From positions 1 to 32,910 of the forward strand of contig NZ_NHOY01000001.1 of NCBI RefSeq assembly GCF_002252755.1: DNA of 32,910 nt. Direction: 5' to 3'. The position numbers and the translations under genes were made by a program. Below, piece after piece: positions 1-32,910 of the stretch. Origin of the DNA: Halorubrum sp. Hd13. GTDB taxonomy: Archaea > Halobacteriota > Halobacteria > Halobacteriales > Haloferacaceae. The notes below the pieces were generated by a model. That model saw nothing but the letters and a program-made list of their open reading frames with translations, made no database searches and was not told the origin of the DNA. Positions within the stretch are counted from its first letter, which is position 1. The number at the start of each line of letters is the position of its first letter.

Positions 1-214
1 TCATCGGATTCAACAAAGCACAACATTCAAAAATCTATCAGCGCGAGGTCACCCCTGGAAGTTTTATCAACTCACGGAAGAGGGTCTGGAGTTCTTGGAG
101 GAGCACAACCTGCTCGCAGCGGAGTAGACGCTCGAGCAGATCTACGACACCATCTCTGACAAACCCGAGAAAATGGTCAAGTACGACAACGCGCCCCGCC
201 CCGACGACGTCTAA
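1..214 (+). pseudogene. Remnant of a winged-helix regulator (cut by window edge)
   Basis: The readable protein ends in WKFYQLTEEGLEFLEEHN, which looks like the wing and C-terminal helix of a small winged-helix DNA-binding protein, followed by TLEQIYDTISDKPEKMV and the terminal stop at 212-214. Two lesions are visible. A TAG at 125-127 interrupts the frame, and the bases before about 55 make better sense one frame away (IGFNKAQHSKIYQREVTP), implying an indel near 53-56. The 5' part is outside the window. Similar small wHTH genes often sit beside haloarchaeal orc1/cdc6 genes (family knowledge, from memory). I infer a dead gene; sequencing error cannot be excluded. Confidence 0.5.
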
Positions 215-273
215 CGGCCCGTTCTATTCCCGAATAGTTTGCTATTCGTACTCTTTAGCCCGTGACGGGATGA

Positions 274-313
274 TTAACCAACAAATCTATGCCAATACGC
301 GCTCTGTTGGTTA
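274..313. promoter_or_regulatory. Large palindrome before the DUF6788-like gene
   Basis: TTAACCAACA (274-283) and TGTTGGTTAA (304-313) form perfect 10-base arms around a 20-base spacer. The right arm ends 17 bases before the chosen ATG at 331, where a promoter would be, so an operator for autoregulation is plausible. The same arms recur at 4060-4100 on the far side of the origin island. Confidence 0.6.
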
Positions 314-330
314 ACACGAGGCGACCGCTG

Positions 331-654
331 ATGTCTTACGAGCCACCGACGCCACCGGCGGAACTCCCGACAGATATCGTCAACACACTCAACGGCTACT
401 CGCCGGACCAACTCCAGCACGTCGCACGCTACGCCCAAGAGCTGGCAGACCACAAAGCTCGCGAAGCCCGCCTTGAGGAGGAGTCGGATGACGACGAGAT
501 CGACGAGCGGCCGGACGATCTTCCGGACGACGTCCCGTCGAAGGCCACGATCACGATCAAGGAGATCAACGACAACCGCTACTACTACTGGCAGTGGAGA
601 GAGGGGGACAAAGTCACGTCCAAATATAAAGAACCAGTCAATCCGGACGAATGA
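331..654 (+). CDS. DUF6788-like small acidic protein
   Basis: This 107-residue protein begins MSYEPPTPPAELPTDIV. It has a helical N-terminal half (SPDQLQHVARYAQELADHKA), a very acidic linker rich in D and E, and a C-terminal segment NDNRYYYWQWREGDKV with clustered aromatic residues. I recognise the overall pattern as the haloarchaeal DUF6788 type, often found near plasmid orc1/cdc6 genes; this is from memory. An in-frame ATG at 289 lies inside the palindrome at 274-313, so the start at 331 is preferred. Function is unknown. The aromatic tail and its place beside the origin suggest nucleic-acid or replication-linked work, which is inference only. Confidence 0.75.
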   Translation: MSYEPPTPPAELPTDIVNTLNGYSPDQLQHVARYAQELADHKAREARLEEESDDDEIDERPDDLPDDVPSKATITIKEINDNRYYYWQWREGDKVTSKYKEPVNPDE

Positions 655-735
655 GAGGCCAATTCGTCCGATTATAGAGTTCCCATACCCCGTGTGCGAT
701 TTGATTTTGGTGCACTTGGAAAAGTGATGACCACA

Positions 736-942
736 CACCCCTCATCCAGAGTGAAAACAGTGGGACGAGAAAAAATTTTAGATTAGATTAAGCCGTTAAT
801 AGTCGATAGAGCCGTTTTTACGCACGAACAGTCGAACAGAGTTCCACAGTTGAAGCATCTTTTTCTATTTGAGACAGACCACACCCCTGATCACGAGTGT
901 ATCCGCTGATAGATTCTCACCACACACCCCGTGTACAAAGTG
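736..942 (-). repeat. Three degenerate inverted origin repeats
   Basis: The copies lie at 736-754 (ACACCCCTCATCCAGAGTG), 881-899 (ACACCCCTGATCACGAGTG) and 924-942 (ACACCCCGTGTACAAAGTG). Each is 19 bases long with the frame ACACCCC-N9-GTG, identical in spacing to the inverse of the consensus repeat, so they look like diverged members of the same family in opposite orientation. Confidence 0.6.
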
Positions 943-1259
943 TAAATATGCCGTATTCCGACGACAGAGTGCTACTAAGCTGATTTTGTATTTTGGAAGA
1001 GACCTACAATCCGTAGGATAGCACAGCCTTAGCGGGGGACACCGTGTGAGAGATGAGCTGAGTAACAAGTCGAGTGAAAACAGCCCATGGGAAATGAAAT
1101 TCGAACGATGACATCAGAAAAGCCGGAGACTGAACCAATATTCACATCAATGCCGGGAAGACGGTCGACCCTGAATTTATACTTCGATGACGGAGGGGGG
1201 AGCAGCTAGTTTTGATCACAGATACGTAGATATATTTGAGAGGCACCGATTCTGCGTTA

Positions 1260-1698
1260 CACATCGATAGGAGGGTGTATCCGAATGCGATTTCCTGAAC
1301 ACATCGATAGAGGGGTGTCCACAAGAACTACTTCTCATGAACACGTTGACCGGTATTCTGATCTAGCGGTTGGATGTCGTTCGCTTAACTCAGCAAGACT
1401 GGATGGGCCGGATTACCGCCTAATATTTATTTTCCCGAATATATTCGTTTTGGCGGGTTTAACAGCGAATTACATATCGATAGAGGGGTGTATACGGGGA
1501 CTAATAGAAACGCAATAATTGGCCTCAGATAGGTGACTCAAATAAGAATTGTGGCCCGATAACAGACAGCCAATACACATCGATAGAGGGGTGTATACGA
1601 GACCAAATGGAAAGGTAGCATTGTAGGGAAATGTCAACTGAAATGATAAAGAACGTGGCTTGGTAGCAAACACATCGAACACATCGATAGAGGGGTGT
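1260..1698 (+). repeat. Five forward origin recognition box-like repeats
   Basis: Copies of CACATCGATAGAGGGGTGT lie at 1260-1278 (two bases different), 1300-1318, 1473-1491 (one base different), 1576-1594 and 1680-1698. The last three are about 103 bases apart. The G-run followed by TGT resembles the G-string end of archaeal origin recognition boxes (family knowledge). The copy at 1680 is preceded by an extra half copy, CACATCGAA, at 1671-1679. Orc1/Cdc6 binding is inferred. Confidence 0.85.
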
Positions 1699-1809
1699 GC
1701 GGAAACTAATGGAAACTACTCATTAGGGGGGAGGCGGCCAGATACACAGAGACGGCCCTCTAAAAGAGCGCGGAGCGGACAGCTAACTACAATATGGCTG
1801 GAATCTCTA

Positions 1810-3279
1810 CTACGTCTGGTTACGGATCTGCGCTTTGACGACAGAGGTGACCTCATCCTCAGAAATCGCTTCAATACGCGAGTCCTCTCGAAGAGTTTCA
1901 AGAATCGTCTCTGGCCGTTCTCCAAACTGGAACTCGAGAAACATCCCGGAGCTGGGGCCGTGACTCCGCCGCTCGAAGTCGACCAGCGAATACGTCGTGA
2001 GCTCTTTCATCTTATTCACATACGTTTCCTGGTGGTACTGATCGGCGTCAATAGCGTCGGTCAGATACTGATACACACGATAGCCAGTTGTACTCCTAGC
2101 GGTCCCGCCGTCAGTGTGGGAAGCAACCGCCGCAGTGGCGTACAGACAGAGCTTCTTCTGTGTGCTAATGCCGCGAACGACCTCCAACACCCGATTCTTT
2201 TCGACCTTTTCTTGTGCGGTACGGACGTGCTTTTCGCGCACGCGGGTGTCGCCTTCACGTTCAGCTAATTCGCCGGCGACCCGCATGAGATCGATCGCCT
2301 TTCTGGCGTCACCATGCGTCTGTGCTGCGAATGCCGCTGCGAGTGGGATCACGTCGTCGTCGACAACGTCGTCATGGAACGCGTCCTGACGGCGTCGAAG
2401 AATTGCTTGGAGTTGGTTCGCGTCGTAATCGTCGAAATGGACGTCTTCAGGAGTTAACGAACTGACAGCGCGACTCCCAACAGACTCCATCATCTTCGTG
2501 TCGTTTGAGATCGCAACGACCGAAATGTATGCGTTCAACTCATCGTTTGCCCCAGCTCGGGAGAGCTGATACAGCAGTCGTGAAAACGCGGGCTCCTGTT
2601 TGTCTCGCCGTCCGACGAGCATATCCAGTTCATCGAGGACAAACACAACAGAGTCGAAGTGCTCGTTGACGATCCGATAGAGCTCATCCCACTTCTCTTT
2701 CGTCGCCACGCCGTGTTTAGGCACCTCGATAGGGACACCTGCCGCATCGGCAGCCTGCTGAACGAGTTCATACACGGCGATACCAAGCGTATCCAAATCC
2801 TGGCAGTTCACTTCAATAGTGCCAAACCGGATGTCGCGGCTTTCACAGATACGGCTGATGTTATGGCAAACAGCTTTTGTGATGAGGGATTTGCCTGTCC
2901 CGGACGGTCCGTAGAGAAATAGATTGGGGGGGCGGTTGTCACCGAGCGCAACGCGAAGCATCTTGGTGACTTCTTGGAGTTGCTCGTCACGACCCACGAT
3001 GCGGTCCTCTTCGACAACGTAATTCGGATCGAGTAGCGCTCGGTCCCGAATCAGCCCGTCCTGATCGTCGAACTCGAGGAGCATGTCCTCGATAGACTGT
3101 GATGACTCCTCGGAGTCAGCCTCGTCTTCAGATTGTGAGTTACCATTTGTGACGTGAGAGGATGAAGACTGTCGCGAAGGATCAGACTGCGACGCATTCG
3201 ACAGCTCAGCTTGAGCCGTCAACTCGTCCTCCGACGGTCCCCGGGTATCTGCGGGATCATCGGAGTCGTCAGTACCCAT
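1810..3279 (-). CDS. orc1: Orc1/Cdc6 replication initiator (AAA+ ATPase)
   Basis: This 489-residue initiator would bind origin repeats and load the MCM helicase. An acidic, serine-rich N-terminal extension (about residues 1-85) precedes the AAA+ core: Walker A GPSGTGKS near 124-131, Walker B VFVLDELDML near 212-221 and a sensor-1 AISND stretch. The C-terminal third matches the winged-helix DNA-binding part of Orc1/Cdc6, with STQKKLCLYA and the TYSLVDF region. I start at MGTDDSDD (3279): a TATA-like TTTTTGATA on the minus strand at about 3302-3310 sits near the leaderless distance. An in-frame start at 3306 would overlap that box. The gene is surrounded on both sides by its presumed binding repeats, and a degenerate inverted copy lies in its own promoter (3315-3333), which suggests autoregulation. 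Confidence 0.95.
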   Translation of the reverse strand: MGTDDSDDPADTRGPSEDELTAQAELSNASQSDPSRQSSSSHVTNGNSQSEDEADSEESSQSIEDMLLEFDDQDGLIRDRALLDPNYVVEEDRIVGRDEQLQEVTKMLRVALGDNRPPNLFLYGPSGTGKSLITKAVCHNISRICESRDIRFGTIEVNCQDLDTLGIAVYELVQQAADAAGVPIEVPKHGVATKEKWDELYRIVNEHFDSVVFVLDELDMLVGRRDKQEPAFSRLLYQLSRAGANDELNAYISVVAISNDTKMMESVGSRAVSSLTPEDVHFDDYDANQLQAILRRRQDAFHDDVVDDDVIPLAAAFAAQTHGDARKAIDLMRVAGELAEREGDTRVREKHVRTAQEKVEKNRVLEVVRGISTQKKLCLYATAAVASHTDGGTARSTTGYRVYQYLTDAIDADQYHQETYVNKMKELTTYSLVDFERRSHGPSSGMFLEFQFGERPETILETLREDSRIEAISEDEVTSVVKAQIRNQT

Positions 3280-3314
3280 ATGCCAATTGATACCCGCCTC
3301 TATCAAAAAGGTTC

Positions 3315-3333
3315 CCCCACCTCTATCGAAGTG
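3315..3333 (-). repeat. Degenerate inverted repeat copy at the orc1 promoter
   Basis: CCCCACCTCTATCGAAGTG keeps CTCTATCGA and the terminal GTG of the inverse consensus but has a broken G-run. It lies 36-54 bases before the orc1 start, just upstream of the TATA-like box, where a bound initiator could control its own gene. Confidence 0.5.
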
Positions 3334-3364
3334 TGATTAGCCGTGTGAAACCCGTGATACCGGA

Positions 3365-3396
3365 TTAACCACTTGATAATCATGATAATGGGTTAA
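3365..3396. promoter_or_regulatory. Inverted repeat upstream of orc1
   Basis: TTAACC (3365-3370) and GGTTAA (3391-3396) flank a 20-base A/T-rich spacer containing the internal palindrome ATAATCATGATAAT-like core. The arms equal the outer six bases of the longer palindromes at 274-313 and 4060-4100, so a shared DNA-binding protein is possible. Confidence 0.45.
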
Positions 3397-3445
3397 CTGG
3401 CGGTAGCCGGTGACGATGTGTTCGTGAGTACACGGTCGAAGACAC

Positions 3446-3464
3446 ACACCCCTCTATCGATGTG
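3446..3464 (-). repeat. Inverted origin repeat copy
   Basis: ACACCCCTCTATCGATGTG is the exact inverse of the consensus 19-mer. It is the only perfect copy in this orientation and faces the forward cluster that starts at 3634. Confidence 0.85.
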
Positions 3465-3633
3465 TTTTTGCACAAGAGTCCAGAGGGATATCTGCGTTAC
3501 GTCAGGTCAATCTACCGGTGATCGGTAGAAACCACACGCTTAACATCCTCTTGAATGGGTTTGGACGATAGAATAGTAGGATAGAAAACGTTGTCTGATA
3601 AACCACAGAACATAAAGGGCGCAACACATCGAA

Positions 3634-3992
3634 CACATCGATAGAGGGGTGTGTGTGTATCGTGTTAGTAGTAAAAGAAGAAGAAGAGAAGAAGACGATT
3701 TCAGCTACGGATAGAGAACTGTTAATAGAGGCTATCCCGCTCATACGACTTCGTGGCGCCGTCAAGTGGCAGTTCCTCGACGCAAGATCTAGGTTTATCC
3801 CCCACCCCGTGAATACATCGAACACATCGATAGAGGGGTGTGTGTCTCGACGTTCGACGAGTAGACAGTCGCGTTCGTTGGGATCGCACCGATGCCTGCG
3901 ACCAAGCGGTGAATGCGGCACTGACGGATCGCCTCTTCCCGCCTATCTCATGGCTCCCACGACAGAACGTGAACACATCGATAGAGGGGTGT
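3634..3992 (+). repeat. Three forward origin recognition box-like repeats
   Basis: Perfect copies of CACATCGATAGAGGGGTGT lie at 3634-3652, 3823-3841 and 3974-3992. The first two are preceded directly by a half copy (CACATCGAA at 3625-3633; TACATCGAA at 3814-3822), giving a nine-base tandem step. Confidence 0.85.
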
Positions 3993-4059
3993 CTCTTCGA
4001 TCACGGGCTCCATACAATCGAGACAAAGTGTGTCAATCCGAAATCCCTTGCAATCATAT

Positions 4060-4100
4060 TTAACCAACAAAATTCTTTCATCCGCAAGCGTGTTGGTTAA
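4060..4100. promoter_or_regulatory. Second large palindrome, far edge of the origin island
   Basis: TTAACCAACA (4060-4069) and TGTTGGTTAA (4091-4100) repeat the arms at 274-313 with a 21-base spacer. No gene follows directly; a degraded tnpB end does. It may be an orphaned operator or a site-specific recombination or boundary site. Confidence 0.55.
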
Positions 4101-4128
4101 GACCGAGTCACGTTCGCGAACGCATTTA

Positions 4129-4251
4129 GTTACGGCACCTAGTTTGGGTGTGGATAGGAGTACTGGCTGGTTGGCACAGCCCGGAGTCTACCTGTATGAT
4201 CTCACCTACGGATTCCAACCGCAGGCTGAGGTGGTAGACTGCAAACCTTGA
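4129..4251 (+). pseudogene. C-terminal fragment of TnpB
   Basis: The readable tail DRSTGWLAQPGVYLYDLT...AEVVDCKP closely matches the end of the complete TnpB at 20 kb (DNGWLAQPAVHLFDRS...EQVVNRES). Everything upstream (RuvC domain, zinc ribbon) is missing. The exact 5' limit of the fragment is uncertain; homology is clear from about 4159. Its stop codon (4249-4251) lies at the junction with the minus-strand element at 4248-4860, and the matching right end continues at 4861-4909. Confidence 0.7.
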
Positions 4252-4860
4252 CATCCTCCCCGCGCTGAAGCGCGAGCATTCCTTCGTGGGGCGTCGGGCC
4301 GTTCTGTCAGCCCCCGAAGGCAACTTCCCCTCCCGCTGGAGGGTACCGAGTTCGTGCGCTACACGTCGGCCCTCGAAACGAGGGTATGGTGTATTCAACG
4401 TCCGAGAGGGACGCGGTATCCGCTTGTGCCGTACCCGATACCGCTTGACCGAAGCGTCCGAATACCTGGCAACCACCCACGGTTGGAACGTGGACGGACA
4501 CGGGTCGTGCCATCGACCGTACTCCGCCGACGAAGGCGGAGTGCAACCGCGAACGGGGCGTGTTTTGATGTGCTGTCGCCCCCTCGTGTGCGCGGTCGTT
4601 GCCGACCGTCCCCAGTGACGGGTAGGGTTACTGTGAGGACGGCGGACGAACCTTAACCACGTACTCCCCACCGGGTTTGCCGGTGGTGGGCGTGGAACCG
4701 TCCGTATCAGCGGGAAGCAACCCCGTGTCTTCCGATTGAGAGTTTACGCGATTGGCTTGCCGCACGGCACGACGCCGGGCTACTTGATAATGTCGGTTGT
4801 TGAGGGTTTGTCGGATTCATCCCCGCGCTAAAGCACGGGGCTTTCTCCTCGATTTTCCGT
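4248..4860 (-). mobile_element. Non-autonomous IS200/IS605-type (TnpB family) element, nested
   Basis: Read on the minus strand, the left end near 4860 holds the hairpin CCCCGTGCTTTAGCGCGGGG (4821-4840) followed by GATGAATCCGACAAAC, the same left end as the tnpB element at 32.5 kb. The right end (4277 to 4248) holds GCTCGCGCTTCAGCGCGGGG and then AGGATGTCAA, the same right end as the complete element at 21.1 kb. The interior of about 530 bases contains several hairpins (for example the inverted CCCACCGG arms near 4667-4690) and no convincing TnpB domain, so it is probably an internally deleted or decayed element that would need a helper. It interrupts an older plus-strand element. Confidence 0.65.
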
Positions 4861-4909
4861 AATATCCCCACCTCGGGATTCCTCCGCCTGAAGAGGAGGA
4901 CGATGTCAA
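4861..4909 (+). mobile_element. Right end of the older, interrupted TnpB element
   Basis: AATATCCCCACCTCGGGATT and the hairpin that follows, ending GATGTCAA, align with the right end downstream of the complete tnpB (AATATCCCAACGCGGGAATC at about 21048-21067, ending GATGTCAA at 21095). Together with the TnpB tail that stops at 4251 this rebuilds one plus-strand 3' end split by the insertion. Confidence 0.65.
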
Positions 4910-5202
4910 TGCCAGCCGAGTTGATGAAGCCGTTCGGTTACCACTCGTTGAAGCTGATCTCTATTCTTTGAATATATTCTCCTCCGGAACAGTTTGTCGC
5001 TAAATGTAATATATTAAACACTGAAGAACCCATCAACTCAGAAAATATCTAAAATTATTCGAGATAAACAGACCGAATGAAGAATATAGTTCGGTTTTAA
5101 ATAACTAGTGATAGTTCAGTGTAGAACATCTATGATTCACGGCAGGACTGGCGATCGATGGCCGTATCGAACTTTGATCGATCGGGCCAAACCGAGAACC
5201 TC
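4910..5202. other. A/T-rich non-coding stretch with a possible terminator
   Basis: No gene is seen. ACCGAA (5072-5077) and TTCGGT (5090-5095) can form a stem with T- or A-rich flanks and lie downstream of the minus-strand wHTH gene ending at 5203, so they may be its terminator. The rest (4970-5110) is markedly A/T-rich compared with its neighbours. Confidence 0.4.
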
Positions 5203-5538
5203 CTAGTCACAGAATCGAATAACGAGTTCGCGAGTTCGGAGCGCGTAGACGGTCATCTCTCGCCCTTTTTTCGAGTACCACGTCTGGGTGGGCTCGATGA
5301 GGTCCCCATCGACGAGGCGGTCGAGATGATAGCAGGTGTTCTGAAGCGATGTCCCGACTGCCGTGGCGATCTCCGAGGCCGGCTTGGGCTCTTCCTCAAT
5401 CGTGGCAACGATCGCTCGCGCCGTCGTTGAGGAGAGCAGCTCCCAGACAGCTGCGGACTCGTCTCCGGTGACAGAGAGTCGTACTTGATCTTCCGGTACG
5501 TGTTCGACCGGCGGCTGTCGTGGTAACGCACTATTCAT
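5203..5538 (-). CDS. ArsR-like winged-helix regulator
   Basis: This 111-residue DNA-binding protein has an ArsR/HTH_20-like core: WELLSSTTARAIVATIEEEP is the first helix pair, SEIATAVGTSLQNTCYHLDR the helix-turn-helix, and LIEPTQTWYSKKGREMTVYA the wing. No cysteine-based metal site is seen. It differs from the other small regulators nearby, which carry the ATVYRRLDRL-type recognition helix. It is followed on the same strand by nothing but IS debris, and it lies 123 bases downstream of the next minus-strand regulator. Its target is unknown; family members often act as repressors. Confidence 0.85.
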   Translation of the reverse strand: MNSALPRQPPVEHVPEDQVRLSVTGDESAAVWELLSSTTARAIVATIEEEPKPASEIATAVGTSLQNTCYHLDRLVDGDLIEPTQTWYSKKGREMTVYALRTRELVIRFCD

Positions 5539-5661
5539 TGTCTCGTGTCAGATCGCCATTGTCCATTGGCTTGGATGGTCGTGAGGAACACCATTCGCAT
5601 AAAACCGACCTAGCGCTTCTTGACCGGAGACGGTGTCTGGTCTCATCATGGTTTGCTGCGG

Positions 5662-6051
5662 TCACCGTCGTTCCTCGGTCGTTAACCGTACCGTGACCGA
5701 CACCGTGCCCGATTCGACTGTCACGTGGAGTCGGTCCATCCGTATTTGGTACGTTTCACAGTGGTGTCCGTCGGGGTCGACGTACAGTTCGGTCGCGACA
5801 AGCCCGGCCGCTTCGAGGCGGTCAAGCCGGCGGTAGACCGTCGCCCGCGACGCCTCGCAAGCGTCTATCAGGTCTCGTCCACGCTTGGGACCCCGACAGA
5901 GTGCTTCCAGTATATTCTGCGTGTGTTCGTTGTCTAATAGCTCGAGTAGTACCGGGGCCGAATCGGCCGTCCGCGGCCCTTCGGAACCATCCCCAGACGT
6001 ACTGTCACCGTCCGGTGATGATTCGGTCGCCAAATCGGCAGTCGTTGCCAT
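5662..6051 (-). CDS. Small winged-helix regulator (TVYRRL type)
   Basis: A 129-residue regulator. A disordered acidic N-terminus (about 1-30) precedes a helix-turn-helix with DLIDACEASRATVYRRLDRL and the following LEAAGLVATELYVD. The C-terminal part (HHCETYQIRMDRLHVTVESG) is a beta-rich region shared with the regulators at 7550, 15690 and 21732. It lies just downstream, on the same strand, of the FAD-monooxygenase-like gene ending at 6151 and may be transcribed with it. I infer local control of that gene or of membrane functions; no ligand site is recognisable. Confidence 0.85.
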   Translation of the reverse strand: MATTADLATESSPDGDSTSGDGSEGPRTADSAPVLLELLDNEHTQNILEALCRGPKRGRDLIDACEASRATVYRRLDRLEAAGLVATELYVDPDGHHCETYQIRMDRLHVTVESGTVSVTVRLTTEERR

Positions 6052-6150
6052 CGTATCACTTCATTATCGCTCTCTCCCCTATCCCTGCTGGCTACGTGTA
6101 CTACCACCGACCACCAGACGGGGCTATTCAGATAGATGTGTGATGCATTA

Positions 6151-7323
6151 TCAACGATCTGCAGCAATTCCATGTTTAAAAGAATGAGCGGCTCCAGTCA
6201 CGTGACTAAACGCGAGCTGTCGAGCGAAAAACAGGAGCCGAAGCTCCGGTGACAGTGACGGATCGGGTGCTTGTACGTCGTCAAGCCAGGTTCGGAACCG
6301 GGCCGAGAGCTTTCGGCGACGCTGTTCGTACGACGAAAGCGCCTCCGTCATCGTTCCGGACGCGTCCGTGATCGCCGCTGCGAGCGACCATGACGTTTCG
6401 ATATCCGTGCTGGGACCGAGATGCGTTCCGGGGAGGGCTGTTCGCGCGGCCGGCCCAATAAGCCCGATCTGTCCGGTCGATACGGACGTCGGAGCCGCGA
6501 GCCGTACCCGGCGGTACTCGAACCCGCCGTTTTTGAGCACACGTCTGAGGTCAGCCGGCGGCGAACTGAGGTGACTAAACCGATCGGCGATAGCGTCGGC
6601 TGATACGGCCGCGCGAGCGGGAGTCTCTGCCGTCGTAACGAACCGCAGGGAGGTGCTGTCACCAGTTGGAGTCGAGAATGTTGCCGCCGAGGGACCCCAC
6701 GATTCGGTCGCTCTCGACGTCGTTTCGAATTGGTGACATTCCCACGTGTGGACGCGTCCGTCGGGTTCCGCCGTTTGATCGGCGCTGAGAGACTGGTCCG
6801 CCGTCACTGCGACGTCGAACGACTCTGTCCCTTCGTGATCGAACGTCGCTTGGACTCCCGATGCGGCCGACTCGAGTGCTGTCACGGCTCTGTTGGTCTC
6901 TCGAACACGGCCACGGACGGCTTGCTCTAACAGGGCCCGCAGTTGATCTCGTTTAATTGCGACCAATGCGATCTCGGTCGACCCGTCCGCCTCCCACGAC
7001 TTCTCGCTGCTTGTCCGATCGAGTTCCGTCACCGGCGTGCCACACCGCTCCACCGACTGCCGCAGCCCCAGCTGGTCGAGGACACGCAACCCGGGCTCCC
7101 AAATGACGGTCACACGCGGCGGTGATCGGTCGCTCGGGGACGGAGCGAGCAGCGGATCGAACCCGGCTCGGTCGAGCAGTCCTGCCGTCACGAGCGCTGA
7201 AAAGCCGGTGTCGGCTATCAGTATCTCCTTCTCCCGGTCGCGGTGTGTTCCCGAGACGCCGTTGTCATACTGCCGCGATACGACGGGCGGTGCTCGTGTC
7301 GACCGTTCCTCACCGGCGTTCAT
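6151..7323 (-). CDS. Degenerate FAD-dependent monooxygenase homologue
   Basis: The 390-residue length and layout fit the PHBH-fold FAD monooxygenases. IADTGFSALVTAGLLDRAGF occupies the place of the GxGxxG dinucleotide-binding motif but lacks the glycine pattern. RDQLRALLEQAV matches the conserved R-x2-L region, and GPAARTALPGTHLGPSTDIE stands where the family has GDAAH...GQG..AIED. The DG motif region (FDVAVTADQS) is also altered. I infer a protein that has lost or changed FAD binding, perhaps a regulatory or pseudo-enzyme relative. The reading frame is long and clean, so it is not obviously dead. A divergent wHTH gene starts at 7550 and another wHTH gene follows at 6051. Confidence 0.65.
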   Translation of the reverse strand: MNAGEERSTRAPPVVSRQYDNGVSGTHRDREKEILIADTGFSALVTAGLLDRAGFDPLLAPSPSDRSPPRVTVIWEPGLRVLDQLGLRQSVERCGTPVTELDRTSSEKSWEADGSTEIALVAIKRDQLRALLEQAVRGRVRETNRAVTALESAASGVQATFDHEGTESFDVAVTADQSLSADQTAEPDGRVHTWECHQFETTSRATESWGPSAATFSTPTGDSTSLRFVTTAETPARAAVSADAIADRFSHLSSPPADLRRVLKNGGFEYRRVRLAAPTSVSTGQIGLIGPAARTALPGTHLGPSTDIETSWSLAAAITDASGTMTEALSSYEQRRRKLSARFRTWLDDVQAPDPSLSPELRLLFFARQLAFSHVTGAAHSFKHGIAADR

Positions 7324-7549
7324 TGCCGGTCACGCAGGGATCCGGGCGTCCGATCGCTTGGACCGATACAACACACAGACCGTCTGGACGACAGCATATA
7401 ACAACCGATGGACGGTGGTCTCCCTAAATCGGCAACCGCTGTTTCTGTGTATGAGAGGAAGGCGGGTAATATGAATAGCCCTGTTACTCCGCCCCAATCA
7501 GTTCGGACTACCAGTACGCTTGGGTAGAGCGGCGTCGTTGTCGTCTCTA

Positions 7550-7930
7550 ATGACGGCGCACCTCCTAACGACCGACCCAGACGAACGATCAGAGACCCTC
7601 GGAACCGACGCGAATCGCAACCCCGAAGTCTCGGCGGAAGAGCTACTCGCACTGTTCGGTGATGAGTACACGTGCGACATTCTCACGTCCCTCGAGGGGG
7701 AGCCGAAGCCTGCGCGGGCACTGGCCGAAGACTGCGGAATGTCCCGTCCAACCGTATATCGACGCCTCAACCGCTTAGCCGACGCCGGCCTCGTCGATGA
7801 ACGGCTACAGTTAGCCTCGGGCGGCAACCACAGAAAGGAGTTCCAGCTCGTGATCACTGCCGTTACGTTCGACGTGAATGAGGACGGATTCGCTGGCTAC
7901 ATCGATTCCCCTGGTCGCGATATCGACTGA
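7550..7930 (+). CDS. Small winged-helix regulator (TVYRRL type)
   Basis: A 126-residue protein starting MTAHLLTTDP; an in-frame TTG at 7520 is less likely. EELLALFGDEYTCDILTSLE is the first helix pair, LAEDCGMSRPTVYRRLNRLA the helix-turn-helix and LVDERLQLASGGNHRKEFQL the wing. It is a close paralogue of the genes at 5662 and 15690 and shares the short beta-rich C-terminus. It is divergent from the FAD-monooxygenase-like gene, with a shared intergenic region at 7324-7549, so it is a natural candidate regulator of that gene. Ligand unknown. Confidence 0.85.
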   Translation: MTAHLLTTDPDERSETLGTDANRNPEVSAEELLALFGDEYTCDILTSLEGEPKPARALAEDCGMSRPTVYRRLNRLADAGLVDERLQLASGGNHRKEFQLVITAVTFDVNEDGFAGYIDSPGRDID

Positions 7931-8000
7931 CCGTCGCCTGAGTCGAGTCACACCCATTACTCGTATACGCCTCCCGCCTCGGGTCAAACGCACGGGCGAC

Positions 8001-11000
8001 TTACCCCGACTCGGTGTCGCCGAACAGCAGGTCGAACACCTTGCGCTCGCCGAGTCGGATGTGTTTGTTCACCGTCGGCTGCGTGATTCCGAGCGCGTCC
8101 GCCACGGCCTCCCCGCTGCTGTCGCGCGGCCTGTTGAAATACCCCATCGCGTGACCCGTCTTGAGCGCCTCGTACTGTCGTTCGCTCAATCGGTCTTCGA
8201 GCCGACTTCTGATCCCTCCCGGGGTCGCCTCTGTCTGGCGATTCTGGCGCTGTGCGGTGAGCTCCAACGCCGGGAACGAATCGGTAATGCGGTCGACGAT
8301 CGTGCGAGTGTCCGCTTCTCGCGGGAGTTCGACGATCAGCTTGACGACTTCCGGCGTCGCTCGACTGTGACGAAGGACTCCACCGTACTCAGGGATCGGG
8401 GACCCGAACCACGACGAGCCGCGACGTTCGAGGACGGTCTGCCCGCCGCCACGGGACACGACGGTGACCGACCCGGGGAGTAACTCGTCGGCCCGCTCGG
8501 TGACCTTCGACGGCGAGTCCGACTCGAGCGTGTAATAGACGCTGATCGACTCGTTTTGCCGCCGGACCGTCCGTTCGAGCCGGACCGGACACTCGAACTC
8601 CCGGGCGAGCCGAGCGAACGGGAGATCCATGTCACTCCCTTGGAACTCCAGCTCCAGCGTGTCGTCCGACTCCAGCGCGCGGCGTCGTTCGATGGCCGTG
8701 ATCGCGTACCCGATCGAGGTGCCCAGCTGTGAGAGGATGTCTCTGTCCCGATCACCGAACGCGTCGGTCTCGTCGGCAATAACGGTCAAAATGCCATAGG
8801 TGATACCGTCGTACGCGAGCGGAACCGCACAGACTGCGCCCGCTCCCGCCCGCAAGAGGTCGCGCCGCCAGTCGCTCCGACGACCCCCCGCTGCGGGATC
8901 AGTCACTACGCGCGACTCGCCCCGTTGCCACGCGTCTCTCGCCGGATGGAGATCCGAACGATCACGGTCTCCCCCAAGCGCTCTTTCGACGTCTTCACGC
9001 GTCGTGCCGACGACGGCCCGGGGCGTCAGTCGGTCAGTTCCCACCTCGGCCGTCGCGACCCACGCGGCGGTAAACGGACCCGTCTCCAACAGCTCCTCAC
9101 AGACGGCCTCCTGGATACCCTCTTGAGAGGAGCGAGTCGTGATCGCGGCTTCGACGCGGCTCGTTACCTCCGTGATAGATTCCAGGTGTTCGGCACGCTC
9201 CGTCTGTTTCGCCAGCTCCTCACGCCGATCCTCCAGTTTGCGTTCCCCGTGAAGCCGATTCAGCGCGGCCTCGAGCGTCGCGGCGACGATGCTCGCAGCC
9301 TCCGTGTCAAACGCCTCATCGGCCCTCCACACGGCGAGGATACCGTTCCCGCCGAGCGGGACCAGCAATACGGTGTCGTCACTGTCGATATGAAGCACCG
9401 ACGCCGCCTCCGCCTCCACCCGTCGGATGGTCTCGTCGACGAACACCTCCCAGACAGCGGTATCGGCGGCCGTCACCGAGTCCAACTCGCTCGGCGGCGG
9501 CGCCTTCGGGCCCGTCGCAATCGGATCGAGTTCCCCGGCCGACGATCCGTAGTGGTACACGGCGGTCGCCGGCATATCGAACACCGTTGCCGTGGCCTCG
9601 GTCGCGACGGTACCGGCCTCGGTCACGGTCTCAGCCGTCGTCAGTTCCGCGGTCGCATCGTGGAACGACTCCAACGACCGCTCGCGTTCCTTCTGTTGCG
9701 TGACGTCACGGCTTACGATGACGACCCGCGGAGGCCCATCCTCCCACTCGGTCGGATAGAAGTCCGAGCGGACCCATCTCCGCTCCCCGTCCGGTCGTTC
9801 GATGCGGAACTCCCTCGTGTACCGCTGGTCCGCGTCGCCCTGCTCGACGGCACCGCTCACCCGCTCGACGAACGCCATGTAGTCGTCGTAGTCGTCGGGG
9901 TGGATCGTCCCGAAAAACCCCTCCTCGTGCGTCTTTTGGAGCTCATCGAGCGATCGCCCCCAAATCTGGTCGTATCCGGAGCTGACGAAGTCCGGGGCCG
10001 GCTCCGGCTCCGTCAGTTCAGCGGCCGGCGCGAGGAAAATGGTCTCGTCGATACGGTCGACGATGGCCTCGAGTCGGCGTTGGTTCTCCCGAAGCTGCCG
10101 AGAGTTCGCGACACGCTCGAGCGCACCGGTGACGTGGCCTGCCAGCACCTGCATAATGTCGACGAAGTACGACGCGTACTCGTCTCGGTGCCCGTGGCCC
10201 GCCGCCAGCAGCCCCCGGCCGCCGAGCGGGACGAGGACCGCGGCTGTCAATGGGTTGTGGTCACGATGGCGGCTCGGATCATACGTCGTCGCCTCCCCGC
10301 GCTCGAAGAGCTCGTACTCACGGTCACCGCGCGTAAATGAGTCCGGACCGATCGGCATCTCTTCGACGGGCTTCGTTCCGGCGGCGTACTCCAGCCGCCG
10401 CCGATCATCGTCGAGACGCCAACACGCCGCCATCGGTAGGTCGAGCACGTCACTCGCCGTCTCGACGGCGATCTCGTACACCGCGTCCGCCGTCTCTGCG
10501 CCCTGAAGGCGTTCGGTGGCCGTCTGGAGCTGCTCGACGGCTCGTTCGCGCTGGCGGCGCTCAGTCACGTCCCGAATCGTCGCTAGGGTTGCCGGCGAAC
10601 CTTCATGCTGAATACGCGACACAGACGTCTCCAACGTCAGCCGTGTCCCGTCGGGTCGTTCGACTTCGAGATCGTACTGGTCTGGCGGAGATTCTCCCGC
10701 TACCCGCCGCTGGTAGCGTTCCCTGACGAGATCGCGATACCCTTCGGTGAACACACGCTGGAACGGCATCCCGAGCAGCGCCGACTCCTCCCGGCCAGTC
10801 ATCGCCGTGAACTGCTCGTTGACGAAGACGTATTCGCCGTCCCTGACGACGACCACGCCGTCGGTACTCTGCTCGACCAGCGTCGAGTATTTTTCGCGTT
10901 CCTCCTCGATCGTCCGTTCCCGACGCTTCCGTTCGGTGATGTCGGTGTACCAGACGTACGCGTGTCGTCGACCGTCCACCTCGAACGGCAACACCCGAAG

Positions 11001-12467
11001 CAGGAAGTCCCGGACCCCGTCCGCCGATTCCCGTCGGACTTCCGTTTCCACCGGCTCGCCGTCGATAACCTGTCGGCGGATCGCATCATACCCTTCCCGT
11101 TCAGAGTCGGGGACCACAACGTCGGCTATCGGCCGGTCTGCTGCCGTTTCGTCGTTGACGCCGAAATCGGTCTCAAACGCTGAGTTGACCTCGGTGATAT
11201 ACGGCTCTCCGTCGACGAACTCGACGGTCATAATCGGATCGGGCGTGTTTTCGAAGAGAATAGACCGCCTGTCTCGCTCGGTTTCGAGGCGGCGCTGCCG
11301 CCTACGGCGTTCGGTGATATCTCGTGAGATGGCGAGGAACCGTTCCTCGCCGTCGATAACCGCGCTGGTCGGATTGACCTCTAGCCACCGACGCTCGCCG
11401 TCCGCCGTCTCGATGGCTTGCTCGTACGGCTCAACGTCGTCCCCCTCCGCTACTCGCTCGATAATTCGTGGTATCCGCATGGGGTCAAACGATTCAGTCG
11501 CTACCGTGATCCCCTTCGCACCCCGCTCTAAGAGCGTCTCACGATCGTACCCCGTTATCGAACACAGCGTCTCGTTGACTCTACACAGCTCTCCGGTTTC
11601 CGGGTCGTGAACGGCGATCGCGTCGTTCACCCCGTTGAATATCTGCTCGTACTCGCGTTCCCGTCGTTTCCGTTGCGTAATGTCCCGCTGAATGGAGAGC
11701 ACACGGGGTTTCCCGCCGATCATCGCCGGCGCTAACGTCGCTTCTAACCATACTTTCTCCCCGATTCGCGTCCGGCCACGCCACTCGACTGTCACCGACT
11801 CATCGGTTTCCGCGACCTCCTTGATAAGCTCCCAGCCGCGGTCTGCTGTGTACCCCTCCGCCGAGACGCTGAGCCCGTCAATACCAAGCTCGCGAATCGT
11901 CTCGATGTCGTCGTATCCGAGTAGCTCGTGATAGGATTCGTTGACGTCTGCGAACTCACGGTTTTTCGGGTCGAACACGACGATGGCGTCGTTCACGCCG
12001 TCGAATATCTGCTCGTAGTCACGACTGCGGTACTCTCCCTGTGTCAGTTCCGGAGTCGTCGCGTCGTCCTCCGTCTCTCTGCGCTCATCCGCCCGTTCCC
12101 GATCAGCGATCGTTTTCAGCCACTCAGCCGCCACCTTCGGGCTCGACAAGATCAGTGACCGCGGAACATGGGCCGTCGCACCGCCCCGGATCGCCGTCTC
12201 AACGCCGCCCGTATCCGTGGTAACCGCAACGACGGGGAGCGGCGATATTTCGTCCGCGAGCCGGTCGATAACCGATCCCCACGACGCCGACGGGAGACCC
12301 TGCTGAACGACGACGGCGTCGACGCCGGAAAGCCGGGCGGTATCGGCAGACGACGACAGGGATACTACCTCTACCGAGAAGGAGTCGGGATCGATGGAGC
12401 GGAGGAGGCTCCCGATCGCGGCGTCTCCGACGACACCGATCCGATACTGTTGTGAGACGTTGCTCAT
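8001..12467 (-). CDS. Giant multi-PAS/GAF HTH_10 (Bat-like) regulator
   Basis: This 1488-residue cytoplasmic transcription factor belongs to the bacterio-opsin-activator type. Rough order: degenerate receiver-like region (1-120), PAS domains near 150-268, 275-395, 400-520 and 525-640 (each ending in DITxRKRRER-like linkers), GAF near 645-790, a fifth PAS near 800-930, two more GAFs near 940-1085 and 1110-1270, a Bat-associated domain (DMLPFARLAREFECP-like, written DMDLPFARLAREFECP) near 1275-1425, and the terminal HTH_10 with LSERQYEALKTGHAMGYF and ALGITQPTVNKHIR. No histidine-kinase domain is present, so sensing is coupled directly to DNA binding. Family members respond to light, oxygen or redox. 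It has a TATA-like minus-strand box near 12484-12492 and follows the sensor-lipoprotein genes on the same strand. No bop gene is in the window, so its target is unknown. Confidence 0.93.
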   Translation of the reverse strand: MSNVSQQYRIGVVGDAAIGSLLRSIDPDSFSVEVVSLSSSADTARLSGVDAVVVQQGLPSASWGSVIDRLADEISPLPVVAVTTDTGGVETAIRGGATAHVPRSLILSSPKVAAEWLKTIADRERADERRETEDDATTPELTQGEYRSRDYEQIFDGVNDAIVVFDPKNREFADVNESYHELLGYDDIETIRELGIDGLSVSAEGYTADRGWELIKEVAETDESVTVEWRGRTRIGEKVWLEATLAPAMIGGKPRVLSIQRDITQRKRREREYEQIFNGVNDAIAVHDPETGELCRVNETLCSITGYDRETLLERGAKGITVATESFDPMRIPRIIERVAEGDDVEPYEQAIETADGERRWLEVNPTSAVIDGEERFLAISRDITERRRRQRRLETERDRRSILFENTPDPIMTVEFVDGEPYITEVNSAFETDFGVNDETAADRPIADVVVPDSEREGYDAIRRQVIDGEPVETEVRRESADGVRDFLLRVLPFEVDGRRHAYVWYTDITERKRRERTIEEEREKYSTLVEQSTDGVVVVRDGEYVFVNEQFTAMTGREESALLGMPFQRVFTEGYRDLVRERYQRRVAGESPPDQYDLEVERPDGTRLTLETSVSRIQHEGSPATLATIRDVTERRQRERAVEQLQTATERLQGAETADAVYEIAVETASDVLDLPMAACWRLDDDRRRLEYAAGTKPVEEMPIGPDSFTRGDREYELFERGEATTYDPSRHRDHNPLTAAVLVPLGGRGLLAAGHGHRDEYASYFVDIMQVLAGHVTGALERVANSRQLRENQRRLEAIVDRIDETIFLAPAAELTEPEPAPDFVSSGYDQIWGRSLDELQKTHEEGFFGTIHPDDYDDYMAFVERVSGAVEQGDADQRYTREFRIERPDGERRWVRSDFYPTEWEDGPPRVVIVSRDVTQQKERERSLESFHDATAELTTAETVTEAGTVATEATATVFDMPATAVYHYGSSAGELDPIATGPKAPPPSELDSVTAADTAVWEVFVDETIRRVEAEAASVLHIDSDDTVLLVPLGGNGILAVWRADEAFDTEAASIVAATLEAALNRLHGERKLEDRREELAKQTERAEHLESITEVTSRVEAAITTRSSQEGIQEAVCEELLETGPFTAAWVATAEVGTDRLTPRAVVGTTREDVERALGGDRDRSDLHPARDAWQRGESRVVTDPAAGGRRSDWRRDLLRAGAGAVCAVPLAYDGITYGILTVIADETDAFGDRDRDILSQLGTSIGYAITAIERRRALESDDTLELEFQGSDMDLPFARLAREFECPVRLERTVRRQNESISVYYTLESDSPSKVTERADELLPGSVTVVSRGGGQTVLERRGSSWFGSPIPEYGGVLRHSRATPEVVKLIVELPREADTRTIVDRITDSFPALELTAQRQNRQTEATPGGIRSRLEDRLSERQYEALKTGHAMGYFNRPRDSSGEAVADALGITQPTVNKHIRLGERKVFDLLFGDTESG

Positions 12468-12557
12468 TGAAGAAAAACCAATTTAGGCAATATGTTCGCT
12501 CGGTACACAAAACTATTGCCAACTGAAAGGTCGCTGTGAACGCCCGCACGCCGAGAG

Positions 12558-13310
12558 TTATCTTGCTGTTTTCCCGGGACTGAGCGTTAACTCTGCCCAG
12601 CGTGCGCAGATCCACCCCCCTGCGGTTAGGATATTCATCCCGAGCAGCAGAACGAATACCCCGAGTACCGACAGCAGTAGTGCTCCCGGAAGCGTCGAAA
12701 CTTCCCACGACGTGAGACGAACGATGAACGAGATCCCGACCTCGAACTGTTCCCAAGGGACGACGAGCGAGAGTTCCCGCTGAATCGGTTCAGGCAGGAA
12801 GACTCCGACTGAGGTACCGGGCATATCGTAGTACAGCGGGGCTCCGAGCAGCGACAGTCCGACGGAAAGGACGACCACGATGACCGTGAAAGCGGCGACA
12901 CCGATAGCCAGCTTCGAGAGTACGAAAATAAGCGACCCCCACAAAACGGGATTCGTCAGCACCGTCAGTACCTGGTCACGCAGTCGAGACGCTTCCGAAA
13001 GCCCCCACGACGGGGCAGGGATATCGGCGCCGAGCAACCGCCGCGCTACAACACGTTCGGCGGCGGCGACAACCACGACACCGCCTAACGTCGCTGCGAG
13101 AATCGGCAGGCCGATCAAGAGCACTGACAGGCTGATTCCGAGTGACAGCCCGACAACGGTGCCAACGAAGTACCCGATTCCGAGCGGGAACGCGAGGGCG
13201 AGATACAATATCACCCCATACGTCCGGCGTCGAAACGGAACTAACACCACCTGTCGAACTGAGGGGAGGGTGGTCGAGACGTCCGATACCGGGTCCGAGA
13301 GAGCCATCAA
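12558..13310 (-). CDS. Standalone 'sensor' domain membrane protein
   Basis: A 250-residue integral membrane protein with the haloarchaeal/actinobacterial Sensor-domain pattern: PFRRRTYGVILYLALAFPLG with two N-terminal membrane helices, a soluble stretch, then LGAPLYYDMPG and a hydrophobic C-terminal pair (LLLSVLGVFVLLLGMNIL). It is a clear paralogue of the protein at 14268-14954 (matching FPLGIxYF, LxLxIGxPI and the LYYDMPG/LYDAPG motif). In other organisms this domain is often fused to histidine kinases; here it stands alone and sits between a DUF4097-type lipoprotein and the giant regulator. I infer that it reports membrane state to a partner. A second ATG at 13307 is equally possible. Confidence 0.8.
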   Translation of the reverse strand: MMALSDPVSDVSTTLPSVRQVVLVPFRRRTYGVILYLALAFPLGIGYFVGTVVGLSLGISLSVLLIGLPILAATLGGVVVVAAAERVVARRLLGADIPAPSWGLSEASRLRDQVLTVLTNPVLWGSLIFVLSKLAIGVAAFTVIVVVLSVGLSLLGAPLYYDMPGTSVGVFLPEPIQRELSLVVPWEQFEVGISFIVRLTSWEVSTLPGALLLSVLGVFVLLLGMNILTAGGWICARWAELTLSPGKTAR

Positions 13311-13334
13311 CGGAACGTTTGGTGTGTCATCGTG

Positions 13335-13341
13335 TATAAAT
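13335..13341 (-). promoter_or_regulatory. TATA box of the sensor gene at 13310
   Basis: ATTTATA on the minus strand is centred about 28 bases before the start codon, the spacing expected for a leaderless haloarchaeal transcript. It gives this gene its own promoter in addition to any read-through. Confidence 0.6.
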
Positions 13342-13378
13342 CCCGTCTTGTCGTCGGGGAGAACCGCTCCGGCGCTGG

Positions 13379-14275
13379 TCAGGCTCGAAGGAAGACGTCT
13401 CCGTCGTTGGTATGCGCCCGTAGCGGCGTGGTACCGTCGCCGACGACCGCCTCCAGTTGGGACTCCGTCTGACTCCGGATCTGCACCCCGGAGGTCACGT
13501 CGCTGACGAGTATTTCACCGTCGGCCGTGGCTGCCGTGAGTACCGTATCGAGCGTCTCTCCTATCCGCAGGACCAAGTTGCCGTCCGACGACACGACCTC
13601 GGCGTCATCGGCCACAGCCGGGACGTCAGTCGCAACGTTCCCGTCTCGGGTGCTGATCTCGCCGACACGCGCCGGGTCCCGCACCTGTATCGACCCGTCC
13701 TGCGTGGCCGCCGAGAGCGTACCGTCCGTCCCGTCGACGGAGATGTCTCCGTCGCTCGTCTCTGCTGTGACGTCGCCCCGAGCGTCAGTGATCTGAATCG
13801 CGCCGTCTCGGGTGCGGAGCGCGGCACCGTCCGGGACTCGCTGTGCCGTCACCGCCCCGTCAGCGGTCTGGAGCCGATCAACAGCCATCTCCTCGGGCAC
13901 ATACAGTTCCAAAGACACGCTTGCTCCGCCGAGACCGATAACGTCCGGCTTGTCAGTAGTGATCTCGACGCGGTCAGCAGTCGTTTCCACGTCGACCGTC
14001 AGTTCGTCGAGCGAAACGCCACCAAACGCCTCCTTCTCGGCGATGATCTTGACGTCATCGCGCGGTTCGGCCGTGAAGGCGATCGCGTCCGTCGCATCGA
14101 CTACCGCGAGCGTCGCGTCCGTCGGCGGGTCGACCGTCCGCTCGTCGGTCGTTCCGTCGCGTTCGATCCGGACGACCGACCCGCAGCCGGCGAGCGTGCT
14201 CGCGATTGCGGCGCCGGCCACGCCGAGCACTCTCCGCCGAGAGGTATCGGCGTCTACCGTGTTGCGGTCAAGCAT
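13379..14275 (-). CDS. Exported DUF4097-type beta-strand lipoprotein
   Basis: This 298-residue protein carries a twin-arginine signal and lipobox: SRRRVLGVAGAAIASTLAGC, cleaved before Cys. The mature part is a right-handed repeat of short acidic strands built on DGxI/V units (TRDGAIQITDARGDVTAETS, then DGDISV, DGSIQV, RDGNVATDV, SDGNLVL, DGEILV, NDGDVFLRA), typical of the DUF4097 putative-adhesin fold. It would sit on the outer face of the membrane. The start MLDRNTV at 14275 overlaps the end of the upstream sensor gene by 8 bases, so the two are probably co-translated. DUF4097 proteins elsewhere travel with PspC- and sensor-type envelope proteins, which agrees with an envelope-stress role here (inference). 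Confidence 0.88.
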   Translation of the reverse strand: MLDRNTVDADTSRRRVLGVAGAAIASTLAGCGSVVRIERDGTTDERTVDPPTDATLAVVDATDAIAFTAEPRDDVKIIAEKEAFGGVSLDELTVDVETTADRVEITTDKPDVIGLGGASVSLELYVPEEMAVDRLQTADGAVTAQRVPDGAALRTRDGAIQITDARGDVTAETSDGDISVDGTDGTLSAATQDGSIQVRDPARVGEISTRDGNVATDVPAVADDAEVVSSDGNLVLRIGETLDTVLTAATADGEILVSDVTSGVQIRSQTESQLEAVVGDGTTPLRAHTNDGDVFLRA

Positions 14276-14954
14276 CGGCACCACCTGTCACCGACGTCTT
14301 CGAACCCCCGAGTAGCGCGTTCGTGAGGAAGCCGCCGAAACGGGCCAGCCCGTTGAGCAGGTGGAGCGACACGAGGACGAGAACGACGCCACAGCCCGCG
14401 CCGACCACCGCTTCGCCGAGCGTATCGACGACGTACGGTCCGAGCGTGTAGGTCATGCCCGGCGCGTCGTACAGTATCGGGAGCGACAGTAGCGTCACCG
14501 ATATCGCACCCGCAGTGACGACGGCCGTGAAGGCGACGACGCCGAACACGAACTTCAGCCCGACGAGTAGCAGCCCGGTCCACGTCGCCGGGGTCGTGAC
14601 GACGCGTTTCGTCGTCTCGATGACCTCGTCGACCGATCCGAAGTCCAACTCGACGTTCGGCGCCGAGCGATTGACTTCCACGTCGAGGAGCCATCCGGCC
14701 AAGTGGGCCTCGAAGGAGCCGATGCCGAGCGTCACCACGAGCGTCGCGACGATGATCGGGATGCCGATTAGCGTCACCACGAGACTGAGACCGGTCGAGA
14801 GCCCGGTCGTGATCACCGTGAAGTACGCGATCCCGAGCGGGAACGCTAACAGGAGGTACGCGAGGTTGCGATACGTCTGCCGCTGAAACGGCACACCGAC
14901 GAACTGTGCGAGCGCGTCGATCGGTGAACTTGGGGACCAAGCGGGTTCGCTCAT
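14268..14954 (-). CDS. Standalone 'sensor' domain membrane protein
   Basis: A 228-residue membrane protein of the same family as the one at 12558. PFQRQTYRNLAYLLLAFPLG opens the first membrane pair, followed by LVVTLIGIPIIVATLVVTLG; a soluble stretch around residues 90-120 follows, then SLPILYDAPGMTYTL and a C-terminal helix pair. It is the first gene of the sensor-DUF4097 pair and has a strong TATA box at 14986-14994. The overlap with the lipoprotein gene suggests the two proteins work together, one in the membrane and one outside it. The signal sensed is unknown. Confidence 0.82.
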   Translation of the reverse strand: MSEPAWSPSSPIDALAQFVGVPFQRQTYRNLAYLLLAFPLGIAYFTVITTGLSTGLSLVVTLIGIPIIVATLVVTLGIGSFEAHLAGWLLDVEVNRSAPNVELDFGSVDEVIETTKRVVTTPATWTGLLLVGLKFVFGVVAFTAVVTAGAISVTLLSLPILYDAPGMTYTLGPYVVDTLGEAVVGAGCGVVLVLVSLHLLNGLARFGGFLTNALLGGSKTSVTGGADA

Positions 14955-14985
14955 GTTGCGACTCTACCTTGTGGCGAGACCCACG

Positions 14986-14994
14986 TATAAAATA
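14986..14994 (-). promoter_or_regulatory. TATA box of the sensor-DUF4097 operon
   Basis: TATTTTATA on the minus strand lies 32-40 bases before the ATG at 14954, giving a very short leader. It separates this operon from the wHTH-DUF7521 operon that ends at 15065. Confidence 0.65.
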
Positions 14995-15064
14995 CTGAGC
15001 GCTACAGCGCGGGCAACGCTCCCAAAAATATAAGTACGAAAACTGGTACCCCAAGCCCCAGACG

Positions 15065-15337
15065 TTACGACGTCACCGACCGTGCCAACGCTCCGAGTCC
15101 CGCCAGGTGGGCCACCGTGACACCGAGGACGGTCACCGCGTCCGAGAGCGAAAGCAGGGGTGTCAGGACGTAACTGATCCCGTACGGTACCACGGCGATG
15201 CAGACGACGCCAACTGCCAGCAACAGCATCGTCTGGCTCTCGTTGCGCCGGTGACCGTCGTACGCGAGATACCCGACGTACGCTCCGAGACAGGCGGTCG
15301 CAATCCCGCCCGCCGTCGCGATCACGGGCAACGTCAT
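15065..15337 (-). CDS. DUF7521-family membrane protein
   Basis: A 90-residue protein with three hydrophobic segments: IATACLGAYVGYLAYDGHRR, TMLLLAVGVVCIAVVPYGIS and a C-terminal VLGVTVAHLAGLGAL. The GYxxYxGxRRxxSxxMLLxxxG pattern matches the paralogue at 21424, and I recognise it as the haloarchaeal DUF7521 family (from memory). Its ATG overlaps the preceding stop (ATGA), so it is translationally coupled to the membrane protein at 15334. No catalytic residues are apparent. The repeated partnership with a wHTH gene suggests a membrane partner of that regulator (inference). Confidence 0.8.
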   Translation of the reverse strand: MTLPVIATAGGIATACLGAYVGYLAYDGHRRNESQTMLLLAVGVVCIAVVPYGISYVLTPLLSLSDAVTVLGVTVAHLAGLGALARSVTS

Positions 15338-15693
15338 CGGTATACCACCCCGAGGATGACGAGCAGCCCGCAGAACTTGCTCGCCGTCACCAGAATCGTC
15401 CGTTCGGTACCCGTCACCGAGTCCACGTTGCCGAACGCCAACCGAAGGAACATCGGGAGCGGAGCTAACAACAGCAGTCCGATTGTGAGATACAACAGCG
15501 GACGCCGACGCGTCCGTAGGTACCCGCGTGCGAATCGGTACGTGACAAACACCGCGAGGACGACGGAGAGGAAGAACGCGGCGATCGTGACGGCCGCTAA
15601 CGCGGCGTTGTCGCCGACGACCTCCACTTGTAAGGGAAGCGCCGACTGTTCGGCTTCGGCGAGTCGTGCCACGGTGAGACGGAACAGCATCAT
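15334..15693 (-). CDS. Small membrane protein, DUF7521-like
   Basis: A 119-residue protein with three hydrophobic segments: AALAAVTIAAFFLSVVLAVF, RRPLLYLTIGLLLLAPLPMF and TILVTASKFCGLLVILGVV. The RFARGYLRTRRRPLLYLTIG stretch resembles the YxGxRRxxSxxMLL block of DUF7521 proteins, so it is probably a divergent relative of its neighbour. Both ends overlap adjacent genes by a few bases (start with the wHTH stop at 15690, stop with the ATG at 15337), the mark of a tight three-gene operon. The N-terminus may face outside. Function unknown. Confidence 0.78.
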   Translation of the reverse strand: MMLFRLTVARLAEAEQSALPLQVEVVGDNAALAAVTIAAFFLSVVLAVFVTYRFARGYLRTRRRPLLYLTIGLLLLAPLPMFLRLAFGNVDSVTGTERTILVTASKFCGLLVILGVVYR

Positions 15694-16061
15694 CCGGAGA
15701 GTTCCTCGTACAGTCTGGTCAGTCGGTCGGCGGCCGTTTCGTCGACGTACTCGACGTCGATCTTGAAGCCCGCTGCGGTCAGATCGATCGAGACGTGATC
15801 GAGCCGTGCGGCGTACACTTCGTGAGGCCCCTCGTCGGGGTCGATCTCTTGGACGCTCTCGACGAGATCCTGCTGTTGGAGCCGTTCGAGCCGCCGATAT
15901 ACCGTCGCCTCTGACGCGTCACAGGCGTCACAGAGCGCACTCGCCGAGCGCGTCTCCTCATATGTCTCGATGAGGATCCGCCTGGCGTACTCGTCGTCGA
16001 GCAACGAGTACACTTCGCGGGCGTCGACCACCAGCTCGGGGACCATCCGCTGGGGAGTCAT
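15690..16061 (-). CDS. Small winged-helix regulator heading the DUF7521 operon
   Basis: A 123-residue protein. I start it at MTPQRMVPELVVD (16061); an in-frame upstream start at 16088 would add nine residues. EVYSLLDDEYARRILIETYE forms the first helices, ALCDACDASEATVYRRLERL the helix-turn-helix and the segment from residue 75 the beta-rich C-terminus shared with its paralogues. It ends in an ATGA-type overlap with the membrane gene at 15693. By analogy with small regulator-membrane pairs, membrane proteins made from the same transcript may tune its activity; that is inference. Confidence 0.85.
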   Translation of the reverse strand: MTPQRMVPELVVDAREVYSLLDDEYARRILIETYEETRSASALCDACDASEATVYRRLERLQQQDLVESVQEIDPDEGPHEVYAARLDHVSIDLTAAGFKIDVEYVDETAADRLTRLYEELSG

Positions 16062-16088
16062 TTGGACGCAACTTAACACTCCCGACAC

Positions 16089-16431
16089 GACGAGTCTTAT
16101 CGGCGGTTGAGACGAATATCATGGGGCTTGACCCCGAGGTGATTCACCGGCTGGTCGGAATCATTCAGTAGAGAAGCCTCAGTGGTGAGAGACGTCGCGG
16201 TGTTTCTCAGACTGAGACAGTGGAATACCCTTCTTGATACTTCCGCCTCAAGGAGTACATAGCCGCCGACCGGAGGCGGTTGTCACAGTATCCGGTTGCT
16301 TGGTAGCCCCCCTCCAAACTCTTGCCCCGGTTGGATCGATCTCCCCGCTCGATCCCATCGGTTGCTTGCCCCCCTATCGCTTCGGCCCTCCTTTGAGCCC
16401 GGTTCTCTAATCGCTAGTGAATTACTCTACC
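16089..16431. other. Non-coding stretch between regulator operon and tnpB remnant
   Basis: No gene is seen; a 16-codon frame at 16121-16171 is not convincing. The segment at 16243-16263 (CGCCTCAAGGAGTACATAGCC with three changes) nearly matches the P450 promoter at 22131-22151. From about 16310 to 16430 the sequence is C- and T-rich and is probably the decayed right end of the minus-strand tnpB fragment. Confidence 0.45.
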
Positions 16432-16737
16432 CTACTCGCTCACGGCTGACACCGTTCGCTCCTTGAGGGTAGGGCTTCCTGCTTCCACGACGCGCTTTGC
16501 AGACACCGAATCGGTGTCCGTAGGGAGCGCAGTCTCCACAGGCGGTAATTCGGAGTGAACCACTCCTACGTCTTCGAGACCGCGAGAAAGGATGTTCCAC
16601 GCCGCGTTTGCGTCCCTGTCCGCCTCAAACCCGCAGGCGGGACAAGAGTGTTTACGGACCCACAACGGCTTCTCCGTCGAGACGCCGCAGGACGCACACG
16701 CTTTGGTCGTTGAGGAAGGGGACTTAGTGCCTGCGTT
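16432..16737 (-). pseudogene. C-terminal fragment of a second TnpB type
   Basis: The fragment opens about LNAGTKSPSSTTKACASCGV and contains an intact zinc ribbon (CASC then CPAC) and the RuvC-III block ADRDANAAWNIL with its catalytic Asp. The variable tail ends KERTVSAVSE and the stop at 16432-16434. The N-terminal DNA/RNA-binding part and RuvC-I/II are absent. Sequence after the stop can fold with the end of the gene (TACCCTACTC against GAGGGTAGGG), as usual for the guide-RNA end of these elements. The tail differs from the TnpB at 19774, so it belongs to another subgroup. Confidence 0.8.
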
Positions 16738-16757
16738 CAGTTAATTACGCCTGCCTT

Positions 16758-16826
16758 GGTCTGTTGCAATCTTCAACCGGTGATATGCTCTTAGAGCCGT
16801 GCTGAATACAGGGCGCTAGTCAGCAC
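16758..16826 (+). repeat. MITE-like repeat, short form
   Basis: GGTCTGTTGCAATCTTC at the left and GTGCTGAATACAGGGCGC followed by TAGTCAGCAC at the right repeat the layout of the elements at 17096, 17978 and 31367. The length of about 69 bases resembles the short form at 17978. Confidence 0.45.
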
Positions 16827-16871
16827 TGAACTGTCGGTAAACGGTGGAGGAATACTCTCCGTACCAGTAAT

Positions 16872-17045
16872 TCAGACGTTCAGGGCATTCGATAGCCTGT
16901 TACCACCTTCGGTGGCCATGAACACGGCGAGAATTCGCCAAGCGAGCGCCATATCGGCAAAAGCGGGAACCGTGAACGTCGTAATGACAAGGGCGACCGC
17001 CCCGAGGACTTCTGCGGCCCCGATGGCAACAGCCGTCCTGTTCAT
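16872..17045 (-). CDS. Small membrane protein
   Basis: A 57-residue protein from MNRTAVAIGAAEVLGAVALV; an in-frame start at 17075 would prefix the atypical MRQFLTVVIL. Two hydrophobic segments are visible (AAEVLGAVALVITTFTVPAF and MALAWRILAVFMATEG). It lies between MITE-like repeats with no operon partner. I do not recognise the family. The reading frame may be the N-terminal part of a larger decayed membrane protein. Confidence 0.5.
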   Translation of the reverse strand: MNRTAVAIGAAEVLGAVALVITTFTVPAFADMALAWRILAVFMATEGGNRLSNALNV

Positions 17046-17095
17046 GAGTATAACTACTGTTAGAAACTGTCTCACTACAATATACCGGTAATTGT

Positions 17096-17238
17096 GGATC
17101 TGTTGAAATCCTATTCTTCAGATATGTTATCGCCTGAAACCGCCAGTCGATGAGAACTGCGTATCGAGCGTTGAAGATTCTACCAGCTCAACGAAATGTC
17201 CCGATAGTCGTGCGAGATACAACGCGCGTAGTCAGCAC
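17096..17238 (+). repeat. MITE-like repeat, long form
   Basis: It begins GGATCTGTTGAAATCC and ends GTGCGAGATACAACGCGC then GTAGTCAGCAC, 143 bases in all. The copy at 31367-31508 has the same ends and almost the same length, but the middle has diverged. The CTGTTGAAATC end is reminiscent of haloarchaeal IS termini (family recollection). Confidence 0.55.
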
Positions 17239-17250
17239 AGATCACCTGGG

Positions 17251-17258
17251 TATTTTTA
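17251..17258 (+). promoter_or_regulatory. TATA box of the DUF998 gene
   Basis: TATTTTTA is centred about 27 bases before the ATG at 17282, fitting a leaderless transcript. Confidence 0.6.
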
Positions 17259-17281
17259 TGGGTAGTAAATCAGATTGATGC

Positions 17282-17932
17282 ATGATAACACGCAACTCGG
17301 CCGGTAAATGGGGTGGTCTCGTTGGTGTTGTCGGGATGGTTATCTGGTGGGTGGTTGCGACCGTGTTGGGACTCATGTGGCCCTCGTACAACGCGGTGAC
17401 TAACGTTATTAGCGCGTTAGCCGGGGTTGGAGCTCCGTACGCTGGTGTCCAGCAACTCAATTTCTACATCTTCGGTGCGAGTATTATCATATTCGCAATT
17501 GGGCTCCTCGCGTGGAGTGATAGGGGCTGGCGACTACTGGTTGGTGTTCCGCTCCTTGTCGTATTTGGAACTGGCGTCATCGTGGCTGGATTCTTCCAGT
17601 ATGATCCGAACAACCTCGAAGCGGCGACCACCCAATACCACAACACCGCATCACTCGTGACATTTCTCGCAGCAATACCGGCAATCTCAATCACCTCGTG
17701 GGGACTCAACCACGATGCTCGATGGCCGAACTATCGAAACAAGTTCGTCCCGCTAGGCATCGCCATCCTCACCATCGGTGGATTGGCCATCTTTCTCGTG
17801 AGCACGGGATCTGGCCCGAGCGGGTGGATGGGCCTCGGCCAGCGGATCTTCCTGCTTCTATTGACGGGCTGGCTTGCGTACCATGCATTTTTGCTCTATC
17901 GACTCAGCGATCGGAGTGATGCATCCGCATAA
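17282..17932 (+). CDS. DUF998-type membrane protein
   Basis: A 216-residue integral membrane protein with about six hydrophobic segments. The order and spacing (GGLVGVVGMVIWWVVATVLG at the start, then an NVISALAGVGAPYAG loop, LLVGVPLLVVFGTGVIVAGF, the aromatic FFQYDPNN, HNTASLVTFLAAIPAI and a final GWLAYHAFLLYRLS) fit the DUF998 family. Family function is unknown. The TATA box at 17251 supports the ATG at 17282. MITE-like repeats flank the gene on both sides, so it may have arrived as an accessory gene. Confidence 0.8.
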   Translation: MITRNSAGKWGGLVGVVGMVIWWVVATVLGLMWPSYNAVTNVISALAGVGAPYAGVQQLNFYIFGASIIIFAIGLLAWSDRGWRLLVGVPLLVVFGTGVIVAGFFQYDPNNLEAATTQYHNTASLVTFLAAIPAISITSWGLNHDARWPNYRNKFVPLGIAILTIGGLAIFLVSTGSGPSGWMGLGQRIFLLLLTGWLAYHAFLLYRLSDRSDASA

Positions 17933-17977
17933 CCACGATCGAAGCCACCTGAACCGGATGATAGAGAGAAACCGAAT

Positions 17978-18042
17978 TGCTGAATTCATCCTCTGTATCT
18001 CGCACGTAGCTTCTATCAGCTCCGAAGGATTTCAACAGAGCC
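17978..18042 (-). repeat. MITE-like repeat, short form
   Basis: On the minus strand it begins GGCTCTGTTGAAATCC (18042-18027) and ends GTGCGAGATACAGAGGATGA then ATTCAGCAA, about 65 bases. Both ends match the long forms at 17096 and 31367. Confidence 0.6.
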
Positions 18043-18096
18043 GTAATTGTGTAAACCGACTAGACGACTGGTTCGCTGGAGGGAGCGGACGGGTAG

Positions 18097-18130
18097 GCAC
18101 TGCTGAATCCATCATCTACATCTGACACAG
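18097..18130 (-). repeat. Degenerate partial copy of the MITE-like repeat
   Basis: CTGCTGAATCCATCATCTAC and the following ATCTGACAC resemble the end of the copy at 17978 (TTGCTGAATTCATCCTCTGT, then ATCTCGCAC). The other end is missing. Confidence 0.35.
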
Positions 18131-18230
18131 CAGTTCCTGATAGAACCCCGATAAGATGGTTCCACTATCTTCGGTCAGAGCCTCGCCCAAACAGTTGAGG
18201 TTCTTTGCGTCATATTGGTAGTAGAAACCC

Positions 18231-19484
18231 GTGTCATCTACAACAACCAACTACGATATCGTGGTCTGGGGAGCCACCGGATTCGCTGGCCAACTCGTCG
18301 CCGAACATCTCACCAGTCACTATTCCGCCGCTGAACTGTCTGTTGCTCTTGGTGGTCGAAATGAATCTAAGCTCCGCCGACTCGCAGAAGGGCTTGCAAA
18401 TGAGTCTGATCGAGAGGAGGTCCCCATTGTCGTCGGTGATGCCACCAAACCGGCGAGCCTCCGCGGGATAGCCGGCCAAACGAAGGTCGTCTGTACGACA
18501 GTCGGGCCCTACACAACATACGGAACACCACTCGTCGAAGCCTGCATTGAGGCTGGAACCGACTACTGTGATCTCACCGGGGAGATTAACTGGGTTCGAG
18601 AGATGATCGACCGCTATCACGACGATGCTATGGCTGCCGACGTGAAAATTGTCCACAGCTGTGGGTTCGATTCGATCCCATCCGACCTCGGGGTCAAACT
18701 GTTGCAATCGTACGCTATCGAGGAGTTTGGAGACTCTTGTGAGTTCGTTCGTATCTATCTCGAAGATGGAAAGGGTGAGGTGAGTGGCGGCACCTTAGCT
18801 AGTGCGGCCGAATTATTCGAAGCCGCCGCAACTGATCCGATTGCCCGAGAAACAGTATCGAATCCGTACTCGTTGGCTCCACCGGGCGAACGCTGCGGTG
18901 TCGATACAGGCGTACAACGACGACCACAGCGAGATTCCATCCGCTCGATATGGACGGCTCCCTCGCCGATGGCAGCCGTCAACGAACGGGTAATCCGACG
19001 GAGCAATGCCCTCTTGGAGTATCCGTGGGGCCGAGAGTTTCGGTGTACAGAGGTCATCCCAACCAGTTCTGGGATCGGCGGTGCCGCAGAAGCCGGCGGG
19101 ATCGCACTCGGCTTGGGTGTCGGAACCGCTGCGATGAAGAGTCGGCTGCTTCGGCGTGGATTGCGTCGGTTCGTGTTCCCTGAGCCGGGCACAGGGCCCT
19201 CGGAAGCGGAGATCAAATCAGGTCACTTCTTGATTCGCGTCATCGGCCGAGGGACAACGACCGACGGGCCGTTCACTGTCATGAGTGAGATCGGAGCCGA
19301 ACTGGATCCTGGGTATGGCGCAACCGCCCGGATGCTCGGAGAGGCTGGGATTTGCTTGCTGCGAGGTGAGACGGTGTCACCGCTAGACGGTGGCATTCTG
19401 ACGCCCGCTTCGGGGATTGGTGATCCACTCGGTGATCGACTTCGGGATGTTGGCTTCACCGTGACCGCTGGTGAGTGGCAATGA
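18231..19484 (+). CDS. Saccharopine dehydrogenase-like / trans-acting enoyl reductase family protein
   Basis: A 417-residue NAD(P)-dependent reductase-type protein. The N-terminal Rossmann fold shows DIVVWGATGFAGQLVAEHL (GxTGFxG motif), LGGRNESKL and VVGDATKPASL. The family block YCDLTGEINWVREMIDRYH and VHSCGFDSIPSDLG follow near residues 105-150. The C-terminal half lacks the membrane-anchored lysine-forming enzyme features and fits the trans-acting enoyl reductase subgroup, so lipid modification is more likely than lysine metabolism. The start is GTG at 18231. It stands alone, with IS-derived repeats upstream and a tnpB element downstream. The substrate cannot be told from sequence. Confidence 0.85.
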   Translation: MSSTTTNYDIVVWGATGFAGQLVAEHLTSHYSAAELSVALGGRNESKLRRLAEGLANESDREEVPIVVGDATKPASLRGIAGQTKVVCTTVGPYTTYGTPLVEACIEAGTDYCDLTGEINWVREMIDRYHDDAMAADVKIVHSCGFDSIPSDLGVKLLQSYAIEEFGDSCEFVRIYLEDGKGEVSGGTLASAAELFEAAATDPIARETVSNPYSLAPPGERCGVDTGVQRRPQRDSIRSIWTAPSPMAAVNERVIRRSNALLEYPWGREFRCTEVIPTSSGIGGAAEAGGIALGLGVGTAAMKSRLLRRGLRRFVFPEPGTGPSEAEIKSGHFLIRVIGRGTTTDGPFTVMSEIGAELDPGYGATARMLGEAGICLLRGETVSPLDGGILTPASGIGDPLGDRLRDVGFTVTAGEWQ

Positions 19485-19773
19485 GCAACACATCATGGCG
19501 ATGACTCTCGGGAGCTAATCGTGGTATTCAACCGCTTACCGAAAAGCCGTGAGGACTCATTCTGCACACTGGAGCCCGCTGGGTGTCAACTTCATTCCAA
19601 CACGTTCTTCGACGTATTCGTTATGAAAGTTACAAGGCTAAAACCCCGTCCTTCAGGGCGGGGATACAGCCGACAAACCCTCCACTGACCGCGTTCGATA
19701 GCACAGCCCGATATGCCACGCCAACCGATATCATTAACAAAACGGTACGCATAACCAGTTATGAAGCCAGAAA

Positions 19774-21048
19774 ATGGGTCGAACCATCCGAACCTTCGAG
19801 GCTACGATTACGAACCAGCAACAGGTTCGTGACGGCCTCGACCAACTCGGATGGGCTGCCTCAAAGCTCTGGAACGTCGGTCGCTACTACGCACAAGAAC
19901 AGTGGGACGAAACGGGCGAGATTCCCGATGACGGGGAACTCAAGACCGAACTCAAAGGCCACGAACGCTACACGGACTTGCATTCTCAATCCAGTCAGCG
20001 CGTTCTCGAAGAACTCGCTGAAGCGTTCAACGGCTGGTTCGGCAAGCGTCGGAACGGCGACGACCGCGCCCGACCGCCCGGCTACCGCAAACACGGAGAT
20101 TCCCACCCGCGTTCAACCGTGTCGTTCAAATCGGCTGGTTTCAAGCACGACGGACAGTTCACCCGTGTCCGCCTCTCGAAAGGCCGTAACCTCAAAGAAC
20201 ACCGTTCAGACTTCATCCTCTGCGAGTACCAGACTCGTCCGGACGTTGACCTGACCAAGTGGGACATTCAACAAGTTCGAGCCGTCTACAAACGCGACGA
20301 GTGGCGGCTTCAATTCATCTGTCGCACCACCATCGACCCGGAACCACCGGGCGATGAGGTAGCTGGTGTAGACCTCGGGATATGCAACTTCGCCGCCGTC
20401 TCGTTCGGCGGAGAATCCGTGTTGTATCCCGGTGGCGCACTCAAAGAAGACGAATACTACTTCACGAAGAAGAAAGCCAAGTGCGACGATTCTTCGTCCC
20501 GTGAGGCTACCCGTCTTGACCGAAAGCGAACGGGTCGCCGGACGCACTTCTTGCACGCACTCTCGAAAGCAATCGTAGAGGAGTGCGTCGAACGAGGCGT
20601 CGGAACCCTTGTCGTGGGCGACCTCGGCGGCATCCGAGAAGGCAACAAGAACGGCAAACCCCGAAATTGGGGCCACCACGGTAATCTCGACTTGCACGGG
20701 TGGGCGTTCGACCGATTCACGACGCTTCTGCACTACAAGGCTGAAGCGGAAGGCATCGACGTGGAGTTGGTGTCCGAACGCGATACGTCGAAGGCGTGTT
20801 CGGCGTGCGGCCACACAGATGACAACCAGCGAGTTGAACGCGGTCTGTACGTGTGTGAGAAGTGCGATACGGTTGCGAACGCGGACGTGAACGGTGCGGA
20901 GAACATTCGACAAAAGGTACTCCCGAGTCTCGCCACAGATGGCGGTGATAGGGATAACGGCTGGTTGGCACAGCCAGCGGTTCACCTGTTCGACCGTAGT
21001 GAGGGTGTTTTCGCCCCACGAGAACAGGTTGTTAACCGCGAATCTTAA
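19774..21048 (+). CDS. tnpB: TnpB RNA-guided endonuclease
   Basis: A 424-residue TnpB from MGRTIRTFEAT. The N-terminal helical part is followed by the RuvC domain: RuvC-I GVDLGICNFAAV with Asp200, RuvC-II region TLVVGDLGGIRE near 279-289, and RuvC-III ANADVNGAENI with Asp371. A zinc ribbon lies between (Cys342, Cys345, Cys361, Cys364). The usual RuvC-II Glu position (in E-D-L) is Gly282 here, with Glu289 seven residues later; this is discussed as a finding. Known TnpBs cut DNA beside the element's target motif using a guide RNA from the right end and favour retention of the element (family knowledge). The tail after residue 385 is variable. Confidence 0.93.
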   Translation: MGRTIRTFEATITNQQQVRDGLDQLGWAASKLWNVGRYYAQEQWDETGEIPDDGELKTELKGHERYTDLHSQSSQRVLEELAEAFNGWFGKRRNGDDRARPPGYRKHGDSHPRSTVSFKSAGFKHDGQFTRVRLSKGRNLKEHRSDFILCEYQTRPDVDLTKWDIQQVRAVYKRDEWRLQFICRTTIDPEPPGDEVAGVDLGICNFAAVSFGGESVLYPGGALKEDEYYFTKKKAKCDDSSSREATRLDRKRTGRRTHFLHALSKAIVEECVERGVGTLVVGDLGGIREGNKNGKPRNWGHHGNLDLHGWAFDRFTTLLHYKAEAEGIDVELVSERDTSKACSACGHTDDNQRVERGLYVCEKCDTVANADVNGAENIRQKVLPSLATDGGDRDNGWLAQPAVHLFDRSEGVFAPREQVVNRES

Positions 21049-21095
21049 TATCCCAACGCGGGAATCCTCGCCCTTCAGGGCGGGGAGGATGTCAA
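20950..21095 (+). ncRNA. Candidate guide (omega/re) RNA region of the TnpB element
   Basis: In this family the guide RNA scaffold comes from the 3' end of tnpB and the right end of the element, and the guide itself is read from the flanking DNA. The right-end hairpin (21069-21082) and conserved tail GGAGGATGTCAA are visible; the 5' limit is a guess. The guide would begin at 21096 in the queC remnant. Confidence 0.35.
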
Positions 21096-21421
21096 CCGGC
21101 GTTCTTCGACGCGTTTCAGAACGTGAATGATGTCGGGACGAAACCGGAGACGGAGGTCGAGTTGAAAGCGCCGTTCGTCGAGTGGTCGAAAACGGAGATC
21201 GCAGAGCGTGGCTTGGAACTCGGCGCGCCGTACGACATAACGGGTCATGCTACCGCGATGAGGTGCCGGCGTGCGGGACGTGTGATGCGTATATATTCCG
21301 GATAGAGGCGTTCCGAAACGCTGGGTCGCGCGATCTGATTGCGTATGCTGAGCAGCCGGATTTCCCTAAGATGGTTCGTCGTGTACTCCTCGACGTGTCG
21401 GGCAACATCACGTCCAGATAG
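21096..21421 (+). pseudogene. queC: queC C-terminal remnant (7-cyano-7-deazaguanine synthase)
   Basis: PAFFDAFQNVNDVGTKPETE then APFVEWSKTEIAERGLELGA are recognisable as the C-terminal half of QueC, which makes preQ0 for archaeosine in tRNA. A frameshift near 21235-21245 follows YDITG; the continuation SCYRDEVPACGTCDAYIFRI lies in another frame. The zinc site has lost one ligand (CDAY in place of CDAC). The N-terminal PP-loop half is missing, and the fragment begins exactly at the right end of the tnpB element. It is dead and presumably backed up by another copy elsewhere. Confidence 0.8.
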
Positions 21422-21423
21422 CG

Positions 21424-21735
21424 TTAGCCGCTCGTTCGAAGTGCGATCAGTATCAGTACCATCCCCAGGATGGTTGAGAGCTGTGTCACGGCACCGGCGA
21501 TTGGATCCTTTATGCGATCGGCAAAAACGACGGCTGAACCAACGATGGCTGGGACACCGATAACGAGAATGAACCCAATGCAAAACAGTAGCATCGGTCG
21601 GCTATCACTGCGGCGATAACCGACATAGGCGATATAGGAGATGCTGAGCCCAAGGACAGTGATAAGTATCTCACCGGAGAGCAGCAGCCAATCTATCCCG
21701 GACAGTTCCTGAAGGCCGACCGGTTCCAGAGTCAT
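21424..21735 (-). CDS. DUF7521-family membrane protein
   Basis: A 103-residue protein with three hydrophobic segments: LLSGEILITVLGLSISYIAY, PMLLFCIGFILVIGVPAIVG and TQLSTILGMVLILIALRTSG. YVGYRRSDSRPMLLFCIGF matches the equivalent block of the protein at 15065. Its ATG overlaps the stop of the wHTH gene at 21732 (ATGA), exactly as in the first cassette. Downstream on the minus strand is only the queC remnant on the other strand. Role unknown; a membrane partner of the regulator is inferred. Confidence 0.82.
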   Translation of the reverse strand: MTLEPVGLQELSGIDWLLLSGEILITVLGLSISYIAYVGYRRSDSRPMLLFCIGFILVIGVPAIVGSAVVFADRIKDPIAGAVTQLSTILGMVLILIALRTSG

Positions 21736-22073
21736 AGTTGCTCGATGAATCGCGTCAACCGATCGGCCATCCGCTCGGTCCGTTCGAGCTCATACGAGTA
21801 CGTTCCGTCGTCCAACTCGATGACCAGTTGATCGAATGTCGCACGGAACACTTTCTCTTGTGTGCCGTCTCCGGTTGGCCGGATGCTGGCGGTCAGTAGG
21901 TCGGACTCCTCGAGACGTTCGATCCGGCGGTAGATAGTAGGCTTAGAAGCGTCCAGCCGGTCGGCCAAGTCGTTGACTGTCATGGGTTCGCTGCTCGTTT
22001 CGGCGAGGATAGAGCGTGCAGTCTCGTCCGCGAAGAACCCCGCGAGCGTTTCGAGGTCGCTCTCCCCGCTCAT
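21732..22073 (-). CDS. Small winged-helix regulator of the second DUF7521 cassette
   Basis: A 113-residue protein from MSGESDLETLAGFF. ARSILAETSSEPMTVNDLAD and RLDASKPTIYRRIERLEESD give the helix-turn-helix, with a wing and a short beta-rich tail (DQLVIELDDGTYSYELER). A TATA-like TTTATTC on the minus strand near 22095-22101 sits at leaderless distance. It is divergent from the P450 gene starting at 22174, with only 100 bases between them, so control of the P450 is likely (inference). Confidence 0.87.
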   Translation of the reverse strand: MSGESDLETLAGFFADETARSILAETSSEPMTVNDLADRLDASKPTIYRRIERLEESDLLTASIRPTGDGTQEKVFRATFDQLVIELDDGTYSYELERTERMADRLTRFIEQL

Positions 22074-22130
22074 ATTCCTGTCAACGAAAGAGGAGAATAA
22101 ATCTCTACTCCAGTTTCACCGCGTGAAGTT

Positions 22131-22151
22131 CGCCTCAAGGACTCTATAGCC
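22131..22151 (+). promoter_or_regulatory. P450 promoter with CTCAAGGA element
   Basis: CGCCTCAAGGACTCTATAGC, plus one more C, holds a TATA-like CTATAG about 27 bases before the ATG at 22174, fitting a leaderless transcript. The CGCCTCAAGGA block is repeated at 16243-16253 near the other DUF7521 cassette. Confidence 0.5.
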
Positions 22152-22173
22152 ATCCTCACGAACCGCACGGAGT

Positions 22174-23496
22174 ATGAACCAGACAGAGTCCCCGCCAACC
22201 CCCGACGGACTCCCGGTTATCGGACACGGGGTGGCGTTTTCGCGGGATCCCACCGCGGCGATGGAATCGTGGGCTTCTCACGGTGATCTCGTCGAACTCT
22301 CGTTTCTCGGGGAACCGATGTACTTCGTAACCGGTCCGGAGATCATCAAGCAGATTCTCGTCGAAAAACAACGCAAGTTCAGTATCGGCCCGGAACAGCG
22401 GGAGACGTTTTCGGGGATCGAAGACGAGGCGATGACGACTGCGACTGGCGACAAGTGGAAACGCCTGCGACGAGCCGCCCACCCGGCGTTCACTCGTGAG
22501 AGCATCGCCAGTTACGGCGACCGCATGGCGGCCGTGACGGCGCAGCTTGTTGACGAGTGGGACGACGGTGAGCGGTTCGATGTGCACGACGAGATGCGTC
22601 GCTTGACCGTGCAGATTCTGGGAGAGACGCTGCTGAACGAGGACCTTCGCGGGCGAGAAGACATCGTCACCAACGCCGCAGACGCCCTCGTGGATCGGAC
22701 GAATTTCCGAAGGCCCGGTCAACTGCTTCCGGAGTGGATTCCGACGCCGACTGACCGACGGTTTCGACGGACTGTACGGCGGCTGGACCGATTCGTGGAG
22801 AGCCTCGTCGAGGAACGACGCTCCCGAGAACCGACGAGCGACGAGGACGTGTGTGCGATACTACTCGCTGCACACGAGGACGGCGACCTGACGCTATCGG
22901 AGGTCAAACAGAACTTAGTCGCGTTCTTAATGGCGGGCCACGAATCCCCCGCGGGTGCGCTCACTCGTGCGTGGTACGTCCTCGGAGAGCGTCCCGACGT
23001 GTACGAGTCAGTTCGAGACGAGTACGACGAAGTCGTTGACGGAGATCGGTTGACTGTCGAGGGGTACGATGCGCTCGAATACACGCGACACGTCGTCGAC
23101 GAGACCCTCCGGCTTTACCCCCCGACGACCGGGATCAACCGACAGGCGACTGAACCGGTCTCCTTGGCCGGCTACCAGTTGCCGGCGGGCGCGCGGTTTC
23201 TGATCCCGCAGTGGGTGCCCCATCGAGACGAACGGTTCTGGGACGCTCCCGAGACCTTCGACCCCGAGCGGTGGACGACTGACACTGACCGACCGGAGTA
23301 CGCGTATTTCCCGTTCAGCGGTGGTCCCAGGACGTGTATCGGTGACGACTTCGCACACCAGGAGTTGACGCTCGCGCTGGCGACGATGGCCGGTCGCGTC
23401 GATCTGGACATCACCGCCGACGGGCCGCTGGGGTTCACGCCGTCTGTGCAGCTCCGTCTGACGACGAATATCACTGCACAGGTCAGTCGAGGCTAA
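22174..23496 (+). CDS. Cytochrome P450
   Basis: A complete 440-residue haem monooxygenase, soluble with no membrane anchor. The I-helix motif FLMAGHESPAGAL (AGHES at 254-258) has Ser in the usual Thr position of the oxygen-activating AGxxT. The K-helix ExxR is E310-R313 (ETLRLYPP), a PERF-like FDPERW follows, and the haem loop FSGGPRTCIGDDFA places the thiolate ligand at Cys388. The proximal neighbour of the Cys region is intact, so the enzyme should bind haem. A ferredoxin partner is not in the window. The next gene downstream is a frameshifted FAD monooxygenase. Substrate unknown; haloarchaeal P450s are little characterised. Confidence 0.95.
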   Translation: MNQTESPPTPDGLPVIGHGVAFSRDPTAAMESWASHGDLVELSFLGEPMYFVTGPEIIKQILVEKQRKFSIGPEQRETFSGIEDEAMTTATGDKWKRLRRAAHPAFTRESIASYGDRMAAVTAQLVDEWDDGERFDVHDEMRRLTVQILGETLLNEDLRGREDIVTNAADALVDRTNFRRPGQLLPEWIPTPTDRRFRRTVRRLDRFVESLVEERRSREPTSDEDVCAILLAAHEDGDLTLSEVKQNLVAFLMAGHESPAGALTRAWYVLGERPDVYESVRDEYDEVVDGDRLTVEGYDALEYTRHVVDETLRLYPPTTGINRQATEPVSLAGYQLPAGARFLIPQWVPHRDERFWDAPETFDPERWTTDTDRPEYAYFPFSGGPRTCIGDDFAHQELTLALATMAGRVDLDITADGPLGFTPSVQLRLTTNITAQVSRG

Positions 23497-23532
23497 GAAA
23501 CTCCGATCGAATCGTTCATCGCCTCCGTGACT

Positions 23533-24703
23533 ATGTCTGGACGCGCACACTCCACGCGGTTTCGGAATCCCGATGTTGCTATCGTCGGTGGGGGATCGCC
23601 GGTCTCTGTACGGCTCTTGCGCTTCGGGATACCGAGCACGACGTAGTCGTATACGAGTCGGCAGATGAGGTCAGGGCGACCGGTGCCGGACTCTGGGTTC
23701 CACCGAACGGGATGGCGGCTCTCGGCCGTCTCGGTGCCGGGGAAACGCTCGCCTCCCGGGGCGTTCTGCTGGACGAGATGGAGATCCGAACCACCGCTGA
23801 GACGCCGCTGGTCAGCACTGACGTCGCCACTCTCGCTGCTGAACTGGGCTACGATCACGCGTTGCTCAGTGTTCACAGGGCCGATCTCATCGAGGAGTTA
23901 GTGGCGACGTTGCCCGATTCGACCGTCGTCTGTTGCCGCGAGTGCGAGTCGGTCGGCACGGCACCACCGACGGTGTCGTTTACCGACGGACCGACGGTCT
24001 CGCCGTCGCTGGTCGTCGGGGCGGACGGCGTCGGCTCGTCGGTCCGCCGTTGGATAACGTCAACTACCCCGGAATACGCCGGTGCAGTCGCGTTTCGCGG
24101 ACTCACGGATGCACCTGTACCCGACGAGGCGACCGAGAGGGGGACCGTTTACTGGGGTCGGACCGGGAGCTTTGGATACGCTGCTGTTGGAGCCGAACAA
24201 ACGTGGTGGTTCGCGTCGGTCTCCGCGTCTACCCCGCGGGAGGTGCCGGAGCTGACCCCGTCGTCGCTCCGGACGCAGTTCAATGAGTTCCCCGACCCCG
24301 TCCCGACCCTGCTCGGGAACACTGCCCCGGAGGATCGCGTTCGCACGCCGATGACAACGGTCCCGCCATTGGAGACGTGGGCGCACGGACGAGTGCCACT
24401 TATCGAGGCGCCGCTCACGCGATGGAACCGACGCTCACGCAGGGAAGCGCACACGCATTGGAGAACGCCGTAGCGCTCGGTCGGTCGATCGACACGCACG
24501 GGTTGACACCGAGAGCGCTGGACGAGTACGAATCTCACCGGAAAGAGCGCGCCGAGGAACTACGGAGGATGTCTCGAACAAAAGGCCGGATGGCGCGTCT
24601 CCCGCACCCGCTTGCGAGGGGAATTCGGAATCTCTTATTCCGCATCGCCCCGGACACCCTGTTACGGCGTCAGAGTCGACGGATGTTCTCGGCATCGATG
24701 TGA
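23533..24703 (+). pseudogene. FAD-dependent monooxygenase with two frameshifts
   Basis: The start MSGRAHSTRFRNPDVAIVGGG leads into the FAD-binding GxGxxG, but one base is missing in the G-run near 23590-23594; the protein continues in another frame as IAGLCTALALRDTEHDVVVY. The DG motif region (LVVGADGVGSSVRRW) is intact. A second one-base loss near 24405 breaks the GDAAH motif; after it the frame reads GAAHAMEPTLTQGSAHALEN to the stop at 24701-24703. All domain landmarks of a PHBH-fold FAD monooxygenase are otherwise present. Decay looks recent, or both indels are sequencing errors. It lies 36 bases after the P450 on the same strand and is distantly related to the gene at 6151. Confidence 0.85.
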
Positions 24704-24710
24704 TCGATTT

Positions 24711-25016
24711 ACCGTAGCGACGATCGCGCTCTCTCCCGTCTACACGTACGTCGTGTTGCGTGCAAAGTCGGTGTTCGCGGCTGCGTTCCTTCACGTGGTC
24801 TTCAATACGGCGTCGTTCACCGTTATCGCGGTGCTCACCGCGGACAGTGAGCTACCGACACAGTTGATCGGAACCACGATTGAAATCGCCGGAACCGTCG
24901 CATGTATACTGGTCTGTGGGCTGATCTACCTTCATGGGACGCCGCCGCTCACTCGTGACGGTCTCGCTTGGGATTCGTCCAGACCGTCCAAACCACAGTC
25001 AGTGACCGCCGCCTAA
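24711..25016 (+). pseudogene. C-terminal remnant of a CPBP intramembrane protease
   Basis: TVATIALSPVYTYVVLRAKS and FAAAFLHVVFNTASF match the last membrane helices of CPBP (Abi/CAAX-type) proteases, including the H-x3-N motif HVVFN. The glutamate motif EExxxR and the first helices are missing, so it cannot be an active protease. It begins 8 bases after the monooxygenase stop with no start codon of its own; the in-frame extension upstream overlaps that gene and is not meaningful. A fuller CPBP gene lies at 29048. Confidence 0.7.
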
Positions 25017-25184
25017 CGCCATACCCCGCTCGAGTGAAACTCGATGCTGATATCGAAATCACGCAGGCGCCTGTACGCGAGTGCTGTCATCTCCCGTCGC
25101 GGGCTGGCTTGCCGTGCCGCAGCGATGAGCAACGGCCGTTTACGAATGAGCGGGGGCGTGATCTCGGGGCGGTTTACACCGTAG

Positions 25185-25194
25185 TTTCAATATC
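25185..25194 (+). promoter_or_regulatory. TATA-like box of the zinc-ribbon wHTH gene
   Basis: TTTCAATATC is centred about 27 bases before the ATG at 25216 and supports that start over the in-frame GTG at 25204. Confidence 0.45.
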
Positions 25195-25215
25195 GCAACA
25201 ACTGTGTCGTTTCGT

Positions 25216-26139
25216 ATGGAGACCGAACGGACAGCGGACGACGTTTTCGGGCTCTTATCCGACGAGATCCGACTCGACATCCTTCGAACGGTCGCACTCG
25301 CACAGCACGAGGAGAAACGAACTGGCGTCGCTGCGCTCTCGTTTTCGGACATTTACGATCGGGTCGAGGTAGATAACACGTCGAAGCTATCCTACCACCT
25401 CGGGGAACTCACTGGGACGTTCCTCCGGAAACACGAGGACGGGTACGCGTTTACCCACGCCGGTGAGCAGTTGATTCGGTTCATTCTCTCGGAGAACTAC
25501 CAGTCACCGCCGGACGTTGGGCGCATTGAAACCGACGGTGTCTGCCTGTTCTGTGGGGAATCGGCGCTTCAGGCGACGATCGAGGAACAGTATTTCACGG
25601 TTCGGTGTGCGGCCTGCGAGCGTCCCGCGTTTTCCTATCGGGTCAGACCGGCGCAGGTACGCGCGCACACGGGGACTGACCTGATTGACGCCGTTATCTG
25701 GGAACAGGCGAGCGACCTGCTCAAAACGCAGCAAGACGTTTGTCCGGACTGTGCCGGTCACTTGGAAACCGAGGTCGTAGATGCCGAAGATGAACCCGTG
25801 GGGAGTGGCGTTCCAGTGGCCTTTGCCGCGATCAGTGAGTGTCAGCAGTGTCTGCGGCAGTTGGGGCTTCCGCTCCCGTACGCGGCCGCCTATCACCCGG
25901 AGTCGATCGCCTTCCACTGGGAACGCGGTGTGGATATCTTGGGGACGGGATTCTGGGAATTCCACCGGTATCTCAACGACGGCCGGTGGAGTTCCGAACG
26001 CGTCGAGACCGATCCCGTGGAATATCGAGTCGAGCTACAACGTGAGACGACATCACTTCGACTGTATCTCGACGCGAACGCCGTGGTCACGCGAACCGAG
26101 CGCGTACAACGCAGAGACCAGGGTGAACGGCGTTCGTGA
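25216..26139 (+). CDS. Winged-helix regulator with zinc-ribbon C-terminal domain (DUF7351 type)
   Basis: A 307-residue protein from METERTADDVF. Residues 1-85 form an ArsR-like winged helix (FGLLSDEIRLDILRTVALAQ, then NTSKLSYHLGELTG). The rest is a haloarchaeal DUF7351-type domain (from memory) with two cysteine pairs each time: CLFC and CAAC, then CPDC and CQQC, suggesting two zinc ribbons. A C-terminal beta-rich segment follows (FWEFHRYLNDGRWS). It stands alone between CPBP remnant and peptidase, all on the plus strand, with a perfect 10-base inverted repeat flanking the downstream gap. Such proteins probably sense a ligand or metal; targets unknown. Confidence 0.9.
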   Translation: METERTADDVFGLLSDEIRLDILRTVALAQHEEKRTGVAALSFSDIYDRVEVDNTSKLSYHLGELTGTFLRKHEDGYAFTHAGEQLIRFILSENYQSPPDVGRIETDGVCLFCGESALQATIEEQYFTVRCAACERPAFSYRVRPAQVRAHTGTDLIDAVIWEQASDLLKTQQDVCPDCAGHLETEVVDAEDEPVGSGVPVAFAAISECQQCLRQLGLPLPYAAAYHPESIAFHWERGVDILGTGFWEFHRYLNDGRWSSERVETDPVEYRVELQRETTSLRLYLDANAVVTRTERVQRRDQGERRS

Positions 26140-26147
26140 CAGAACAT

Positions 26148-26252
26148 TTTCAAAACCGTCGTTTGGAGAATCGGATTGTCTCGGTAATGAATTGCCGCCT
26201 GAATCTCAGATATCCTCTTCGGCCGGGATTTCCCTCAATCGAGGTTTTGAAA
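26148..26252. repeat. Distant 10-base inverted repeat between regulator and peptidase
   Basis: TTTCAAAACC (26148-26157) and GGTTTTGAAA (26243-26252) are perfect inverse copies 85 bases apart in the gap after the wHTH gene. They may be a looping operator or chance. Confidence 0.35.
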
Positions 26253-26270
26253 CGACTCTGGTAATATATC

Positions 26271-26285
26271 AATTATTCGATAATT
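26271..26285. promoter_or_regulatory. A/T-rich palindrome in the S9 peptidase promoter
   Basis: AATTAT-TCG-ATAATT forms perfect six-base arms and runs into TATTAAGG. It lies 52-66 bases before the ATG at 26337 and could hold the TATA box of a short-leader transcript or an operator. Confidence 0.4.
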
Positions 26286-26336
26286 ATTAAGGGGCGGTAG
26301 TGCGACGATCCGAACGTCGAAACGGTGCTCGAACCA

Positions 26337-28079
26337 ATGACGCCACACGACACGACCGAACGGACCCGATCTGCCGAACCGCCCGCCCGCTACGTCGACA
26401 ACCTCGCCGAGGCACACGGCGTGTCCGGCTACACGAAAACTCCCGACGGAACACTCGTCTACGCAGCCTACGACGACGGGACGTACGAACTGCAGACGCG
26501 AGACGAGCAACTCACCGACGGCGACGGCGATATCATCTCTCCGACATGGTTACACGGACGCGAGTCGATTCTCGCCTACCGCGACGAACACGGCACCGAA
26601 CAGTTCGATCTGCTGGAGATCGACCCGGAAACCGAGGCGATCGAACCGGTCCTCGCCGACCGGTTCCTCAACTTCAAAGCCCGGCAACACCCGACCGACC
26701 CGAACCGGATCGCGTTCGTCTCCAACCGTGATCGATCACTCGACCTATACACGCTCGACCTCGACGACGGCGCAGTCACTAGTAGATCCGAGGCCGACGA
26801 ACCGGTCATGGGGTACGCCTGGTCGCCTGACGGGGAGCGCCTCGTCTATCAGGCCGGCACCTTCGATGACTCGGCGCTACGACTCGTCGACCTCCAACTG
26901 GAACGAGACGACGCGTTCATCGACGAACCGAACTCCGAGCAGTCCTTCGCTTTCACCGACGACGGCTACGGCGCGTGGTCGGAACACGGGATCATCTTCA
27001 CGACCAACCACGAGACGGGCTACCGGGAACTCGCGGTCGCGGACGGCGACGGCGACTACGCACTGCGTTACGCGAACGGCCGTGACAAGTACGACCCCCA
27101 ATGGACGACCGACGGCGACATCGTCTTCCTCGAAGCCCGCGGCGGCGACCGGCAGGTACGTCGGCTGAGCGACGGCGAGGTCACCACCATCGAACGGACC
27201 GGGATGAACACGGACGTCCAGGTCATCGATGGCGACGTTTACTACAAGCACCGGAGTCCGGCCACCGCCGGCGACGTCCGCCGAAACGAGACGACCGTCG
27301 TCGAGGAAGGCTGGGTTGACGTCCAGACGGTCGCTCCCGAGGAGGTCACGTACGAATCGTTCGACGGCCAGGAGATCGCGGCCCGGCTCTACCGTCCCGT
27401 CGGCGACCCGATCGGTGGCCTCGTCAAGGCCCACGGCGGCCCGGAGGCCCAACACTACAACCGGTTGGACATGGTCACGCAGACGCTCGTCCACGCCGGG
27501 TTCGAAGTTCTGGCCCCGGACTTCCGCGGGAGCCTCGGCTATGGTCGAGAGTTCCGGAAGGCGAGTGACGCCGACCTCGGTGGCGACGACCTCACGGACG
27601 TCGTCGCCGGTGCCGAGTACCTCCGCGAACGCGGTCGCACGAATGTTGGCCTGCTCGGTGCCTCCTACGGCGGGTACATGACGCTGATGGGCGTCGGCGC
27701 AACCGACGGGTTCGACGCCGGCGCGAGCGTCTGCGGTGTCGTCAACTGGGAGACGACCGCAGAGAACGCACGGGAGTACCTCGGTGCAGTCCTCATGCGG
27801 AAGCTTGGCGGCACTCCCGATGAGAAGCCGGATCTCTACGAGGAGCGATCGCCGATCACGTACGTAGACGACATCGACGTCCCGCTGCTGGTCGTCCAAG
27901 GTGCAAACGACCCGCGCGTCCCGCAAAGCGAGGCCGAACAGCTCGTCGAATCGCTCACTGACCGTGACATCGACCACGAGTACCTGCTGTTCGACGACGA
28001 AGGACACGGTGTCGTGCGGACCGCAAACCGAATCGAGTACATCACGCGGACGGTCGCGTTCTTCGAGGCGCAGCTCTGA
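26337..28079 (+). CDS. S9 family serine peptidase (prolyl oligopeptidase / acylaminoacyl type)
   Basis: A 580-residue enzyme from MTPHDTTERTRS; a start at 26325 would add four residues. About residues 25-330 form a beta-propeller-like domain of acidic repeats (for example AWSPDGERLVYQAG, YDPQWTTDGDIVFLEA). The alpha/beta-hydrolase domain follows, with FDGQEIAARLYRP, KAHGGPEAQHYN (oxyanion region), nucleophile Ser443 in LGASYGGYM, Asp525 in GANDPRVP and His557 in DEGHG. All triad residues are present, so it should be active. No signal peptide is seen, so it acts in the cytoplasm on short peptides. A methyltransferase gene follows 31 bases later on the same strand. Confidence 0.95.
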   Translation: MTPHDTTERTRSAEPPARYVDNLAEAHGVSGYTKTPDGTLVYAAYDDGTYELQTRDEQLTDGDGDIISPTWLHGRESILAYRDEHGTEQFDLLEIDPETEAIEPVLADRFLNFKARQHPTDPNRIAFVSNRDRSLDLYTLDLDDGAVTSRSEADEPVMGYAWSPDGERLVYQAGTFDDSALRLVDLQLERDDAFIDEPNSEQSFAFTDDGYGAWSEHGIIFTTNHETGYRELAVADGDGDYALRYANGRDKYDPQWTTDGDIVFLEARGGDRQVRRLSDGEVTTIERTGMNTDVQVIDGDVYYKHRSPATAGDVRRNETTVVEEGWVDVQTVAPEEVTYESFDGQEIAARLYRPVGDPIGGLVKAHGGPEAQHYNRLDMVTQTLVHAGFEVLAPDFRGSLGYGREFRKASDADLGGDDLTDVVAGAEYLRERGRTNVGLLGASYGGYMTLMGVGATDGFDAGASVCGVVNWETTAENAREYLGAVLMRKLGGTPDEKPDLYEERSPITYVDDIDVPLLVVQGANDPRVPQSEAEQLVESLTDRDIDHEYLLFDDEGHGVVRTANRIEYITRTVAFFEAQL

Positions 28080-28110
28080 CTCAGGACACGAACGAGACCA
28101 CTCCATACCA

Positions 28111-28806
28111 ATGCCGTCCACAAAGCACACCGAACGGGACCACACGTACCGCACCGAACGGTCGATCGGGAGCGCCCCGGCATCGAATCGACCGATGTCG
28201 ATCTCCGAGATTCAGGCGTCGTACGCCGAGTACGCCGACTGGCTTCACCGGTTCGAGGTCGTCGACCGAGCCGTCACGGGTCGGTACCGGCACGCTCGAT
28301 TCAGCGATGTCTCGGGACGGGTCATCGATGTCGCCTGTGGCACGGGGACGAACTTCCGATATCTGCCCGAGTCGGTCGATCTCGTCGGGATCGACATTAG
28401 CCCGGAGATGCTGGCCAAGGCCGACGAACAACTCGCCGACCTCGGACTGGACGGGACGCTCCAGCAGATGGACGCACAGAACCTCGCGTTCCCGGACGAC
28501 AGCTTCGATACGGTCATCTCGGCGCTGTCGACGTGTACGTTCCCCGATCCCGTTGCCGCCCTTCAGGAGATGGAACGGGTCTGTAAACCCGACGGGACGA
28601 TCCGGCTGGTCGAACACGGGCGCAGTGATGTCGGTCCAATCGCGCGCTACCAGGACTGGCGGGCCGATGCCCACTACGCGAAGACTGGGTGTCGCTGGAC
28701 GCAAGAACCGCGCGAGATCGTCGCTGATGCGGGCCTGTCAGTGCAGGATACGACGACCGGACTGTTCGGCACGATCACGACGTTCGACATTGACCCCAAT
28801 GAATGA
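28111..28806 (+). CDS. Class I SAM-dependent methyltransferase
   Basis: A 231-residue enzyme. The SAM site shows motif I VIDVACGTGTNFRYL, the acidic residue at the end of strand 2 (VDLVGIDISPEM), motif DAQNLAFPDDSFDTVISALS and post-motif MERVCKPDGTIRLVEHGR, all typical of UbiE/Methyltransf_11 enzymes. ATG at 28111 is used; MSISEIQASYAEYAD at 28195 is a credible alternative because the first 28 residues are low-complexity. It lies 31 bases after the S9 peptidase and overlaps nothing; a 36-codon membrane frame follows at 28815. The acceptor is unknown; membrane lipid, quinone or peptide are possible. Confidence 0.92.
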   Translation: MPSTKHTERDHTYRTERSIGSAPASNRPMSISEIQASYAEYADWLHRFEVVDRAVTGRYRHARFSDVSGRVIDVACGTGTNFRYLPESVDLVGIDISPEMLAKADEQLADLGLDGTLQQMDAQNLAFPDDSFDTVISALSTCTFPDPVAALQEMERVCKPDGTIRLVEHGRSDVGPIARYQDWRADAHYAKTGCRWTQEPREIVADAGLSVQDTTTGLFGTITTFDIDPNE

Positions 28807-28814
28807 TACGACCA

Positions 28815-28925
28815 ATGACAGTACTCACCGAAACCACGATCGCCATGACGCTAGCGGTGCTCGGCGTCATCGGGACACCCGTCTGGTACGCAGTGGCTTG
28901 GCACGGGATCAGACTGCTGAAATAA
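28815..28925 (+). CDS. Tiny membrane protein (36 residues)
   Basis: MTVLTETTIAMTLAVLGVIG then TPVWYAVAWHGIRLLK is a single membrane helix with a short basic tail. It starts 8 bases after the methyltransferase stop and is followed by a ribosome-binding-like GAGGAG and the CPBP gene, so it fits an operon position. No family is recognised. The length makes chance possible, but the hydrophobic run and placement favour a real small membrane protein. Confidence 0.5.
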   Translation: MTVLTETTIAMTLAVLGVIGTPVWYAVAWHGIRLLK

Positions 28926-29047
28926 ATGCGCGATATGATCAGCCAGAGGAGTTGTAATAGCGAATGAGTGTCCCAACGACTGAGGCGGAAGAAAGCGCTG
29001 GTTGGCCGCCCACGTTCCACGGTCGGAGTTGACTGCCGTTCGCGTTC

Positions 29048-29944
29048 GTGGTGGCGTTTTCGCTGTGGGTGATGTTTTCCACTCTCTCGTTTGGCTGGTT
29101 GTTCGGGGCTGATCCATCGACCGTCACCAAGGCGCTATGGAATCTCCCGTCTAGAGTCGTTCAGTTCGGGCTCGCCCTGCTGGTGCTGCGGTTCGAAGAC
29201 GTGCGGCTTCGGGACCTCGGACTTGGCCGCCGACAGCTCGTTCCGGCACTCGTCGCAGTGGCCGGCTTTCTGTTCGTAGTAAACGCGGTCGTAGCCGGCC
29301 TCATTTTCTTTGATACCGGGCAAGTGTCCATCGAACCGTTTGGGCTCTACCTGTCAGCACCGCTGGACTACTCCACGACTGCGCTCGTGGCGTCTGGCTT
29401 GGCACAGTACGTGTTCGTCGGCCCGGTCGAGGAGATCGCGTTTCGCGGCTACCTCCAGAACAAACCGACCGACCTCCTCGGACACCGACCCGCGCGCGTC
29501 CGGACTGCCGTGGCAGTTGTGACGACAGCCGTCGGATTCGCTGCGTTGCACGTCCCTACCTTACTGCTGGTCGACGAGGTTCCCATCGGGCAAGCTGCGG
29601 GTACGCTCGCGTTGCTCACGCTCTCCGGAATTATCTTCGGGACGATATACGCCCTAACACACAACCTGTTTCTGGTCGCCTTCCTGCACGGCATCGGGAA
29701 CTTCTGGCCGCTGGTCGTCGATCCTGGCCTGGGAGCCTGGCCCAACTGGGGTGTGATCATCGCCCTGTACGGACTAGTCGTCGTATTGTATCGTCGGTGG
29801 GCCTCTGTTACGGTGCGGACACCGGAACGCGCCACGATGAAAGGTAACAAGCGGTGTATTGCGACTCCGATAGATCTTGTACACCCGTATCACTGTGGGG
29901 GGTTCGTTTGGTACAGGCGTCGTTTGTTCGAACATTCGCTTTAA
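29048..29944 (+). CDS. CPBP intramembrane protease with a nonsense codon at its original start
   Basis: The protein has seven or so membrane segments and the full CPBP signature: EEIAFRGYLQ (glutamate/arginine motif), FAALHVP (first His) and FLHGIGNFW (second His and Asn). Membrane-protease chemistry is therefore intact. An ATG at 28964 with GAGGAG just upstream opens the same frame (MSVPTTEAEESAGWPPTFHG) but meets TGA at 29030-29032, 18 bases before the first usable GTG at 29048. The hydrophobic N-terminus of the core (VVAFSLWVMFSTLSFG) follows at once, so a shortened but functional product from GTG is possible. The last 35 or so residues after YRRWASVTV do not look like family sequence and may be readthrough after a 3' frameshift. 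Confidence 0.75.
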   Translation: MVAFSLWVMFSTLSFGWLFGADPSTVTKALWNLPSRVVQFGLALLVLRFEDVRLRDLGLGRRQLVPALVAVAGFLFVVNAVVAGLIFFDTGQVSIEPFGLYLSAPLDYSTTALVASGLAQYVFVGPVEEIAFRGYLQNKPTDLLGHRPARVRTAVAVVTTAVGFAALHVPTLLLVDEVPIGQAAGTLALLTLSGIIFGTIYALTHNLFLVAFLHGIGNFWPLVVDPGLGAWPNWGVIIALYGLVVVLYRRWASVTVRTPERATMKGNKRCIATPIDLVHPYHCGGFVWYRRRLFEHSL

Positions 29945-29946
29945 GA
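29937..29946 (+). promoter_or_regulatory. TATA-like box of the lipoprotein gene
   Basis: TCGCTTTAAG holds CTTTAAG about 27 bases before the ATG at 29969, within the last codons of the CPBP gene, and fits a leaderless transcript. Confidence 0.4.
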
Positions 29947-29968
29947 TCGTTCGCGGCGAAGCCGACGT

Positions 29969-30424
29969 ATGACACGAAACTGGTCCCGTCGTGGCGCGCT
30001 TACAATAGGGGTGAGCGGGCTCGCAACCGCACTTGCCGGCTGTCAAACGTCGTTCGCTTCAGATGAGACCCCGATGCTGGACTTGATAATCAATAATAGT
30101 ACACCCGAACCACAAAACGTAGATGTCGAGGTTATTGATCCCGACGAGAACGACAGCGAGGCGTTGGTGTACGAGCTTAGCAAGGACTCGGGAGGGTCGG
30201 GAGGAGAGTACATTGAAATTCCAGCCAACTCGGAACGGACGTTTGAAGCTGTTGCCGAGGACGAACGATATACCATCCGTGCTACGGTCGATCGGGCGTT
30301 CGATAAATGGCGGCACTATCACTATACTACTGCTCCCGTAGACTACGACGGCCAAGTCTTCGTTCTGATTGCCCGGCTTGAAGAGACCGGGAGGGATGTC
30401 ATCCGGTTTGGTCCGGGGCCGTAA
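29969..30424 (+). CDS. Twin-arginine lipoprotein of unknown function
   Basis: A 151-residue exported protein. The signal is MTRNWSRRGALTIGVSGLAT then ALAGC, with twin arginines and a lipobox Cys near residue 25, so the mature form is anchored on the outer face. The mature part (DLIINNSTPEPQNVDVEVID, then EYIEIPANSERTFEAVAEDE) reads as an immunoglobulin-like beta sandwich. No catalytic residues are apparent. It faces, tail to tail, the minus-strand pair ending at 30425, with the two stops adjacent. Similar secreted lipoproteins are common in haloarchaea and mostly uncharacterised. Confidence 0.88.
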   Translation: MTRNWSRRGALTIGVSGLATALAGCQTSFASDETPMLDLIINNSTPEPQNVDVEVIDPDENDSEALVYELSKDSGGSGGEYIEIPANSERTFEAVAEDERYTIRATVDRAFDKWRHYHYTTAPVDYDGQVFVLIARLEETGRDVIRFGPGP

Positions 30425-30754
30425 TCACAACCGCTGTACGAGCCGGTATCCGCCGAGGCCGAGAAGGCCGATCCAGACGCCGGCAAAAAGTAAGAACCCG
30501 ATCGTCTTGGCTTGCAGCACGCCGACCATCTCGATGTAGGGGGCAGCGAAACCAACGGTGGCGACGACGGCTCCAGCCCCGATAGCACCGGCGCGCATGC
30601 CCTCACGCTCGGAGGTCAGTGCCACCCACCCAACGAAGATACCGAGTGGGATCATCGTCAACCACGCCGTCAACAGTCGGAATGGGAGGTCGAACCAGCC
30701 GTGGCCGACCATCCCAGTCTGGAGCAGGAACTGGTCGTCACCGTCCTTAATCAC
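30425..30754 (-). CDS. Small membrane protein, second of a coupled pair
   Basis: A 109-residue protein beginning with GTG at 30754 (MIKDGDDQFLLQTGMVGHGW). Three or four hydrophobic segments are visible (LTAWLTMIPLGIFVGWVALT, AGAIGAGAVVATVGFAAPYI, TIGFLLFAGVWIGLLGLGGY). The GTG overlaps the upstream stop by four bases (GTGA), so translation is coupled to the gene at 30751. I do not recognise a functional family. Confidence 0.75.
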   Translation of the reverse strand: MIKDGDDQFLLQTGMVGHGWFDLPFRLLTAWLTMIPLGIFVGWVALTSEREGMRAGAIGAGAVVATVGFAAPYIEMVGVLQAKTIGFLLFAGVWIGLLGLGGYRLVQRL

Positions 30755-31125
30755 AACGGCTGTTCCCTCAGGTCACGTTCCTCACCGTACGTGAACTCCT
30801 CCGAAAGCTCGTCTTGGGTGTAGGCGTCACAGGTGAGGACGAATCCCTGACAGACGACCGGGGTATACTCGTTGTCCGGGGCTGCTCTCGTCCGGTCCAC
30901 GAAGGTTTGGGCAGTCGGTGAGAGCTCACTATAGCGGTAGGTCGGTGCCTGCTCGACGGTTTCGTTGTATTCGGCTGCCGTGTCCGGGACGATTTGGTGG
31001 TGGTATCGGTAGGAGTCCTCAGCCACGTAGGGCGAGGCGACCGTCCCCGGGTAGGAGGCGAGCCATAGGAGGAGGACCGCGACGGCGATACCGGCGACTT
31101 GGAAGGTTCGATTGGAGGGCGACAT
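30751..31125 (-). CDS. Membrane-anchored extracytoplasmic protein, first of a coupled pair
   Basis: A 124-residue protein with one N-terminal membrane helix (FQVAGIAVAVLLLWLASYPG) and a soluble acidic domain likely outside the cell: HHQIVPDTAAEYNETVEQAP, then YRYSELSPTAQTFVDRTRAA and VVCQGFVLTCDAY with two cysteines that might pair. The helix lacks a clear cleavage site. It is followed with a four-base overlap by the membrane protein at 30425, so the two probably form one complex. This looks like a haloarchaeal conserved family of unknown role. Confidence 0.75.
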   Translation of the reverse strand: MSPSNRTFQVAGIAVAVLLLWLASYPGTVASPYVAEDSYRYHHQIVPDTAAEYNETVEQAPTYRYSELSPTAQTFVDRTRAAPDNEYTPVVCQGFVLTCDAYTQDELSEEFTYGEERDLREQPL

Positions 31126-31282
31126 CGAAATACCACCCTCATGTCCCTAATCAACAGTGAAGTGCTTTCGGAAACACTCTCATACGGGCAGTGTCGGTAC
31201 ACCTTGTTGCTGGCTTGGGTGGAAGAATGCAAGCAGAGGGATGTTTGGACGCCGGATCTCACTTGATTGATTAGGGAAAGAC

Positions 31283-31366
31283 GGCTCTGTTGAAATCCTC
31301 TATTCGTTACAGTTCTCAATGTCCCCGCTGTATACAACGCGCATATCTTCGATAAGCCAGATTGGC
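31283..31366 (+). repeat. Truncated MITE-like repeat copy
   Basis: It starts with an exact GGCTCTGTTGAAATCC (31283-31298) and stops where the next copy begins at 31367, so its right end is lost or replaced. Confidence 0.5.
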
Positions 31367-31508
31367 GGCTCTGTTGAAATCCTCAGAAGTTGATAGTTTC
31401 ACATCCCCCAATCGCTCAGTACAGAGGACTCACATACCGACGTAGAACGCTGATATACCGATATTATGTCAGAAATCGTGTGCGAGATACAGAGGATGAA
31501 GTCAGCAC
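31367..31508 (+). repeat. MITE-like repeat, long form
   Basis: GGCTCTGTTGAAATCC (31367-31382) to GTGCGAGATACAGAGGATGA then AGTCAGCAC (31508), 142 bases. It matches the ends and length of the copy at 17096 and the ends of the short form at 17978. Confidence 0.6.
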
Positions 31509-31575
31509 AACGGCTTCGTTTATTTCGCGTCAAATCGGATGGATCACCCGTTAGTTGAACGTGCGAATGTATCGG

Positions 31576-32115
31576 CTATTCTCCGCTACGACTGCGCTCG
31601 TAGACGTAGCTGAAAACGAGGCTGAGTGGGACGGCTATCCAGATCGTCCACACTACCACTACCAAGATGGTATCGGGGTACAGCTCAAAGAACGCTCCGA
31701 GGAACTCGGTGAGCGAGGTCGGCGGGTCAACTCCCCCGTATGGGTTCAAAAACTCGTAGCCGTACACCGGAGCCAGTAGCAACCACACGGCAGTTCCGGC
31801 AGGGTAGTTCCCGGCGACCGTGACCAACGCTGCGACGGCACTGTAGTATGGGACACTCGACGGCAGGGAGCGCCACGTGAGCGCCCCGACCACGAATCCC
31901 GTGGCGAGGTACACCGGGACCGCAGACAGAATCACCCCTGCGGAACCCAACGAACCCGCAACCAGCGTACTCACCGGAGCAAACACGATTCCACCGGCGA
32001 GGACACCGGCGGCCATACTGTAGCCGGCCCCGACGTCCTGTCGGTCTCCGAGCGGCAACCGTGACGGTCCGTATCGACCGTACAGCCGCACCACTCGGTC
32101 CAGCCTGGCTACCAT
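31576..32115 (-). CDS. Membrane protein of unknown function
   Basis: A 179-residue protein with about four membrane segments: GYSMAAGVLAGGIVFAPVST, ILSAVPVYLATGFVVGALTW, YYSAVAALVTVAGNYPAGTA with the following VWLLLAPVYGYEF, and ILVVVVWTIWIAVPLSLVFS. The N-terminus (MVARLDRVVRLYGRYGPSRL) is basic and so likely cytoplasmic. No family is recognised. It stands between repeat-rich gaps with no operon partner. Confidence 0.75.
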   Translation of the reverse strand: MVARLDRVVRLYGRYGPSRLPLGDRQDVGAGYSMAAGVLAGGIVFAPVSTLVAGSLGSAGVILSAVPVYLATGFVVGALTWRSLPSSVPYYSAVAALVTVAGNYPAGTAVWLLLAPVYGYEFLNPYGGVDPPTSLTEFLGAFFELYPDTILVVVVWTIWIAVPLSLVFSYVYERSRSGE

Positions 32116-32331
32116 GACACTCTCTCCACATAAATTGTACTTGAACGTACTTTGTTCCGTCGGCTGTACAGTGTCTTGCTGTCTATCTCCCCATTCGGGG
32201 CAGCCTCGGCTCCAGGGTAGCCCAGATACAAGGTAGAACAGTCTACTCGCTGAATAATCGAAGACAATCCAATCGATATATTTCTAGTCTGTATTGACCG
32301 ATCCGACCAGCTCGTTTTCTGAAGAGCTTCT
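32116..32331. other. Non-coding gap before the last repeats
   Basis: Nothing recognisable is seen; 32250-32300 is A/T-rich and may hold the promoter of the minus-strand membrane gene. Confidence 0.4.
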
Positions 32332-32423
32332 GTGCGAGATACGCGCGCTGTATTCAGCAACGCCAAGGAGATCTCCTCAGTTTCTGTCGGTAGTGAGGTG
32401 CGAGATACAGAGCATGACTACAT
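32332..32423 (+). repeat. Two partial MITE-like repeat ends
   Basis: GTGCGAGATACGCGCGCTGT then ATTCAGCA (32332-32359) and GGTGCGAGATACAGAGCATG then ACTACA (32398-32423) match the right ends of the elements at 17096, 17978 and 31367 without their left ends. Confidence 0.45.
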
Positions 32424-32461
32424 CACCTTGGCCGAGCTGAATTGAGCGGTAACTACAGAGG

Positions 32462-32910
<449 letters not shown>

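Follow-up and report, generated by a model that had tools for sequence, protein, structure and literature searches.

A probable Orc1-dependent origin of a haloarchaeal megaplasmid, with a core inverted relative to most relatives

In iteron plasmid origins of bacteria, the binding site of the initiator recurs as direct repeats next to its gene, and the haloarchaeal locus described here is laid out in the same way; unlike those origins, it has an initiator of the Orc1/Cdc6 rather than the RepA type. Among haloarchaeal plasmids, Wu et al. 2012 (PMC3528665) count the single Orc/Cdc6 of pL131 and four of the five of pHLAC01 as origin-associated, and report boxes that flank the orc gene on either side. 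Two origins of Haloarcula hispanica are also close (PMC3936714): at oriC2-cdc6E, the box-rich region oriC2D directly downstream restrains the origin, probably by titration; at oriC1, a C-rich tract (CCCCCTCCCC) just inside an ORB makes up one half of an enhancer. Judged by its sequence, the locus reported here is a haloarchaeal ORB origin of this known kind; the new element is a minority arrangement of its core that has arisen repeatedly by inversion.

The window, i.e. the whole stretch analysed, is a 33-kb draft piece of Halorubrum sp. Hd13 (positions 1–32910 of contig C36; 32,910 nucleotides). A scan of it for the 19-mer CACATCGATAGAGGGGTGT, allowing up to three mismatches, returned nine matches where dinucleotide shuffles of the window expect 0.00: eight forward (six exact, two with one or two mismatches) and one reverse and exact, in the intergenic DNA directly adjoining an orc1/cdc6 gene (Table 1). 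This is the set of near-perfect copies that the first-pass annotation had described around one orc1. Its statement that the repeat occurs nowhere else in the window holds beyond it, as no copy lies away from the orc1 locus in the whole draft assembly (3,811,317 bases, 130 contigs); the genome-wide scatter that it had set against its own reading is thus not seen. It overlooked a tenth, degenerate copy with four mismatches in the orc1 promoter, as well as a half-site (CACATCGAA) that abuts the copies at 3634 and 1680, directly before each. The step of about 103 bases that it reported is real but limited to 1473–1576–1680 (103 and 104), the remaining steps of the array being 40 and 173. The spread-out layout, which it considered unlike compact known origins, resolves into a compact upstream core and a downstream array; two-sided boxes (PMC3528665) and a downstream box-rich region (PMC3936714) had both been described before.

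Table 1. Coordinates of the origin features in the window
Feature	Position	Strand	Remarks
orc1/cdc6 initiator gene	1810..3279	−	ATG at 3279, the start used in annotated orthologues
orc1 ORF	1810..3306	−	opens at 3306 with TTG
Degenerate promoter copy	3315..3333	−	CACTTCGATAGAGGTGGGG; directly before T-run and start codon; probable self-repression site
ORB A	3446..3464	−	points to orc1; arm of 27-nt perfect inverted repeat (3440–3466)
ORB B (central box)	3634..3652	+	half-site CACATCGAA at 3625–3633; flipped relative to most relatives
GAA-rich purine tract	3666..3697	+	where the core of relatives is least stable; probable unwinding element
C-rich enhancer-like tract	3799..3808	+	adjoins C here, A in most relatives; likened to H. 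hispanica oriC1
ORB C	3823..3841	+	second arm of the 27-nt inverted repeat (3821–3847)
Origin core, A to C	3446..3841		inverted relative to the majority arrangement
ORB D	3974..3992	+	outer upstream copy
Downstream array	1260..1698	+	five same-strand ORBs: 1260 (2 mismatches), 1300, 1473 (1 mismatch), 1576, 1680

The orc1 product contains the Pfam domains Cdc6_lid, AAA_16 and Cdc6_C (lid, AAA+ and winged-helix), and matches Cdc6-1 of S. solfataricus (chain 2qby_A; E 2.6e-49). tblastn places matches to it on numerous plasmids of haloarchaea, with identity reaching at least 60% in about fifty, and a genome scan added 56 further loci from many genera. In at least 15 haloarchaeal genera, orthologous orc1 genes (76–96% identity) on plasmids and contigs are flanked by the same boxes, and nearly all orthologues that are at least 75% identical have the same box beside the gene. 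Of 170 family genomes, 46 have the box with at most one mismatch, a patchy distribution that differs from that of oriC1, which is universal in haloarchaea; an exact 21-mer is present in 66 of 392 genomes drawn from the order. The reversed-pattern control gave zero in both scans among the matches listed. In eight complete plasmids the box copies are nearly all confined to the orc1 locus, the strays being single copies on pL131, pHLAC01 and in Haloarcula JP-L23. The proposal that the boxes are private to the orc1 locus is thus borne out in the genome itself and nearly so in complete plasmids, and the association of box with orc1, together with a layout kept across many genera, argues well for the annotated role of the repeats as origin boxes of the adjacent gene.

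The first-pass annotation had called the repeat family new-looking, but it is not new, because the same 19-mer is found on plasmids of many genera; a search of haloarchaeal plasmids, which it had suggested, places the repeat around the orthologous orc1 genes. Natronomonas pharaonis pL131 (82%) and Halorubrum lacusprofundi pHLAC01 (87%) carry an orthologous Orc1 and the identical 19-mer on both sides of the gene. PMC3528665 groups Orc/Cdc6 proteins that are at least 80% identical, and both plasmids lie above that value and have the matching box. pL131 has one match to the window Orc1 and the same boxes there; since its single Orc/Cdc6 is listed with an origin in that study, the origin family was already predicted in 2012. 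We infer that the box published for pL131 is the box of the window; as a text string, the box core ATCGATAGAGGGG had no match in the open-access literature.

Box sequence varies with the initiator. None of the six further orc1 loci of the same genome has the 19-mer, and a sister clade with Orc1 at 65–68% identity has a changed box (ACAAATCGATAG..., seen for locus L027). The orc1 on contig C41 of the same genome (6500–13500) has a repeat of its own, ACACTTGCAGGGTGGTGTGT, in up to five copies; this separate repeat fits a model of one box set per Orc1.

Comparison of the relatives reveals a conserved anatomy. Read towards orc1, the usual order is D−, C−, B+, A+, promoter copy, orc1 and then downstream copies on the minus strand, and each class of box has its own surroundings: B has a half-site (ACACATCGA) in front, and GTGTGT with an A-rich tract behind; A has CCCCCnCCC in front; and the promoter copy, conserved in 31 loci, has a T-run behind. 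Averaging the stability profiles of 65 loci puts the weakest 30-bp stretch on the G-string side of B, with its centre at +45 from the first base of that box; the minimum falls at +20 to +80 of B in 47 of these loci, and positions +44 to +55 are 92–96% purine. In majority-orientation loci the C-rich tract lies inside A in 48 of 56 cases and inside C in 5 of 56. The C/A frame encloses an asymmetric module: B with its half-site, an easily melted GAA-rich tract, and the C-rich tract CCCCCACCCC. In the window, A and C are inverted ORBs ending in the G-string, and their 27-nt perfect inverted repeat contains AGAGGGGTGT. Inverted G-string ORBs around an AT-rich region are also found at H. hispanica oriC1, whose C-rich tract CCCCCTCCCC is resembled by that of the family; oriC1m, however, has two inverted ORBs with the tract on both sides, whereas the present family adds box B in the middle as a third ORB and mostly has a single tract. 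Two further candidates for order within the core were set aside: folding of the melting interval was no better than in shuffles, with no support for a hairpin, and a reading of the purine tract as similar to bacterial DnaA-trios was dropped, the longest run being 3.0 against 1.8 in shuffles and not general. Divergent C–B distances cluster near multiples of ~10.4 bp, which is suggestive of helical phasing of the boxes; the relatives are non-independent, however, and the downstream array follows the pattern only if identical values are each counted.

Skew gives a mixed picture, suggestive of an origin at this position in two of four plasmids. The GC skew of pL131 has its maximum 37 bases from B and its minimum nearly opposite; a GC/TA skew extremum lies near the origin in two of the four and is absent there in the other two, and the Haloplanus plasmid, although strongly skewed, has its extrema away from the origin. 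Because the genome of the window has other orc1 genes, this origin could be dormant, i.e. structurally intact but silent, with the replicon copied from another origin; several plasmids likewise carry more than one Orc1, and dormant origins are known in Haloferax mediterranei (PMC4595724). We consider dormancy improbable, however: conservation extends to Orc1, boxes, melting tract and C-tract alike, and on several complete plasmids the only Orc1 match is the one at the box-bearing locus.

The core of the window departs from the usual order: B points the other way. Its C–B interval matches the reverse complement of the B–A intervals of relatives; compared with H. kocurii L068, the locus keeps the same order as far as C, is reversed between C and A (418 bases, 71% identity) and becomes collinear again beyond A, and the inversion breakpoints fall within the 27-nt perfect inverted repeat that has its arms at A and C. 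The cores of pL131 and pHLAC01, by contrast, are in the majority orientation. About 10 of 66 classifiable loci are inverted (9 of 65 by script, N. halophilum then being added by manual reading), the inverted relatives being N. versiforme JCM 10478, three Natribaculum, N. gelatinilyticum, Natrarchaeobius, Halostagnicola A-GB9-2, N. ejinorense and, on manual reading, N. halophilum. L119 is inverted on reading, although first scored in the majority orientation; L101 and L124 had been miscalled as inverted owing to degenerate boxes. Perfect inverted arms of 20–28 nt are present in several inverted loci, and assembly error is argued against in general because several of these loci sit in complete plasmid records. 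Box orientation, melting tract and C-tract flip together: the strand of B agrees with the side of the melting tract in 64 of 65 loci (p 3e-10) and with the side of the C-tract in 50 of 51 (p 4e-7), relatedness being ignored in both, and the one discordant locus is probably L088, which is ambiguous in orientation.

The inversion is recurrent. The Orc1 tree gives seven changes of orientation for the nine loci scored first (N. halophilum, which pairs with N. gelatinilyticum, was excluded from this count), and at least three of them are forced by well-supported branches. Both arrangements occur in one named species, N. versiforme, in which BOL5-4 has the majority orientation and JCM 10478 the inverted one. 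We found nothing relevant on inversion at archaeal origins among the titles listed for the open-access literature. The recurrence, the presence of both arrangements in N. versiforme and the perfectly identical inverted arms could also point to an active reversible switch, in which recombination between inverted boxes during growth alters the direction or timing of initiation; if so, the module of B, unwinding tract and enhancer would flip within a growing population and change the side or efficiency of replication start. We give this reading only a small chance: the majority orientation is strongly in excess and the inverted loci show some clustering on the tree (500 shuffles gave a value as low in 21 cases), both of which suit rare events. 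Next to the core, no dedicated recombinase was noticed in the ORF list or in the annotated flanking regions of relatives, part of the neighbouring ORFs having been searched.

Other features were also noticed. Beyond the downstream array, a second G-string box (~ACACTnTGnAnnnGGGGTGTG) is present in three copies on the minus strand (734–754, 880–900 and 923–943); L059 of H. halophilum and locus L057 each have the block that holds it (89.6% over 347 nt), likewise past the array, and no such box was seen near the other orc1 genes of the genome of the window. L057 (boxes at 18079–18257 of G118 contig C79) and L059 also have five tandem boxes in exact 40-base steps beyond the usual downstream array. 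On the other side of the window core, 4254–4283 and 4817–4846 are similar GC-rich palindromic ends ~560 bases apart, like those of a decayed IS200/IS605-type element, and 19774–21048 (+) encodes a TnpB-type protein (OrfB_IS605, Cas12f1-like).

Taken as a whole, the locus is very likely an Orc1-dependent origin of a haloarchaeal megaplasmid whose A–C core has been turned over by recombination; comparison with relatives suggests that the contig is part of such a plasmid. We propose that Orc1 from the adjacent gene would bind the 19-base boxes; that C and A would act as the usual inverted pair, G-strings outward, around a directional module of B, a GAA-rich unwinding tract on the G-string side of B and a C-rich enhancer-like tract; and that, once on A, B and C, Orc1 would melt the purine tract and bring about helicase loading. 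Autoregulation is suggested by the degenerate copy in the promoter, where bound Orc1 would repress orc1; the tandem boxes downstream of the gene suggest titration of Orc1 that may limit copy number, by analogy with the proposal for oriC2D (PMC3936714). Both clusters lie downstream of the initiator gene, with 11 boxes in 722 bp in H. hispanica and five in about 440 bp here. It is very improbable that the boxes are instead operators of a transcription regulator, with an orc1 product that does not initiate replication here: one degenerate box does lie in the orc1 promoter, but the boxes accompany an AAA+/winged-helix Orc1 from genus to genus, have the halophile G-string, flank the melting tract, and are changed where the sister Orc1s have diverged.

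As the simplest cause of the flip we infer recombination between the short inverted boxes, by which the A–C core would have been turned over. Because the C/A frame is symmetric, a flip leaves the boxes flanking the melting tract with their G-strings outward; this symmetry is probably the reason that the flip is tolerated, and the origin probably continues to work.

We found no bench study of initiation by this plasmid origin family in the open-access literature. Our analysis resolves the repeats into a map of the parts of a widespread plasmid origin: an inverted-box frame, a directional box tied to a melting tract, a tract resembling an enhancer, a box in the promoter and a probable titration array. 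Inversion in nature supplies two isomers made of the same parts, and thereby a ready experiment on box order and polarity in archaea, with a core small enough to be moved as one fragment.

Follow-up and report, generated by a model that had tools for sequence, protein, structure and literature searches.

A conserved gene set of haloarchaea as a candidate histidine-kinase-free envelope-signalling module

Closest described systems

In the HAAS-PadR systems a wHTH regulator and its partner form a dyad, encoded near PspC, LiaI-LiaF-TM and Toastrack genes, which has been proposed as a substitute for a histidine kinase with its response regulator (Ravi et al. 2024, PMC11237479). In Bacillus subtilis, SdpI holds SdpR at the membrane upon a signal from outside (PMC1626106). 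The former may be regarded as the closest comparative-genomic analogy to the haloarchaeal gene set described here, and among the working analogies backed by experiment the latter comes closest. A further likeness concerns the LiaFSR/LiaG and yvlABCD envelope-stress loci of Firmicutes, which also contain a membrane-anchored DUF4097 protein; in LiaG of Bacillus, the DUF4097 (Toastrack) domain is extracellular (PMC9239133).

The gene set lies in a stretch of 32,910 nt of Halorubrum sp. Hd13, the whole of which is hereafter called the window. It resembles HAAS-PadR in that the regulator gene is directly coupled to that of its partner (in 83 of 92 haloarchaeal wHTH-DUF7521 pairs stop and start overlap by 4 nt), and in the membrane sensors and Toastrack proteins found nearby. 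It differs in being archaeal, in having DUF7521 as partner and PF13796 as sensor, and in a Toastrack protein predicted to be an exported Tat lipoprotein. No HAAS domain (DUF1700/DUF1048/DUF1129) was matched in the six module proteins, and the window wHTH scores below the cut-off for the PadR type (PF03551, 24.7 bits, cut-off 27), its best family being HTH_20 (39.1 bits). PspA, PspC and LiaI-LiaF-TM gave no match in the window module, nor was PspC found elsewhere in this genome.

With SdpR-SdpI the set shares an ArsR-like wHTH encoded beside a polytopic membrane protein, but here there are two three-helix partners, plus Sensors and a lipoprotein; the window wHTH reaches 19.3 bits against a cut-off of 100 for the SdpR family (NF033789), and the SdpI family has no Pfam or NCBIfam match in the module. 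By these tests the set is a member neither of the HAAS-PadR nor of the SdpR-SdpI systems. Unlike LiaFSR and yvlABCD, the module comes without kinase and response regulator, LiaF or PspC, and the match to the LiaG model is weak (26.7 of 285 bits). In actinobacteria the PF13796 Sensor domain is fused to histidine kinases as their input, whereas the same domain stands alone here, in a kinase-free locus. The Methanosarcina genes MM2440-MM2441 (PMC3510493), considered as an already studied dyad, were set aside, the hypothetical gene coming first, which is a different order, and family membership being unconfirmed.

The gene set of Halorubrum sp. Hd13

Gene calling and Pfam recovered all the genes named by an earlier, sequence-only reading of this DNA, on the minus strand and in the order proposed there: wHTH, the DUF7521 genes A and B, Sensor1, Toastrack lipoprotein, Sensor2 and then the Bat-like gene (Table 1).

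Table 1. Genes and promoter elements of the set and its Bat-like neighbour, in order of transcription
Feature	Position	Strand	Basis
TATA-like box GTTAAGTT, about 27 nt 5' of wHTH ATG 16046, leaderless promoter	16070..16077	-	sequence reading
wHTH regulator, HTH_20 type, 118 aa	15690..16046	-	Pfam; conserved ATG 16046
DUF7521-like small membrane protein A, 119 aa	15334..15693	-	PF24365, 20.2 bits, under the 27-bit cut-off
DUF7521 small membrane protein B, 90 aa, about 3 helices	15065..15337	-	PF24365, 30.4 bits, over the cut-off
TATA-like box 5' of Sensor1	14985..14993	-	sequence reading
Sensor1, four-helix membrane protein without kinase domain	14268..14954	-	PF13796, 103.8 bits, 1.3e-29
Toastrack (DUF4097) lipoprotein, Tat motif and lipobox SRRRVLGVAGAAIASTLAGC	13379..14275	-	PF13349, 42.8 bits, cut-off 22.9
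TATA-like box about 30 nt 5' of Sensor2 ATG 13307	13334..13340	-	sequence reading
Sensor2 membrane protein	12558..13307	-	PF13796, 98.3 bits, 6e-28
Bat-like regulator, 1488 aa, PAS x5, GAF x2, BAT, HTH_10	8001..12467	-	Pfam

The same reading had reported that the first Sensor gene overlaps the lipoprotein gene, which is indeed so: the latter starts at ATG 14275, possibly at GTG 14284, and with either start it overlaps the Sensor1 stop, the Sensor1 gene ending at 14268. The wHTH and the two DUF7521 genes upstream, described there as a coupled operon, are joined by 4-nt overlaps of the ATGA type at both junctions (wHTH/A at 15690/15693, A/B at 15334/15337), the arrangement of translational coupling. 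The wHTH start had to be moved; it had been placed at 16061, which is in frame, as is 16088 further upstream, but the relatives in Hrr. xinjiangense, californiense, aquaticum and yunnanense keep ATG 16046.

Because Sensor1 and Sensor2 each have a TATA-like box of their own, the set consists of several adjacent transcription units and not of one operon. The box in front of the wHTH gene is conserved in the genus Halorubrum, and in the upstream regions of 48 wHTH genes no operator motif common across families was found beyond the TATA-like boxes. In three loci (L026, L027 and L031) the TATA-like box sits inside a near-palindrome, and only some Halorubrum loci have a palindrome over the box.

Protein A joins the DUF7521 family by iterated HMM and tree, despite its low PF24365 score. 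Both Sensors exceed the PF13796 cut-off (28.2 bits), and in Sensor2 a longer loop separates the last two helices. Among named species, Sensor1 has its nearest relatives in the four Halorubrum species listed above (85-89% identical), where the relatives of Sensor2 are 86-89% identical. For the six core genes, dN/dS against three Halorubrum species ranges from 0.04 to 0.23, indicating purifying selection. AlphaFold, run on shallow alignments of 9 rows, modelled B with three helices at a pLDDT of 62 and Sensor1 at a pLDDT of 44, both of them models of low confidence; a search of solved structures returned no relatives of the Sensor and only weak matches for Toastrack and wHTH.

In 48 of 49 Toastrack proteins of at least 220 aa an RR motif precedes a lipobox with the expected spacing, and by this predicted signal the haloarchaeal Toastrack is an exported Tat lipoprotein. 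The parts of the set are hence distributed as the earlier reading had described them, outside the cell, in the membrane and inside the cell. Toastrack has been argued to be intracellular (Ravi et al. 2024, PMC11237479), a claim which, as a general one, is challenged by the haloarchaeal export signal.

Conservation of the neighbourhood

In a survey of 194 genomes of the haloarchaeal class, PF13796 was found in 122 and PF13349 in 75. Among the matches listed for these genomes, 34 of 90 DUF4097 matches lie within 10 kb of a Sensor match, the chance expectation being below one by my own estimate (about one Sensor per 3.7-Mb genome). About 80 regions were then taken solely for a Sensor or DUF4097 match, their genes were called and iterated HMMs were built; the Sensor loci were chosen irrespective of wHTH or DUF7521. 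In 48 of the 73 Sensor loci surveyed, two or more DUF7521 genes and a wHTH occur within 3 kb. Of these 48 core loci, 34 also have a Toastrack gene no more than 3 kb from a Sensor, and in 26 the wHTH operon has two Sensors and a Toastrack nearby; of the DUF7521 genes in the surveyed regions, 96 are near a Sensor and 2 elsewhere.

The set of wHTH, two DUF7521, Sensor and Toastrack recurs in at least six haloarchaeal families, so the neighbourhood is conserved far beyond close relatives; on this point, which the earlier reading had named as a test of its proposal, the outcome clearly speaks against refutation. The window also holds TnpB-like sequences, Orc1/Cdc6 and variable GC, which might suggest chance neighbours in a genomic island, functionally unlinked; with the same set present between different flanks in these families, and with its core genes under purifying selection, such an origin is hardly credible.

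The layout is more variable than the window would suggest. Two Sensors flanking the lipoprotein, as first described, are there in the window, but a Toastrack between two same-strand Sensors is special to one Halorubrum subgroup; in the commonest arrangement one Sensor is divergent from wHTH-A-B and the Toastrack stands beside a second Sensor that follows. The core is also seen in an independent named record, the plasmid pHsi540 of Haloarcula sinaiiensis, with a Sensor (-), three genes (+) whose public annotation is 'hypothetical protein', a Sensor (+) and another wHTH (+). Of the 48 core loci, 14 lack Toastrack and others lack the second Sensor, hence neither is essential to the pair of wHTH and DUF7521, referred to below as the dyad. 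HK-like motifs occur within 5 kb of only 3 of the 48; a histidine kinase is no part of the module, in agreement with the sequence-only reading. Among the relatives of the window wHTH, Sensor-adjacent genes make up 22 of the top 25, 16 of ranks 26-50 and 5 of ranks 76-150, and total 52 when counted per genome.

The Bat-like regulator had been counted as a second DNA-binding protein of the same system, and this claim is not supported. Its gene comes next after Sensor2, in the same orientation, in the window, in Hrr. xinjiangense (L182/L023) and in Hrr. californiense (L183/L025) only; it does not adjoin the module in other core loci, including those of Hrr. aquaticum and yunnanense, whose Sensor1 is 85% identical. 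Because its adjacency is limited to the window and two close relatives, the gene is a clade-limited neighbour and not core. The 1488-aa protein shares the BAT and HTH_10 domains with the Bat/HTH_10 regulators of haloarchaea, in which HTH_10 proteins are common, and it stands outside the conserved module. That the whole stretch, Bat-like protein included, makes up a single signalling route whose outputs are two DNA-binding proteins is very improbable in the light of this distribution, the shared strand and position in three Halorubrum loci notwithstanding.

The wHTH-DUF7521 dyad and its Sensor-linked form

DUF7521 is present in 193 of the 194 haloarchaeal genomes, with about five copies per genome, and among 14 control genomes only in Haloferax volcanii. 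The 20 top-scoring DUF7521 loci all have a same-strand wHTH immediately upstream. Likewise, DUF7521 is immediately downstream in all of 20 loci of wHTH relatives picked for having no listed Sensor nearby, so the pairing holds with and without Sensors. Four of the 20 loci picked as Sensor-free turned out to hold an unlisted Sensor. In most copies the dyad is found alone, without Sensors. The pair probably predates the haloarchaea, because it is kept in 17 of 20 loci sampled from the other classes of the phylum.

The window wHTH ends in a C-terminal amphipathic tail, ADRLTRLYEELSG. In the forms ..ADRFTRLYEE.. or ..ERLAALWSEVRKET, such a tail is carried by 92 of 92 DUF7521-paired haloarchaeal wHTHs (78 by a strict pattern and 14 near variants by eye) and by 0 of 43 unpaired relatives. 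This joint occurrence of tail and partner gene is a hint that the wHTH may dock on DUF7521. In the other classes the paired wHTHs lack the tail, their C-termini being different, so the docking idea is limited to haloarchaea.

In loci with two DUF7521 genes behind the wHTH, those in first and in second position form separate groups on the tree, with 1 and 2 label changes against a shuffled mean of 47 (0 of 500 shufflings as low). By this tree, A and B are separate subfamilies in a fixed order, which suggests that an old duplication has been retained as an ordered pair, and their separate clades offer a hint of a heteromer. On the wHTH tree the Sensor-linked wHTHs likewise group together, with 6 changes where shuffling gives 30 (0 of 500 as low), a sign of co-inheritance; short alignments leave many forks unresolved, a caveat for any claim of a single origin. 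Their lineages are for the most part distinct and come with an A/B pair dedicated to them, which is suggestive of a joint evolution of the wHTH-A/B parts with the Sensors.

These lineages bear on the main competing explanation, in which the dyad is the sole signalling unit, and Sensors and Toastrack are not inputs but regulated targets, namely effectors of envelope maintenance. Most dyad copies do stand alone, the Sensors have their own TATA-like promoters, and in many loci a Sensor is transcribed divergently from the wHTH operon, a common layout for the targets of a regulator. Against it stand the Sensor-linked wHTH lineages with their dedicated A/B pair, and the Sensor domains fused to kinases in actinobacteria, which act as inputs; I regard this explanation as rather unlikely, albeit as one to be taken seriously.

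A proposed route from the envelope to the gene

The interpretation favoured here, which I hold to be probable, is that of a conserved envelope-signalling module of haloarchaea, free of histidine kinases, with the dyad at its core and with the DUF7521 proteins A and B holding or releasing the wHTH. At its simplest, translation of the wHTH would be coupled to that of one or two three-helix DUF7521 membrane proteins; the extended form, which is that of the window, has the diverged A and B, one or two four-helix Sensors and, usually, a Toastrack beta-helix protein predicted to be exported and lipid-anchored. Gene linkage and overlap, co-inheritance, the export signal, purifying selection and the association of the tail with its partner gene are observations, from which I infer the signal itself, its direction, the physical contacts and the targets as follows. 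The state of the surface or of the membrane would be tracked by Toastrack together with the outward-facing loops of the Sensors, and the Sensors would relay it within the membrane to the A/B pair; this pair would capture or free the wHTH via the C-terminal amphipathic helix of the latter, whose release or capture might then alter how the module itself and targets elsewhere are transcribed. I likewise infer that the set carries a signal and which stress this would report.

A role in immunity or defence, along the lines of SdpR-SdpI, deserves to be weighed against the envelope-signalling interpretation: the exported protein or a Sensor would detect membrane-active peptides of competitors, such as halocins, and the module would confer resistance. 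The logic of the architecture, an ArsR-like wHTH with a membrane partner, is shared, the distribution is patchy (the complete set is present in 34 of 73 Sensor loci), ABC transporter genes adjoin a few loci and the window has mobile-element surroundings. No recurring toxin-like gene was found at these loci, however, and no SdpI or SdpR family match over the cut-off, making such a role improbable.

In the open-access literature searched, subscription papers being outside its scope, DUF7521 is named in no paper and no description of this gene set as a system was found. Kinase-free signalling by a wHTH and its membrane partner is the kind of process to which I assign the module, and there is a real chance that it represents a new class. 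More tentatively, and with slightly less than even confidence, the wHTH-DUF7521 pair may be seen as an ancient, unnamed class of membrane-coupled regulators of Halobacteriota, a kinase-free 'two-component' system with several copies in virtually every haloarchaeon, of which the Sensor/Toastrack version would be an archaeal envelope-stress pathway with Toastrack on the outside. How archaea signal from envelope to gene without histidine kinases is largely open, and the module provides a defined and testable case, the membrane part of the dyad being present also in the genetically tractable Haloferax volcanii.

Dyads and further regulator genes

The module, with its pair of DUF7521 genes, is not the only place in the window where a wHTH regulator gene is directly coupled to a gene for a small DUF7521 membrane protein; a second, single dyad lies about 5 kb from it, its two genes sharing an ATGA overlap. 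Neither member of another overlapping pair of small ORFs (30425-31125) has a Pfam match. In other classes of the phylum wHTH-DUF7521 pairs also occur (L185-L204), the wHTH C-terminal end being different, often ..TTRRxKE... The three unpaired wHTH genes and the Bat-like regulator gene are kept together in Hrr. xinjiangense and Hrr. californiense.

Features of the window and of one comparison locus
Feature	Location	Strand	Remarks
Orc1/Cdc6 gene	1810-3306	-	Cdc6_lid 9.4e-25
Three unpaired wHTH genes	5203-7930		downstream of Bat-like gene
Putative TnpB-like zinc-ribbon remnant	16430-16700	-	CASCG...CPACGFEADRDANAAWNI, read by eye
Putative TnpB-like ORF	19774-21048	+	424 aa
Second wHTH-DUF7521 dyad	21424-22073	-	PF24365 41.8 bits
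Pair of small ORFs	30425-31125	-	overlapping as in dyads
Sensor2, Hrr. yunnanense	L024 3152-3763	-	broken by TGA stop

Variants and neighbours of Sensor loci

Hrr. yunnanense, Hrr. aquaticum and one more congener (L024, L030, L101) carry an additional Toastrack lipoprotein gene, followed by a gene for a response-regulator receiver-like protein. An ABC-2 type permease-like gene repeatedly adjoins Sensor/Toastrack loci (L081, L085, L130, L140, L038, L040), in most of them joined by an ABC ATPase gene, and in Halobellus sp. DFY28 (L206 2680-10460) a Sensor gene without a dyad is surrounded by seven CAAX/CPBP membrane protease genes and one DUF5518 gene.

Probable mobile-element surroundings and possible replication origin

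Immediately upstream of the module wHTH gene sits the putative zinc-ribbon remnant; with the 424-aa ORF, it suggests mobile-element surroundings for the module, the TnpB-like label denoting in both cases a candidate family. Because of the Orc1/Cdc6 gene, a replication origin may lie in the window or close by.
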